Shown piece by piece: positions 1 to 64,000 of a stretch of DNA of 64,000 nt (within the stretch, counting starts at the first letter, position 1; each line of letters begins with the position of its first letter). This stretch comes from Methanobrevibacter ruminantium M1 (GTDB taxonomy: Archaea > Methanobacteriota > Methanobacteria > Methanobacteriales > Methanobacteriaceae): contig NC_013790.1 in NCBI RefSeq assembly GCF_000024185.1, positions 2,741,613 through 2,805,612 of the forward strand, read 5' to 3'. The notes beneath the pieces were generated by a model that was not told where the DNA came from, ran no database searches, and saw only the letters and a program-made list of their open reading frames with translations. The position numbers were made by a program, and so were the translations under genes.

Positions 1-44
1 CCCATTTCAATAGCAATTATGAAAATACATTAAAAAAGATAAAA

Positions 45-2272
<2,228 letters not shown>

Positions 2273-3337
2273 ATGATTGAAGGATTAAAGACATACGGCT
2301 CAGATAAAATCGTAGATGAACTTAAAGACTTAAAGAATCCTATTTTTATATGTACAATAGCTACAACAGAAACATCTAAAATCCCAGGACTTACAGGAGC
2401 AGGAGCTACTCCAGAACTGACCAAATACACACCTGCAGGGGATGCAGAGCTTATCCTAGAGGGAGAGGTCAAATGCATGAAGGACATACCACAGACCGTC
2501 ATCGGAGAGGTTGTCACTCCAACTCCTTCCATGATTACAAAAGGTTCCCTTGCCCTATGCGACTGTCCGGTTATGGTTCTTGATGCCGGAAGCGAAATAA
2601 AGGCACAAACTGATGTATTTGACATTAGCGACGGAAAGCATGGAATGGACATACGCACTGGAAAGGCTGTCGAAGACTCAGAGGAACTCTTTGAAAAAGG
2701 ATACTCTCTAGGAGAGATTTTATCTGAAAAGCATGGATATATCGTTGTTGGAGAAAGCTTACCAGCAGGGACAACCACTGCCCTTGGAGTATTAGTTGGC
2801 CTCGGATATGATGCGAAAGGAAAGGTAAGCGGATGCATGAACACCAATCCACATGAGATGAAAAATGAGCTTGTTGATGAAGGATTAAAGAATGCAGGGA
2901 TTGTTCCAAGCAAGGACAATAATCCATTTGATGTTGTCAACGCTGTTGGAGATCCTATGCTTCCAGCAGTTGCAGGACTTATAATGGGTTCCAGTGTGCC
3001 TGTAGTTTTAGCTGGAGGAACTCAGCTAACTGCAGCTTGCGCAATAGTTAAGGCATTGGATGATGAATTCGACTTTTCAAACACCTGTCTTGCTACAACA
3101 TCCTTTGTTGTAAAGGATGAGACTGCTAATATTCTTGATATAATCAGCCAGATAGATGATATAACTGTAAATGCAGTTAATCCAAACTTTGAAATATCCA
3201 AAGTTGAAGGATTGAAGAATTATACTAAAGGATATATAAAAGAAGGTGCAGGAGCTGGCGGAGCAATGTTTTTAGCTCTTCTTTTAGGCAATGACATTAA
3301 TAGCATTAGAGAATCCATAGAGGATGCATGCAGTTAA
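2273..3337 (+). CDS. cobT: CobT-family nicotinate-nucleotide-dependent phosphoribosyltransferase (UPF0284)
   Basis: 354 residues, matching the archaeal CobT-like family (UPF0284 / TIGR00303). By homology it activates the lower-ligand base with nicotinate mononucleotide to give an alpha-ribotide for cobamide assembly, needed for the corrinoid of methyltransferases. The family signature is seen in the N-terminal TTETSKIPGLTGAGATPE, the central GESLPAGTTTALGVL and the Gly-rich GAGAGGAMFLALLLG near the C-terminus. It is cytoplasmic, with no membrane segments. It is a single gene, divergent from kae1-bud32, with a hairpin terminator about 100 bp after the stop. The family assignment is firm; the exact base used is not visible. 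Confidence 0.85.
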   Translation: MIEGLKTYGSDKIVDELKDLKNPIFICTIATTETSKIPGLTGAGATPELTKYTPAGDAELILEGEVKCMKDIPQTVIGEVVTPTPSMITKGSLALCDCPVMVLDAGSEIKAQTDVFDISDGKHGMDIRTGKAVEDSEELFEKGYSLGEILSEKHGYIVVGESLPAGTTTALGVLVGLGYDAKGKVSGCMNTNPHEMKNELVDEGLKNAGIVPSKDNNPFDVVNAVGDPMLPAVAGLIMGSSVPVVLAGGTQLTAACAIVKALDDEFDFSNTCLATTSFVVKDETANILDIISQIDDITVNAVNPNFEISKVEGLKNYTKGYIKEGAGAGGAMFLALLLGNDINSIRESIEDACS

Positions 3338-3436
3338 AAAAAAGTTAAAATAATGCTTAAAAAAAATAGTTAAAATTAACTTATAATAATCGAAGAAAAC
3401 AAGCTTAAAAATGAATTATAAAAAATTCTTTAATTA

Positions 3437-3468
3437 AAATCTACATTTTTGTAGATTTTATTTTTTTG
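3437..3468 (+). terminator. Intrinsic terminator after the cobT-like gene
   Basis: A stem AAAATCTAC / GTAGATTTT with a loop of A and T, followed by A and a run of seven T, lies about 100 bp downstream of the cobT-like stop codon. Confidence 0.75.
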
Positions 3469-3599
3469 ACTTAAAAATTAGTTTGAATAATATAAAACAA
3501 AACAAAGAGGGCTAAAAACTAGCCTAAAAGAGTTAAAAATTATTAAAAAGAGTTAATAAAAGTAGTGAAATGAATATAAGAAAAAAAGAAAGAATGAAA

Positions 3600-3800
3600 T
3601 TATTCTTGAATAGAAATAAATGCTACTTTTCCACCTTTAATAACTTTTAAACCATTTCCATCATCTAAGACTAAATTTAAAAAGTTATCAATGGTGATAA
3701 TTTTTCCTTCAACTTCTTCCCAATTCTTTAGTCCTATAAGGACATTTTTACCTTTAAATTTAGCAAATTGCTTGTTTACTTGAAAATTATCATTAGCCAT
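3600..3800 (-). CDS. Archaeal Sm-like protein (LSm)
   Basis: 66 residues, the size of an archaeal LSm/SmAP protein, which forms ring-shaped oligomers binding U-rich RNA. The Sm1 part is seen as FKGKNVLIGLKN...VEGKI followed by a hydrophobic strand ending LVLDDG. The short Sm2 part is IKGGKVAFISI, where IRGxxVxxI is usual. The start is set by GAGG nine bases upstream. It stands alone; no ribosomal protein L37e gene follows, unlike in some archaea. Calling it Sm-like is secure, but the RNA partners cannot be inferred here. Confidence 0.8.
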   Translation of the reverse strand: MANDNFQVNKQFAKFKGKNVLIGLKNWEEVEGKIITIDNFLNLVLDDGNGLKVIKGGKVAFISIQE

Positions 3801-3910
3801 TACAATACCTCAAAACTTTAAAAAATATAAACATTAGAAATTATTATCAATGAGTGATATTAATATTATATTTTTAATGTGTAATAAACTTATTTGAAAA
3901 ACCAAAAAAA

Positions 3911-4057
3911 TTAATTAAGATTTAATTCATGCAAAAGTTTATCTCTTTCTTCTCTAAGTTCTTTTAATAATTTTTCATCACTACATCCTTCTTTTTCCAA
4001 TTTAGCTAATGTATGAGTTACAGCTTGTAATGTAGCTTCAAGTTGATTAATTGCCAT
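3911..4057 (-). CDS. Small predicted coiled-coil protein (48 aa)
   Basis: A 48-codon frame beginning MAINQLEATLQAV and ending LLHELNLN, preceded by GGAGA seven bases before the ATG. The sequence is a nearly continuous charged amphipathic helix with heptad-like Leu spacing and one Cys (EGCSD) in the middle, so it may dimerise. It sits 111 bp upstream of the LSm gene on the same strand and could be co-transcribed with it. I do not recognise the family. The good ribosome binding site, unbiased codons and helical pattern argue that it is a real gene. Confidence 0.6.
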   Translation of the reverse strand: MAINQLEATLQAVTHTLAKLEKEGCSDEKLLKELREERDKLLHELNLN

Positions 4058-4169
4058 ATTATGTCTCCAAAAATTTTTAAAAAATATTTTTAATTAGATT
4101 TACTTTGTATCTTATATTATATATTGTTTGTGTATTATGAAATAAAATTTTTATTAGGGATTTAAATCT

Positions 4170-4262
4170 ATCTAGAACATTATTTAAAAGGCCAAATCTC
4201 CCCAAGTATTATTTAAAAGCCCAAATCACCATAAGTATTATTTAATAACCTAAATCTCTCTA
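4170..4262. repeat. Degenerate ~30-bp tandem repeat abutting surE
   Basis: Three imperfect units of about 30 bp (core AGTATTATTTAAAAGCCCAAATC) run from about 4170 to the surE stop codon. The last unit merges with the 3' end of the gene. Confidence 0.7.
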
Positions 4263-5033
4263 ACCATACCACTCTCTTAAATAATCCATATTATGAGTCA
4301 TGTCCAAAGTCAAAGGAGTGATTGTAGGTATATTCTGATTTAAAATATCAATATCTGAATCTTTAGGGTTTCCCACATATTCATCTCCATTAATCCAATA
4401 ATACTCCCTGCCTCTTGGATCATGTCTTTTCTCTACAACCGGCCAATACATCCTATCTCCTAAAGGGCAAATCACAGGCTCATAGGAATCAGGATGGCTA
4501 GGAACATTAAGATTTAAAATGTCTATGCCTTTAGGAAAGCCGTCTTTGATTATCTTTTTTACAAGCTCCCTTAAGACCTTGACGCTAGATGAAAAATCTA
4601 TCTCTATTTCCCCTTCATCAAACTTCAAGTCATCATCTGAAACATGCTGGCTTACTGCAATTGTCGGAATATTGAATGTGGCTGTTTCGATGGCAGCTCC
4701 TAAAGTGCCGGAAGTGGTTAGCTCTGCCTTACCAGTGTTCATACCAGTGTTTATTCCAGATATGGCCAAATCAGGACATTCGTCAAGAAGCTCGAAAAGA
4801 GCGATTGTTACAGCGTCAGTCGGAGTTCCAGAAACTCCATATCCAATGTCATTGTCGGCTAAAATAACCTTATTTACTCTTAATGGTTCAAAAAGAGTTA
4901 ATGCATGCCCAATTCCGCTTTGCTGATTAGATGGTGCAACAATAATTGCATCTCCCAAGTCTTCAACTGCATGCTTTGCAGCAAGAATTCCAGAAGCGTT
5001 TACACCGTCATCGTTAGATAATAAAATTTTCAT
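4260..5033 (-). CDS. surE: 5'/3'-nucleotidase SurE
   Basis: Survival protein E, a metal-dependent phosphatase of nucleoside monophosphates and related phosphomonoesters. The N-terminus MKILLSNDDG holds the metal-binding Asp pair. The family motif SGIN.G.N is present as SGINTGMNTG, and SGTPTDAV and LNLNVPS also match. I start at the fourth codon of the longest frame because family members begin exactly with MKIL(L)xNDDG; no strong ribosome binding site separates the two choices. At about 257 residues the length is normal. It is cytoplasmic and monocistronic. Confidence 0.93.
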   Translation of the reverse strand: MKILLSNDDGVNASGILAAKHAVEDLGDAIIVAPSNQQSGIGHALTLFEPLRVNKVILADNDIGYGVSGTPTDAVTIALFELLDECPDLAISGINTGMNTGKAELTTSGTLGAAIETATFNIPTIAVSQHVSDDDLKFDEGEIEIDFSSSVKVLRELVKKIIKDGFPKGIDILNLNVPSHPDSYEPVICPLGDRMYWPVVEKRHDPRGREYYWINGDEYVGNPKDSDIDILNQNIPTITPLTLDMTHNMDYLREWYG

Positions 5034-5199
5034 ATGAATCATTTATTTAAGTAAGATTTAAAAAAAATTGAAATAATTGCTTAATAAAAAAAGAATTTTT
5101 GGCTTGAATGAATCAAGCCTAAAGCATTTAATTATTTATTAAATGTCTAATAAAAAACAATGAATAAATAAAAACCAATAAGTAATTAAATTGCTAAAT

Positions 5200-5910
5200 C
5201 TATTTAAGAGCAGCCTTATTAGCAGAAATCAACTTCCTAGCAGCCCTCATATCATTATTATAGATATGCCCTGAGGTAGAGTGATAATGGATACCGCCAA
5301 AGTTCAATTTCTCTCCCATAATCTCCTTATTGACTTCCTCTTTCATCTTTATTCCCATATAACATATGAAGAACATATTTGAGTAGAATGCTCCAAAGAT
5401 GTCATTGGAACGGAATATTACATGGATAGTCAATTCCCCATCCCTAACAAGCATCTGTACAAACTGGAGACATGGAATGTCTTCCCTATCATGGTCCAAT
5501 TTAGGATCGTAGGTTACAGCAACAGCTCTGTTACTTCCTGTAGCTGTTAGGATTCTCTCTTTCATAACTTCAAACTGATCTACACCAAAATGCTCAAGGA
5601 TACGATTAGGATAAGTATAGACAAAGCCCTGATCGTCTCTTATTTCAAAAGACTTTACATATTCATATAAAGCATCACCTTTAATTGGACAGGCGTCAAT
5701 ATCATATCTTCCCTTCTTGATTTCCTCTAACATAAGCTCTGGAGTCATATGCTGATATTTAGCTCTGAATTTCAAGTCAAGAGGATCATCAATATAGTAA
5801 TAATTACCAAGATATTCCTTAAGATGATGATCGCTGTCCTTATAGGTTTCTTTACCTTCCTTAAGGATTTTATTAACAAATTCTAAGTAACATTGACCAA
5901 TAGATAACAT
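5200..5910 (-). CDS. thyA: Thymidylate synthase, methanogen type
   Basis: About 236 residues, shorter than bacterial ThyA, as in the methanogen-specific subfamily. It would convert dUMP to dTMP using a folate-like pterin, probably a tetrahydromethanopterin derivative. The candidate nucleophile is the Cys in DIPCLQFVQ. The following strand and RSNDIFGAFYSNMFF correspond to the ThyA segment RSxDxxLGxPFN that binds dUMP and cofactor. The longest frame begins with TTG; the ATG four codons in (MLSIGQCY) is preferred. It has its own promoter region and divergent neighbours. Confidence 0.88.
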   Translation of the reverse strand: MLSIGQCYLEFVNKILKEGKETYKDSDHHLKEYLGNYYYIDDPLDLKFRAKYQHMTPELMLEEIKKGRYDIDACPIKGDALYEYVKSFEIRDDQGFVYTYPNRILEHFGVDQFEVMKERILTATGSNRAVAVTYDPKLDHDREDIPCLQFVQMLVRDGELTIHVIFRSNDIFGAFYSNMFFICYMGIKMKEEVNKEIMGEKLNFGGIHYHSTSGHIYNNDMRAARKLISANKAALK

Positions 5911-6364
5911 AATAAACAAACCGTTAGTCTTTTTTTAAATAAAATATTTGATTTTAATAAATTTAGCTTTTTTAAAATTAAGCCTTAAGTTTAATTTAGC
6001 TTTTTTAAAAATAGCATTTTAAGATTTAATTTAAAATTAAATTTTTTAAATTATAATATTTTTATCTATGTTTTTCCATATTAATTAATTTATTTATTTT
6101 TAAATAATTCTAGAAAAATCATCGTAATAAGTTTAGAAAAATATCTAGAAAAACAATCACAAAAAGTATAGAAAAATATCTAGAAAAAATTCTAGAAAAG
6201 TCAACACAAAAAGTATAAAAAATATCTTAAAAGACCATCTTTAAGAAGGTTTTTGAAAAACATAAACTTTAAAAGTAACAACTCCCAAGCTGAATAATAA
6301 AATAAAATTATATATATTGAAAAAATATAAATATATTATATTAAAAAATAGATTAGGTGAAAAC
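5911..6364. other. AT-rich divergent spacer with degenerate TCTAGAAAAA repeats
   Basis: Spacer between thyA and the Mrr-like gene. At 6110-6230 it has a degenerate run of TAGAAAAATATCTAGAAAA-type units, three to four in number. A comparable run occurs upstream of the cupin gene at 27920-27990. A TATA-like TTATATATATT at about 6309-6318 lies 50 bp before the next start. I see no gene. Confidence 0.5.
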
Positions 6365-7564
6365 GTGGAAAAGCCACAATTAGTTAATTTTATAGCTAAA
6401 GTGCTTGAAGATTCTGGCTTTAAAGTCTATAAGAACTTTAAAACTTCCCAACAGACCGTAGATATATATGCAGTCTTGCCAACATCAATGGGCGATTTTG
6501 GTATGGTTGTTGCATGCAAAAACTATGACAAGGAATGGGAAGTTGGAATCGATGTCTTAAAGGAAATGGAAGTTATCGGAAAGAAACTTAAGGCATCAAA
6601 GGTCAGCGTTGTCACAAGTTCAGGATTCTCCTCACAGGCAAAAAGATATGCTGAAGAGAGGAAAATCAAATTGGTAGACAGAAACGATCTTGTAGCCTTA
6701 GCTAAAAAATACAACAACAAGAAAAAACAGGAAAATGAACCGGTAAGACTTAGAAAGGAAAGTCCTGCTAATATCGATAGGGATTCATTCTATAATAGGG
6801 ATGTAAGCCGTGACTACATAGACAATGTAAATGGCACCCAATATGATGCCGGACTCAATAGAGTCCCAAATCCATATGACAGCTATGAGGAATATGAATC
6901 AGATATCGATTATTATGAAAATCAGGTGGGAGGAATTGACTTAAGCGGATACAGCGCGTATGATGATGACTTATATAGGGCTGAATTCCTTAATAGGCAC
7001 CCTAGCAATGAATCCAACTATAATGGATTATTGATTGCAAACAATCGAGACCCATATGTAAATTCCAAACCTAGTTCCAATAGCAGAAGTCTATTCTCTA
7101 GAAATAAAGCGACTGAAAAGCTTAGCAGCTTAAATTCAAGAGGATACACAAAAAATACAAACAATAATAATAACAGACAAAGAAATAGCAGAACCACAAC
7201 TGTCAGTAGAAACAAAAGTCCTTCAAGAAATTTCATATCTTCAAGGGACAATGCTTTATCTAAGTTCTCAAGAAATGAAAGCAGATCAAGTGGCGGTTTA
7301 AAAGAAATGATTAAGCCAATACTTGGAAATACAATTGTTTCAATCATTGTTGTAATAGTTGTTGCTTATCTGATTGCATTCATACTTGGAAGCATAGTTA
7401 AAGTCCCTACAGGATATTTAGGATTAACTGAACTTGCAGTTGCATTGGTATTATCTTATGGACTAGTCTTCTATACAGACAGAGGCTCCGATGTACTTGT
7501 AAAAGGAACAATCATATTCTTTATTTCCTTAGTGGTATTGATGATAATACTGATTGCATTCTAG
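6365..7564 (+). CDS. Membrane-anchored Mrr-like (restriction endonuclease fold) protein
   Basis: Three parts are visible. Residues ~1-120 are an Mrr/RecB-like fold with TVDIYAVLP followed by MVVACKNYDKEWEVG and SVVTSSGFSSQAKRYAEERKIKLVDR. Residues ~120-320 are low-complexity, rich in Ser, Asn, Arg and Tyr. Residues ~320-399 hold three hydrophobic segments, so the protein is membrane-bound with the nuclease-like domain probably inside. The usual D...(E/Q)xK site reads D...AxK, so the acidic/Gln position is Ala and activity is doubtful. I use the GTG at 6365 because AGGTGA lies five bases upstream; the upstream ATG at 6317 lacks a site. Its role is unknown: DNA tethering and a defence nuclease are both possible. 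Confidence 0.7.
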   Translation: MEKPQLVNFIAKVLEDSGFKVYKNFKTSQQTVDIYAVLPTSMGDFGMVVACKNYDKEWEVGIDVLKEMEVIGKKLKASKVSVVTSSGFSSQAKRYAEERKIKLVDRNDLVALAKKYNNKKKQENEPVRLRKESPANIDRDSFYNRDVSRDYIDNVNGTQYDAGLNRVPNPYDSYEEYESDIDYYENQVGGIDLSGYSAYDDDLYRAEFLNRHPSNESNYNGLLIANNRDPYVNSKPSSNSRSLFSRNKATEKLSSLNSRGYTKNTNNNNNRQRNSRTTTVSRNKSPSRNFISSRDNALSKFSRNESRSSGGLKEMIKPILGNTIVSIIVVIVVAYLIAFILGSIVKVPTGYLGLTELAVALVLSYGLVFYTDRGSDVLVKGTIIFFISLVVLMIILIAF

Positions 7565-7623
7565 TAAAAAAAAAGCCTAATCTTTTTTAATTTTTGAATA
7601 TTCATTTAATCAGTTCAAAATTA

Positions 7624-7655
7624 AGAAGATAAATCTTGCATTTATCTTCTTTTCA
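7624..7655 (+). terminator. Hairpin terminator 1 after the Mrr-like gene
   Basis: Inverted repeat AAGAAGATAAA / TTTATCTTCTT with a short loop, followed by TTTCATATTT. It lies 60 bp after the stop codon. Confidence 0.65.
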
Positions 7656-7703
7656 TATTTATAAATAGTTTCACCAAATTTAAAAAGAAATTACATATCT
7701 TAA

Positions 7704-7746
7704 AAATAAGAAGATAACATCCAATGTCTATCTTCTTATTTTTTTG
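7704..7746. terminator. Hairpin terminator 2, bidirectional shape
   Basis: A long perfect stem AAATAAGAAGATA / TATCTTCTTATTT with a loop of about 12 bases, followed by a T run on the plus strand and by T-rich sequence on the other. It shares the AAGAAGATA arm with the preceding hairpin, so it may be a duplicate. Confidence 0.65.
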
Positions 7747-7965
7747 ATTTAAATTTCTTTTCTACTTAAATCTTTTAAATTTCTAATTTTACTGATTTTT
7801 CTTAAAAATATCTTATTTAAGTAATTCACTCACATCATCTAAATTCTACTGTTTTTATCATTAATTTTCTTAAAATTTCTAAATTAATTTTCTTAAAATT
7901 TCTTAATTCTCACTTTATAACAACTATTAAATCATAAAGATTTAAAAAAATAGCTAAAATAAGTT

Positions 7966-8149
7966 AAATTATAAAGATTTAGAAAAATAGTTTAAAAAAA
8001 ATAACTAAAATAACTTAAATTATAAAGATTTAGAAAAATAGTTTAAAAAAAATAACTAAAATAACTTAAATTATAAAGATTTAGAAAAATAGTTTAAAAA
8101 AAATAACTAAAATAACTTAAATTATAAAGATTTAGAAAAATAGTTTAAA
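7966..8149. repeat. 51-bp tandem repeat, ~3.6 copies
   Basis: Units containing TTATAAAGATTTAGAAAAATAG and AATAACTAAAATAAC recur every 51 bp and are almost identical, with a more diverged first unit just upstream (from ~7925). They are non-coding and end directly at the 3' side of the tRNA pair. The 7565-8155 spacer otherwise holds only the two hairpins. Confidence 0.9.
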
Positions 8150-8155
8150 AAAAAA

Positions 8156-8227
8156 TGGTTCCGGCGAGATTCGAACTCACGATCCTCTCGTTGTAAGCGA
8201 GATATCATACCCCTAGACCACGGAACC
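8156..8227 (-). tRNA. tRNA-Val (UAC)
   Basis: 72 nt cloverleaf read on the minus strand. The acceptor GGTTCCG pairs with CGGAACC, discriminator A. The anticodon stem TCTCG/CGAGA encloses the loop CTTACAA (anticodon TAC, valine GUA). The T arm contains GTTCGAATC. No CCA is encoded, as is common in archaea. It is the downstream copy of an identical pair separated by 34 bp, probably co-transcribed. Confidence 0.95.
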
Positions 8228-8261
8228 ATTGAAATACAAATGAATAAAAAAAGAATTTAAG

Positions 8262-8333
8262 TGGTTCCGGCGAGATTCGAACTCACGATCCTCTCGTTGT
8301 AAGCGAGATATCATACCCCTAGACCACGGAACC
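8262..8333 (-). tRNA. tRNA-Val (UAC), second identical copy
   Basis: Identical over all 72 nt to the tRNA at 8156-8227. This is the promoter-proximal copy, with a TATA-like TTTATAAT about 10-20 bp upstream on the minus strand. Perfect identity implies a recent duplication or ongoing gene conversion. Confidence 0.95.
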
Positions 8334-8652
8334 ATACTACATTATAAATATAGTTAACCTATTATTTAAAACTTTCGATGAATGAAATTTTTTAAAATAA
8401 AAAGAAAATTAAAAATCAGATAATTGAGATTAAAATAATAAAAAGTCTATAAAAAACCTTATTATTAAGCAATATATTTAAATTATAAGTAATAAATAAT
8501 TAATAAAGGAATTATTTTAATAAAAACTAAAGAATTCTTTAAATCAATTTTAAAAAGCAAAATATTAAAAAATAAAGAATTTTTCCAAATAATTCTAAAA
8601 AAATATTCATATTTAAACTACAATACATTTTAATAATTAAAAAGGTGAAAAA
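8334..8652. other. AT-rich spacer, tRNA and ilvE promoters
   Basis: Divergent region between the tRNA pair and ilvE. On the minus strand TATATTTATAATG at about 8341-8353 fits the TATA box of the tRNA operon. On the plus strand long A/T runs precede ilvE. I see no further gene or repeat. Confidence 0.5.
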
Positions 8653-9576
8653 ATGGCATTTGATGAAAATGGTAAAGTATGGATGGATGGGGAATTTGTT
8701 GCATTAAAAGATGCTAAAATCAGCGTTCTTTCCCACGTAATCCATTATGGATCTGCTGTATTTGAAGGAATTAGATGTTACGAAACTGAAAACGGACCTG
8801 CAGTATTCCGTCTTCAAGATCATGTACACAGATTATTTGATTCTGCTAAAATCTATAAGATGGACATTCCATTTACTGAAGAGGAAATCTGTGACGCTAT
8901 CATAGAAACAATCAAAGTAAACAACTTAAAAAGCTGTTACATTCGTCCAATAACCTACAGAGGATTTGGCGAATTAGGTGTAAACCCATTAAACTGTCCT
9001 GTTGAAACCACCATTGCTGTATGGGAATGGGGGGCATACATAGGAGAAGAAGAAATGGAACAAGGTGCAAACATTGGTATTTCCACCTGGAGAAAACCAG
9101 CACCAGGTACCTTACCTGTTCTTGCAAAGGCTGCAGCTAACTATATGAACTCTCAGCTTGCAAACCTTGAAGCAGGTGAACACGGCTACGATGAAGCAAT
9201 TCAATTAGACTACCACGGCCATGTTGCAGAAGGAAGTGGAGAAAACATATTCATAGTTGAAAAAGGCAAGATCGTAACCCCTGACTTAGGCTCTTCCATC
9301 CTTCAAGGAATCACTAGAGACAGCATTATGACCATTGCTAAAGACTTAGGATATGAAGTCTCCCAAGAAACCATCTCAAGAGAAAGGTTATACCTTGCAG
9401 ATGAAGTATTCTTCACCGGAAGCGCTGCTGAAGTTACTCCAATCCGTGCAATAGACAACAGACAAATTGGAATCGGATCAAGAGGCCCTGTAACTAAAGA
9501 GTTACAAGAAAAATACTTCGACGCAGTAAACGGAAGAAGCGAAGACATTCATAACTGGTTAACTTATGTTGAATAG
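8653..9576 (+). CDS. ilvE: Branched-chain amino acid aminotransferase
   Basis: 307 residues, class IV PLP-dependent aminotransferase that makes valine, leucine and isoleucine from their 2-keto acids with glutamate. Family features are the N-terminal VWMDGEFV...HYGSAVFEGIRCY, the likely PLP lysine in PVLAKAAANYMNS, and the phosphate-binding GSILQGITRDS and FFTGSAAEVTPI segments. The start has GGTGA six bases upstream. It is monocistronic, with a terminator hairpin whose loop contains the stop codon. ilvC, ilvN, ilvB and ilvD lie within the next 18 kb. Confidence 0.95.
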   Translation: MAFDENGKVWMDGEFVALKDAKISVLSHVIHYGSAVFEGIRCYETENGPAVFRLQDHVHRLFDSAKIYKMDIPFTEEEICDAIIETIKVNNLKSCYIRPITYRGFGELGVNPLNCPVETTIAVWEWGAYIGEEEMEQGANIGISTWRKPAPGTLPVLAKAAANYMNSQLANLEAGEHGYDEAIQLDYHGHVAEGSGENIFIVEKGKIVTPDLGSSILQGITRDSIMTIAKDLGYEVSQETISRERLYLADEVFFTGSAAEVTPIRAIDNRQIGIGSRGPVTKELQEKYFDAVNGRSEDIHNWLTYVE

Positions 9577-9602
9577 ACATAAGTTAATTATTTTTTATTT
9601 TT
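9559..9602 (+). terminator. ilvE terminator overlapping the stop codon
   Basis: Stem TTAACTTATG / CATAAGTTAA with a 9-nt loop that includes the ilvE TAG, followed by ATTATTTTTTATTTTT. Confidence 0.8.
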
Positions 9603-9787
9603 AAGTCTTTAGAGAGCTTTATAAAACTTAAGACTAAAAAATTATAATCTTTAGTTTTTAATTAATATTAAATTTATAAATTTTTTATTTTAAAAAGAGA
9701 TTTAATTGACTTTTTTAACATTGATAAAAAAAGTTTAATATAAAAAATAAGAAATAATTAAATCTCAATAATCAAAAAGGTGAATAA

Positions 9788-10612
9788 ATGGATATTTTAC
9801 AAGCAATAATCATTGGACTTGTCCAAGGATTAACTGAATTTCTACCTGTAAGTAGTTCTGCTCATTTAATATTTATTCAACAAGCATTAGGATTAAGCAA
9901 TGTTCCACTTGCCTTTGATGTCTTATTGCATGTAGGAACCCTTGTAGCAGTATTTGTATACTTCTTTAGCGATATTATTCAAATGATTCAAGGATTCTTC
10001 TATAGCCTATTGGATTTAAGGGATGGAAATTTCATTCCAGAAATCAGAAGGGACCCTTATAAGAAGCTTGCATGGCTTACAATCATTGCCACAATCCCTG
10101 TTGGAGTTGTAGGAATCCTATTCAATGACATTATAGAGGAAATGTTTACAGGATTGACCATACCTGCATTCTTGCTTCTTATAACAGGATGTCTTTTATA
10201 TGTATCCCAAAGAATGAACAGTGGAAAAATTGATGTTCAAAACATAACCATCAAAGAAGCATTGCTTATGGGATGCGGACAGGCAATAGCAGTATTGCCA
10301 GGTCTTTCACGTTCAGGAACCACAATAGCTGCCGGATTATTTGCAGGACTAGACAAGGAATTTGCTGCCAAATTCAGCTTTATCCTATCAATTCCAGCAA
10401 TCTTAGGTGCTGCTGTAGTTCAATTGAAAGATCTAAGCGGAGGCAATATAGAGATTGGTGCATGTTTAGTTGGATTTATCGTAGCAGTCATTTCAGGATA
10501 CTTTGCAATTAGCTTCTTGCTTAAGATAGTAAGGGAAAAGAGCTTAGACATATTTGCTTACTATTGTTGGATAGTAGGAGTAATTGTTTTGGTTGGGAGT
10601 ATTCTTTTATAG
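9788..10612 (+). CDS. uppP: Undecaprenyl-diphosphatase-like protein UppP (BacA family)
   Basis: 274 residues with about eight hydrophobic segments. It dephosphorylates polyprenyl diphosphates to recycle the lipid carrier for cell-wall or glycan assembly; in this organism the carrier is presumably an archaeal polyprenol serving pseudomurein or glycosylation. Both catalytic motifs are intact: QGLTEFLPVSSSAH near the N-terminus and LPGLSRSGTTIAAG at about 170. GGTGA lies six bases before the ATG. Directly after the stop codon comes a copy of the dispersed palindromic element that probably acts as terminator. Confidence 0.95.
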   Translation: MDILQAIIIGLVQGLTEFLPVSSSAHLIFIQQALGLSNVPLAFDVLLHVGTLVAVFVYFFSDIIQMIQGFFYSLLDLRDGNFIPEIRRDPYKKLAWLTIIATIPVGVVGILFNDIIEEMFTGLTIPAFLLLITGCLLYVSQRMNSGKIDVQNITIKEALLMGCGQAIAVLPGLSRSGTTIAAGLFAGLDKEFAAKFSFILSIPAILGAAVVQLKDLSGGNIEIGACLVGFIVAVISGYFAISFLLKIVREKSLDIFAYYCWIVGVIVLVGSILL

Positions 10613-10660
10613 CCAAGCTTTTTTGGCCTTCGGCCAAAAAACCTTGACCAAAATTTTTAT
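10613..10660 (+). terminator. Dispersed palindromic element / terminator after uppP
   Basis: Stem TTTTTTGGCC / GGCCAAAAAA with a TTC loop, embedded in AAGC...CCTTGACCAAAATTTTT, begins within three bases of the uppP stop codon. It belongs to the family also seen at 13287, 14690, 22712 and 25440. Confidence 0.75.
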
Positions 10661-10984
10661 CTACTTTTAGGAAAAACAGCACAATTTTATAATTTCATAG
10701 AAAAAAATCTTAAAATTTTAATAAAACTAAACTTTTTTTTGCAAATTTTTTTAACGAATTTATTAAGTCTTATTTGGTTTATAAACATATAGAACTATTT
10801 TTAATCTTTTAAAAACTATAAATTTATGCTTAATAGATATATAAATTTATTATAATTTATTTTTAATTTATTAAACATGAATGAAATCTTAATATAATTT
10901 TTTAAACATATAAGAAACTTAAATTAAAAAATAAATTATTTTAAAGCTTTTAAAAATTAGTTAAATTTCTTACGAACAAAGCAA

Positions 10985-11090
10985 TTTCACACGATGACAT
11001 CAATTTTACGAAGTCACGACAATTTTACGAAATGAAATCAATTTAACACTTTCAAATCAATTTTACGAAATGAAATCAATTTTAAATTAA
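10985..11090. repeat. Degenerate 18-19-bp tandem repeat
   Basis: About five imperfect units of the form ATGAAATCAATTTTACGA follow one another. They lie in the gene-poor 10.66-11.27 kb stretch, which otherwise shows only AT-rich sequence. Confidence 0.7.
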
Positions 11091-11187
11091 GAATACTAAA
11101 TTGATATGACTTTGATAAAGTTGTATGAGATTGTTAAAACTTAGAATCAAAAATAAAGACTTATATACTAGTTGTTACAAATTATAA

Positions 11188-11270
11188 AATAGCAATGGAA
11201 TTTTCAAACGGTCATTGAAAAATATCTTCCATTGCAATAAACACGAAAAGTCCCTAATGAAATAGGGCCT
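11188..11270 (+). ncRNA. Candidate structured small RNA
   Basis: A TATA-like TTATATA at 11161-11167 lies about 25 bp upstream of a strong nested hairpin. Arms GCAATGGAA (11192-11200) and TTCCATTGC (11227-11235) enclose TTTTCAA / TTGAAAA (11201-11207, 11215-11221) around ACGGTCA, with one 5-nt bulge. A second hairpin CCCTA / TAGGG follows at 11252-11267. The spacing from TATA box to hairpin matches an archaeal transcription start, and no open frame fits. Function unknown; it could also be the relic of a mobile element end. Confidence 0.35.
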
Positions 11271-11272
11271 AT

Positions 11273-11524
11273 TTAGAAAAACTGAATAGATAATTGCTCT
11301 TCGAATGAAAAACATTCACTCTGGTATTCTCTCACACTATAAAAGAAAAAATCATTGAAAACGGCAAGAAAAACCTCTATAAAATCCAAGGAAAAAGTAA
11401 TACCAAAGCAATGGATCCCCTTTCCATTTGCTAGATCATCCATCGAAGAGCAGAAAGGAATAATAAGGTATAGAATAATCAAATAAAGTAATATATCTTC
11501 CAATCCAAAATACGAACATTTCAC
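11273..11524 (-). CDS. Possible small hydrophobic protein (83 aa), doubtful
   Basis: A frame in the gene-poor region with a purine-rich AGGGGGTGA immediately before the ATG and a more mixed base composition than the surrounding spacer. The product begins MKCSYFGLEDILLYLIILYL and has one strongly hydrophobic N-terminal stretch, then Phe-rich sequence. I recognise no family. The ribosome binding site argues for translation; isolation and lack of domain features argue that it may be a remnant. Confidence 0.3.
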   Translation of the reverse strand: MKCSYFGLEDILLYLIILYLIIPFCSSMDDLANGKGIHCFGITFSLDFIEVFLAVFNDFFFYSVREYQSECFSFEEQLSIQFF

Positions 11525-11639
11525 CCCCTAAAATCAAAATAAGGCATTAATAACTCGTTGCAAAAATAGAACCACTCAAAGGGAAAATTATAAAACTTAA
11601 TTCTATACCTATTATTTCTTTAAAAACGATAAATAGGGC

Positions 11640-11775
11640 AAAATACTCTTTTTAAAAATAGATATAAAAAATAAAGCAAATTATTATATAAAAATACTCT
11701 TTTTAAAAATAGATATAAAAAATAAAGCAAATTATTATATAAAAATACTCTTTTTAAAAATAGATATAAAAAATA
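11640..11775. repeat. 51-bp tandem repeat, ~2.7 copies
   Basis: Units containing AATACTCTTTTTAAAAATAG and AAAGCAAATTATTATAT recur at 11641, 11692 and 11743, exactly 51 bp apart and nearly identical. The sequence differs from the other 51-bp repeat at 7966. It lies downstream of the marker protein 12 gene. Confidence 0.9.
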
Positions 11776-11894
11776 GTAAAAAATAAATTAAAAAAAGAAT
11801 TGCATATAAGAATATGCAATAAAAAAAAAATAAGTAAAAAATAAATTAAAATAATAATTGCATCTAAAAATGCAATAAAAAGTAAAAAAAGAGA

Positions 11895-12896
11895 CTAATA
11901 GTCCACTTTTATACCCATAATATCTCTTTTTCCATTGAAGATGTCTCTTGCTATCTGTGCTGCACCGATAGCTCCAGATTCAGATGAAATAATCCTAGTC
12001 TCATACTTATTCTTAAAGTACTTATTCAATCCAGCCTCAAAGTCAACAGGCTCTTTCATAGAACCCATAGAACCTGTAAGAACAATTCCATCTATCTCAT
12101 TCTTGCTAACTGCAATAAGACCTGCAATCTCCATAGCCACAGTCATAATCATTGTGTCAATAGCCAAAACAGCCCTCTCGTCCCCTTTGGAATACATTTC
12201 CAATAGCTCATCCTTCATCAATGCAACCTTATTATCAACATTAGCTATCTTAACAGCTCCTGCATGTGAGAAACATTCATTGGCAGTTCTTTTTCCCTCA
12301 TCAATGTCTCTAATCATTTCAAGGTCCAATGGCCCATGAACAATACCCATTGCACCGCAACAGGCATCAATGGCTCCCTTGATCTTGCCATCCTCAATAA
12401 GAAGGTCAACACTATTGGAGCTGATGTCAGCCACTACCATATTCTCCCATTGGGTCTCAAGATAGGCATTATATACAATGCTTACCTTTTCAGGACTTGC
12501 ATGGTGGGAATATGCTGCCCTAAACAATGGGTCAAGCCAATCACAATCCTTATGCAAACCTGGAATCATTAAAACCGGAAGATTAGCATTCTCTATCTCA
12601 CTATAGACAGATGTTCCCCCTCCAGTTACCTTGCCGGCACCTCCAATGGAGAGTATTCCTCTATTTTCAACCTTTTCCATAGGAAGAATAGTGCTTATTC
12701 CATCTCCCATAGCATAAGTAATAATCATTAAGTCAATATCTTCTAAATCAATGCGTTTAGACAATTCTTCAATAGCTGAAACTCTTCCAGCCTTACTATC
12801 TTCTCTAGATATCTTAAAAACATCAAGAACTTTCTCATCATCCATTATAGCAAATGAAATCCCAGTAGTTCCATGATCCATACCTACATATACCAT
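11895..12896 (-). CDS. Methanogenesis marker protein 12 (UPF0285)
   Basis: 333 residues, matching the methanogen-restricted family TIGR03281/UPF0285. It has the sugar kinase/HSP70/actin-type fold: a phosphate-1-like loop in MVYVGMDHGTTG, a central VVADISSNSVDLLIEDGK and a C-terminal GIVLTGSMGSM adenosine-type motif. The biochemical role is not established, but the gene co-occurs with methanogenesis. I start at the ATG at 12896 with AGTGAT upstream instead of the GTG nine bases earlier. A repeat-rich 430-bp region lies upstream. Confidence 0.88.
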   Translation of the reverse strand: MVYVGMDHGTTGISFAIMDDEKVLDVFKISREDSKAGRVSAIEELSKRIDLEDIDLMIITYAMGDGISTILPMEKVENRGILSIGGAGKVTGGGTSVYSEIENANLPVLMIPGLHKDCDWLDPLFRAAYSHHASPEKVSIVYNAYLETQWENMVVADISSNSVDLLIEDGKIKGAIDACCGAMGIVHGPLDLEMIRDIDEGKRTANECFSHAGAVKIANVDNKVALMKDELLEMYSKGDERAVLAIDTMIMTVAMEIAGLIAVSKNEIDGIVLTGSMGSMKEPVDFEAGLNKYFKNKYETRIISSESGAIGAAQIARDIFNGKRDIMGIKVDY

Positions 12897-13011
12897 TTTT
12901 ATCACTTAACGTTTGAAATAATAATTAAAATAATTTAAATAAATTAATTAGACTAATTAGTTAATTAATTTATAGCACATAGTTTAAAAAGTTTTATATA
13001 AATTTTAAAAA

Positions 13012-13116
13012 TTATTCACATATAGAATAAGTATTCACACTATGAATAATTATTCACACAAAGAATAATTATTCGACTTATTCACATATAGAATAAGTAT
13101 TCACACTATGAATAAC
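13012..13116. repeat. 66-bp direct repeat built of GAATAA-TTATTC palindromes
   Basis: ATTCACATATAGAATAAG followed by TATTCACACTATGAATA occurs twice, 66 bp apart, with two further GAATAATTATTC copies between. It forms four to five closely spaced inverted repeats about 120-230 bp upstream of the marker protein 12 start, so an operator cluster is possible. Confidence 0.75.
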
Positions 13117-13267
13117 TATCAACTTATTCTTATCTATCATTGAAACAAAGAATTTAAAAAGAAAATTAGAAAAAGCTCATAAATTCTATAAAAAAAGTTC
13201 AAGTGTGTTAAATTAAAAAAATAAGACCATACAGTCTAAAAAAAGTAAAAAACAGAAGAGAGATAAA

Positions 13268-13328
13268 CTCCCAACTGAAATAATATTTTGGTCCAGCTTT
13301 TGCGACCCGAAGGGTCGGAAAAGGTGGA
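13268..13328 (-). terminator. Dispersed palindromic element after ilvC
   Basis: Stem CGACCC / GGGTCG with GAA loop (13303-13317) inside a longer AGCTTTTG...GGAAAAGGT palindrome, with the flank TTTTGGTCCAG and the conserved CTCCCAACT. It lies one base beyond the ilvC stop codon. Confidence 0.65.
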
Positions 13329-13329
13329 A

Positions 13330-14325
13330 TTATTCATCTTCTTTCTGTAAACCACAAGCAATTCTTAATCTTTTACCAACGACTTCAATGGTTTCTCTTT
13401 CTTCAGCAGCTCTCATTTCCTTTAAGTTAGCTGCGTCAGTAGCGTTTTCATCAGCAAACTCTTTTTTGAATGTGCCGTCTTGGATTTCCCCTAAGATTGC
13501 TTTCATTTCTGCTTTGGTTGCATCGGTGATAACTCTGTTTCCTCTGGTTAATCCACCATATTCAGCAGTGTTACTTACATCATGCCACATTCCAGCCATA
13601 CCGTTTTCATAGATGTCATCTACAATCAATTTGACTTCGTGACAGGTTTCAAAGTAAGCGATTTCTGGTTGGTATCCAGCTTCTACAAGAGTTTCAAATC
13701 CTGCCTTGATAAGTGCAGTGAGACCACCGCATAAAACGGTCTGTTCACCAAAGAGGTCTGTTTCAGTCTCTTCCTTAAATGTGGTTTCAATGACACCTGC
13801 TCTGGTAAGGCCTACAGCCTTTGCCATACCTAATGCAAGTTGCAATGCGTCTCCAGTAGCGTCTTGCTCAATAGCGACAAGACCAGGAATTCCGAATCCT
13901 TCAAGATAAGTGGTTCTTACTCTGGAACCAGGGCCTTTTGGTGCAAACATTACAATGTTTACGTCTTCTCCAGGTTGGATTAATCCAAAGTGAATGTTGT
14001 AACCGTGAGAGAATGAAATTGTGTTTCCAGCTTCAACATAAGGAGCGATTTGTTCTTTATATACTTTTTCTTGGGTTTCATCTGGAAGTAAGATGTGAAT
14101 GATGTCTGCAGCTTCTGCAGCTTCTTCTATGGTTTTAACATTCATTCCATCATCAATAGCTTTTTGCCAGGATGAACCTCCTTCTCTAAGACCGACAATA
14201 ACATTCAATCCGCTGTCAGCCATGTTTCTAGATTGACCACGTCCTTGACTTCCGTATCCGATTACTGCAATGGTTTTATCTGCAACAACTTCAGCGTCAA
14301 CATCGTCATCATAATACATTTTCAT
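13330..14325 (-). CDS. ilvC: Ketol-acid reductoisomerase
   Basis: 331 residues, class I enzyme. It isomerises and reduces acetolactate or acetohydroxybutyrate with NAD(P)H to the dihydroxy acid in valine/isoleucine synthesis. The Rossmann motif is [15 protein letters not shown], where GHAHALN is more usual. The Mg-binding residues lie in [14 protein letters not shown] and [15 protein letters not shown] is eight bases upstream of the ATG. It is transcribed in the same direction as ilvB-ilvN but separated from them by 407 bp, so it probably has its own promoter. Acidic C-terminal end typical of archaeal copies. Confidence 0.96.
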
Positions 14326-14670
14326 TTTAATAACTCCTTTTTAGTTTTTAATAAATTTGTAAAATTATTTAAGCCAATGGCTAATAAATAACTAATCCTT
14401 AAGCCAATAGCCAAGATATATTCAATAGAAATTAGTAGTGATTTTCTAATTTTAGTATTAAATATAATGTTTAATATATTTAATTTAATAGTTTATAAAA
14501 TTTGTTAATATGATAAGAATGAAAAAACAAGCTAAAAAACTTAATAGAATAAAATTAGTGGAAAAGATAAAAAGAGTTTAAAATAAAAAAAAGAAAATTA
14601 TAATAGGTAAATAATATAAACAAAGAAAAATTAAGGTTTAATAAAAAAAGAAGAAGTTAAGAGCAAGATA
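14326..14670. promoter_or_regulatory. ilvC upstream region with paired AAGCCAATRGC motif
   Basis: Region between ilvN and ilvC. TTAAGCCAATGGCTAA at about 14369 and TTAAGCCAATAGCCAA at about 14399 form a 30-bp-spaced direct repeat with internal AGCC/GGCT symmetry, 45-90 bp upstream of the ilvC start. A binding site for a pathway regulator is possible. The rest is AT-rich with no gene. Confidence 0.35.
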
Positions 14671-14731
14671 CTCCCAACTAGAGAAAAAATTTTGGTCAAG
14701 GTTTTTTCACCCGAAGGCCAAAAAAGCTTGA
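14671..14731 (-). terminator. Dispersed palindromic element after ilvN
   Basis: CTCCCAACT, then TTTTGGTCAAGG and a TTTTTT...AAAAAA hairpin with CCCGAAGG at its tip, ending next to the ilvN stop codon. It resembles the uppP and ilvC copies. Confidence 0.65.
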
Positions 14732-14732
14732 G

Positions 14733-15224
14733 TTAGTGATGCCCTCTCGCAATAGCAGTAGGCCCTGTACGAGCAATCTTCTTAATTCCAAAAGGCTTAA
14801 GCAATCTCAAGAAGGAATCAATCTTCTCAGGATTGCCAGTGACCTCCATTGTAATGAAATCATCACATACATCAATGATCTTTGCCTTGAAGATGTCTGC
14901 ATACTCGATTATCTCAGATCTAGACTTTTCCTTTGTTGTCTTTACCTTAACAAGACAGAGCTCTCTTTTTAAAACATATTCAGGATCAAGGTCCTTAATC
15001 TTAACAACTTCAACAAGCTTGTGCAATTGCTTGATGACCTGTTCTAGAACCTTTTCATCACCTTTTACAACAAAAACCATTCTGGCCAAGCCTTCAACTT
15101 CAGATGCTCCGACAGTGATGCTGTCAATGTTAAATCCACGTCTGTTTAACAGTCCTGCAACTTTCTGAAGCACACCTGGCTTGTGTTCAACCAAAGTACT
15201 AATAACATGAGACTTTTCCCTCAT
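14733..15224 (-). CDS. ilvN: Acetolactate synthase small (regulatory) subunit
   Basis: 163 residues. It carries an N-terminal ACT domain (HVISTLVEHKPGVLQKVAGL...RRGFNIDSI) and the C-terminal ALS_ss domain (LVKVKTTKEKSRSEIIEYAD...GPTAIARG). It activates the catalytic subunit and makes it feedback-sensitive to valine. The ATG directly follows the ilvB stop codon, so the two are translated from one message. Normal length for the family. Confidence 0.95.
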   Translation of the reverse strand: MREKSHVISTLVEHKPGVLQKVAGLLNRRGFNIDSITVGASEVEGLARMVFVVKGDEKVLEQVIKQLHKLVEVVKIKDLDPEYVLKRELCLVKVKTTKEKSRSEIIEYADIFKAKIIDVCDDFITMEVTGNPEKIDSFLRLLKPFGIKKIARTGPTAIARGHH

Positions 15225-17120
15225 CTATTTTCCCCCTTCAACGGTTTGAGAATCTTCTGATTCCTTTTGCTCTAAGTCAACGTTCTTAACATCGCTTTCA
15301 TATTTATACTCACCAAGAAGGTCTGTTATAGCTCCGCCTGGCGGGAACATTGGAATAAACTCATCCTTCTCAACGGTGATGTCCAATAGAATGGCTTCAT
15401 TGTCCTTAAGTGCCTTGGATAATACCTCTTGAGTCTTGTCAACTTCCTCGACTTTCACAGCATTGATTCCATAGCTTTCAGCCAATTTAACAAAGTCTGG
15501 AGTGTTTCCCATGTCAGTTTCAGAGTATCTCTTATCATACATCTTATTCTGCCATTGATATACCATACCTAACTTTCTGTTGTTGAGCATTGCAATTACA
15601 ACCGGAATGTCATGCTCCTTGATTGTTGCAAGCTCTTGGGAGACCATAAGGAATCCTCCGTCACCTACAATGGCAAGGACTGCATCATCCGGACATGCAA
15701 CTTTAGCGCCGATAGCTGCCGGAAGGCCGAATCCCATGGTTCCAAGACCTCCGGAAGAGATGAACTTGCGAGGCTTTGAAATGTCTAAGAAGTGTGCCGC
15801 CCACATCTGATGAATACCTACATCAGTTGTTACGATTGTATCATCTGTAATGGAGCTTGCGATTTCCTTGATTACCTGCTGTGGCTTTAAAGGAATGTCG
15901 CTATAGCTAACCCTTGGGATTGTAGCATTCTTAAAGTCAACAACTGACTTGAGCCAAGGGCTGTAACTGTCATAATTGAATTCATAATTCTCCTTAAACT
16001 TGGAGCTTTCAATTTCCTTGACTAATTTGCTCTTGTATAATTCCTTAGCCAAATCATTTTCCATCAGTCCCTTAATAATCTTGGAGCCAGACAATTCATC
16101 ATCATCAAACTCTTCAGCAAATCTGGAGCTGGCCAATTCATCAGCCAATTTGGCAAGGACTATCTTAGCATCCCCTACAATAGGCAAGTCAACTGGAACG
16201 TTCTTTCCAATCTCTGCAGGATCTATATCAATATGAATCACTTGAGCATCAGGCATGAACTTCTCTAATTTTCCAGTGGTCCTATCAGAGAATCTGACTC
16301 CCACTGCAAGCAGGCAGTCACTTTTATTTACAGACTGATTTGCCACCTGCTTTCCATGCATTCCAAGCATGCCGATAGACAAGTCATCCTTCTCATCGAT
16401 GACTCCCTTACCCATAAGGGTTGTTGCAACAGGCGCATTGACAAGCTCTGCAACTTGCCTAAGCTCAGATGATGCATCTGCAAGGATTGTACCTCCACCT
16501 GCTAATATTATAGGCTTTTCAGCCTCCAAAAGCATTTTAGCTGCCTTAGCTATTTGCTTATCATTTCCTTTTACGCTAGGCTTATATCCAGGGGTAGGAA
16601 TGGTTCCAAGGACATATTCATCTAATTCCATCTCTTGGACTTCCTTTGGAACGTCAATCAATACAGGTCCGTTTCTGCCTGTCGAAGCAATTTCAATACT
16701 TGTATTTATAATGCTTGGAATGTCATTTGCATCCTTTGGCTGGTAGGAATGCTTTGTGATAGGCATGGTTATACCTATGATGTCCACTTCCTGAAATGCA
16801 TCATTTCCAATCAGATTGCTTACCACTTGCCCGGTAATTGCAATTATAGGAGATGAATCCATATATGCATTTGCAATACCAGTGACCAGATTGGTTGCAC
16901 CAGGTCCGGAAGTGGCCAAGCAGACACCAACCTTGCCGGAAGCTCTTGCATAACCTTCAGCGGCATGTGCCGCACATTGTTCATGTCTGACAAGTATATG
17001 TCTTAAGTCTGAGTCATATAGCATGTCATAGAATGGAATAACGGTTCCTCCAGGGTAACCGAATATGGTGTCAACACCTTTATCCATTAAAGCTTTTATA
17101 ATAGCGTCTCCGCCTCTCAT
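15225..17120 (-). CDS. ilvB: Acetolactate synthase large (catalytic) subunit
   Basis: TPP- and FAD-dependent enzyme that condenses pyruvate with pyruvate or 2-oxobutyrate, the first common step to valine and isoleucine. The catalytic Glu is in RHEQCAAHAAEGYARASGK, and the TPP-Mg motif is GDGGFLMVSQELATI...MLNN. At 631 residues it is about 40 longer than most archaeal copies because of a charged insertion at about residues 340-395, between the FAD-binding and C-terminal TPP domains. I start at ATG 17120 (MRGGDAIIKAL), as in the family; the longer frame begins TTG. First gene of ilvB-ilvN. Confidence 0.96.
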   Translation of the reverse strand: MRGGDAIIKALMDKGVDTIFGYPGGTVIPFYDMLYDSDLRHILVRHEQCAAHAAEGYARASGKVGVCLATSGPGATNLVTGIANAYMDSSPIIAITGQVVSNLIGNDAFQEVDIIGITMPITKHSYQPKDANDIPSIINTSIEIASTGRNGPVLIDVPKEVQEMELDEYVLGTIPTPGYKPSVKGNDKQIAKAAKMLLEAEKPIILAGGGTILADASSELRQVAELVNAPVATTLMGKGVIDEKDDLSIGMLGMHGKQVANQSVNKSDCLLAVGVRFSDRTTGKLEKFMPDAQVIHIDIDPAEIGKNVPVDLPIVGDAKIVLAKLADELASSRFAEEFDDDELSGSKIIKGLMENDLAKELYKSKLVKEIESSKFKENYEFNYDSYSPWLKSVVDFKNATIPRVSYSDIPLKPQQVIKEIASSITDDTIVTTDVGIHQMWAAHFLDISKPRKFISSGGLGTMGFGLPAAIGAKVACPDDAVLAIVGDGGFLMVSQELATIKEHDIPVVIAMLNNRKLGMVYQWQNKMYDKRYSETDMGNTPDFVKLAESYGINAVKVEEVDKTQEVLSKALKDNEAILLDITVEKDEFIPMFPPGGAITDLLGEYKYESDVKNVDLEQKESEDSQTVEGGK

Positions 17121-17566
17121 TTTCAACCGTCCTTCTTTTTTTAATAATTCAATAAGTTTGATTTTTTTAATTGTAAAATAATTAATAAATTCAATCTAGA
17201 TAGATTTAAATTAATAAAACCATTCAAATTAAAAATCTGATAAGTTTTAGATTTATTAGAAATAATCCTCTAATTAAAAATTATAGATTCAAATTAGAGA
17301 AATCCAATAAAAAATTGATATTTCAAATTAGAGAATATCTAATATAAAATTGATATTTCAAATTAATCAAAACAGAAAAATCTATCCTAACAAATAATTT
17401 AAAAATTTGTAATATAATAATATTTATCTTAAGATAGATATAAATATTAACATATATTAAAAATTTGAAACTTAATATATTATCAAATACAAAGTAAAAT
17501 ATAATGATATTTTCTAAACTGGAAAATAATCAATTGCTTAAAAAACTCTTAAATGGAGAAATAAAA
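17121..17566. other. Divergent ilvB/purD spacer with short direct repeat
   Basis: The sequence AAAATTGATATTTCAAATTA occurs at about 17311 and 17347 with flanking AGAGAA, giving a ~36-bp direct repeat. TATA-like stretches near 17420-17460 face purD. No gene seen. Confidence 0.5.
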
Positions 17567-18880
17567 ATGAAAGTATTAGTTGTTGGAACCGGTGCAAGAG
17601 AACATGCAATCTGTGATGCATTAAAAGATGATGTAGACTTATACGCTTATATGAGCAAGAACAACCCTGGAATAAGCAAGATTTCCACCTTTAAAAAAGG
17701 AGATGAAGGGGAAGTTGACGAAGTTGCCAAATTCGCAAAGGAAAATGAAATCGAATTGGCAGTTATCGGACCTGAAGCTCCTCTTGGAAAAGGAATCGTA
17801 AACGCTTTAGAAGCGGTTGGAGTCCCTTGTGTCGGACCGGCACAGGAATCAGCAAGAATTGAAACTGACAAGTCATTCATGAGAAACCTATTTGAAAAAT
17901 ACCAAATTAAAGGATCTTTAACCTACAAGGTATTTGACAACTACGAAGACATCAGCGCATTCCTTGATACCTATGAAAAGGATGTTGTAGTAAAGCCTGT
18001 AGGTTTAACTGGTGGTAAAGGTGTAAAAATCGTAGGAGACCACCTTAAAGATAATCAAGATGCAAAAGCCTATGCAAAAGAAGTTATGGACAATGCAATG
18101 GGTGGATTTGCACAAGTAATCATCGAAGAGAAAGTGGTTGGAGAGGAGTTCACCATCCAAGCATTCTGCGATGGGGAAAACCTAGCTGCAATGCCTGCAG
18201 CACAGGACCACCCACATGCATTCGAAAACGACCAAGGATTAATCACCGGTGGAATGGGCTCATACTCTGATGTTGGAGGATTATTGCCTTTCCTCACTCA
18301 AGAGGACTATGATGAGGCTGTCGACATTATGAAAGAGACCTTAAAGGCAATAGCTAAGGAAACAACCCCATACAAAGGAATCCTATACGGCCAGTTCATG
18401 CTATCAAAAGACGGCCCTAAGCTCATTGAATACAATGCAAGATTCGGTGACCCTGAAGCAATGAACGTGCTTCCTCTCTTAAAGACCCCTATGGTTGACG
18501 TATGTAAGGCCATCGTCGACGGCAAGCTAGAAGATGTCGAATTTGAAGACAAGGCTTCTGTCTGCAAATACATAGTTCCAGACGGATACCCAGACACTCC
18601 ACATGCAGGAGAGCTTATTGAAATTGATGAAGAGGCTATCGAAGCTCTTGGAGCAAAGGTCTTCTATGCTGCAGTAAGCCAAGAGGATGACGGAGTCCAC
18701 CTTTCAGGCTCCCGTGCATTGGGAATTGTAGCTCAAGGCGATACAATCGCTGAAGCTGAAAAGATAGCTGAAGAAGCCTGTGGTCTTGTTGAAGGAAATG
18801 TCTACCATAGAAGGGACGTTGGTACCGAAGCGTTAATCCAAAAACGTATAGACCATATGGAAGCAATTAGAAACGAATAA
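17567..18880 (+). CDS. purD: Phosphoribosylamine-glycine ligase
   Basis: 437 residues, ATP-grasp enzyme joining glycine to phosphoribosylamine in de novo purine synthesis. The N-terminus [15 protein letters not shown] is characteristic. Ligand and ATP segments are seen in [39 protein letters not shown] and [19 protein letters not shown] start at the ATG at 17567, preceded by GGAG, because the family begins there; the 21 upstream codons of the longest frame are not conserved. It is divergent from ilvB and monocistronic. Confidence 0.96.
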
Positions 18881-18918
18881 ATTAAAAAGATATTCGTAAA
18901 CTTTAATAAAAAAGTTCT

Positions 18919-18945
18919 AGTTAATTAGTTTCAGACTAATTAACT
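18919..18945 (+). terminator. Hairpin after purD
   Basis: Perfect 11-bp stem AGTTAATTAGT / ACTAATTAACT with loop TTCAG. The T run behind it is weak, so termination is likely but not certain. It lies 37 bp before the next reading frame. Confidence 0.5.
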
Positions 18946-18981
18946 AACTAATACTTTTAGATGAATGAATGTGTGATCTTT

Positions 18982-19857
18982 ATGTCTAAACAAGCTAAAT
19001 CAAAGAATACAATAATCAAAAAGGCCAAAAAACTGGAAAGGCAAGGTAAATACATAAAGGCCTTAAAAGTCTGTGACAGCTATTTAGACAACGAAAGATC
19101 TGAAGAAACATTAATCCAACTTAAAATAGACATATTAGTCAATCTATACAATAACGACACATTCATCAATGAAATCAATGAAAACAAAAGCAAAATTACT
19201 GATTTTATAGAAAGGGATGAAGAGATAGAGCTTCTAAAGCTTTACAACACTTTAGACAATTATCTAGAATTGAACTCTCAAAATATGGCTGATGAGAGAA
19301 AGGTTGGAACCTATCTCGCCGGAGGCCTATTGGTTGACAATTTAGAGACTATCCTTGTTTTAAATGAAATGGCTAAGGACAATAAGGCTGAAAATAAGGA
19401 GCCATTTAAAGCAAATTCCGACTTGTTAGAATTCATATACAATGTCAAAAAGACAAGCTATCAATATCTGGACCTTATCCTGCCAAACTCACTTGAACTA
19501 TTAGCCAATTCCAATTTTAATATTGAAGCAATCATTTCAAAGATTAGACAGTTTTTAGAGCCTAAAAAATCTACAGATTCTAAGGAAGAAAGCATTAAAG
19601 AAAATGAAGAGGATGATTCAGACCAATCCGATTCAAAAAACGCCCTAAAATCAAAAGATGATACCGAATTAATTTCAGATTATAGCATAGAAGATGAGAT
19701 GAAAGGCTTAAAAGAAATGATTAGCTACTTAAATGATAAAAATGAATTTAAAAAAGCCCTAATTTACCAAAGAAGACTTGTAAAATTAGCAAGAGAGGAA
19801 AACATTAGAGCAGAACAGGACCATGATTCCAAGCAAAAGACACTTAGCGACTACTAA
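18982..19857 (+). CDS. TPR-like helical-repeat protein, function unknown
   Basis: 291 residues from the ATG at 18982, which has GTGAT nearby; the ATG at 18961 is a poorer choice. The N-terminal part (AKKLERQGKYIKALKVCDSYL) and the C-terminal part (MKGLKEMISYLNDKNEFKKALIYQRRLVKLA) look like single TPR-type helical hairpins. Between them are helical sequence and a strongly charged Lys/Glu/Asp/Ser segment at about 200-240. No signal peptide or membrane segment. It may be a scaffold, related in kind to the TPR protein at 21274. I do not recognise the family. Confidence 0.7.
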   Translation: MSKQAKSKNTIIKKAKKLERQGKYIKALKVCDSYLDNERSEETLIQLKIDILVNLYNNDTFINEINENKSKITDFIERDEEIELLKLYNTLDNYLELNSQNMADERKVGTYLAGGLLVDNLETILVLNEMAKDNKAENKEPFKANSDLLEFIYNVKKTSYQYLDLILPNSLELLANSNFNIEAIISKIRQFLEPKKSTDSKEESIKENEEDDSDQSDSKNALKSKDDTELISDYSIEDEMKGLKEMISYLNDKNEFKKALIYQRRLVKLAREENIRAEQDHDSKQKTLSDY

Positions 19858-20157
19858 AATGGATTCTTACTTTTAAACATCAACAACCACAGCCATACAT
19901 TATTAAACCGCTAATAGAGATTTATTAAATATAAATATATGAGCCACTATTTTTAAAAATAAATTTAAATTTTTCCTAATAAATTAAATCAATAAAGATA
20001 TAATCTTTAAAATCAAATTAAAGAAACCAAACATCTTAAATACCAAACAATCAATGGTTAATGATAGAAAGTTTTAATAATATTTAAAAACAAATATTTA
20101 AATTTCTATGAAGAAATAATATCATATTTATTATCAAAATCGATGGGGAAATAGTAT
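19858..20157. other. AT-rich spacer before argF
   Basis: Three hundred bases between the helical-repeat gene and argF. They contain only A/T-rich sequence with TATA-like stretches around 19935-19945 and 20090-20100. No gene or repeat that I can support. Confidence 0.5.
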
Positions 20158-21072
20158 ATGAGAAGTCTTTTATCAGTCTGTGATATAGAAGAAGAAGTAG
20201 AAACAATACTCAATATTGCAAGTGACTTTAAGGCAGGCAAAATCGAAGAAAAGCCCCTTAAGGACCAAAAGCTAGCAATGATCTTTCAAAAGTCCTCTAC
20301 AAGAACAAGAGTCTCTTTTGAAGTTGGAATGTATGAATTAGGTGGAACTGCACTGTTCTTATCTACAAATGATATCCAATTAGGCAGAGGAGAGCCTATT
20401 AAGGACACCGCTAAAGTCTTAAGCAGATTTGTAGATGTAATAATGATTAGGGCAATCGAACATGACGATGTCATAGAGCTCGAGAGAGAGTCAGACGTTC
20501 CAATTATAAACGGCCTTACCAATCTTGAGCACCCATGCCAAGCATTGGCAGATATGCTCACCGTAAAGGAGCATAAGGGTGGATTCGATGGAAAATTCGT
20601 TTATGTAGGTGACGGAAACAATGTCTGTAACTCACTACTGCTTATCTGCGGATGTTTAGGAATGGATATGGCTATAGCATGCCCTGATGAATATAGGCCT
20701 AATGAAGAAATTACCAAAAAGGCTAAAGAATATGCTAAAGCTAACAATTCCACAATAACAATCACATCAGATATAGAAGAAGCAGTAAGCGGCGCAGATG
20801 TAATCTATACTGACGTATGGGTAAGCATGGGAGATGAAGAGGAATCTGAAAAAAGAAGAGCAGACTTTAAGGACTACCAAGTAAATCAAAATCTTATTGA
20901 TATGGCTGATGATGATGTCATATTCATGCACTGCTTGCCTGCAATAAGAGGAGAAGAGGTTAGCGCTGAAGTGATTGACGGACCTCATTCTGTTGTCTAC
21001 GATCAGGCTGAAAACAGAATGCATGCTCAAAAGGCTGTTTTATATTACTTCTTAAAAGAATTGTATAAATAA
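20158..21072 (+). CDS. argF: Ornithine carbamoyltransferase
   Basis: 304 residues. It makes citrulline from ornithine and carbamoyl phosphate in arginine biosynthesis. The carbamoyl-phosphate loop is SSTRTRVSFEVGM, followed by HPCQALADM. The ornithine-specific Cys-containing loop is HCLPAIRGEEVS, and TDVWVSMGDEEE matches the SMG motif that separates ornithine from aspartate carbamoyltransferases. The ATG is preceded by GGGGAAA. It stands alone and is not next to other arg genes in this window; argS lies 1.7 kb downstream on the other strand. Confidence 0.96.
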   Translation: MRSLLSVCDIEEEVETILNIASDFKAGKIEEKPLKDQKLAMIFQKSSTRTRVSFEVGMYELGGTALFLSTNDIQLGRGEPIKDTAKVLSRFVDVIMIRAIEHDDVIELERESDVPIINGLTNLEHPCQALADMLTVKEHKGGFDGKFVYVGDGNNVCNSLLLICGCLGMDMAIACPDEYRPNEEITKKAKEYAKANNSTITITSDIEEAVSGADVIYTDVWVSMGDEEESEKRRADFKDYQVNQNLIDMADDDVIFMHCLPAIRGEEVSAEVIDGPHSVVYDQAENRMHAQKAVLYYFLKELYK

Positions 21073-21273
21073 ACTGTTAAAGAACTAAAAAAAGACTTAT
21101 AAAAATTATATAATAAGTTGTTAAAAAGCTTTTAAAAAGTAAAATCAAATAGAATTATCTTAAAACAGATGAAAAGACTAAATTATTACCCTCATCAATT
21201 ATTAATCGATTATAAAAAATAAAATTTATCAATTCATAAAAAAAAATAGTATTTAGGTAAAAAAGGTGGGAAA

Positions 21274-22257
21274 ATGGAATTTAACGACCCTGCATTGGAG
21301 CATTTGGTAAACAAGATCACAGTTGCGCTGAACGAGAACAATAAGGAAGATGCAGCACATTATATGGACATTATCATAGATAAGTACCCTGAAGTTGCAA
21401 ATATTTTAATGAACTCTATCGAGTTTCAAAACATAATGGCTCAAAACGAAGATGTTGAAGGTGAAGAAGCATCAGATGACTTTGCAATCCAGCCCGGAAG
21501 TGCTATGGAACTTGATGAAGAGAAAATCATAAATGACATGAATGCAATGCTTGATATAGAGCCAACCACAGCTCAAGAATACATTCAAAAGGGTACAGTA
21601 TTAACAGTTACCGAAGAATATGAAAAGGCATTGGAATGCTTTGACAAGGCTTTAGAGTTGGACGAAAACAATCTTTCAGCACTGATATCAAAGGGAAACA
21701 CCCTAGAGCTTATGGAAAAATTCGATGATGCCTCAAAGGTATATGATGATGTTATGAACACTGAAGTGGAAGAGGTCTATGACCTTATGAGCAAAGGATA
21801 TATCTTTGAAGGCCACCAAAGATACAATGACGCCTTAAAAACATATGACAAGGCTCTTCAAAAGGAAAGATATAACGCTAACATTCTATTTTTAAAGGGA
21901 AGCTGTCTAATCAAGCTTGAACAGTACCAAAAGGCAATCGACAGCCTTGAGGAAGCTATAGAAAGGTATAGCGAAAACCCATATGAAACCATATTCGAGC
22001 TTGAAAACGCATACCACAACAAAGGAGTCTCATTGCATGCAATCGGTGAAGATGACGACGCTCTTGAAGCATTCAGCCTTGCATTGGGATTAAACCCAGA
22101 ATACTACTACTCCTACTATGAAATAGGCATAATCCAAGAGGACAGAGAAAAGTATGACAGCGCTTTAAAGAACTATAATAAATTCTTAGAATATGACAAT
22201 ACCGACTCTGAAGTTGTAGAGGCTAAAGAAAGAGTAGAAGAATTGTTAAAAGAATAA
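21274..22257 (+). CDS. Tetratricopeptide repeat protein
   Basis: 327 residues. An acidic N-terminal helical region (1-100) is followed by about six TPR units from residue ~100 to the end, seen as repeated patterns such as YEKALECFDKALELDENNLSA, YNDALKTYDKALQKERYNA and DDALEAFSLALGLNPEYYYS. It is cytoplasmic, with no signal peptide. The start has GGTGGGAAAA before the ATG. TPR proteins mediate protein-protein contacts; partners cannot be told from the sequence. Such genes are abundant in Methanobacteriales. Confidence 0.85.
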   Translation: MEFNDPALEHLVNKITVALNENNKEDAAHYMDIIIDKYPEVANILMNSIEFQNIMAQNEDVEGEEASDDFAIQPGSAMELDEEKIINDMNAMLDIEPTTAQEYIQKGTVLTVTEEYEKALECFDKALELDENNLSALISKGNTLELMEKFDDASKVYDDVMNTEVEEVYDLMSKGYIFEGHQRYNDALKTYDKALQKERYNANILFLKGSCLIKLEQYQKAIDSLEEAIERYSENPYETIFELENAYHNKGVSLHAIGEDDDALEAFSLALGLNPEYYYSYYEIGIIQEDREKYDSALKNYNKFLEYDNTDSEVVEAKERVEELLKE

Positions 22258-22440
22258 ATAAATAAATTAAAATTATTATAAAGTATTTTAAATATTTTAT
22301 AATAATTATTTTTTTATGAAAAAATAAATAGTTCGTTATAAATGAAACTTTAATATTAGATTTTTGAAGAAAATAGCAATATCTGGAAATTTATTTTTCA
22401 TTCAAAAAAAAAATTCGTTTTTATATAACCCTTATAAATG

Positions 22441-22508
22441 TGTTCGCAATTTGCGAACAATCCTTTATATATACATGTTCGCAATTTGCGAACAAAGATT
22501 TATATATA
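22441..22508 (+). promoter_or_regulatory. Twin palindromic operators, each followed by a TATA box
   Basis: The 19-bp inverted repeat TGTTCGCAATTTGCGAACA occurs twice, at 22441-22459 and 22476-22494, 35 bp apart. Each copy is followed within a few bases by TTTATATATA (22463-22472 and about 22499-22508), the layout of an archaeal promoter under repressor control. No gene follows on the plus strand before the convergent argS end. The TTCG...CGAA arms recall sites reported for methanogen V4R regulators (MsvR), but the spacing here is 7 and I do not claim identity. Confidence 0.6.
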
Positions 22509-22638
22509 AGATTTAAAAATTTGCAATAAAACAAAATATAAATAACTAATTTTAAAAAAGCACATATTAAGGCATTAAAAAAAGCAATAATTTAATCAAA
22601 TAAGAATTAAAAAAAGTGTTAAAAAATGAAAAAATAGT

Positions 22639-22657
22639 GGAGAGATTTCCTCTCCTT
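22639..22657 (-). terminator. Hairpin downstream of argS
   Basis: Stem GGAGAG / CTCTCC with loop ATTTC. Read on the minus strand it is followed by the T-rich ACTATTTTTTCATTTTTT, suiting termination of argS transcripts. Confidence 0.6.
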
Positions 22658-22711
22658 AAAAAAAGTTGAATTCCCTTCTAAACGAAGATAAAACCAAATA
22701 ATAAATAAACA

Positions 22712-22754
22712 TTTTGATCAAACTTTTGCGAGCCGAAGGCTCGGAAAAGTTTGG
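22712..22754 (-). terminator. Dispersed palindromic element after argS
   Basis: TTTTGATCAAAC then CTTTTGCGAGCC GAA GGCTCGGAAAAGTTTG, a long near-perfect hairpin (core 22729-22743), ending at the argS stop codon. It is the best-preserved copy of the family in the window. Confidence 0.7.
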
Positions 22755-24476
22755 CTACATCATATCAGGCGCACTCACACCTAAAAGGTCAAGAGCATTC
22801 CTAAGAGTGATTCTAGACTTTTCAACCAAAAGAAGCCTTGCATTTTCCACATCAGAGCCAATTACCTGCTCTGCCTTATAGAACCTATTGAATGCGCTAG
22901 CCAAGTCCTGACAGTATTGAGCAATAGGATGGACCCTTCTAATCTTAGCAGAGTCTTCCACAAGACTTGGGAATTTTGCAATCAACTTAACAAGCTCCTT
23001 CTCGTTTTCATCCAAGGACCAAGTATCCTCAACAGTCAAGTCAGCTAAATCAATGCCCTTTTCCTCTTGAGCCTTCTTAAGCAATTTGCATGCTCTTGCA
23101 TGGGCATATTGAATTGAAGCGCATCCTCTCTCAAAGCTTAAGGCCTCATCCCACTTGAATGTTATGTGCTTTTCAGGAGAGAGCCTTGCAATGTAATATC
23201 TGATTGCGCCGATACCAATCTCTTCAGCAATCTTATCGATAGTTTCCTTATCAAGGTCCGGTCTGCGAGAAATAATCTCTTCAGTTGCCCTTCTAACAGC
23301 CTCATCCATAAGCTCATCCACAGAGATGAAGACTCCTCTTCTTGTGGACATGGAACCTTCAGGCAAGGTAATGAACTCATAGAAAATGACTTCAATCTTA
23401 TCGCTGTTTGGCTCGATTTCCTCAAGAATCTCAAGTGCAAGCTCCACCTGCCTTGCTGCAAGCTTATGGTCAGAGCCGAATATGTCAATGATCTTGTCAC
23501 AGTTTTTAGACTTATAAATGTGATAAGCAATGTCCCTTGTAGAGTAAAGGGAAGTTCCATCTGCCCTTCTAAGGACTAGCTCCTTAGGAATGTCGAATTC
23601 GCTTAAGTCAAGGTATAAAACCTCTTCCTGCCTTGCATATCCAATGTCATAAAGCTCTTGGGTAAGGTTGTCTACAATGCCAGTTCTAACGAACTGTCCT
23701 TCCCATACAAAGGCGTCATGCTTTACATTCATTCTCTTCAAGGTTTCCTTTACACCTTCAAGGCAGCTGTTGACAGCATATTCAAACTTCTCATCAAGCT
23801 CGCTTGGACCGCCTTCATATTTGCGGATAGTTGCATCAACGCCATCGTTCAAGCTTTCATCTTCCTTAATCATTTGGTTTACCTTGAAGTAAAGCTCTCC
23901 CACCTTGTGGTCAATCTTGGAAGCTGGCTGGTCCTCAAGCTTCAATCCAAGCTCTTCCATACCATATACAATCATGGCCAACTGCCTTCCCATATCATTG
24001 ACATAATATTGGGTATCCACATTATATCCTGCCTTTGTAAGCAATCTCCTTAATGAATCTCCGATTACAGAGTTTCTGATATGACCAATATGCAACGGAC
24101 CGTTAGGGTTTGCAGAGGTGTGTTCCAATATGATCTTCTCATCTACTGCAGCCAATTGACCATAATCCTCATCAACAGAGTCCAATAGCTGCTTTGCAAA
24201 GATGTCATGATTAATGAAGAAGTTTACATAAGGACCTGTAGCTTCCACCCTTTCAAAAATCTCTGGAAGCTCGATTTTTTCAACCACTTCAGGAGCAATT
24301 AAATTAGGAGCCTTGCGAAGCAATTTAGCTAATTGGAATGAAATTGTACTTGCCAAATCACCTAATTCAGGATTAGGAGGAAACTCCAATTTAATTTCCT
24401 CATCAAATTCACAGTCAAACTGGTCGACTGCCTTTCTTAAAGCCTCTTCAGCTTCAGTCTTTATTTTAAAATACAT
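22755..24476 (-). CDS. argS: Arginyl-tRNA synthetase
   Basis: 573 residues, class I aminoacyl-tRNA synthetase. The Add-1 domain that recognises the D-loop is at residues 1-110. The HIGH motif is TSANPNGPLHIGHIRNSVIG. The KMSKS equivalent is degenerate, SMSTRRG, as is usual for ArgRS. The DALR anticodon-binding domain ends in ALDLLGVSAPDMM. Length is normal. It is followed directly by the palindromic element and a second hairpin, and convergent with the TPR gene. Confidence 0.97.
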   Translation of the reverse strand: MYFKIKTEAEEALRKAVDQFDCEFDEEIKLEFPPNPELGDLASTISFQLAKLLRKAPNLIAPEVVEKIELPEIFERVEATGPYVNFFINHDIFAKQLLDSVDEDYGQLAAVDEKIILEHTSANPNGPLHIGHIRNSVIGDSLRRLLTKAGYNVDTQYYVNDMGRQLAMIVYGMEELGLKLEDQPASKIDHKVGELYFKVNQMIKEDESLNDGVDATIRKYEGGPSELDEKFEYAVNSCLEGVKETLKRMNVKHDAFVWEGQFVRTGIVDNLTQELYDIGYARQEEVLYLDLSEFDIPKELVLRRADGTSLYSTRDIAYHIYKSKNCDKIIDIFGSDHKLAARQVELALEILEEIEPNSDKIEVIFYEFITLPEGSMSTRRGVFISVDELMDEAVRRATEEIISRRPDLDKETIDKIAEEIGIGAIRYYIARLSPEKHITFKWDEALSFERGCASIQYAHARACKLLKKAQEEKGIDLADLTVEDTWSLDENEKELVKLIAKFPSLVEDSAKIRRVHPIAQYCQDLASAFNRFYKAEQVIGSDVENARLLLVEKSRITLRNALDLLGVSAPDMM

Positions 24477-24753
24477 CTAAACACCAAACATTTAATAAAT
24501 ATTATAAATTAGTCAGCATTAAAAAATGCAATACAAATACTGCTTTTAAACAATATGCTAAAAATGCAATATAAAAGTAAGTTTCTAGCAATTCAAATAA
24601 GAATAAATTTCATTTTAAAATAAGCATCAAAAAACAATTTCTTGAAAAAAATTTTAATTAAAATAATTAAAATAACGACTAATTAAACCAACAGTTAATT
24701 TAAAAAACATCATTTTAATTATTTATAAAATTAAAATAAACAAAGAATATTAA

Positions 24754-25167
24754 TTAAAGACCTTTAACCCATAAAGTGATATATCCTATTTTAGGAATTA
24801 CCAATGGTTGGCCATTAATTGTAATGACTCTATCTGTAATCTGCTCTGGAGTCACCCAATAAGGGTCCGATTTATTGTTATTATCTCCCTTTATCTCAAA
24901 GCAGGTAGTTCCATTGATCTCTGCAGTGTTTATAACCCTATGGATAACTGGGCTGTCATACCAAGCGGCATTATAAACAACTATATCCCCTACTTGAACA
25001 TCGTGAGGGTCGAATTCATGTATTCCAAATAAATTAGCTTTTTGAAGTACTACAATATCTCCTCTATACATAACAGGTTCCATACTACCTGAGACAACTA
25101 CATTTAAGTGTTGTGCGGCAATAAGAACAATTATGATAAGGATGAGATAAATAGCAATTTCTTTCAT
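24754..25167 (-). CDS. Signal peptidase I, archaeal type
   Basis: 137 residues, short as in archaea. An N-terminal membrane helix (EIAIYLILIIIVLIAAQHL) is followed by the catalytic Ser in VSGSMEPVMYRGD and, in place of the bacterial Lys, a His in VIHRVI. The box DNNNKSDPYWVTPEQI matches the conserved GDNN segment. It cleaves Sec signal peptides at the outer face of the membrane and so would process exported proteins such as the giant adhesin. I start at ATG 25167 (MKEIAIYL) with GGAAAT upstream; a GTG at 25188 is the alternative. Confidence 0.9.
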   Translation of the reverse strand: MKEIAIYLILIIIVLIAAQHLNVVVSGSMEPVMYRGDIVVLQKANLFGIHEFDPHDVQVGDIVVYNAAWYDSPVIHRVINTAEINGTTCFEIKGDNNNKSDPYWVTPEQITDRVITINGQPLVIPKIGYITLWVKGL

Positions 25168-25188
25168 ATCTATTTCCAAAAATAACAC

Positions 25189-25625
25189 CTTACTTATTCT
25201 TAAATATTAAAATAAACATTAATTATTAAATAAATTATTAAATAAAATTCAAATAGCTTATCATCTTATTGAAAAACTTATTGAAAAAAATTCAAATAGC
25301 TTATCATCTTATTGAATAACTTATTGAAATAAATTATTTAAAAATTATATAAATTGAATGATCAGTATCAAAAATATTGAAAAAACAATCAATATATAAT
25401 ATAAATATTATCTTTGATAAGATATTTAAATTTAATCTTCAAGCTTTTTGGCCTTCGGCCAAAAACCTTGACCAAAAATTTTTTTTATACCTGTTGTCAA
25501 CTAGACTAAAAAGAGGGTTATGTATAAACTGAAAAAGTCTATGTATAACTAGAGAGTATGTAAAAGATAAAAAAGAATGAATAAAAAAGAGTTAATAAAA
25601 ATAATGAAAAATTAAGGGGATGGAA
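25189..25625. other. Spacer with direct repeat and palindromic element
   Basis: Between signal peptidase and ilvD. A ~42-bp direct repeat (ATTCAAATAGCTTATCATC with flanks) lies at about 25247-25330. A palindromic element at 25440-25487 reads on the plus strand AAGCTTTTTGGCC TTC GGCCAAAAACCTTGACC followed by a T run. Unlike the other copies, it is not at the 3' end of a plus-strand gene. I see no gene. Confidence 0.6.
25440..25487 (+). repeat. Dispersed palindromic element, orphan copy
   Basis: Stem TTTTTGGCC / GGCCAAAAA with TTC loop, then CCTTGACCAAAAATTTTTTTT. It matches the uppP copy almost base for base but has no upstream gene on its strand, so it could be mobile-like or the end of an unrecognised transcript. 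Confidence 0.7.
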
Positions 25626-27281
25626 CTATCTTAAGATAGCTCCTTCGTCTGCTGAGGATACGGAACGTCTGTAGATGTTAAGCCATCCTTTTACCTTCTT
25701 TTCTGGTAGGTCGGCTTTCTCTATTCTTTCTTTGATTTCCTCATCAGATAGCTCTACGCTTAAATTTCCATTTGCTATGTCTATTTCAATTATGTCTCCG
25801 TCCTTAAGGGCTGCAATAGGACCTCCGCTCATTGCTTCAGGAGATACGTGGCCTATGCAAGGGCCTCTTGTTCCACCTGAAAAGCGTCCGTCTGTGATTA
25901 GTCCTACATTCTTTATTCCCATTCCCATAATTGCTGAGGTAGGGTTAAGCATCTCCCTCATTCCAGGGCCTCCCTTAGGTCCTTCGCATCTTATTACAAG
26001 GATGTCTCCTTCCTTAAGCTGATGGTCGAATATTGCTTCCACAGCTTCCTCTTCGCTGTTGTAGACCTTAGCCGGTCCCTTAAGATGCATAAGATCCTCT
26101 GGAACTGCTGCAGACTTTACGATTGAGCCGTTAGGAGCAAGGTTTCCCTTGAGTACAGTAAGTCCGCCTGCTTCGTGGATTGGGTCGTCTAAAGTGTGTA
26201 TAACGCCATTTCCTGTGACACTTGCATCCTTTAGGTTTTCTTCTAGGGTTTTTCCTGTACAGGTCATGACTGAAGTGTCTAATTTAGAGGAGATTGTCTT
26301 TAAGACAGCTGGGATTCCTCCGTCGTTATGGAGGTCTGCCATAGTGTCCTGGCCAGCTGGAGATAGAAGTGCAATATGTGCAACCTTATCGCTTATCTGG
26401 TCAAATAGGTCCAAATCTGCATGGACTCCCTTCTCCTCCAATTCATATGCGATGGCTGGAATATGCAGTGCAGTGTTGCTGCTTCCTCCAAGGGCCATGT
26501 CCATTGCAATTGCATTCTCAAAGGCTTCCTGTGTCATGATCTGGGATGGCCTTAAGTCTTCCTTTACCATTTCAACAATTCTCTTTCCTGTTTCTATTGC
26601 CAATTTCTTCTTTTCCTCTGAGAGGGCGAGTGTTGTTGCACAGTATGGAAGGCTCATTCCAAGGGTTTCGGTAATGCAGGCCATGGTGTTTGCTGTAAAT
26701 AGGCCTGAACAGCTTCCAGCACCTGAGCAGGCACAGGATTCCAATTCAAAAAGCTCATCTTCAGTGATTTTTCCTGATGAGAGTTCGCCGACAGCCTCAA
26801 ACACAGTTATTAGGTCTGCATTCTTTCCTTTGTAAGTGCTTGGAGCCATAGGACCTCCTGTTAGGAATATTGATGGAATGTCAAGCCTTGCAGCTGCCAT
26901 AAGCATTCCTGGAACTACCTTGTCACAGCTAGGCATGAGGACAAGTCCGTCAAAGCAATGACCCATGGTCATGCTCTCGACAGTGCTTACAACGATTTCC
27001 CTTGAGGCAAGTGAGTATTTCATTCCGTCATGGTTCATGGCGATTCCGTCACAGATGGCCATGGTGTCAAATTCAAATGGAATAGCTCCAGCTTCTCTTA
27101 TTCCTTCCTTTACATAGTCGACAAGTTCCCTAAGGTGAATATGACCAGGTACGATGTCTGTATAGCTGTTTGCTATTCCGATGAATGGCTTGTCAAAATC
27201 ATTATCATTAAGTCCGCAAGCACGAAGAAGTGATCTGTGAGGTGCTCTTTGAACTCCTTTTTTTATATTATCGCTATTCAT
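25626..27281 (-). CDS. ilvD: Dihydroxy-acid dehydratase
   Basis: 551 residues, iron-sulfur dehydratase converting dihydroxy acids to 2-keto acids, the step before IlvE. Cluster ligands are seen in [10 protein letters not shown] and [18 protein letters not shown]. The C-terminal region [21 protein letters not shown] is diagnostic, as is GHVSPEA. Full length compared with the family (about 550-560). It is apart from the ilvB-ilvN-ilvC group but in the same direction and has its own upstream region. Confidence 0.96.
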
Positions 27282-27553
27282 AATATCATTCCAATTTGTT
27301 AATTATAAGAATAATTTGATTTCGAATATTTATTCTCCTTACAATAATTTTAGTAAGTAATGTTTATTAAAGTTATAATTTTTATTGAAAAATAGATTGG
27401 AAAAAGAACGATTGATGTAATGAAAAAGTAAAAATAGACAAGAAGAAATGATTGAATTAATGAAAAAGTAAAAAGAGATTAAAATAAGAATTAAATGAAA
27501 AATTAAAAAATAATAAATTAATATTAAATAGGATCCAGTTATTATAAAAAGAC

Positions 27554-27877
27554 CTAATCTGATTTAATCATGGTTAAGACCATTTTATACGGCATGTTAA
27601 CTGCTTGCAAGGCATGTGGGACATTAGCAGGCATGATTATCATTTCGCCTTTTTTGACTGTATGAGGCTCACCTGCAAGGGTGATTTCAGCTTCTCCATC
27701 CACTATTTGAACCATGGCATCAAAAGGAGCGCTATGTTCGCTTAATCCTTGGCCTTGGTCAAATGCAAATAGGGTTACAGTTCCAAGCTCTTTTTTTATA
27801 ATTTCCATGCTTACAACAGAGTCTTTTTGATATTGAATCATATCTTCTACATTTATTGGAGTTCCTTTAATATCCAT
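27554..27877 (-). CDS. Cupin-domain protein
   Basis: 107 residues forming one small beta-barrel cupin. Motif 1 is represented by GQGLSEHSAPFDAMVQIVDGEAEI and motif 2 by MIIMPANVPHALQAVN, which keep two likely metal-binding His and a Glu/Asp. A strong AAGGAGATAT site precedes the ATG. Similar single-domain cupins are common in methanogens next to redox genes. Here hcp lies 590 bp downstream in the same direction, which hints at a stress-related role but does not prove one. Substrate unknown. Confidence 0.85.
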   Translation of the reverse strand: MDIKGTPINVEDMIQYQKDSVVSMEIIKKELGTVTLFAFDQGQGLSEHSAPFDAMVQIVDGEAEITLAGEPHTVKKGEMIIMPANVPHALQAVNMPYKMVLTMIKSD

Positions 27878-28464
27878 AGAAATATCTCCTTAAAAATAAT
27901 TTAAATTAATCAATAAAAATGATCTAGAAAATCTAGAAAAAATATCTAGGAAAATAATCTAGAAAGAAGATTTAGAAAAATATCGGGAAAAAATGAGAAA
28001 ACAATATACAAGAAATAAAAAATAGCAAGTGACAAATCTAAGTTTTAAGATTTAAGTACCAGAATAACAGGCAATTAACTTTAAAATTTTAATAGAAGTA
28101 TTAATGGAAGTTTTAAAAAAGGGGGTGAACTAATATTATTCAAATGCGAAACCCATTAAACCAGCAAAAAATCCTAAAACCTAAATTGTAATTATATTTT
28201 TATAACTCATATGTAATTAAGTTAACTATTTTTTTCCGATAATTTTATAAAAATTTAATGATTTCGCCATATGATGAATCAATAATTGAAAATATCTTGA
28301 CTTCATCATAGACTCAACATTAATTTAATTATTCAATGACTCATCATTTTATGACTCATCATCAATAAATATTCAATGACTTATCACTTATTCGTCATCA
28401 AATATATAAAAATATATATCTATTTTCTTATTATTAATTATTTGCATATAAGTAATACTGCAAA
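27878..28464. other. Gene-free spacer between hcp and the cupin gene
   Basis: It contains TCTAGAAAA-type degenerate repeats at 27920-27990, similar to those at 6110-6230, and GACTCATCA/TTCAATGACT repeats at about 28290-28395. A short minus-strand frame near 28140-28180 reads like the end of a hydrophobic protein (GFFAGLMGFAFE) but lacks a beginning, so it is left uncalled. Confidence 0.45.
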
Positions 28465-29763
28465 TTAACCCATAACCTTTTTAATGTCCTCCTTAGGGGT
28501 TGATATTGGAGTGAGATTGAAGTTTTCAACCAAAACATTCAATATGTCATCATTTGCCCATGCAGGAAGAACCGGTCCTATGAACATGTCAGTCTTTCCA
28601 AGATATAGCAATGTCCAAAGGATTGCAGCAGCCTTCTGTTCCATCCAGCTTAAGACAATTGTTAAAGGCAAGTCATTAAGCTCCATCTCAAAGAGCTCGC
28701 ATAATGCTACTGCAAGCTCGATTGCTACAATTGCATCATTACACTGGCCTAAGTCCAATAATCTAGGAATTCCTTCAATGTCTCCCAATTCAAGATTGTT
28801 GAAGCGGAACTTATTGCAAGCTAAGGTCAATACTATGCAGTCTTCTGGAACATTCTCTACAAACTCTCTGTAATAGCTCATTCTTGGGTTTGGACTGTCA
28901 CATCCTGCTACAAGGAAGAATCTTTTTATCTTGCCCTCAAGTACCAATTCCTTGATTTTAGGTGCAAGGGACAGTATTGTGCTTAATCCGAAACCTGTGC
29001 TAATGGTGGAGAGCTCTTCCGCTTCAAGTCCTCCCAATTCGATTGCCTTGTCAATCAAAGGCTTGAAGTCATAATCCTCAATTACCTGTGCACCTGGAAT
29101 CTTTACTATGTCCATGGTGAATAATCTGTCAGCATAAGCGTCTTTAGGAGGCAATACGCAGTTGGTTGTTCCTAAGATGGCTACATTGTAATCAGCAAAG
29201 ACTTTCCTTTGGTCAATCCAGGAGCCTCCTAGCTGACCGGCAAGGGATTCGTATTTTGCAAGCTCAGGGTATCCGTGGGCAGGAAGCATTTCACTGTGGG
29301 TGTATACCTTTACGTCAGTCCCTTCGCACTGTTTTAAAAGCTCTTCCAATGCCTTTAGGTCGTGGCCGGTTACAAGTATTCCCGGTCCTTCTTGAGCCCC
29401 TACCTTTACTTCAGCTGGCACTGGCTCACCGAAGTTTTCAATGTGGGCTTCCTTAAGCATCTTCATAACCTTAAAGTTGGCTTCACCGGAATCAAGGGCC
29501 AATTGGACAAGGTCGCCGATATCAAAGTTGACATTGGTTAGGGTAGTGTATAGCCCTTTTGTAAGGAATTCGTCTACAGATTCGTCGCTTACTCCTAACT
29601 CCTTACAGTGATAATTGTAAGCTGATATTCCTTTCATTGAAAAGATCAAATTATCCTGAAGTCTTGCAACAGTTGCGTTCTTTCCGCAAACTCCTGCATT
29701 TGTACAAGCACTGCCTCTGGCAGTTTGGCTGCATTGATAACAAAACATGTTGAAATCACTCAT
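28465..29763 (-). CDS. hcp: Hybrid-cluster protein (hydroxylamine reductase)
   Basis: 432 residues, the short form lacking part of the N-terminal helical domain. The N-terminal Cys motif C-x2-C-x8-C-x5-C (residues 8, 11, 20, 26) binds a conventional cluster. Hybrid-cluster ligands occur in [25 protein letters not shown] and [10 protein letters not shown]. It is linked to nitrosative and oxidative stress; hydroxylamine or nitric oxide reduction is reported for homologues. It is divergent from a TrmB-family regulator, a natural candidate for its control. Confidence 0.94.
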
Positions 29764-30143
29764 TTAACACACATCCTTTTCTTTTTAATGGAATTTTATA
29801 AGAGATTCTTATCTATTGGTCAATTAAGACAATAAAAATTTCTATAAAATAACCCAGTTCTTTCAATTTTTCAAGAAAAGTAAATAGCATTATAATATCA
29901 ACATAGAATTATTAAAATTTAATAAAAAGGCCTAATTATAAGAATTATAATAATCTAAGCTTGTGATAAGCTTAAAACTATATGAAATATTTTTAATAAC
30001 TATTTAATTCCTATGTAATTAAAGATATTTTAGAATTTGTATATAAAGATTTTGTAACTAGTTAAGGGTGAAAAGTAACAAAATATTTTTATAAAACAAC
30101 TGAAATAATAGAATATAATTAGGACAATTTGGTTAGGGATTTT
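29764..30143. promoter_or_regulatory. Divergent hcp / trmB control region with imperfect inverted repeat
   Basis: The arms ATTTTGTAACT (30049-30059) and AGTAACAAAAT (30074-30084) form a 36-bp imperfect inverted repeat just downstream of the TATA-like GTATATAAAG (30039-30048). That places it over the expected trmB transcription start, as for an autorepressor site. The rest of the region is AT-rich. Confidence 0.4.
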
Positions 30144-30938
30144 ATGGAGAATATTATCGAATCATTGGAGAAGTTCGGCCTTACAAGGTATGAGGCAAAG
30201 GCATATATAGGAATGACAAACATCATAAGCGGAAAGGCTGAGGACATTGCCAAGGCCTCCGAGATACCGCGATCAAAGATCTATTCCACATTAAAGGAAC
30301 TGGACAAGAAGGGATTCATTACAATAACCCATACAAGGCCAATCGAATATAAGGTTGTCCCTCCAAGGGAAGTCTACAAAAGGAAAAAGGAGGAATTGAT
30401 TAAAGAGCTGGAAGACTCAGAGGAAAAGCTGGATGAGATATACAACAGCCAAATATCTGAAGTACAGGCTCCTATCTGGCTTATAAAAACAAGCAAGAAC
30501 ATAATCAATAAAGAAGTTGAGATTGTAAAGAAGACAAGAAAATCATTGAACATGAGGGTTGGATTCCTCCTTGAAGGGGAAGGTGAGGAGCTTATCAAGG
30601 CATTCAATTCAATTCCAAGAAACATACCGATCAAGATACTTGCAAGCCCATACTGCTATATAAATCAGGAAAGGATTGATATCATTGAACTGTTTGAAAG
30701 TGCAAGGCTTGAAAACCTTGAAATCATAAAGGCAGACATTCCTTTTGTTAAGATAATTATTAGGGATGAAAAGGAGCTATTCAGGACAATTGTAAAGTTT
30801 ACAGGAAAGGAAAAGTCTGTATTGCCTGAGACTGCTGTAGGTGTATTGAATCAATATTCAGACATCTGCAAGAACTTTGATGAGCGTTTTGTTAATCAGT
30901 TTAATAGGATTAAGGCAAAAAAGAGTAGTATGAATTAA
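30144..30938 (+). CDS. TrmB-family transcriptional regulator
   Basis: 264 residues from the ATG at 30144 (AGGGAT upstream); the longer frame begins TTG. An N-terminal winged helix-turn-helix (LEKFGLTRYEAKAYIGM...KASEIPRSKIYSTLKELDKKGFI) is of the TrmB class. A helical linker follows at about 90-115, then a phospholipase-D-like effector-binding domain at about 125-260. Archaeal TrmB proteins sense sugars or other small ligands. The divergent partner is hcp, so a role in nitrosative or redox stress is an inference. Confidence 0.88.
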   Translation: MENIIESLEKFGLTRYEAKAYIGMTNIISGKAEDIAKASEIPRSKIYSTLKELDKKGFITITHTRPIEYKVVPPREVYKRKKEELIKELEDSEEKLDEIYNSQISEVQAPIWLIKTSKNIINKEVEIVKKTRKSLNMRVGFLLEGEGEELIKAFNSIPRNIPIKILASPYCYINQERIDIIELFESARLENLEIIKADIPFVKIIIRDEKELFRTIVKFTGKEKSVLPETAVGVLNQYSDICKNFDERFVNQFNRIKAKKSSMN

Positions 30939-31052
30939 AAAAAAATAAGAGCATATTATTAATAAATATAAACTTTAGTGGAATAGATACCTATCTCCCA
31001 ACTAAAGAAATAGCAAGTTTATTATTTTTTGCAAGGATAAACAAATGCCTTA

Positions 31053-31808
31053 TTAAACTATTTTATAAAGAATAATAGAAATGCAAGATAAAATTAAAAT
31101 AGATAGTAAAAAATAAATAAAAGTGCCTTTCTTTGTTCTAATATCAAAAGGCAAAATCTTATCCCAATAATCCGGACAAAAAATTAAAATTGTTTCTATC
31201 AAAGTAATGATTATTAAGCCTAATGCTAAAAAATTGAACTTTGAAAAAAACACGATTTTAAACATGACAAGAAAAGGAATAAATAAAGAAACACATCCAA
31301 ATAAGTAAAACCAAATAGGGGAGTATCCTATAAGCTTGTCTGAATTTTTAGATATTACCTTGCTTTTTTCATTAAAAATATCTCTCCTGAAAAACATTAT
31401 CCATAGAGGCAATAACCATGCCAAGGCAAATGAAAAAAATGCCCAAAAAGGACCGATGAAAATAGCGATGCTTAACCAAAAACTAAAAGCTCCTAAACTT
31501 AAGCACAATAAGTTTACTATAACTCCCTCATAACTCAATAAAACAGGATTTTCAGAAACTAACATATTAAAATAATTGGTATAAATCGAATGTAATGAAA
31601 TATTTAATCCTAAAAAGAGCATTAAAAGCTCAAAAGAGATTAAAAGAGGGAAAAATAAATTAGGGCTTGCTAAAGTAATGAATGATATAAATAATAAGGA
31701 AAAAACACTCATTAGAATAAACAATAAAATCCCTTGAATAACTCTCTCTTTAGGGTTTAATAAAAATGTATTAGTATTTAATATATTAAATAAATAGTTT
31801 AACATCAT
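31053..31808 (-). CDS. Polytopic membrane protein, possible cassette partner
   Basis: 251 residues with six to seven hydrophobic segments, no recognised family, and a start MMLNYLFNILNTNTF preceded by GGTGGT. It begins eleven bases after the remains of cassette copy 3 (GSGMFDEF then stop), exactly where the other cassettes have their small membrane proteins. By position it could be the immunity or transport partner of a lost toxin-like protein. That is inference; the sequence itself shows only an integral membrane protein. Confidence 0.65.
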   Translation of the reverse strand: MMLNYLFNILNTNTFLLNPKERVIQGILLFILMSVFSLLFISFITLASPNLFFPLLISFELLMLFLGLNISLHSIYTNYFNMLVSENPVLLSYEGVIVNLLCLSLGAFSFWLSIAIFIGPFWAFFSFALAWLLPLWIMFFRRDIFNEKSKVISKNSDKLIGYSPIWFYLFGCVSLFIPFLVMFKIVFFSKFNFLALGLIIITLIETILIFCPDYWDKILPFDIRTKKGTFIYFLLSILILSCISIILYKIV

Positions 31809-31818
31809 ACCACCTAAA

Positions 31819-31965
31819 ATTCATCGAACATTCCACTGCCATAAGCTGTTAACACTGTATCAACACCAACAAGGCAAGTCCAGGCAAACCAGTAGGAAGA
31901 GCAATCATACCTACTTCAAACAATAAGCCGCCTATGACACTTGCGATTAATTTAGGATTGGTGAA
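31819..31965 (-). pseudogene. Cassette copy 3: frameshifted fragment of the Gly-rich hydrophobic module
   Basis: Reads NPKLIASVIGGLLFEVGMIALPT in one frame and, after a small deletion near LALL, continues as VLTAYGSGMFDEF in another before a stop. Both pieces match copies 1 and 2. Most of the C-terminal part is deleted, bringing the downstream membrane gene close. Clearly a remnant. Confidence 0.8.
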
Positions 31966-31996
31966 AAGATAAAATTATCGAAAATAGAAATTATAA

Positions 31997-32154
31997 TTAA
32001 AACACAAAAATAATTACAAAAGTAAAAATTAATAAAATTATTACTGAAAACCTATAAATTTTAGATTTATTTGAAAATCATCTGGAATTATATGAATAAC
32101 CCCTATCGAAAATAAAAATGAAATTAAAAGAATTAATAAAGATTCACTTTTCAT
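31997..32154 (-). pseudogene. Small two-helix membrane protein, frameshifted paralogue
   Basis: From ATG 32154 (TGGGAT upstream) the frame gives 37 residues beginning MKSESLLILLISFLFSIGV, stopping at 32041. A shift of frame near the end restores a second hydrophobic helix (VIILLIFTFVIIFVF) ending at 31997. The joined product resembles the intact 53-residue protein at 32774 (MNSLLILIGFVIFLLALVI). It is therefore probably a one-base frameshift mutant; programmed frameshifting is a remote alternative. Confidence 0.65.
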
Positions 32155-32164
32155 AAATATCCCA

Positions 32165-32332
32165 CTAAGCTTTTAAAATAAAAACATGAAAAATAATTGC
32201 TAATAAAATCAAGATAATTACTATATATATCCTTTGAATTCTTTTATTCTCATCAAGTTGTAAAAATTTCTTATAATAAAAAGAAATTATAAAAAATATA
32301 AATAAAAATATGAATAAGAAAATATTATTCAT
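32165..32332 (-). CDS. Small two-helix membrane protein (55 aa), cassette 2 partner
   Basis: The ATG directly follows the stop codon of cassette copy 2, with GGTGG four bases before it, so it is translationally coupled. Product: hydrophobic helix (NIFLFIFLFIFFIISFYY), a charged loop KKFLQLDENKRIQRI, then a second helix (IVIILILLAIIFHVFIL). The layout equals the protein at 32980. Tiny two-helix membrane proteins behind a toxin-like gene are typical immunity proteins; this function is inferred from arrangement only. Confidence 0.65.
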   Translation of the reverse strand: MNNIFLFIFLFIFFIISFYYKKFLQLDENKRIQRIYIVIILILLAIIFHVFILKA

Positions 32333-32748
32333 TTAACCACCATTGATTGAATTTTCTATAGCAAGAATTACACTATTTTCCACATAAGCCCAAATAACAG
32401 TTGAAATCTTAGCATTTCCTTTACCTAATGACTCATCCATTATTGTTTTTCCATAGGCTTTAATTGATGGTACAAATCCTGTAACTAGTTTTTCTTGAAC
32501 TTCTTTATAGAGAACCCCTCTTGCAAGTCCTTCACTAGCACCTAATCCTATAAAGTTAAGCCCCATGGATAATCCGAAGTTTAATTGATTTTCCGGCTTT
32601 GCATAACCTGGATGATCTGTTCCTAAATCATCGAACATTCCACTGCCATAAGCTGTTAACACAGTACCAAGCCCCAACAAGGCAAGTCCAGGCAAACCAG
32701 TAGGAAGAGCAATCATACCTGCTTCAAACAATAGAGCTCTATAATACT
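32333..32748 (-). pseudogene. Cassette copy 2: orphan C-terminal module
   Basis: Open from a stop at about 32749 with no proper start; the homology begins sharply at LLFEAGMIALPTGLPG, so the N-terminal part is absent. About 90 residues are nearly identical to copy 1 (FEAGMIALPTG to GFVPSIKAYGKTI). After that the C-terminal tail (MDESLGKGNAKISTVIWAYV...) is unrelated to that of copy 1. Such headless modules with a new tail are what orphan toxin cassettes look like. It may be a silent donor for recombination, or simply a remnant; translation from an internal TTG or ATG is possible. Confidence 0.7.
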
Positions 32749-32773
32749 AGCCACTTATTATACTATTTTATAA

Positions 32774-32935
32774 TTAAAAAGATTTGAAAAAGTACCAAAA
32801 AATTAAAAACAATAAGAGAACTATAATTAATTTTAATATATTTTCAGATAATTTAAAGTTATCTGATAAGAAATATGGAATAACAAGAGCCAATAGAAAT
32901 ATAACAAAGCCAATAAGTATTAGTAAACTATTCAT
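32774..32935 (-). CDS. Small two-helix membrane protein (53 aa)
   Basis: ATG preceded by AGGTGATTTG, an excellent ribosome binding site. Two hydrophobic helices (LLILIGFVIFLLALVIPYFL and ILKLIIVLLLFLIFWYFF) are joined by a short polar loop SDNFKLSEN. It lies 44 bp after the 57-residue membrane gene and before cassette copy 2. The paralogue at 31997-32154 is frameshifted. Family not recognised; an immunity-type role is inferred from the array. Confidence 0.65.
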   Translation of the reverse strand: MNSLLILIGFVIFLLALVIPYFLSDNFKLSENILKLIIVLLLFLIFWYFFKSF

Positions 32936-32979
32936 CAAATCACCTAGCAGGAATTAACTGATAAATATTTTAAAATATT

Positions 32980-33153
32980 TTAATTACTGAATGCAATCAT
33001 TAATATCAGAACTGTTATTAAGAAATATATAACTAATAAAAATTTGCTTTGATTTTTACTTAGCCTATTAGTTACAGTAGCTTTTGAAGCATAAAAACGC
33101 AAAATAAAAAATAATGCAAACAATAATAACATCAAAAAATATTTAAATTTCAT
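32980..33153 (-). CDS. Small two-helix membrane protein (57 aa), overlaps cassette copy 1
   Basis: The ATG overlaps the stop codon of cassette copy 1 in an ATGA junction, with GGGGTG eight bases upstream inside that gene, so the two are translationally coupled. Product: MKFKYFLMLLLFALFFILRF, a basic loop ASKATVTNRLSKNQSK, then a second helix FLLVIYFLITVLILMIAF. It is the best evidence that each cassette is paired with its own small membrane protein. Family not recognised. Confidence 0.7.
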   Translation of the reverse strand: MKFKYFLMLLLFALFFILRFYASKATVTNRLSKNQSKFLLVIYFLITVLILMIAFSN

Positions 33154-34007
33154 CTTACACCCCATTTAAGGAAAGTGTCAAATAAGATATTTTGCAAAAT
33201 ATTATCAAAATAACTTTTAGCAACACCTGCTAAAACACCATTATCATCATAAAATGTCTCTTTAATTATTGTTTTTCCATAGGCTTTAATAGATGGCACG
33301 AATCCTACTACTAGTTTTTCTTGAACTTCATTGTATAAAACTCCCCTAAGAAAACCTTCACTACCACCTAAGCCTAAAAAGTTCAGTGTCATTGATAATC
33401 CGAAGTTTAATTGATTTTCCGGCTTTGCATATCCTGGATGATCTGTTCCTAAATCATCGAACATTCCACTGCCATAAGCTGTTAACACTGTACCAAGCCC
33501 CAACAAGGCAAGTCCAGGCAAACCAGTAGGAAGAGCAATCATACCTGCTTCAAACAAAAGTCCGCCGACAACACTTGCAACTAATTTAGGATCAGACAAA
33601 TAGGAGACTATTGCTGTGAAATTAATATCCGAATCATTTACCAAAGATATTATCCAATTAGATAAACAATTTATATCATAGTAGGATGAGTTTACTATGC
33701 TTTTTAGATTGGAAATTATTGTGGAGTTTTTTAGGAAATTGAAGGTTCCTAAATCCATGCCTCCATTCAAATAGTTATTTTCCAATATGTCAGATGATAT
33801 TAAACTTGCAACACTTCCATCTGGGCCAAATATCAATTTAGAGGAGTTGTCTGCTAATTCGAATATTATTGTTCCATTGCCCTGTGAACATTGGAAGTCT
33901 CCACCTTTGAATATTGCTTTTAACAATTCGCCAACTGCACAGGTACTTGAGTCGGATCCTGCTAGTTTTATGATTTGTTTAAAGTAGTTATTCCTGAACC
34001 TGCATAA
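33150..34007 (-). pseudogene. Cassette copy 1: toxin-like protein with Gly-rich hydrophobic module, 5' damaged
   Basis: The frame is open from 34007 but has no ATG or GTG before residue FKQIIKLAGSDSS. Upstream, another frame reads YKFAYSYAGSGITTLNK, which suggests a frameshift near 33980 and loss of the original N-terminus. Visible parts are a globular region (LLKAIFKGGDFQCSQGNGTI...), the conserved module NPKL-like/DPKLVASVVGGLLFEAG, a Gly-rich hydrophobic stretch (GLPGLALLGLGTVLTAYGSG), DLGTDHPGYAKPENQLNFGL, and a private C-terminal tail. I recognise no family. The Gly-rich helix-like stretch would suit membrane insertion. Its 3' end overlaps a two-helix membrane gene. Confidence 0.65.
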
Positions 34008-34392
34008 CTATAAGCAAATTTATATAACTTATTGTTTTTATAGATGCCTATCCTTAATAAATACTAAAAATAGATATGAGTAGTTTATTATATATAAATT
34101 TAACTATAAGTCATATAAATTTATTATTTTAAAAAAATAAAACGAAACCATAAGTTATAAGCAAAATAAATAAAAAATATTCAGAAAATATATTGATAAC
34201 TGAATAAAAAAATATGAAACAAAAATAGAAATGAAGATTATTCAAAAGAAGAATTAATTATTGGACAATGCAAAATAAAATATATTGAAAAAAATCTTAA
34301 GAAGCAGGGAAAAAGAATAAATTTTATAAAAACTTAAAGAAAAAGAGTTGATTTAAAATTAAATATTTTTAAAAAAGTAATTTATAGCAAGC
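34008..34392. other. Decayed upstream part of cassette copy 1 and AT-rich spacer
   Basis: From 34008 to about 34080 a minus-strand frame (YLLRIGIYKNNKLYKFAYSY) reads into cassette copy 1 in a different frame and is likely its remnant. The remainder to 34392 is AT-rich with no frame I can support. Confidence 0.4.
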
Positions 34393-35481
34393 CTATTTAA
34401 AAGATTTTTCAACAATATCTGCTATATTGTCCCCTACACTTAAAATGGCTTCCTTATAGGTAGCTGTATTTTTAGCATAGTCATCATAGTTGTCCACCAC
34501 ATCAAATATGGCCTCATCAAGGTCTTCCAAGTCACATTCAATGGTAGCTCCCTTGAATATTGAAACCATATCATGATAGCGTCCGTATTTCACCCTTTTA
34601 AGAATGACCACCGGCAGATTGCACACCATGGCCTCATGGAGCATAAGGCCGTCATTTGTCAATACTGCAAGGTCTGCAAGATGAAGAAGATCATTTACCC
34701 AGTCTATAAAGCCTACATTGATTATCTTAGTTTCATCAATATACTTATAAAACTCCTCTTCTAGAGGATCTCCACATAAGACCAAGTTGAATCTGTCACT
34801 GTATTTTGAAAACTGGTCAATTGCCTGGGCAGTCTTTTCAAATAGGCTGGAACCTGATGAGAATACAATTGTTTGCTTAGACGGGTCAAACTCCATTGCA
34901 TCTGGGTTTTTCTTCTTAAGTTCACTGCAATGTTCATTTAACTTATCAAGGGCCTTTTTCTTATCCCCAAGACTAATGTTGTCATTTACAGGCAAGAAGG
35001 ACTTTACCATCCTATCTGGAATATTAGGCTCTAAAAACAGATTGTTTTCAGGAAGAATTATTGGAGTTCCAATCTTTCCGCATATCTTAGTGTCCAAAGG
35101 AGTGATTAAAAGGCTTACAGAAGGGGTTCGGGTTATCTTTGCAGCAAGAGCACCTATGATGGCTCCCCCTCCAAGGATTCCAAGGACCAGATCGAATTTC
35201 TTTTCCTTGATTAGGCTTCTTGTTTTAAATAGAGCCTTAACAGAACGTGTTGCAGCGTTTACAGTTGTCTTAAGAGTGGCAGAATGGCCTCCAGCCTGTG
35301 GAATGATAACCTTATTCCATTCCATATTGTTCTTTTTAAACAATATACCTGGTGCGGATTCATCCAATGCTATCTCACACTCCATTCCTCGTTTGGTAAG
35401 GGCATTGTAAACATTCAATGCAATTCCGGCATCTCCGCCTAATCCTCTGCCTGTTACAATAATCAAAACTTTCTTAGCCAC
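34393..35481 (-). CDS. MurG-like glycosyltransferase (GT28-type)
   Basis: 362 residues with two Rossmann-like halves, the GT-B architecture of MurG. The N-terminal half starts KKVLIIVTGRGLGGDAGIALNV, with the acceptor region GILGGGAIIGALAAK. The C-terminal half shows TIVFSSGSSLFEKTAQAI and the nucleotide-sugar segment VLTNDGLMLHEAMVCNLPVVIL, equivalent to the MurG GG(A)xTxxE loop. In pseudomurein-walled methanogens such proteins are candidates for adding N-acetylglucosamine to the lipid-linked precursor. No membrane helix is obvious; probably at the inner membrane face. Substrate not proven. Confidence 0.75.
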   Translation of the reverse strand: MAKKVLIIVTGRGLGGDAGIALNVYNALTKRGMECEIALDESAPGILFKKNNMEWNKVIIPQAGGHSATLKTTVNAATRSVKALFKTRSLIKEKKFDLVLGILGGGAIIGALAAKITRTPSVSLLITPLDTKICGKIGTPIILPENNLFLEPNIPDRMVKSFLPVNDNISLGDKKKALDKLNEHCSELKKKNPDAMEFDPSKQTIVFSSGSSLFEKTAQAIDQFSKYSDRFNLVLCGDPLEEEFYKYIDETKIINVGFIDWVNDLLHLADLAVLTNDGLMLHEAMVCNLPVVILKRVKYGRYHDMVSIFKGATIECDLEDLDEAIFDVVDNYDDYAKNTATYKEAILSVGDNIADIVEKSFK

Positions 35482-35820
35482 AAAGATTCCTCAAAAAAGA
35501 TTAGAATAAATTAATCCTTAGTTTTAAAAAAATAAATAATAAAATTTGTACTATATAATTTATATTCATAATATTTTATATACTTTAAGAAAAATTAATT
35601 GAATTAAGACAATATTTTAAAGATTTAGAACCAACACTTAAAAAATTTTATAAAAAATAAAAGATAAAGTAAGATTATCTAAATAAGATTTTGATTAAAC
35701 TTTTTCTAAAAGTTTAAAATAATTATTATCTAATAAGATTTAAGAAAAGAATTTTGATCAAACTTTTTCTAAAAGTTTGGAATTTTAATCAGGCTTTTCT
35801 AAAAGTTTGAAGGTGATAGA
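35482..35820 (+). promoter_or_regulatory. Leader of the barnase gene with three TTTTGATCAAAC hairpin elements
   Basis: Three tandem copies of the dispersed element lie at 35688-35716, 35751-35780 and 35782-35810 (TTTTGATCAAAC then TTTTTCTAAAAGTTTG). The last runs directly into the ribosome binding site AGGTGATAGA before the ATG. Their hairpins would sit in the 5' leader. The same arrangement precedes the flippase gene at 63567. Upstream of these the region is AT-rich. Confidence 0.55.
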
Positions 35821-36279
35821 ATGAAAAACTGGAAAATAATTGGATTAATATTAATCATCCTTCTTGCTGTCGTTTCAGTTAGCGGCTGCATTGGTGATGA
35901 CTCTTCATCTGATACCACATCAATCAGTGCAGATGCCCTTAATATTACAGAAGATGGAACCTACGACTCCAAGGAAGAGGTTGCAGCCTATATAGATGAA
36001 TATCACAAACTTCCTTCCAACTACATTACCAAAAGTGAGGCAAAGGCTCTCGGATGGCATGGAGGCAGCGTTGAAAAGTATGCACCTGGAAAATGCATAG
36101 GAGGAGACATATTCTCCAATCGTCAATCAATTCTTCCTATAGGCCATGAATACAAGGAATGCGATATAGACACTCTTGGAGCTGACAGCAGAGGCCCTAA
36201 AAGAATAGTCTTCTCTACAGACGACTATGAGGTTTACTATACCGGAGACCACTATGCAAGCTTTGAGCACTTGACTTAA
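35821..36279 (+). CDS. Secreted barnase-type ribonuclease, predicted lipoprotein
   Basis: 152 residues. The signal peptide MKNWKIIGLILIILLAVVSV ends in a lipobox SVSGC, so the protein would be lipid-anchored outside the cell. After a Ser/Thr linker (to about 50) comes a complete barnase-family domain: LPSNYITKSEAKALGW, GGDIFSNRQSILP, ECDIDTLG, RIVFSTDDYEVYYTGDHYASF. The catalytic Glu (in KECDID), Arg (in PKRIVFS) and His (in GDHYASF) are all present at the barnase positions. GGTGATAGA precedes the ATG. It should cleave RNA after guanine. The downstream gene is the matching barstar. An active surface RNase toxin is the simplest reading. Confidence 0.92.
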   Translation: MKNWKIIGLILIILLAVVSVSGCIGDDSSSDTTSISADALNITEDGTYDSKEEVAAYIDEYHKLPSNYITKSEAKALGWHGGSVEKYAPGKCIGGDIFSNRQSILPIGHEYKECDIDTLGADSRGPKRIVFSTDDYEVYYTGDHYASFEHLT

Positions 36280-36370
36280 AGCTTTAGAAGTTCAAGTTTA
36301 ACAAGGTTAAAATCGATTATTTGTACTTTAAATAAAGATCAAATAAGATTTTAACTTTATACCTATTTTA

Positions 36371-36682
36371 ATGATTAATATGACAAATAAGCTAATAGAA
36401 AAACGACGAGAGAGAAAAAGACTTAAAAAGATAGTGGATAATATGAATGAGATAGTTTTATTTGGAGAGGATATGAAAGAAGATCCTCATAAATACATTA
36501 AAGAGACTTTGGATTTCCCAGATTATTATGGGGAAAACTTGGATGCTCTATTTGACTGTCTAAGCGAGGTTTATAATAAGACAATTATTATAAAGGACAG
36601 TGTATTGGTGGATGAAGATATAATTCAGACATTCGTTGATGCCAATGATGAAAATCCAGATATGGACTTGATTTTAGATTAG
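36371..36682 (+). CDS. Barstar-family ribonuclease inhibitor
   Basis: 103 residues in the longest frame; the barstar domain starts at the internal ATG at 36443 (MNEIVLFGEDMKED), so the basic 24-residue N-terminal extension may not be translated. The family hallmark FPDYYGENLDALFDCLSE is exact, with the acidic helix that plugs the barnase active site (YGENLDALxDCL). The C-terminal strand MDLILD matches ITIILS of barstar. No signal peptide, so it protects the cytoplasm against the RNase encoded 91 bp upstream. Together they form an immunity pair on one transcript. Confidence 0.93.
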   Translation: MINMTNKLIEKRRERKRLKKIVDNMNEIVLFGEDMKEDPHKYIKETLDFPDYYGENLDALFDCLSEVYNKTIIIKDSVLVDEDIIQTFVDANDENPDMDLILD

Positions 36683-37059
36683 GCTGGTTTAAAAGTCTAA
36701 AATAATTTAGAATCCTTTAATGATTCTAAAATAACTTAAATTAAATCATTAAGCAAAAATGCCTAAGATGACTTAAATTAAATCATTTTAGACAAAAATC
36801 CTAAAATTAATTATTTAATACACCTAATATTTCACTGCTTTAAACATTTATTTTTAAGAACCTATAAAAATAATGAAATTTTTTATTATATTAAAAGTCT
36901 AAAAAACTCTAATTTTAACAATAATTAAATAAGATAAAAAATAAACTTATAATATTATAATGTATCCAAATTATGATTCATAGACCCATATAATTTTAAA
37001 GATACCTTATTAATCATAAAACTTATTAAAATTCTTTAAAATAAAAAACTGGTGAAAAA
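36683..37059. other. Spacer before thrS with degenerate repeats
   Basis: AGAATC / GATTCT forms a weak hairpin at about 36710-36728 that may end the barnase-barstar transcript. The phrase ACTTAAATTAAATCATT recurs twice at about 36735-36785. The rest is AT-rich and should hold the thrS promoter. Confidence 0.45.
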
Positions 37060-38886
37060 ATGAGAGTATTGCTTATTCACTCTGATTATATAAAATATCA
37101 AGTAAAAAACAAAACTCCAGTGGCTGAAGAGATTGAAGAGGCTAAAGAATCAAATGCCTTCGAAGAGGCTTTGGTTGTCTTTACAGCTGTTGAAAAGGAA
37201 GATGAGAAAAATCCTAATGCAGTTGTCAAGAACTTAGTTGCTGAAGTTAAAAAAACAAATGAAGAAGTAAATGCTGAAAGGATTGTATTGTATCCATACG
37301 CTCACCTTTCCTCATCCTTAAGCGGCCCTAAAGTAGGGGTTCAGGTATTGAAAGACGCTGAAGCTGCCCTTAAGGAAGAAGGATTCGAAGTGTTCAGAGT
37401 TCCATTCGGCTGGTATAAGGCATTTGAACTTTCCTGTAAAGGACACCCATTATCCGAACTTTCAAGGACCATCGGTGCTGAAGAGGAAGCTGAAGAAGAG
37501 GAAGAAGAGAAAAAACCATCCAAATGGCTTATCTTTGATGATGGGGAAACAATCGAACCTAAGGAATACAATTACCAAAGCAAAGACCTTGAAAAATTAG
37601 TTGCATATGAGCTCGGCGAAGGGGCTTCAGACGAAGGAGAGCCTCCACATGTCAAGATCATGAGGGAAAAGGAGCTATGTGACTATGAAATCGCATCTGA
37701 CATAGGTAACCTCAAATGGTATCCTAAGGGCAGATTGGTCCGTGACTTGCTTGCTGACTATGTATACAACTTCGTTGTAGACTTAGGTGCAATGCCTATC
37801 GAAACCCCTATCTTCTATGACCTTGCAAACGATGCAATCAGGGAACATGCAGCAAAGTTCGGAGAAAGACAATATAAGACTGCAACCAAAAAGGACCTTA
37901 TGCTCAGATTCGCATGCTGTTTCGGTGCATTCAGAGTTTTAGGAGACTCTTTCCTTACCTGGAAAAACTTGCCTGCAAAGGTTTATGAACTCTCCACCTA
38001 CAGTTTCAGATTTGAAAAAAGAGGGGAAGTTGTAGGTCTTAAAAGATTAAGGGCATTCACCATGCCTGATATGCACAGCTTCTGTGCAGACATGCCACAA
38101 GCATTAGAGGAATTCGACGCTCAAGTTGACATGTGTGTCCAGACTGGAGTAGACCTTGACGTAAACTATGAGGCAATCTTCAGGGCAACTGAAGACTTCT
38201 ATGAGGAAAACAAGGAATGGATGGAAGCAACAGCAAAAAGAATCGGCAAGCCATTGCTTTTAGAAATCTTACCAGAACGTAAGCATTACTGGTCCTGCAA
38301 AATCGACTTTGCGGCTATCGACTACCTTGGCAGACCTATTGAAAACCCTACCGTACAGATTGATGTAGAAAGCGGTAAAAGATTTGGCATCGAATATATC
38401 GATGAAGAGGAAAATCCTCAAAACCCTATAATATTGCACTGCTCACCGACTGGAAGTGTTGAAAGGGTTATCTGCAGTTTGCTTGAAAACACTGCAAAAG
38501 AGGATGGAAAGGCTCCAATGCTACCTACCTGGCTCTCTCCATCACAAGTCAGAATCTTGCCTATAGGAGAAAAGCATCTTGAATATGCTAACCAATTGGC
38601 TGATAAGATTGCAGCGGAAAACATCCGTGTAGATCTTGACAACAGCGATGACAGGGTCGGTAAGAAAATAAGAAGCGCTTCCAAGGAATGGGTCCCTTAC
38701 ATAATTGTAATTGGAGACAAGGAAGTTGAAAATGATGTCTACTCTGTAACCGTTAGGGAAAGCGGTGAAAAGGTAGACATGACTGCTGAAGAGTTAATTG
38801 CAGAAGTCAAGGCAAAAACCGAAGGCATGCCATTTAGAAGACTTCCATTACCTAGAAACACAGCAGAAAGAATTAATTTTAAATAA
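37060..38886 (+). CDS. thrS: Threonyl-tRNA synthetase, archaeal type
   Basis: 608 residues, class II synthetase. The N-terminal ~145 residues form the archaeal editing domain related to D-aminoacyl-tRNA deacylase ([14 protein letters not shown]...[14 protein letters not shown]), which removes mischarged serine. An acidic Glu-rich linker lies at about 145-155. The catalytic core has motif 2 ([21 protein letters not shown]) with zinc-binding Cys and His nearby, and motif 3 near [12 protein letters not shown]. The anticodon-binding domain spans about 500-608. GGTGA lies six bases before the ATG. A terminator hairpin overlaps the end. Confidence 0.97.
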
Positions 38887-38922
38887 GTTGATTAATTTCA
38901 ACTTATCTTTTTCTTTTTTTAA
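38883..38922 (+). terminator. thrS terminator
   Basis: Stem ATAAGTTGA / TCAACTTAT starting at the stop codon, followed by CTTTTTCTTTTTTT. Confidence 0.8.
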
Positions 38923-39077
38923 AAAAAATCGATTTAAAAATAAACAATCAATCGTATTTTAAAAATCAGTTAAAAATAAAAACAAGCTATTTTTCTTTTT
39001 AATAAATTAATTAGTTTATGTATGGGCCCTATATTTTATAAGCAAAAATCATATTTTATTTAATAAAGAGAGATATA

Positions 39078-40118
39078 ATGTTAAATTTAAATAAAAAAAC
39101 TATCATTGGAGTAATCCTTTGTTTTATTCTTGCAATTCCTTCATTTTTGCTAGGAAATCTTTTTCCAATAATTGGAGGGCCTATCATTGCCATTTTACTT
39201 GGAATGATAATTGCAAGCTTTTGGAAAGATAAGGGAAGCGCTGAAGAGGGAATAAACTTCACCTCAAAGTACATACTTCAGCTTGCAGTCGTATTCTTAG
39301 GATTCGGCCTTAACCTAGGGGTCATAGTCGCAACAGGAATCCAATCCCTTCCAATCATCATTGGAACAATATCCATAGCCCTTATCGTTGCCTATATAAT
39401 GATGAAAGTCCTTAAGATGGAGAGAAACTCTGCAATACTCATTGGTGTGGGATCTTCCATTTGCGGAGGCTCTGCAATAGCTGCTACAGCCCCTGTAATA
39501 GGTGCAAATGATGAGGAAGTTGCCCAATCAATTTCAATAATATTTTTCTTCAATGTCATAGCTGCAATTATATTTCCAATGCTTGGTAGAATGCTAGGCT
39601 TTTCTACAGTGAATGGAGATGCATTTGGCATATTTGCTGGAACTGCGATAAATGACACTTCCTCAGTAACTGCAGCTGCAGCTACATGGGACAATATGTG
39701 GGGACTTGGTTCAGCAACCCTCGATAAGGCAGCTACAGTCAAATTAACCAGAACACTTGCAATCATTCCAATAACACTTGCATTATCCTATATAATAGGA
39801 AAGAAAGATAATGGAGAAAAAAGTAATGAAGAAGGATTCAGCTTAAAAAGAGCATTTCCAACATTCATAGCATTCTTTATTTTAGCTTCAATCATAACAA
39901 CAGTTGCAGTTTTTCTTGGTGTGGATGCAAGCCTATTCATTCCAATGAAAGAAATAAGCAAATTCCTGATTGTCATGGCAATGCTTGCAATCGGCCTAAA
40001 CAGCGATATTGTAAAACTTGTTAGGACAGGTGGAAAACCATTGCTGCTTGGTGCAAGCTGTTGGATAGCGATTACCATTGTAAGCTTGATTTTACAGCAT
40101 TTATTAGGAATTTGGTAA
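39078..40118 (+). CDS. YeiH/UPF0324-family membrane protein (putative sulfate exporter family)
   Basis: 346 residues with about ten hydrophobic segments. It matches the YeiH family through LGMIIASFWKDKGSAEEGINF...LQLAVVFLGFGLNLG, the Gly-rich ILIGVGSSICGGSAIAATAPVIGA, and FGIFAGTAINDTSSVTAAA. The family is annotated as putative sulfate or anion exporters, with little experimental support; the transported molecule here is unknown. AGAGAGATAT precedes the ATG. Single gene between thrS and fae-hps. Confidence 0.88.
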   Translation: MLNLNKKTIIGVILCFILAIPSFLLGNLFPIIGGPIIAILLGMIIASFWKDKGSAEEGINFTSKYILQLAVVFLGFGLNLGVIVATGIQSLPIIIGTISIALIVAYIMMKVLKMERNSAILIGVGSSICGGSAIAATAPVIGANDEEVAQSISIIFFFNVIAAIIFPMLGRMLGFSTVNGDAFGIFAGTAINDTSSVTAAAATWDNMWGLGSATLDKAATVKLTRTLAIIPITLALSYIIGKKDNGEKSNEEGFSLKRAFPTFIAFFILASIITTVAVFLGVDASLFIPMKEISKFLIVMAMLAIGLNSDIVKLVRTGGKPLLLGASCWIAITIVSLILQHLLGIW

Positions 40119-40388
40119 TCTTTCCATTCTTTTTTTTTACTGTACGATATGCACTAAGATTTTATTATTACTTTTTTAAGCAAGTGAATTAAATTCCAAT
40201 CAATTACTTAACTATATATTAGATTAAAATCATAAATTATAATTGTATAAATAATTACTATATTAAGAAATTGATTGTATTTTTGATTTTTAATTAGATT
40301 TTTCATAATATTGTAATATTTAAGAATAATTATTGAAAATAATGATTATTACTTTAATTAATTTTTTCCTTGATTGGAGGATATAAAA

Positions 40389-41627
40389 ATGGTAAAAAAA
40401 GACGATACAATGTTTATAGGTGAAGCTCTTATCGGAGACGGAGACGAATTAGCACACGTTGACTTACTTATCGGCAGAAAAGATGGTCCTGTAGGAAACG
40501 CTTTTGCTAATGGATTAAGCCAATTATCAGTTGGACACACTCCATTGCTCAGTGTAATCAGACCTAACTTAATGACCAAACCTGCTACAATCATCATCCC
40601 TAAAGTCACTGTAGGTGACTTGGATGATGCAAGCAAAATCTTTGGACCAGCACAAACCGCTGTAGGAAGAGCAGTGGCAGATGCTGTGGAAGAAGGAATC
40701 ATTCCTAAAAACAAGGCAGAGGAATGGGTAATTAACGCAAGTGTACTCATTAGCCCAGCTGCTGAAGATTACAGAAAAATTTACCAATACAACTATGCTG
40801 CAACAAAGCTTGCAATTAAAAGAGCATTGGACGGATATCCAGACATGAAAAAAGTATTATACGAAAAAGATCGTGGAACCCACGCCATTATGGGATTCAA
40901 GGCTATCAAGCTTTACGAACCACCTTACTTGCAAGTTGCACTTGACCTTGACAATGAAGAGGCTATGGCAAGAATCATCAAGCAACTTCCTAACAGAGAA
41001 AGAATCCTTCTTGAAGCAGGAACTCCTCTTGTTAAGAAATTCGGTGTTGGAATTGTCGGCAAAATCAGAGAATTGGCACCAAGCGCATTCATCATTGCTG
41101 ACCTTAAGACCTTGGATGTAGGAAGGGTTGAAGTCAAGATGGCAGCAGATGAAACCGCTGATGCAGTTGCTATCTCTGGTCTTGGTACCATTGAATCAAT
41201 TGAAAAGGCAATCCACGAAACCAGAAAACAAGGCATCTACTCTATCCTTGATATGATGAATGTAGACAACTTCACTGAAAAGCTACAACAAATCAACAAG
41301 GACTTAATGCCAGACATTGTTCTATTGCACAGAAATGTTGACCTTGAAAGTAAGCTTAGAGCAGAAGGCAAGAACCTTGATGACATAAGTGCTTGGGGTA
41401 ATATCAAAGAAATTAAAGAAATTACCGGCGGCCTTGCTGCTGTTGCAGGAGGAATCACTCCTGAAAAGGCAGAAGAAGCATTTGAAAAAGGTGCAGATAT
41501 CATCATTGCAGGCAGATACATCATTGGCTCTGGAGACCCAAGAAGAGCTGCAGAAGACTTCTTAGCTCATATGCCTGTAGATCCAAACCACATGAGAGTG
41601 GTTATGGAAGATGACGAACAAATTTAA
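40389..41627 (+). CDS. fae-hps: Fae-Hps fusion: formaldehyde-activating enzyme / 3-hexulose-6-phosphate synthase
   Basis: 412 residues. The Fae half (1-~165) condenses formaldehyde with tetrahydromethanopterin; seen in [22 protein letters not shown] and [17 protein letters not shown]. The Hps half (~170-412) is a KGPDC-like barrel with [18 protein letters not shown] and [10 protein letters not shown]. In methanogens lacking the oxidative pentose phosphate route the Hps reaction runs toward ribulose 5-phosphate, with Fae trapping the formaldehyde released. I start at ATG 40389, eight bases after TTGGAGGA; the longer frame begins with TTG. A perfect terminator hairpin follows. Confidence 0.96.
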
Positions 41628-41650
41628 ATAATAATTTTTAAAAGGACTTA

Positions 41651-41686
41651 AGCTAATTAGATTTATCTAATTAGCTATTTTTTTTA
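41651..41686 (+). terminator. fae-hps terminator
   Basis: Perfect 11-bp stem AGCTAATTAGA / TCTAATTAGCT with loop TTTA, followed by ATTTTTTTT. Confidence 0.85.
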
Positions 41687-41801
41687 AATGATTATTTTTA
41701 TCTCATCATATAAGAATAGTTTTTATACAAACAAACAATATTTAATTAAAAAATTATCCTATAGGAATTAATCAATAAATTAAACCAAAAAAGGTGAAAA
41801 T

Positions 41802-42116
41802 ATGGGATTTTGTAACTCATGTGGAAGACCAATGGGAAGAAATGATTATGGAACCAATGAAGACGGCAGTCCAAATCAAGACTACTGCAAAGACTGTTTC
41901 CAAAATGGAGAATTTACAGAACCAGATATAACCATAAATGAAATGATTATTAGAAATGCAGAAAGAATGCTTAGAAGAAACAGAGACTTGCGTGAAGAGG
42001 AAGCCACTGGAATTCTATGCAATTTCTTGCCTAACTTAAAAAGATGGAATCCTAATCCTGATGATGAAATAGAAGATGAGGATGAACCTGTAAGAGGCTA
42101 CAGAGGAGGATTCTAA
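41802..42116 (+). CDS. Small zinc-ribbon protein
   Basis: 104 residues. The N-terminus MGFCNSCGRPM...QDYCKDCFQNGEFTEPD has the CxxC...CxxC zinc ribbon of the family Pfam calls Zn_ribbon_2 (name from memory). A helical middle part and an acidic tail (DDEIEDEDEP) ending RGYRGGF follow. GGTGAAAAT precedes the ATG. It is cytoplasmic, with its own promoter region after the fae-hps terminator. Function unknown; a nucleic-acid or protein-binding adaptor is possible. Confidence 0.8.
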   Translation: MGFCNSCGRPMGRNDYGTNEDGSPNQDYCKDCFQNGEFTEPDITINEMIIRNAERMLRRNRDLREEEATGILCNFLPNLKRWNPNPDDEIEDEDEPVRGYRGGF

Positions 42117-42143
42117 TTAAAAAAAGATTTTTTATAAAAATTG

Positions 42144-42263
42144 AATTTTTATTAAAAATTTATTAAAAAGTCTAAAAATAAGCTAAAAAAACTAAATAAG
42201 CAAAAATTTTTATTAAAAATTTATTAAAAAGTCTAAAAATAAGTTAAAAAACAAAACAAGCAA
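42144..42263. repeat. ~65-bp direct repeat, two copies
   Basis: TTTTTATTAAAAATTTATTA followed by AAAAGTCTAAAAATAAG and AAGCAAA occurs twice in a row, the copies about 65 bp apart and almost identical. It is non-coding, between the zinc-ribbon gene and the convergent coiled-coil gene. Confidence 0.8.
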
Positions 42264-42264
42264 A

Positions 42265-43278
42265 TTATTCTAATCTTGCAATGAAAGCTTTAAATTTCTC
42301 AAGTAAGCTTCTATAATGAATTACTTTAACTTTTTCATTATATAAGTTTTCTTGAGCTTCTTCATATTTTCTAAGCAAAACTATATATTCTCTTTGGAGT
42401 TCTATATAATCAGAATAGTCAAAACTTACGCTGCTTTTTACATCACTAATTAAAACTTCACTATCTTCATCAACTGTAGAACTCAATAAATGATTATTGT
42501 TTATATTTAAACCATTATTATATCCATAAAGATTATTGTTATCATATCCATTGCCATTTAAGCCATTGCCCAAACCATTATTGTCTAAACCATTATTATA
42601 CCCATTACCATTCAAACCATTGCCATTATTAAATCCATTTAGGCCATTGCCTAAACCGTTATTTAATTCATTATTGTTCAATTCATTAGTTAAATTGTTT
42701 AAATTATCGTTTAGCTCTGCATTGATAGTGTTTAAGTTATCAATTTCACCATTTAATGAATCAACCTTATTATTCAATGAATTGACATACTCATTTAAAT
42801 CTTCAATGATGAAGTTTTTATTATCCAATTGGTCTTTCAAATTAACAATGGTAAGCTTACTTTCTTCAAGCTGATCTCTTAAATTAGAACAGTCTTCTTT
42901 TAAAATGAGTAATTTTTTATTGGATTTATCCAATTCCAATTTACTGTCATCCAATTCCAAAGTAAAGGATTCAAGTTTAGAACTATTTGAATATAATTCC
43001 TGTCTGGCTTCATCCAAAGAATAATTCAGATTTTTAATATCTTCAGATTGCATGGCATTGAACAATTCCATTGCTGAAATCAGTTCCTCATTATCCTGAA
43101 TTTCATCAAATTGATTCTTGGATAAAATAAATACTTCCTCTTTATCGTCAAAGACATTGTCGGATTTTGGTATTGTTACCTGAACCTGTTCAGTTTTATA
43201 GGTCTTTTTAGTACCATCCTTTAAGGTTCTATTATAAGACCTGAAATATTTTTTAACAATACCTTTTACAAAATCCAT
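42265..43278 (-). CDS. Coiled-coil protein with Asn/Gly-rich repeat linker
   Basis: 337 residues. A basic N-terminal part (MDFVKGIVKKYFRSYNRTLKDGTKKTYKTEQ) is followed by a long heptad coiled coil at about 85-200 (SKLESFTLELDDSKLELDKS and similar). A low-complexity tract of NGLNGNGYNNGL-type units lies at about 205-260, and a final helix (YIELQREYIVLLRKYEEAQE) closes the protein. No signal peptide or membrane helix. The Asn/Gly tract reflects short DNA repeats and is probably a flexible spacer. Function unknown; a structural or DNA-associated role is conceivable. GGTGTTAG precedes the ATG. Confidence 0.75.
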   Translation of the reverse strand: MDFVKGIVKKYFRSYNRTLKDGTKKTYKTEQVQVTIPKSDNVFDDKEEVFILSKNQFDEIQDNEELISAMELFNAMQSEDIKNLNYSLDEARQELYSNSSKLESFTLELDDSKLELDKSNKKLLILKEDCSNLRDQLEESKLTIVNLKDQLDNKNFIIEDLNEYVNSLNNKVDSLNGEIDNLNTINAELNDNLNNLTNELNNNELNNGLGNGLNGFNNGNGLNGNGYNNGLDNNGLGNGLNGNGYDNNNLYGYNNGLNINNNHLLSSTVDEDSEVLISDVKSSVSFDYSDYIELQREYIVLLRKYEEAQENLYNEKVKVIHYRSLLEKFKAFIARLE

Positions 43279-43639
43279 ACTAACACCAGATTGATAAATT
43301 GAAATATATTTAAAGGAAAAATTCGAAAATTTTCCATAAAGTTTGCTATTGATTATATTATAATATGTATATTTATTTCCATTATCATATATAATTGTTT
43401 TAGTTTAATCGAAAACAAGTTCGTATATATAGAAATAATTAAAAATTTTGGAGAACTATTTGAGGACAAACAATAATTTTCCAATGATTTTAAAATTTAA
43501 AAAATAAAAAACCTTAAAAATCAAATTAAACCATTTTAAAATAATTTAAAAAAATCTTCATAGTCAATAAACTATTTTAAAATGATTTAAACATAAAATA
43601 TTCACTTAAAACTATTATTAAAAAAACAGACATTTTCCT
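43279..43639. other. Spacer between the giant adhesin and coiled-coil genes
   Basis: AT-rich minus-strand promoter region of the coiled-coil gene. TATA-like TATATAATATAATC-type sequence lies near 43350-43400. No gene seen. Confidence 0.45.
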
Positions 43640-43696
43640 AGAAATTAAAAAAAAAATAAAAAAAAATAAAAAATAACTAGATAAAAATCTAGTTAT
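43640..43696 (-). terminator. Terminator of the giant adhesin gene
   Basis: Perfect 10-bp stem ATAACTAGAT / ATCTAGTTAT with AAAA/TTTT loop (43673-43696), followed on the minus strand by a run of T broken only by single A over 30 bases. Confidence 0.9.
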
Positions 43697-43710
43697 AATT
43701 ATATTTTGAT

Positions 43711-46700
43711 TTATTCTTTCCTGCATCTTAGTCCTATACCTCCAAAGATAGCAAAGATTGCCATCAAGAATATTAGTAAAGGATTACCTGTTCTTAAACT
43801 AATATCCACACCATGTTTTGGTTTATCAGGAATAGGATCTGGATTATCGGATTTGTTATCAGCGATTTCGATAGTTGCATTATCAAAATTATTAGAAGTG
43901 TTCTTATCTGTTATTGAACAATTTACAGTAGCATTGTTAGTAAAGTTTCCAGAAATAAGTGCTTTACAACATATGTCTAATGTCACTTCTTCACCATTTG
44001 CTAAATCACCAATAGACCAAATACCTTTAGCCGCATCGAAAGTTCCCTTAGATGAATTATAAGCAATGAATTTTGTACTAGCAGGTAATGCATCATATAC
44101 ATAAACCTCAATTGCATCACAAGGTCCTTCATTCATGACTTTTATAATCCAATGCATTGTATCATTTACATTATACTTTATTTTATCAGATGATTTTTCA
44201 ATTACTAAATCAACAATAGGATAAACTTCTGTAGTATTGTTAGCCTTATTATTTGAATAATTAGACTCAACAGTAGTAGTATTTACAGAAACTGGGTTAG
44301 TGATATTTCCTAATTCGATGACTTTAGTATATATATTAATAGTAGCACTAGAACCGCTTGACAATTTACCCACAGTCCAAGTTCCACTTTCGTCATCATA
44401 CCTACCTGTACTTGCCTTATAACCAACAAACATAAGACCTTCAGGTAAAATATCACTTACACATACGTTTAAAGCTTCACTAGGACCGTTATTAGTAACT
44501 CTTACAGTCCAAGTGAGTATATCATCTATATTCACTTTTGTAGCATTAACGATCTTACTTATGACTAAATCACAAATCGGACTAGCAACTGTAGTGTTAT
44601 TTGCTACATTATTAGTATAATTATTATCTAGAGTAGTAGTATTAACAGTAGCAATATTAATTAAAGTACCATCAATAAGGACTTTAGTAACTAAGACAAG
44701 AGATACTGCAGTATCCTTTTCTAAAGTACCAATAGACCACTCACTAATAACTTCATTAAAATTACCAACACTAACATTATAATCAATTAATTCTAAACCT
44801 TTCGGTAAGATTTCTTTTACAATGACATTAGAAGCATCATGTGGACCAAGATTAGTAACTGTAATATTCCATTGTACCAGATCTGAAACATTACAATTAG
44901 TACAATTTACGGCTTTAGAAATGACTAAATCACAGAGATAGTCAGCTTCAGTAAAGTTACTTGCATTATTGTTAGTATAATTAGATTCATGGCTTGTAGT
45001 ATTTACAGTAGCAGTGTTTACAATAGTACCATTTACAAGAACACGGGTAACTAAGCTTAAAGAAACGGGAGTATTAGGCTCTAAATCACCAATATTCCAT
45101 TCACCGGTAATATTATTATAATTGCCACCGCTTACACTAATTAATTCAAGTCCATTGTCTAAAAGATCTTTAACAATTACATCTAAAGCAGTATCCGGAC
45201 CAAGATTTACAACGGTAATTTTCCATTCGACAATATCATAAACAAGAATTTCTGTAGCATTAACAGCTTTGTAAATAATCAAATCACAGACAGGTTTAGC
45301 GGTAGTATTGTTGGTATTGTTGGTTTCGTTGGTTAAATTAGAACCAGCGGAAACATTGTTTACCAAAGTACCATTTTCAACAACGTCAAAGAATACAGTG
45401 AAGTTTGCAGAATCTCCAGGTTCAAGGGAACCGACTAAGGTCCATCTGGAACCATCATAATTCCACTTGCGACTGCTATTCTCATATCTATTGTAGAGTA
45501 AACCATTTGAATAATCATCATCTATAACATATATTCCACTTAAATCGCAATCACCAACATTGCTTACAAGAATTGTAAAGCTGGTGATATTTCCGACATA
45601 AACAGATTCATCATTACTAATTTTTAAAACAGTCATTTTAGGACTGTATGCAGTTGTGTTATTTGTTGTGTTTGTTTTGTTAGTCAAGTTTGAACTTGCT
45701 GAAGCGTTGTTTACCAAAGTACCATTTTCAACAACGGTAAAGAACACAGTAAAGTTAGCTGAACTGCCAGGTGTTAAATCACCGACCAATGACCATTCGC
45801 CATTGTTGTAATTCCAATTAGCACTGCCATTAATATAATTCTTATATTTTAGACCAGTGCTGTAATCTGTATCGGTAACAACAACTTCTGATAAGTTACA
45901 GTCACCGGTGTTGCTTACAACAATTGTAAAGCTTGTGGTATTACCAAGATAAACGATTTCATCGTTAGCTACTTTCATTACAGTCATATTAGGTAAATAT
46001 GCTCTTGTGCTGTTGGTAGCGTTTGTCTCATTGGTTAAATTGGATTTGGCGCTGATGTTGTTATATAAAGTACCGTTTTTGGTAACGTTGAAGTAGACAA
46101 CAAAACTAGCGAAACCTTCAGGAGCAAGATCTCCTATTAAGGTCCATGTTCTTGTTTCATCGTCATAATCCCATTTGCGGTCACCGTTAGGTACCCAAAC
46201 ACCATTGTACTCTAAACCTTCACTGAACCAATATTCGCAAATAACAACATCAGACAAGCTACAATCACCAGTATTTTTAACAAATATGGTAAAGATAGCT
46301 GTGTCTCCAACATAGACTGTATCCTCATAAATGAGTTTTTCAACAGTCATGTTAGGTCTGTAAGCAGTAGTGTTGTTTGTTGCATTGGTTTCGTTGGTTA
46401 AATTGGATTTAACACTTGCGTTGTTTACCAATGTGCCATTGTCAATAACAATGAAGAATACTGTTAAGTTAGCGGAAGCACCCGGAGCCAAATCACCGAC
46501 TAAAGTGAATTTATCTCCATCATAATTCCATTTACTGCTAGTATTCGCATATCTGCTGTACTGTAGACCAGCACTGTAATCATTATCAGTTACAACGATT
46601 TCAGATAAGCTGCAGTCACCAGTGTTAGTTACAACAATAGTGAAACTAGTGGTGTTTCCAAGATAGACAACACCATCGTTACTGATCTTTTGAACAGTCA

Positions 46701-49700
46701 TGTTAGGTCTGTAAGCAGTGGTATTGTTAGTAGCATTGGTTTCATTGGTTAAATTAGAACCAGCGGTAGCATTGTTTACTAAAGTACCATTGTCAATTAC
46801 GGTAAAGTAAACAGTTATGCTAGCATTATCACCAACAGTTAACTGACCTTCAAGGTTCCATCTGCCTCCAGCATAAGTCCAAGTGCCTTTAACAGGAACG
46901 AACTTATTGTTGTATTGTAAACCTTTACTGAAATCATCATCTTTTATATAAACACCAGTTAAGTTACAGTCACCAGTGTTAGTAACAATGATTGTGAAAC
47001 TGGTCTCATTACCAACATAGACAAGTTGATCGTTACTGACCTTTTGAACAGTCATGTTAGGCCTGTAAGCAGTGGTATTATTTGTTGCATTGGTTTCGTT
47101 GGTTAAATTAGATTTAACACTTGCATTGTTTACTAATGTACCATTGTCAACAACAATAAAGAACACAGTTAAGTTTGCGGAATTACCAGGAGCCAAATCA
47201 CCTACCAGAGTGAACTTGCCACCATTATAATTCCATAATCTGCTGCTGTTCTCATATCTGCTGTATTTTAAGCCAAGACTATAATCATTATCAGTCACAA
47301 CGATTTCGGAAAGGTTGCAATCACCAGTGTTAGTCACAACAATAGTGAAACTGGTAATGTTACCAACATAAACAACCTCATCATTACTAATCTTTTGAAT
47401 AGTCATGTTAGGCCTGTAAGCAGTAGTGTTATTTGTTGCGTTGGTTTCGTTGGTTAAATTAGATCTAACGCTTGCATTGTTTACCAAGGTACCGTTATCA
47501 ATAACAGTGAAGAACACAGTAAACTCGGCAGAACTACCATTGGTTAAATCACCAACTAAACTCCAAGTATGACCTACAGCATCATAATTCCAATTCCTAG
47601 TGCCATTAGCATAAGTCAAGTAACTTAAACCAGCACTGAAATCAGAATCAGTCACAACAATATCAGACAGATTACAGTCACCAGTGTTAGTCACAACAAT
47701 AGTGAAACTGGTAATGTTACCAACATAAACAACCTCATCATTACTAATCTTTTGAATAGTCATGTTAGGCCTGTAAGCAGTAGTGTTATTTGTTGCGTTG
47801 GTTTCATTGGTTAAATTAGATCTAACGCTTGCATTGTTAACCAAGGTACCGTTATCAATAACAGTGAAGAACACAGTAAACTCGGCAGAACTACCATTGG
47901 TTAAATCACCAACTAAACTCCAAGTATGACCTACAGCATCATAATTCCAATTCCTAGTGCCATTAGCATAAGTCAAGTAACTTAAACCAGCACTGAAATC
48001 AGAATCAGTGACAACAATATCAGACAGATTACAGTCACCAGTGTTAGTCACAACAATAGTGAAACTGGTAATGTTACCAACATAAACAACCTCATCATTA
48101 CTAATCTTTTGAATAGTCATGTTAGGCCTGTAAGCAGTAGTGTTATTTGTTGCGTTGGTTTCATTGGTTAAATTAGATCTAACGCTTGCATTGTTTACCA
48201 AGGTACCGTTATCAATAACAGTGAAGAACACAGTAAACTCGGCAGAACTACCATTGGTTAAATCACCAACTAAACTCCAAGTATGACCTACAGCATCATA
48301 ATTCCAATTCCTAGTGCCATTAGCATAAGTCAAGTAACTTAAACCAGCACTGAAATCAGAATCAGTGACAACAATATCAGACAGATTACAGTCACCAGTG
48401 TTAGTCACAACAATAGTGAAACTGGTAATGTTACCAACATAAACAACCTCATCATTACTAATCTTTTGAATAGTCATGTTAGGCCTGTAAGCAGTAGTGT
48501 TATTTGTTGCGTTGGTTTCATTGGTTAAATTAGATCTAACGCTTGCATTGTTTACCAAGGTACCGTTATCAATAACAGTGAAGAACACAGTAAACTCGGC
48601 AGAACTACCATTGGTTAAATCACCAACTAAACTCCAAGTATGACCTACAGCATCATAATTCCAATTCCTAGTGCCATTAGCATAAGTCAAGTAACTTAAA
48701 CCAGCACTGAAATCAGAATCAGTCACAACAATATCAGACAGATTACAGTCACCAGTGTTAGTCACAACAATAGTGAAACTGGTAATGTTACCAACATAAA
48801 CAACCTCATCATTACTGACCTTTTGAATAGTCATGTTAGGCCTGTAAGCAGTAGTGTTATTAGTTCCATTGGTTTCATTGGTTAAATTGGAACCTGCAGA
48901 AACATTGTTAACTAAAGTACCATTATCTACTACGGTAAAGTAAACAGTAAAGTTAGCAGTAGGATTATCAGTAGTGAGATTACCGACTAAAGTCCATTTA
49001 GCGCCATCATAAGTCCAATCACGAGAACCATTCTCGTATCTAAGGTAACTTAAACCTGCGCTATAATCAGAATCAACTACATAAACTCCACTTAAATTAC
49101 AATCACCAGTATTTCTAACAAGAATAGTAAAGCTAGTCACATTACCGATGTAGACCACTTTATCGTTAGCGATTTTTTGAACTGTCATGTTAGGAACCGC
49201 TATAGGTGTATTAGTAACAGTCCAATTTCCAACAGTATTATTAGTAATTAGAACGCTGTAGCCATCTACACGAACCTCGCCAATAGTATAATTAATCAAT
49301 TTGCCGTTATTATATTGAGGCAAACCACTGAAAGTATAAGTCCAAGCACCTCTAGCGGTTAAATTGGTCTCATTAACTTTCTTACCATCAGCAAACAACT
49401 CAATAGTCACATTAGAAGGCCTAATACCATATTTATCATTACTGTCGTTCCAGACTTTAGTTACATTAATTTCTGTAACATTTGGAACGTGAGTGTTGTA
49501 AACTGTCCAATTGGATTGATTGTAACTGACATCATAGCCAACAGGAACAACAGACTCATTGACAATGTAAACAATAGGAACAGTTGTACCGTTAAACTTA
49601 GGCAAGTCTTTGAATGTGTAATTCCATCCATCAGTTCCGGTTACAAGAACAGAGCGTTCAGTGCCGTCACTACCAATCAAGGTAATGTTAACGCTGATTG

Positions 49701-52700
49701 GCCTGATACCATCCTGGTTGTTAGCATCTTCCCAAACCTTAGTAACAGTAATGTTAACTAATTCAGGAACATGAGTGTTGTATACTGTCCAGTTGGTTTG
49801 GTTGTAGCTGACTTCATAGCCAACAGGAACAACAGACTCATTGACAGTGTAAACAATAGGTACAGTTGTACCGTTAAACTTAGGCAAGTCTTTGAATGTG
49901 TAATTCCATCCATCAGTTCCGGTTACAAGAACAGAGCGTTCAGTGCCGTCACTACCAATCAAGGTAATGTTAACGCTGATTGGCCTGATACCATCCTGGT
50001 TGTTAGCATCTTCCCAAATCTTGGTAACAGTAATGTTTACGATTTCAGGAACATGAGTGTTGTATACTGTCCAGTTGGTTTGGTTGTAGCTGACTTCATA
50101 GCCAACAGGAACAACAGACTCATTGACAGTGTAAACAATAGGATCAGTAGTTCCATTGTACACTGGCAAGTCAGTGAATGTGTAATTCCAGACACCGTTA
50201 TTTTCGGTTACAAGAACAGAGCGTTCAGTGCCATCAGTACCAATCAAAGTAATGTTAACACTGCCTGGCCTGATTCCATCCTGGTTGTTAGCATCTTCCC
50301 AAATCTTGGTAACAGTAATGTTTACGATTTCAGGAACATGTGTATTGTATACAGTCCGGTTGGATTGGTTGTAACTTACTTCATAGCCAACAGGAACAAC
50401 AGACTCATTGACAGTGTAAACAATAGGATCAGTAGTTCCATTGTACACTGGCAAGTCAGTGAATGTGTAATTCCAGACACCGTTATTTTCGGTTACAAGA
50501 ACAGAACGTTCAGTGCCGTCACTACCAATCAAAGTAATGTTAACACTGCCTGGCCTGATTCCATCCTGGTTGTTAGCATCTTCCCAAATCTTGGTAACAG
50601 TAATGTTTACGATTTCAGGAACATGAGTGTTGTATACAGTCCAGTTGGATTGATTGTAGCTTACTTCATAGCCAACAGGAACAACAGACTCAATGACAGT
50701 GTAAACAATAGGATCAGTAGTTCCATTGTACACTGGCAAGTCAGTGAAAGTGTAATTCCATACGCCATCAGTCTCGGTTACAAGAACAGAACGTTCAGTG
50801 CCGTCACTACCAATCAAGGTAATGTTAACGCTGCTTGGCCTGATTCCATCCTGGTTGTTAGCATCTTCCCAAACCTTAGTAACAGTAATGTTAGTCACTT
50901 CAGGAACATGAGCGTTGTATACAGTCCAATTGGATTGATTGTAGCTTACTTCATAGCCATCAGGAACAACAGACTCAATGACAGTGTAAACAATAGGATC
51001 AGTAGTTCCATTGTACACTGGCAAGTCAGTGAAAGTGTAATTCCATACGCCATCAGTCTCGGTTACAAGAACAGAACGTTCACTGCCATCACTACCAATC
51101 AAGGTAATGTTAACACTAGTAGGCCTGATACCATCCTGGTTGTTAGCATCTTCCCAAACCTTAGTAACGGTTATGTTTACAAGCTCAGGAATGTGAGTGT
51201 TGTATACAGTCCAGTTGGATTGGTTGTAACTTACTTCATAGCCGTCAGGAACAACAGACTCATTGACAGTGTAAACAATAGGATCAGTAGTTCCATTGTA
51301 CACTGGCAAGTCAGTGAAAGTGTAATTCCAGACACCGTTATTTTCGGTTACAAGAACAGAACGTTCAGTGCCATCACTACCAATCAAGGTAATGTTAACA
51401 CTAGTAGGCCTGATACCATCCTGGTTGTTAGCATCTTCCCAAACCTTAGTAACGGTTATGTTTACAAGCTCAGGAATGTGAGTGTTGTATACAGTCCAGT
51501 TGGATTGGTTATAACTTACTTCATAGCCGTCAGGAACAACAGACTCATTGACAGTGTAAACAATAGGATCAGTAGTTCCATTGTACACTGGCAAGTCAGT
51601 GAAAGTGTAATTCCAGACACCGTTATTTTCGGTTACAAGAACAGAACGTTCAGTGCCATCACTACCAATCAAGGTAATGTTAACGCTGCTTGGCCTGATA
51701 CCATCCTGGTTATTAGCATCTTCCCAAACCTTAGTAACAGTAATGTTAGTCACTTCAGGAACATGAGTGTTATATACTGTCCAATTGGATTGATTGTAAC
51801 TGACATCATAGCCATTAGGAACAACAGACTCATTGACAGTGTAAACAATAGAATCACCAGAGCTGTTAAACATAGGTAAATCTGTGAAAGTGTAATTCCA
51901 TACACCACCAGTTCCAGTTACAAGAACAGAACGTTCACTGCCATCACTACCAATCAAAGTAATGTTAACGCTAGTAGGCCTGATACCATCCTGGTTATTA
52001 GCATCTTCCCAAACCTTAGTAACAGTAATGTTAGTCACTTCAGGAACATGAGTGTTATATACTGTCCAATTGGATTGATTGTAACTGACATCATAGCCAT
52101 TAGGAACAACAGACTCATTGACAGTGTAAACAATAGAATCACCAGAGCTGTTAAACATAGGTAAATCTGTGAAAGTGTAATTCCATACACCACCAGTTCC
52201 AGTTACAAGAACAGAACGTTCACTGCCATCACTACCAATCAAAGTAATGTTAACGCTAGTAGGCCTGATTCCATCCTGGTTGTTAGCATCATCCCAAACC
52301 TTAGTAACGGTAATGTTAGTAAGGGTTTCGGTAGTATTGTTCGCAACATTGTTAGTATAATTGGTCTCTGGAGTAACAGTAGTGACATTAGCAACATTGG
52401 TAAAGATACCATATTTAGTCACATTAGTTACTAAATTCATGACCATTGTACTGTTTTCATCTAAACTATTAATGCCTAAAGTAAGATTTGTAGAGTTAGT
52501 GCCATTAACTAGGGTTAAATTGACCTTATATTCCACAAATGTCTTATCACCAATAGTCCAAATGCCAGTATTGTTGTCATAAGTGGTATTCACTTCGCTA
52601 ATCAAATCGCCAGTTACTTCATCATATGTTCTATTGACGAAAGTCCAAACATTGCTAGACTCATTATAGAAAGCATCTCCAAAGAGATTAGAGAAGAATG

Positions 52701-55700
52701 TTTCATCGAATGCTGTGTAAGTTAAAACATCATCATCCAATGCAAGAACATAATAAGTCCAAGTCTTTGCAGCTTGATCATAAGCAGCAATGCCGCTAAT
52801 CCACTCACCACTAGTCTCGTTATAAACACTGAAAGACAAAGTCATAGTGCTTAAATCAAGAGTAGCGTTAGTCCATAAACTTCCAGTGCCATTATAGACC
52901 TTGACTGTCAAATTAGTTAAATCAAGACCATCAGGCAAGTAATCATTCATGGTTACATTGACTGCCTCAAAAGTACCATTGTTTAAAACTGTGACATTCC
53001 AATCGACAATGCCTGAAACATTGGTTAGATTATCGCTTACAGTCTTATTGATTACAAGGTCGTTGTAAACTATAGTGCTGTTGTTAGCAACATTGTTAGT
53101 GTAATTCTTTTCCGGACTATCTGTAGTCACATTAACAATATTGGTAAAGTTACCTCGTTTAGTCACATTGGTGACGAGATTCATAAGCACACTGCCGTTT
53201 CCATCAAATCTGCCAACATCTAAAGAAATGTCAGTAGAATTAGTATGGTTTGCTATGCTTAAACTAATCTTATTAACAAGATAAATCTTTTCCGGACTGA
53301 TGTAAGATACATTTGGATTAATTGACACCAATTCTGGAACAACTAATCTATTGTTAATTGTCCAAATGCCAGAACTGACATTGTAAATGGTGTCATTTCT
53401 AATGAGGCTATCGGTTTCAGCGTCATAATATGCATTCACATATACATAGGTATTGTTTTCAGCATTATAATGATAATTGCTTCCAAATACGTCCACGAAA
53501 TTTTCAGGATTGAAAATATAGTAAGTTACATTATTGGAATCATCACCATAATTAAGACTGTAATAATACCATTTGCCATCTGTTGCATTATAACTGATAT
53601 TTTCATAATTCCAAGAACCATCATCATATATGGCAGTGCCAAATGCATCAACGAAGAAAGACTCATCGAAAACGCCATAAACAAAGGTATTTCCACCATA
53701 ATCAAAGGTATAATAATACCAATTTCCTGTTGTTGCATCATAGCTGATATTTCTATAGGTCCAACTGTTGATGTCCTCATAATACCTGGCCTCTCCAAAT
53801 GCATCAACGAAGTAAGACCCATTGAAAACACCATAAACATAGGTATGGTCATCATATTCAAATGTGTAATAATACCAATCGGCATTATCCACATCATAGC
53901 TGATATTTCTATAGGTCCAACTGTTGATGTCCTCATAATACCTGGCCTCTCCAAACGCATCAGTGTAATCGGATTGATTGAAAACACTGTAAGCAAATGT
54001 TCTGTTATCAGCCAAACTAAGGACATAATATGTCCAGGTATTGCTTGACTCATCATAACTGGCAACACCATTAATCCAGGTGCCATCTGCCTTGTTATAT
54101 ACACTGAAAGTCAGGTTATTGCTAGTTAAATTAAGGACAGCATTGTTCCATAGGCCACCAGTGCCATTATAGAAATGAATGGTTAGATTATCAGTTAAGT
54201 TAAGACCGTCAGGTAGGAAATCAATGATGGTAACGTTCTGAGCTTCAGACGCACCATCATTCCATATTGTGACATTCCAATCACGAATGTCGCCAACATT
54301 GGAAGTCTGATTATCAACAGTCTTGTTTGCAACCATATCAACATCAATTACTCTAAATGATGAAACATTTCTAATTTCAGTATAATAAGTAGTTTCCGGA
54401 TAATATGCACTTACTACATAATTGCCCGCAGGCAAATTAGTGAGTCTTAGTGATACTGTACCAGAAATGTCTGTTTTATTGAAACCTACCAATATGGATT
54501 CATTTGTATCCCTATTGGTAATGTTATAGTATATGACTTGATTATCTTCTAAATCATCAATATATATCAAATTACCATTATCACTGTTTTCATATCCTAT
54601 AATCTCTATAGGAATATCTTCATCAATTGGGGTTGTTTTGTTTATTAAAACTCCATTGTTATAAAATGGATAAGTTACGTTTCTTACGGTAATACTGCTT
54701 TCAGCATCTCTATTATGGATAGCGTTAGCAATATTATCCCCTCCAATGTGACTAATGTTAATAATTACATCCTGACCTTTCAAATAGGTCTCATCACTTG
54801 GAGTTATTAATAAGAACCAGGAATGTGCCTGGTTGTCAAAGAAACTTGAATCATGTACTCTGATGTCTGAACCATCAGAATATATTGCAGATCCGTTTGT
54901 TGCGGTGTTATAGCTAAAGTTACCTTGAACATCAATGTTAGTGGCATAGGACATGTGGAAAGCTCCACCTTCCCCTCTATCAAGTGATATGTCACCTGTA
55001 GCATGATTGCTATAGAAGGTTGAATTTGTAACATTCAAGTTATCACAGTAGAGAAGATTTGCGAACCCACCGTTTTCTGCAGTGTTGTTAAATGCATAAA
55101 TCTTGTCCATAAAAGTGTCAGGTCCGAAGAATATTTGCACTCCCCCACCATTATCCTTAGCATGGTTTGAAGAGATATTGTTATTGGTGAAATTGGAATT
55201 TCCACCTAAAATGAATACTCCTCCACCCATAATGTTAAAGTCATGATCTTCATCAGTAGCTATAGCCTTATTGAAGGTAATGTTGTTGTTTGTGAATTTG
55301 GAATCCTCTCCCTCAATAAATATTCCACCACCATTGTAAGCTATGTTATTGGATATGGTACAATTCTCTACAGAATTGCTAGTTCCTCCTATATAGGTTG
55401 AACCACCATAATTCACAGCGGTGTTATTTACTGAGGTAACATTTACAAACCTGTTATCATCACCACTGATATAAACCGCACCACCATCCTCATCTGAGTG
55501 ACAGTTTGAAAGGGTTACATTCTCAAAGAGACAGTTTGTACCTGTAACGTCCAAACCACCACCTCTCCAGGTAGCGTTGTTATTGTTAAGGTCACAATTA
55601 ATAACTTTACAGTTATCACCTGCAACAAATGATGAACCTCCACGTTCTGCAGTGTTGTTTTCAGATGTTACATTGTTAAATGTTACGTTGTCTCCTCTAA

Positions 55701-58700
55701 CATAAACAGCACCTCCCTCCTTATCAGCATGACAGTTTGAGAGAGTTACGTTTTCAAAGACACAACCTGAACCGTTAACATCCAAACCTCCACCACGATT
55801 GGAAGCTGTGTTGTTGTCCAGGTTACAGTTTATAACAGTCACATTGTTACCTGCAATGAAAGAGGAACCTCCTCTTTGAGCTGTGTTGTTAGTTGAATTG
55901 ACATTGTCAAATAAACTGAAGTCACCAATAACGTAAACCGCACCACCGTCTTCACCGGCATCGTTATTGGACACACTGACGTTGATGACCTTACATCCGT
56001 CACCTCCGCCAATGTTAAGTCCTCCACCACGTACGGTAGCGGTGTTGTTGTCCAAGTTACAATTTTGCACTGTAACATTTGAACCGCGAATGAAAGTGGA
56101 ACCTCCACGGTAAGCGGAGTTGTTGTTGGAGTGAACGCTATCAACAAGGATATTGTCCCCTACAATGTCAAATCCTCCACCTAAACCGGATTCGTCAGGT
56201 CTGGACTCATTGTAGATAGCTCTGTTGTTGTTGAGCTCACCATCCCTGATTGTTATGCCGGTACCGTTGATGAATGCAGATCCACCACGTTCTGCAGTGT
56301 TGTTGTCGGCAGTGATGTTTCTAAATTCAGTACCGTTTGATACTACATAGATACCACCGCCCATAAGGCCTGCATTGTTGTTGGATACATCAACATCATC
56401 AATAATACATCTGTCACCTGCAATGTTCAATCCTCCACCTCTAAGGGTAGCATTGTTACCGTCCAAGGTACAGTTTGCAACATATGTGTCATCACCACGA
56501 ATAAATGTGGATCCGCCACGATAAGCGGTGTTGTTAGTGGAATTAACATTTGTTACATTACAGCCATCACCTTTAATGTCCAATGCACCACCAAGACCGG
56601 ATTCATCTGGCCTGGTTTCATTGAAAATAGCCCTATTGTTATTGAATGTAGCATTGTCAATGGTGACATTGTTACCTTCGATAAAGGCACCTCCACCACG
56701 TTCGGCAGAGTTGTTGTTTGCAGTGATATTTCTGAACTCTGTACCGTTAGCAACTACGTAGATAGCACCGCCCATGAGACCAGCAGTGTTATTGGAAACA
56801 TCCACATTGTAGACAGTACAGTTCTCACCAGCAATGTTCAAACCTCCACCTCTAAGGGTAGCATTGTTACCCTCCAAGGTACAGTTTTCAACATGAGTGT
56901 TGTCACCACGAATGAAAGTGGAACCTCCACGATAAGCAGTGTTATTGAATGAATTAACATTGGTTACATTACAGCCATCACCTTTAATGTCCAATGCACC
57001 ACCAAGACCAGAGTCATCTGGCCTGCTCTCATTGAAAATAGCTTTATTGTCATTGAAGGTAGCATTATCAATTATAATGTCATTACCTTCGACAAAAACA
57101 GCTCCACCACGTTCGGCAGAGTTATTGTCAGCAGTAATGTTTCTAAAGACAGTGCCGTCAGCGATTACATAGATACCACCGCCCATGAGCCCAGCAGTGT
57201 TATTGGAAATGTCAACGTTGTGGATGGTACAGTTCTCACCTGCAATGTTCAAACCGCCACCTCTAAGGGTAGCATTGTTACCGTCTAAGGTACAGTTTTC
57301 AAGATAGGTGTTGTCACCACGAATGAAAGTGGAACCTCCACGGTAAGCGGTGTTGTTGAATGAGTCTACATTGGTTACATTACAGCCATGACCTTTGATA
57401 TCCAAAGCACCTCCAATACCTGATTCGTCAGGTTTACTTTCATTGAAAATAGCTTTGTTTCCATTGAAAGTACCATTATCGATAATGATGTCGTTACCTT
57501 CAACGAATGCGCCTCCACCACGTTCAGCAGTGTTATTGTCAGCAGTAATGTTTCTGAATTCGGTACCGTCAGCAATTACGTAGATACCTCCACCGTTTTC
57601 ACCAGCAGCGTTATTTGAAACATCTACATTGAATATGGTACATCCTTCACCAGCAATGTTCAATCCACCACCTCTAAGGGTAGCATTGTTATTGTCGAAA
57701 GTGGAATTTCTAATGACAGTGTCATTACCACGAATGAAAGTGGATCCACCACGATAAGCATTGTTGTTATCGGAAGTGACGTTGATGATTTGACAATTGT
57801 TACCAACAACGTCTAATGCACCACCAATACCAGATGTCTCATTTCTGCTTTCATTGAAGACAGCTGTATTATTGCTTAGATTAGTATTCTGAACCAATGT
57901 ATTGTCACCGCGAATGAAAGTGGAACCTCCAAGCTCGGCAGTGTTGTTTACAGAAGTGACACCAATAACCTTACAATTGTCACCGAGAATGTCTAAAGCA
58001 CCACCAATACCTGATTGGCTGCCAAGGCTTTCATTGTATAAAGCATTGTTGTTATTGAAGGTAGAATTGTAGATTGTAGTGTTTTCACCTTCAATATAAG
58101 AGGAACCTCCTCTTGATGCTGTGTTGTTTTCTGAAGTTACATTGTTAAATAAGGAATTGTGTCCAATAACCCAAATAGCACCTCCATCGGTACCTGCAAT
58201 GTTATTGGAAACATTTGAATCCTTGAATGTACTTGAATTACAGAAAATAGCAAGACCTCCACCTTCGGAAGAAGCGTTGTTGTTTACAAAGGTACAATTA
58301 TCTACCCAAGTCTTTCCTAATTCGTAGAAATCAACAGCTCCTCCCCTATCGGCAGTGTTGTTTTCACAGAAACAATCATACATGTTAACCTCTTGAAGGT
58401 GATAGATGTGAATAGCACCACCTTGAGCTCTGTCATCTCCACGACTTCCTTTAGCATCATTGTTTACGAATGTAGAATTTCTAAATTCAAGAATTAGAGT
58501 ATCGTAAAGAAATTCCTCAGTTGTTACATCAATAGCTCCACCATTACCATCGGTAGCAGTGTTATTGTCAAACAATGAATCGTAAATGTCAAATGCACCT
58601 CTTAAAGCACCTCCATATGGTGCTTGGTTATTTACAAAAGTGGTATTTGACAAGATCATTTCAGCATCACAAGACCAAATAGCACCACCACCACGGTATA

Positions 58701-61668
58701 TGTAATTGGTTTCACCATGTGCTTCATTTTCAGTGAATGTGGTATTATCTATAGTCCATCTATTTCCACCTGCATTATAAATAGCTCCACCAGCTAACTC
58801 AGCAGTGTTGCTGTCAAAAACAACATCTGTAAGGGTGCCGTCGTCACAACCTGATTGCAGGTAGATAGCACCACCATAGACATCATTACCATTGGTTAAT
58901 GTCATGTTTGCCAAATTTACATTATCTGCATCACTGGTAATCTCAAATACTCTTGAAATTCCTTGAGCATCCAAAACAGTACCGTCGGTACCTATAATAG
59001 TAATAGGCTTATCGATTACCATCTGTCCTTGAATATCATTTAGATAAGTCTTGCCCTGTAGGAAAATAACTCCTCCAGATGGGGCATTGTCAATTGCAGC
59101 TTGAATAGCTGAAAAGTTATCCCCTACAACTTCACCCATACTTAAAGGACCTTCTTCGGTTTGTCCATCTGAAGAGGTAACCCTATAAGTGTAGGTTCCC
59201 CGTTGGAGATTGCTGTAGTCATAATAGACTTGACCATTCTCATCAGTTGCATTGGTAACACTATCAACTAAATTACCGCGAGAATCAAAAATTTCCACTG
59301 TAATGTCTTCATTGACAAAAGGATCATTTTCGACAGCTGTTCCGTCAATGCTGGTTTGAAGGCCTAATGTGGATGTTAATGCTGGATAGCCAGTACGAAC
59401 ATCCAAAGAAGCTTGCCTAGTTAAAGTACCTTCTTTGGTGATTAAAGTATCTCCATCCATATGAGAAGCCCTATAAGTATAGCTTCCATAAGAAAGACCA
59501 CTGTAATCATATTTGATTTTACCATTCTCATCAGTTGCATTGGTAACACTATCAACTAAATTACCGCGAGAATCAAAAATTTCCACGGTAACCTGTGCAT
59601 CAACTAAAGGAGTCACAGATCCTCCGGATACACCTTCAATATCACCTACAACGACATTTGAATAATCTGATCCTAAAGTAACTGTTAAAGATGAATTACC
59701 ACCACTAACAGTTAAATCAGGTTTTACATCGAAATTACAGTCTGTAACCTTGCCGTCTCCATCACAGTAAATTGCTGAACCTCTTGGAGCAGTATTGCCG
59801 GAAAAATTACATCCAGTCATTTGCTCATTGTGACACTCAGACGCAATGTAAATAGCTCCGCCCTGACTTGATGCATCATTATCAGTGAAGTTACAGTTTG
59901 TTATAGCGAAATCGTCATGATAAATATATAAAGCACCACCAGTAGAAGCGTTATTGTCTTCAAATACTGAATTGGATAAGCTTAATCCATAGGATCCACC
60001 ATAAACTGCTCCTCCATTAGGCGCACTATTATTTGTAAAATTACAATCTATAATCTTAGTGTTAACGCCAACAACATCAACAGCCCCAGCGTGACCATAA
60101 TCCTGCATAACAGTATTGTCAGTGAAACTACAATTTTTAATCATTGTATTTTCACCGGTAGTGTATATGGCCCCACCGGAAGCCCCTGCGGTATTGTCAG
60201 CAAAGATAGAATCTGAGACCTCTGAATTGTCACCAATAAGACTTAATGCTCCACCATGAGTATGGCCTGAAACGGTGTTATTTGTGAAATTGGAATTGTT
60301 TACTTTTCCAATCCCATAAATGTAAACTATTGCTTGATCAGCACTGTTATTTTCTATAATGGAATTGGAAATATTGGCATCTGAGCCACTATAAATAGCT
60401 ACACCACCGTTGGTAATGTTACAACCATCTACAAATGCATTTTCATTGGCATAAATTGCTATTCCAGCATTATTATCGAATTTAGAGTTGCTAACATCAG
60501 TTGTAGCACCTCCACTGTAAACGGAACCAACATTCTTATTGTTATAGCTTCCTGCACCATTATTGGTGAAAATTACATCTTTTATTTCAGTATTGCCTCC
60601 ACTGTAAATGGAAGCACCGGCATTATCAGTGAAATTAGAATTTCTTACTTTTGTAGAACCTCCACTGATTACAGTGACAGAGCTACCGGTATTTGAAATA
60701 AAATTACAATCTATTACTTCAGTGTTTCCACCACCATAAATAGCTCCAGGGCCATTGCTAGTGAAATTACAATTGTTTAAATTAATATCACCCGCACAGT
60801 AAATTGCCCCATAATTTTGAGCGGTGTTACCCTCAAATCTAGAGTCAGTCACTTTACAGCCAGAACCTTCCAAATAAATAGCTCCACCTGATCCTCCCCA
60901 TCTACCTACATTATTTGTAAAATTACAATTTGTTATAATCAAATTTGAAGCAGATGAGGTTCCATGAATAGCTCCACCTTGAGCATATTGACAGTTTTCA
61001 AATTCACAATTTATTATTGAACAATCTGAGCCATCAAAATTAATACAGCCAGGTCCATTACCACCATGAGCATTTATAACTTTAATATTAGTTAAAGTAA
61101 CCCCTGATGCTTGTATATTAAATAATTTTGCACCATTAGCATTAATTGTTGATGTGCCATCAGGATTTGAACTGCTTCCTCCAGAAATAATGATGTTACT
61201 TACATTTACATTGATTAAATGATTTCCTGTCCATTCGTCCCATGATGAGGAAATGCTTTGATTTCCTAGATATATTACATCACCGGATTGAATAGTTCCT
61301 GAATTAAATAAATCAGAAATATTCTGAACGCTGGAACCAGACAAATCATAGGTTGCAGAAAGTTCATTTGCAGTCAATACATTCTTTGATGAACTGCCAT
61401 TGACAACATAATCGCTGTCATCAGCAGAAACATCGAGATTTTCAACAGCATTAGTTGAAACTTCTTCATTAGAAATTTCAATACTTTCAAAATCATTTGA
61501 AGCATCAATTGATGCTATATCATCAGTATAAATATCTTCCGCCGAAGCGGTCCCCAATAAAGATATAAAACAGAATAATATCAAAATAATTAAAATCGAA
61601 TTAATTATTTTAGTATTGATAAAATGTCCTCCTTTATTTAATAATAAAATTATTAAAAACGATATCAT
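43711..61668 (-). CDS. Giant adhesin-like surface protein (~5,970 aa)
   Basis: Residues ~17-43 are a signal peptide (SILIILILFCFISLLGTASA). Then: beta-helix 1 of FxxNTAxxGGAI-type repeats (~93-650); two Ig-like domains (~652-847, VEIFDSRGNLVDSVTNATDE twice); beta-helix 2 (~847-2300), including four 137-residue units; an Ig-like link and a DUF11-type domain; Tyr-rich repeats (~2540-2740); a second DUF11-type domain; 11 Cna_B-like repeats of ~95 residues (~3113-4160); 11 DUF11-like repeats of ~119 residues (~4160-5455), four nearly identical; four more DUF11-like domains; a C-terminal membrane helix ending RCRKE. It is rich in Asn-X-Ser/Thr sites, so heavily glycosylated if exported. Probable role: attachment to cells or surfaces. 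Start: GGAGG lies seven bases before an ATC codon at 61620, whereas the ATG at 61668 has no site. Confidence 0.93.
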   Translation of the reverse strand: MISFLIILLLNKGGHFINTKIINSILIILILFCFISLLGTASAEDIYTDDIASIDASNDFESIEISNEEVSTNAVENLDVSADDSDYVVNGSSSKNVLTANELSATYDLSGSSVQNISDLFNSGTIQSGDVIYLGNQSISSSWDEWTGNHLINVNVSNIIISGGSSSNPDGTSTINANGAKLFNIQASGVTLTNIKVINAHGGNGPGCINFDGSDCSIINCEFENCQYAQGGAIHGTSSASNLIITNCNFTNNVGRWGGSGGAIYLEGSGCKVTDSRFEGNTAQNYGAIYCAGDINLNNCNFTSNGPGAIYGGGNTEVIDCNFISNTGSSVTVISGGSTKVRNSNFTDNAGASIYSGGNTEIKDVIFTNNGAGSYNNKNVGSVYSGGATTDVSNSKFDNNAGIAIYANENAFVDGCNITNGGVAIYSGSDANISNSIIENNSADQAIVYIYGIGKVNNSNFTNNTVSGHTHGGALSLIGDNSEVSDSIFADNTAGASGGAIYTTGENTMIKNCSFTDNTVMQDYGHAGAVDVVGVNTKIIDCNFTNNSAPNGGAVYGGSYGLSLSNSVFEDNNASTGGALYIYHDDFAITNCNFTDNDASSQGGAIYIASECHNEQMTGCNFSGNTAPRGSAIYCDGDGKVTDCNFDVKPDLTVSGGNSSLTVTLGSDYSNVVVGDIEGVSGGSVTPLVDAQVTVEIFDSRGNLVDSVTNATDENGKIKYDYSGLSYGSYTYRASHMDGDTLITKEGTLTRQASLDVRTGYPALTSTLGLQTSIDGTAVENDPFVNEDITVEIFDSRGNLVDSVTNATDENGQVYYDYSNLQRGTYTYRVTSSDGQTEEGPLSMGEVVGDNFSAIQAAIDNAPSGGVIFLQGKTYLNDIQGQMVIDKPITIIGTDGTVLDAQGISRVFEITSDADNVNLANMTLTNGNDVYGGAIYLQSGCDDGTLTDVVFDSNTAELAGGAIYNAGGNRWTIDNTTFTENEAHGETNYIYRGGGAIWSCDAEMILSNTTFVNNQAPYGGALRGAFDIYDSLFDNNTATDGNGGAIDVTTEEFLYDTLILEFRNSTFVNNDAKGSRGDDRAQGGAIHIYHLQEVNMYDCFCENNTADRGGAVDFYELGKTWVDNCTFVNNNASSEGGGLAIFCNSSTFKDSNVSNNIAGTDGGAIWVIGHNSLFNNVTSENNTASRGGSSYIEGENTTIYNSTFNNNNALYNESLGSQSGIGGALDILGDNCKVIGVTSVNNTAELGGSTFIRGDNTLVQNTNLSNNTAVFNESRNETSGIGGALDVVGNNCQIINVTSDNNNAYRGGSTFIRGNDTVIRNSTFDNNNATLRGGGLNIAGEGCTIFNVDVSNNAAGENGGGIYVIADGTEFRNITADNNTAERGGGAFVEGNDIIIDNGTFNGNKAIFNESKPDESGIGGALDIKGHGCNVTNVDSFNNTAYRGGSTFIRGDNTYLENCTLDGNNATLRGGGLNIAGENCTIHNVDISNNTAGLMGGGIYVIADGTVFRNITADNNSAERGGAVFVEGNDIIIDNATFNDNKAIFNESRPDDSGLGGALDIKGDGCNVTNVNSFNNTAYRGGSTFIRGDNTHVENCTLEGNNATLRGGGLNIAGENCTVYNVDVSNNTAGLMGGAIYVVANGTEFRNITANNNSAERGGGAFIEGNNVTIDNATFNNNRAIFNETRPDESGLGGALDIKGDGCNVTNVNSTNNTAYRGGSTFIRGDDTYVANCTLDGNNATLRGGGLNIAGDRCIIDDVDVSNNNAGLMGGGIYVVSNGTEFRNITADNNTAERGGSAFINGTGITIRDGELNNNRAIYNESRPDESGLGGGFDIVGDNILVDSVHSNNNSAYRGGSTFIRGSNVTVQNCNLDNNTATVRGGGLNIGGGDGCKVINVSVSNNDAGEDGGAVYVIGDFSLFDNVNSTNNTAQRGGSSFIAGNNVTVINCNLDNNTASNRGGGLDVNGSGCVFENVTLSNCHADKEGGAVYVRGDNVTFNNVTSENNTAERGGSSFVAGDNCKVINCDLNNNNATWRGGGLDVTGTNCLFENVTLSNCHSDEDGGAVYISGDDNRFVNVTSVNNTAVNYGGSTYIGGTSNSVENCTISNNIAYNGGGIFIEGEDSKFTNNNITFNKAIATDEDHDFNIMGGGVFILGGNSNFTNNNISSNHAKDNGGGVQIFFGPDTFMDKIYAFNNTAENGGFANLLYCDNLNVTNSTFYSNHATGDISLDRGEGGAFHMSYATNIDVQGNFSYNTATNGSAIYSDGSDIRVHDSSFFDNQAHSWFLLITPSDETYLKGQDVIINISHIGGDNIANAIHNRDAESSITVRNVTYPFYNNGVLINKTTPIDEDIPIEIIGYENSDNGNLIYIDDLEDNQVIYYNITNRDTNESILVGFNKTDISGTVSLRLTNLPAGNYVVSAYYPETTYYTEIRNVSSFRVIDVDMVANKTVDNQTSNVGDIRDWNVTIWNDGASEAQNVTIIDFLPDGLNLTDNLTIHFYNGTGGLWNNAVLNLTSNNLTFSVYNKADGTWINGVASYDESSNTWTYYVLSLADNRTFAYSVFNQSDYTDAFGEARYYEDINSWTYRNISYDVDNADWYYYTFEYDDHTYVYGVFNGSYFVDAFGEARYYEDINSWTYRNISYDATTGNWYYYTFDYGGNTFVYGVFDESFFVDAFGTAIYDDGSWNYENISYNATDGKWYYYSLNYGDDSNNVTYYIFNPENFVDVFGSNYHYNAENNTYVYVNAYYDAETDSLIRNDTIYNVSSGIWTINNRLVVPELVSINPNVSYISPEKIYLVNKISLSIANHTNSTDISLDVGRFDGNGSVLMNLVTNVTKRGNFTNIVNVTTDSPEKNYTNNVANNSTIVYNDLVINKTVSDNLTNVSGIVDWNVTVLNNGTFEAVNVTMNDYLPDGLDLTNLTVKVYNGTGSLWTNATLDLSTMTLSFSVYNETSGEWISGIAAYDQAAKTWTYYVLALDDDVLTYTAFDETFFSNLFGDAFYNESSNVWTFVNRTYDEVTGDLISEVNTTYDNNTGIWTIGDKTFVEYKVNLTLVNGTNSTNLTLGINSLDENSTMVMNLVTNVTKYGIFTNVANVTTVTPETNYTNNVANNTTETLTNITVTKVWDDANNQDGIRPTSVNITLIGSDGSERSVLVTGTGGVWNYTFTDLPMFNSSGDSIVYTVNESVVPNGYDVSYNQSNWTVYNTHVPEVTNITVTKVWEDANNQDGIRPTSVNITLIGSDGSERSVLVTGTGGVWNYTFTDLPMFNSSGDSIVYTVNESVVPNGYDVSYNQSNWTVYNTHVPEVTNITVTKVWEDANNQDGIRPSSVNITLIGSDGTERSVLVTENNGVWNYTFTDLPVYNGTTDPIVYTVNESVVPDGYEVSYNQSNWTVYNTHIPELVNITVTKVWEDANNQDGIRPTSVNITLIGSDGTERSVLVTENNGVWNYTFTDLPVYNGTTDPIVYTVNESVVPDGYEVSYNQSNWTVYNTHIPELVNITVTKVWEDANNQDGIRPTSVNITLIGSDGSERSVLVTETDGVWNYTFTDLPVYNGTTDPIVYTVIESVVPDGYEVSYNQSNWTVYNAHVPEVTNITVTKVWEDANNQDGIRPSSVNITLIGSDGTERSVLVTETDGVWNYTFTDLPVYNGTTDPIVYTVIESVVPVGYEVSYNQSNWTVYNTHVPEIVNITVTKIWEDANNQDGIRPGSVNITLIGSDGTERSVLVTENNGVWNYTFTDLPVYNGTTDPIVYTVNESVVPVGYEVSYNQSNRTVYNTHVPEIVNITVTKIWEDANNQDGIRPGSVNITLIGTDGTERSVLVTENNGVWNYTFTDLPVYNGTTDPIVYTVNESVVPVGYEVSYNQTNWTVYNTHVPEIVNITVTKIWEDANNQDGIRPISVNITLIGSDGTERSVLVTGTDGWNYTFKDLPKFNGTTVPIVYTVNESVVPVGYEVSYNQTNWTVYNTHVPELVNITVTKVWEDANNQDGIRPISVNITLIGSDGTERSVLVTGTDGWNYTFKDLPKFNGTTVPIVYIVNESVVPVGYDVSYNQSNWTVYNTHVPNVTEINVTKVWNDSNDKYGIRPSNVTIELFADGKKVNETNLTARGAWTYTFSGLPQYNNGKLINYTIGEVRVDGYSVLITNNTVGNWTVTNTPIAVPNMTVQKIANDKVVYIGNVTSFTILVRNTGDCNLSGVYVVDSDYSAGLSYLRYENGSRDWTYDGAKWTLVGNLTTDNPTANFTVYFTVVDNGTLVNNVSAGSNLTNETNGTNNTTAYRPNMTIQKVSNDEVVYVGNITSFTIVVTNTGDCNLSDIVVTDSDFSAGLSYLTYANGTRNWNYDAVGHTWSLVGDLTNGSSAEFTVFFTVIDNGTLVNNASVRSNLTNETNATNNTTAYRPNMTIQKISNDEVVYVGNITSFTIVVTNTGDCNLSDIVVTDSDFSAGLSYLTYANGTRNWNYDAVGHTWSLVGDLTNGSSAEFTVFFTVIDNGTLVNNASVRSNLTNETNATNNTTAYRPNMTIQKISNDEVVYVGNITSFTIVVTNTGDCNLSDIVVTDSDFSAGLSYLTYANGTRNWNYDAVGHTWSLVGDLTNGSSAEFTVFFTVIDNGTLVNNASVRSNLTNETNATNNTTAYRPNMTIQKISNDEVVYVGNITSFTIVVTNTGDCNLSDIVVTDSDFSAGLSYLTYANGTRNWNYDAVGHTWSLVGDLTNGSSAEFTVFFTVIDNGTLVNNASVRSNLTNETNATNNTTAYRPNMTIQKISNDEVVYVGNITSFTIVVTNTGDCNLSEIVVTDNDYSLGLKYSRYENSSRLWNYNGGKFTLVGDLAPGNSANLTVFFIVVDNGTLVNNASVKSNLTNETNATNNTTAYRPNMTVQKVSNDQLVYVGNETSFTIIVTNTGDCNLTGVYIKDDDFSKGLQYNNKFVPVKGTWTYAGGRWNLEGQLTVGDNASITVYFTVIDNGTLVNNATAGSNLTNETNATNNTTAYRPNMTVQKISNDGVVYLGNTTSFTIVVTNTGDCSLSEIVVTDNDYSAGLQYSRYANTSSKWNYDGDKFTLVGDLAPGASANLTVFFIVIDNGTLVNNASVKSNLTNETNATNNTTAYRPNMTVEKLIYEDTVYVGDTAIFTIFVKNTGDCSLSDVVICEYWFSEGLEYNGVWVPNGDRKWDYDDETRTWTLIGDLAPEGFASFVVYFNVTKNGTLYNNISAKSNLTNETNATNSTRAYLPNMTVMKVANDEIVYLGNTTSFTIVVSNTGDCNLSEVVVTDTDYSTGLKYKNYINGSANWNYNNGEWSLVGDLTPGSSANFTVFFTVVENGTLVNNASASSNLTNKTNTTNNTTAYSPKMTVLKISNDESVYVGNITSFTILVSNVGDCDLSGIYVIDDDYSNGLLYNRYENSSRKWNYDGSRWTLVGSLEPGDSANFTVFFDVVENGTLVNNVSAGSNLTNETNNTNNTTAKPVCDLIIYKAVNATEILVYDIVEWKITVVNLGPDTALDVIVKDLLDNGLELISVSGGNYNNITGEWNIGDLEPNTPVSLSLVTRVLVNGTIVNTATVNTTSHESNYTNNNASNFTEADYLCDLVISKAVNCTNCNVSDLVQWNITVTNLGPHDASNVIVKEILPKGLELIDYNVSVGNFNEVISEWSIGTLEKDTAVSLVLVTKVLIDGTLINIATVNTTTLDNNYTNNVANNTTVASPICDLVISKIVNATKVNIDDILTWTVRVTNNGPSEALNVCVSDILPEGLMFVGYKASTGRYDDESGTWTVGKLSSGSSATINIYTKVIELGNITNPVSVNTTTVESNYSNNKANNTTEVYPIVDLVIEKSSDKIKYNVNDTMHWIIKVMNEGPCDAIEVYVYDALPASTKFIAYNSSKGTFDAAKGIWSIGDLANGEEVTLDICCKALISGNFTNNATVNCSITDKNTSNNFDNATIEIADNKSDNPDPIPDKPKHGVDISLRTGNPLLIFLMAIFAIFGGIGLRCRKE
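47401..48828 (-). repeat. Four near-identical 357-bp units in the adhesin gene
   Basis: The marker AGTCATGTTAGGCCTGTAAG recurs at 47401, 47758, 48115 and 48472, exactly 357 bp (119 codons) apart, with only a handful of differences. It encodes DUF11-like domains. Identity at the DNA level shows very recent expansion or gene conversion. Confidence 0.95.
49190..52330 (-). repeat. Eleven ~285-bp Cna_B-like units in the adhesin gene
   Basis: Each unit encodes NITVTKVWEDANNQDGIRP ... YTVNESVVP-GYEVSYNQSNWTVYNTHVPE. Two adjacent units at about 51741 and 52026 are 285 bp apart and nearly identical; the last unit (near 49200-49470) is the most diverged. Confidence 0.93.
56030..57760 (-). repeat. Four 411-bp beta-helix units in the adhesin gene
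   Basis: The marker CTAAGGGTAGCATTGTT occurs at 56441, 56852, 57263 and 57674, exactly 411 bp (137 codons) apart. The units encode alternating NNTAERGG and NNTAYRGGSTFIRG rungs, so one unit is several beta-helix turns. Confidence 0.93.
61618..61632 (-). promoter_or_regulatory. Strong ribosome binding site in front of an AUC codon (adhesin start)
   Basis: AAAGGAGG (GGAGG at 61632-61628) is followed by seven bases and then ATC at 61620-61618, in frame with the adhesin. From there the product would begin (M)NTKIINSILIILIL, an ideal signal peptide. No ATG, GTG or TTG lies at this spacing. Confidence 0.6.
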
Positions 61669-62615
61669 AAACTAAGTTTATCATACCGTGGCTATCTAGT
61701 TTAAAACTAGATATAGATAGAATAGAGAAATAGATTTGATTTGGCTAAAAGTGAATGCAAGACTGCAAACAAACTAAATATTTGATTTAAGCTAATTTAC
61801 TTTGATTAAACTTATTTGATTTGATTAAGATAATTTATGATACAATCAAAGTCAAACTAAAGCTTAACTATATTAAGCTAATTAAATGGGGTAGGGGTTA
61901 AGCTAAATGATATAAGCTTGAAAACAATCCCAATATAACGTTAATGAATTGTCTAAAATCAAATTTCAACTTTAAAAACCAAATAAATGCAAATAAATCC
62001 GATTAATCTATTGTATTTATATCTAGTTTTAATTCTGGCTTAAAAATTATAGAATAAGAAAAAGCTTAAAAGATCATATGATGGAAAAATAGTGAGCATA
62101 TCTGCAAAGTTACCCCTATAAATATGATAGATTAAGAATTTTCAAATAAAAAAAATTTAACTAAAACTTCCCAAAAATTAAATTTTTTTATATTTAAATT
62201 AATATATTATATAATTAATATGCCATAAATTGAGCGTATATAATAGTTAAAATAATAAGATATTTAAATCTTTTTATATCTTTTTTATTTCAATTAATAC
62301 GAATATTCAAAATGATTAAAAAAATTAAGAAATATTTAAACAATATCTAAAAAAATAAAAATTAATTATAACAACGAATAGGAAAAAATAATCTTTATTG
62401 AATATTTTCAAATAGAACTTTTCTAAATCAATTTAATGGAAAAAATAAAAAAAACTTCTTTTAAAAAAGAATTTTAAAAAATTGTTAGAAAGAATAGATA
62501 AGTAAAATAAGATAAAATAAAAAAATAAAAGTTATTAAGTTATAAAAATAAAAATATTTATTGCAATAGCAAATAGAATTAAAACAGTCATACGGGAATA
62601 AGGATTAATGATAAA
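61669..62615. other. Divergent spacer between the adhesin and flavoprotein genes
   Basis: 947 bp without a supportable gene. A 19-bp palindrome ATCTAGTTT A AAACTAGAT lies at 61694-61712, about 75 bp before the proposed adhesin start codon, and could be an operator or leader hairpin. TTTGATT/AATCAAA motifs recur at 61770-61860. TATATTTAAATTAATATATTATATAATTAATATG-like sequence lies near 62190-62220. The size fits a regulated promoter. Confidence 0.5.
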
Positions 62616-63212
62616 ATGAAAATTTTAGGAATTTGCGGAAGTCCAAGAGATGGGGCTTCAAGTTTTCTGCTTAAAAGAGCATTGAATGAACTTGAAAAAG
62701 AAGAAAACTTCGAAACAAAGTTTATAAGCGTGAAAGACAAGAATATATCCCCTTGCACACATTGCAATTTTTGCCTTGAATCAAAAGGAGAGTGTTCAAT
62801 TGAGGATGATATGAATGAAATCTACGATTCACTTAAGCAAGCTGATGGAATAATATTTGCTAGCCCAGTGCATTTTGGAAGCATATCCGCCCAATTGAAG
62901 GCTGTAATCGACAGATGCCAAGCTTTGATAATGGAGGACCTTGACATCTTCAAAAATAAAGTTGGAATTTCAATAGTTGTTGGAGGGGACAGATGTGGAG
63001 GACAAGAGTTGGCCATCCAACAGATCAATACTTTCTATCTTTTAAACAAAATAATCCCTCTAAGCGGAGGATCATTTGGAGCCAATTTGGGAGCTTGCCT
63101 ATGGTCGCAAGACGAAGGGACCGATGGAGTGAAGAATGATGAATATGGTTTAAAAACTTTGGACATGACCATAAACCATTTCAAGGAATTTTTATTAGAG
63201 TTTAAACAATGA
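62616..63212 (+). CDS. NADPH-dependent FMN reductase-like iron-sulfur flavoprotein
   Basis: 198 residues with a flavodoxin-like fold. MKILGICGSPRDGASSFLL contains the FMN phosphate loop. The compact Cys motif CTHCNFCLESKGEC (C-x2-C-x2-C-x6-C) is that of the archaeal Isf family and binds a [4Fe-4S] cluster. FASPVHFGSISAQLKAVIDR matches the conserved FMN-binding part. Isf proteins transfer electrons and have been linked to oxygen or peroxide detoxification in methanogens. A 21-bp tandem repeat starts inside the last codons and continues past the stop. Confidence 0.9.
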   Translation: MKILGICGSPRDGASSFLLKRALNELEKEENFETKFISVKDKNISPCTHCNFCLESKGECSIEDDMNEIYDSLKQADGIIFASPVHFGSISAQLKAVIDRCQALIMEDLDIFKNKVGISIVVGGDRCGGQELAIQQINTFYLLNKIIPLSGGSFGANLGACLWSQDEGTDGVKNDEYGLKTLDMTINHFKEFLLEFKQ

Positions 63213-63341
63213 ATTTGATGTTTAAACAAGACCATCTGATGTTCAAACAATGATATCTGGTGTTTAAACAAGAATATCTAATGTTTAAACAAGAATATCT
63301 AATGTTTAAACAAGAATATCTAATGTTTAAACAAGGATATA
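63198..63341 (+). repeat. 21-bp tandem repeat, ~7 copies, overlapping the flavoprotein stop codon
   Basis: Units of the form TGTTTAAACAAGAATATCTAA follow with a 21-bp period. The first, diverged unit encodes the last residues (EFKQ) of the flavoprotein; the last three are identical. Each unit contains the 8-bp palindrome GTTTAAAC. Confidence 0.9.
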
Positions 63342-63566
63342 TGTTCGTATATGATAAAACATATTTAACTAAAAATTTATATAATAATTCCAATTTATAT
63401 TAAATAAGATAATTAAGTTAATCATGCTTAATTAAAACATTAAAAAAAGAAATCTTATTAAATTGAAGAAATTTTAATCAAGCTTTTTCTAAAGTTAGAA
63501 TATAAGTATAATAGAAAAAAATTTTGATCAAACTTTTTCCAAAAGTTTGAAAGTTTGAGTGATAGA
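63342..63566 (+). promoter_or_regulatory. Flippase promoter and leader with hairpin elements
   Basis: TTTATATA at 63376-63383 is a good TATA box. Two dispersed elements follow in the leader, 63471-63498 (degenerate) and 63521-63550 (TTTTGATCAAAC then TTTTTCCAAAAGTTTG), just before GAGTGATAGA and the ATG. The arrangement copies that of the barnase leader. Confidence 0.55.
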
Positions 63567-64000
63567 ATGAGCGAAGAGTCAAGCAGTTCCAAAGTTGCAA
63601 AAGGCAGCGCAATTATCCTAATAGGAAACGTTATCTTCCGTGTAGGAGGATATATCTACCGCTTTTTAATGGCTTCCCTTTTAGGACCTGCCGCATATGG
63701 AATTCTCGGACTTACAACTCCTTTCCAAGGGATCTTTCAGGTTCTCTCTGCTGCAGGGCTTCCACCTGCAATTGCAAAGTATGTATCTGAATACAATGCC
63801 CTTGATGAGAAGGACCTTGCTCGCCAAACTATTTTTACGTCCCTTAAGATTATGGTATTCCTAGGGCTTTTCTTCGGATTCATAATGGTATTCGTAGCCG
63901 CCCCAATAATTACAAACTACTATCACAAGCCTGAGGCTCTTCTTCCATTGCAGGCTGTAGGTCTCATCACTCCTTTCAGCGTTATCGTTGGAGGATTCCG
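63567..64000 (+). CDS. Polysaccharide flippase (MOP superfamily), N-terminal part
   Basis: 144 codons to the window edge, no stop. Starts MSEESSSSKVAKGSAIILIG with GTGAT upstream. Hydrophobic helices of the Wzx/MATE-like fold are visible: IILIGNVIFRVGGYIYRFLM, then LLGPAAYGILGLTTPFQGIF, LSAAGLPPAIAKYVSEY and IMVFLGLFFGFIMVFVAAP. The phrase LGPxxYG...GLxxAIAKYVSEY is typical of lipid-linked oligosaccharide exporters. It probably moves wall or glycan precursors across the membrane, fitting UppP, the MurG-like enzyme and the adhesin. Confidence 0.85.
   Translation, partial: MSEESSSSKVAKGSAIILIGNVIFRVGGYIYRFLMASLLGPAAYGILGLTTPFQGIFQVLSAAGLPPAIAKYVSEYNALDEKDLARQTIFTSLKIMVFLGLFFGFIMVFVAAPIITNYYHKPEALLPLQAVGLITPFSVIVGGF

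Follow-up and report, generated by a model that had tools for sequence, protein, structure and literature searches.

Twin palindromes beside TATA boxes between two convergent genes of Methanobrevibacter ruminantium M1: a putative regulated promoter without a protein gene

Introduction

What would two identical 19-bp palindromes, each followed by a TATA-like box, control from a place between two convergent genes, where no protein gene follows them? The question is raised by a locus in a window of 64,000 nucleotides (the whole stretch of DNA that was analysed) from the archaeon M. ruminantium M1. A preliminary description had read the locus as a regulated promoter that serves no protein gene and whose product could be a small RNA, an antisense RNA against the 3′ end of argS or nothing at all, the gene having been deleted. 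The locus is absent from the literature that we found on operators, small RNA and transcriptomes of M. ruminantium and on archaeal antisense RNA.

The palindromes and their repeat unit

Both the reading of the sequence and a pattern scan of the window confirmed that the palindrome, TGTTCGCAATTTGCGAACA, occurs twice in identical form, made of 9-bp arms with one base at the centre, and that TTTATATATA begins 4 bp past each copy (Table 1). By its letters TTTATATATA is a good archaeal TATA box, which on the plus strand of the window is found only at these two places and on the minus strand once more, at 34098. The purine-rich stretch ahead of the second box we take to be BRE-like. Both copies of the palindrome also contain the motif TTCGN7-9CGAA, as TTCGCAATTTGCGAA.

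The copies lie in direct-repeat units with 83% identity, where 6 of 35 positions differ. All six differences are confined to the 16 flanking bases, while the 19 bp of the palindrome are unchanged, with p = 0.005 on the assumption that a single tandem duplication gave rise to both copies. This pattern only suggests selection on the palindromes, and the earlier statement that allowed only selection or a very recent origin was therefore too strong; what stands of it is that they are specific to the lineage.

Table 1. Coordinates of the features at the locus, as positions of the window
Feature	Position	Strand	Remarks
TPR gene	21274-22257	+	Convergent with argS
Hairpin with T-run, 3′ of the TPR gene	22264-22314	+	Common to relatives L004 and L013
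Two tandem 35-bp units	22433-22502	+	Differences all outside the palindrome; repeat comparison
Putative operator copy 1, TGTTCGCAATTTGCGAACA	22441-22459	.	Contains TTCG-N7-CGAA; sequence, pattern scan
Putative TATA box 1, TTTATATATA	22464-22473	+	4 bp past operator 1; sequence
Putative operator copy 2	22476-22494	.	Same palindrome as copy 1; sequence, pattern scan
Putative TATA box 2, TTTATATATA	22499-22508	+	Purine-rich ACAAAGA (BRE-like) before it; sequence
Candidate non-coding transcribed stretch	22509-22754	+	
Putative argS oligo-U termination zone	22515-22664	-	T-tracts at 22515, 22554, 22577, 22609, 22621, 22629, 22658
Hairpin then oligo-T, argS terminator-like site	22639-22655	-	Pattern scan
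argS	22755-24476	-	Convergent with the TPR gene

Rarity of the sites

The twin sites are beyond chance. With up to 3 mismatches allowed, the palindrome pattern gave 4 matches (the two sites on both strands), whereas 100 dinucleotide shuffles averaged 0.02 matches and never reached 4. In simulated 2.94-Mb genomes of the same composition, a TTCG-N7-9-CGAA motif at most 8 bp upstream of TTTATATA is expected 0.33 times (order-1) or 0 times (order-3) per genome, as the mean of 3 simulations each, versus 2 in the window. No further copy of the palindrome exists at up to 3 mismatches in the genome, a single contig of 2,937,203 bases. At up to 2 mismatches it is found in none of the 18 other genomes of the genus and in 4 of 138 genomes of the family, its own genome counted; the looser, single matches in the family (G049, G064 and G098) have arms that differ. 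The shorter motif TTCG-N7-CGAA has 25 sites in the genome, and among the 23 read besides the twins just one (L075) has a TATA-like hexamer no more than 30 bp away, and it lies inside a 1005-codon ORF; non-coding position and a neighbouring TATA box are thus combined at the twins only.

Exact copies of the palindrome in named genomes amounted to 5 scattered bacterial single sites without a common context and were rejected. The contexts of the looser family matches share no theme, with L034 lying between convergent genes, L035 within a RhuM-like ORF and L033 near a gene start (gene labels by eye). Viral contigs yielded neither exact nor near copies, and no DNA resembling the locus was found in phage records. 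Twin palindromes as a pattern occur in 7 of 137 family genomes, the cleanest besides those of M. ruminantium M1 being loci L082 and L083 of genome G021; in viral contigs the pattern picked out repeats rich in GC and, at an ORF end in L111, one pair of hairpins, which were rejected. A search for similar DNA in 60 genomes returned a full-length alignment only for the window itself, the other matches being the short hairpin element at the 3′ end of argS or AT-rich stretches. A regulon of TGTTC-N9-GAACA sites was also considered and is not visible in the genome, with 94 forward matches against 118 in the control at up to 1 mismatch.

The genome search for other copies that had been proposed to name the regulon thus returned nothing for the exact sequence, but looser members of the class are present at nrdD and msvR.

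A conserved operator type at nrdD and the case for MsvR

The pattern TTCGYA-N3-5-TRCGAA is not enriched in the genus, with 10 forward matches in 19 genomes versus 33 in a reversed control that is imperfect in that its CpG content differs. Its matches lie in mixed contexts, and one of them (L152) led to nrdD (TIGR02487), which there follows a gene labelled by eye as DNA polymerase DP2. The nrdD promoter of the genus reads TTGTTCGTATnAAAACGAATGATTTATATACA, and 10 of 12 readable copies, including that of M. ruminantium M1 (TTCGTAACAAGTCGAA), have TTCG-N8-CGAA 3 bp before TTTATATA; the comparison lacks L160, at a contig end, and G010, where there was no match. A second TTCG-N8-CGAA lies about 84 bp downstream of the place of the first in 7 of the 12. 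Repeats of TTACTAAC are carried by the nrdD promoters as well (L181:380-560 in M. ruminantium M1; L152 and L154-L165). The conserved nrdD sites indicate that the genus has a conserved type of operator, in which an inverted TTCG/CGAA pair directly adjoins a TATA box; of the examples seen, the twin sites are the most symmetric. The earlier interpretation as a whole is partly supported, and its core, a regulated promoter that lacks a protein gene, is well supported by sequence, since its operators abut the TATA boxes in a geometry that the genus conserves at nrdD.

A candidate for the protein that would bind such sites is MsvR. According to published work (PMC3729527), its motif is TTCGN7-9CGAA, with one base more or less of spacing tolerated, and takes the form TTCGTAN4TACGAA in the Mth MsvR box; the boxes sit over the BRE upstream of TATA, or over the start site, and binding blocks TBP/TFB. 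The protein is encoded in the genome (G000:C1:252539-253330, NF053755 equivalog, with 300.8 bits where the cut-off is 220). Upstream of msvR, 14 of 18 regions in the genus hold two or more TGTTCGYA half-sites, in many cases with a spacing of 40-42 bp, and the remaining 4 hold fewer than two, one of them being just 99 bases long. The msvR upstream region at L126 carries TGTTCGCA, the exact arm of the twin sites, and an ortholog from another genus (L137) has TTCGCAATAAAGCGAA. In M. ruminantium M1 itself the msvR region contains half-sites but no TTCG-N7-9-CGAA inverted repeat, and these half-sites read TTCGTA, whereas the arms of the twins read TTCGCA with 3 bases between them.

Placed beside the Mth form, the twins (TTCGCA-N3-TGCGAA) have C for T and are one base shorter. 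Their position does agree with an overlap with BRE/TATA or the start site, the TATA box being 4 bp from each palindrome, and departs from that of boxes upstream of a structural gene, in that no gene precedes the convergent argS. The looser members of the site class at nrdD and msvR point to MsvR, and on the sequences compared we would give even chances to its being the regulator of the twin sites. In the literature that we found on MsvR with Methanobrevibacter or with ribonucleotide reductase, nrdD is not named as an MsvR target; one review mentions both separately.

Gene neighbourhood and possible transcripts

The sites do lie between convergent genes, as previously described, and nothing coding follows them on the plus strand, where no ORF of at least 40 aa starts up to 22714. 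A 50-aa ORF with a TTG start that spans the palindromes (22364-22516) looks spurious. Thirteen other argS loci were found in the genus, ten of them readable up to the TPR gene; gene order was counted without L012, L014 and L016, whose fetched stretches contain no match to TPR. In seven of the ten (L005-L011) a plus-strand gene stands between TPR and argS, with a product that belongs to Pfam Vut_1 in L005 and is alike by eye in the other six, presumably for uptake of a vitamin or queuosine precursor. L004 and L013 have no intervening gene, and L015 has a different one on the opposite strand; the Vut_1 gene is absent from this spot in M. ruminantium M1, L004 and L013. Twin sites occur in none of the ten intervals. 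In the seven relatives the transporter begins shortly after TPR, without TTCG..CGAA twins upstream, and the sites are therefore not a remnant of the promoter that this gene has in those genomes. The proposal of a deleted-gene promoter is thus disfavoured for a Vut_1-type gene, and would now have to concern the loss of another.

The entire TPR-argS interval measures 192 bp in the closest relative, L004, where about 260 bp around the palindromes are missing; the palindrome part is specific to M. ruminantium M1. The hairpin just past the argS stop (22719-22753) belongs to a short stem-loop element of which the genus has many copies, sometimes in tandem (L011, L013). Elsewhere in the window, a minus-strand ORF of 5985 aa with long repeats (43711-61668) has the look of an adhesin-like surface protein.

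Past the sites, the plus strand has no oligo-T of at least 5 before 23503, inside argS, so that a transcript would probably run antisense into this gene. Seven plus-strand A-runs, which are T-runs for argS, together with a hairpin with a T-rich tail, make 22515-22664 read as the argS termination zone. Since the T-tracts there would serve argS and the plus strand offers none of its own, the option of a compact small RNA has lost ground. A minus-strand transcript from the palindromes would end early, at the T10 of 22404-22413. Rfam gave nine weak matches of microRNA models to the palindromes and one other at the locus, all below the gathering score. The candidate RNAs of either strand show no special structure (fold z of -1.5 to -1.7), and that 22433-22503 folds strongly (z -6.7) is a trivial effect of its palindromes. 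The simplest candidate product is still an antisense RNA to argS, and for a non-coding antisense product the scales seem about balanced.

A proposed mechanism and its alternatives

The presence of a regulator-bound archaeal promoter at the locus is likely. A dimeric repressor on the palindrome just upstream of the TATA box would block TFB and TBP. At the usual archaeal spacing a start lies about 27 nt past TATA box 1, which places the predicted start at the end of operator 2 and leaves this TATA box bracketed by sites 35 bp apart. The repressor would most likely be MsvR, a redox-sensitive regulator of methanogens, which on oxidation would release the site and let the promoter fire; the product would most likely be a plus-strand non-coding transcript entering the 3′ end of argS in antisense. 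The analysis shows the sites, their uniqueness, the promoter geometry, an msvR gene in the genome and related sites at msvR and nrdD; we infer that MsvR binds the twins and that redox state controls them, as well as the position of the start, the existence of a transcript and whatever it may do to argS. The joint reading, an MsvR-repressed promoter with a non-coding plus-strand product antisense to the 3′ end of argS, is tentative, with odds clearly below even. This grade was set above the bare product of its parts, since the parts support one another, and like all grades given here it is a judgement and not a computed value.

A serious rival sees in the twins the operators of a different dedicated repressor (of XRE, TetR or GntR type, such as one brought in by a mobile element) whose target gene was lost, leaving a relic promoter. 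The perfect 19-bp symmetry and the uniqueness in the genome fit such a protein, perhaps a horizontally acquired one, as does the absence from L004 of the DNA around the sites, and two unrelated viral contigs (L186:3583-3610 and L189:7868-7895) carry operator-like TTCG/CGAA repeats, as TTCG-N7-CGAA, and TTTATATA upstream of what is by eye an XRE-like repressor gene. As for the relic, both palindromes are intact though their flanks differ, neither a residual ORF nor phage or Rfam similarity is found, and the neighbour Vut_1 occurs in relatives without such sites; we regard this rival as possible, also short of even odds. Two strongly symmetric sites between convergent genes, with no compact gene or plus-strand terminator nearby, could also be a decoy or sponge for a regulator, or a boundary between the genes, without a useful transcript. 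The chance of this appears small, as a decoy has no need of a TATA box at equal spacing after each copy and two sites titrate only a few dimers.

Each palindrome can moreover fold into an 8-bp stem with a 3-nt loop, the pattern scan flagged the first copy as terminator-like, and single TTCG..CGAA palindromes stand between convergent genes in L148 and L150, all of which would suit hairpins for bidirectional termination. This is nevertheless quite unlikely, because no oligo-T lies directly beside either flank and both genes have hairpin and T-run ends of their own (about 22264-22316 and 22655-22630). The restriction of the sites to one lineage would also agree with a chance tandem duplication of one functionless palindrome; with one site alone already unexpected from the shuffles, the same TATA geometry at nrdD and differences that avoid the palindrome (under the duplication assumption given above), this is very unlikely.

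Returning to the promoter controlled by MsvR, its boldest form, in which those MsvR-type operators that are the most symmetric in the genome control no protein but an antisense RNA that responds to redox state and opposes argS, is rather improbable; if true, it would tie the output of arginyl-tRNA synthetase to oxidative stress in this methanogen lineage. The locus is in any case a concrete candidate for a non-coding RNA promoter in an important rumen methanogen, with a candidate regulator named, and the follow-up brought to light that nrdD, the gene of an oxygen-sensitive ribonucleotide reductase, has a conserved site resembling those of MsvR.

Comparison with known systems

In G021, an archaeon of the same family, twin GTTCAAAATTTAAGAAC palindromes precede a DNA methylase-like gene (L082) and an HTH-like gene (L083) on separate contigs, perhaps as a two-gene regulon (labels by eye). 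They resemble the twins of M. ruminantium M1 in being two identical palindromes (GTTC-N9-GAAC), and differ in arm sequence, in lying 55 bp apart from start to start and in having downstream genes. The nrdD promoter shares with the twins a TGTTCG-Nx-CGAA directly upstream of a ATTTATATA box, whereas its pre-TATA site is single, has N8, is less symmetric and drives a protein gene. Compared with the Mth MsvR boxes, the twins have TTCGCA instead of TTCGTA, N7 instead of N8, perfect 9-bp arms and no downstream gene. On the other hand, they are like the boxes of msvR/fpaA in Methanothermobacter and of msvR in Methanosarcina acetivorans in having TTCG/CGAA arms 7-9 bp apart, in the presence of two boxes, and in the place of a box over the BRE beside the TATA box or over the start site.
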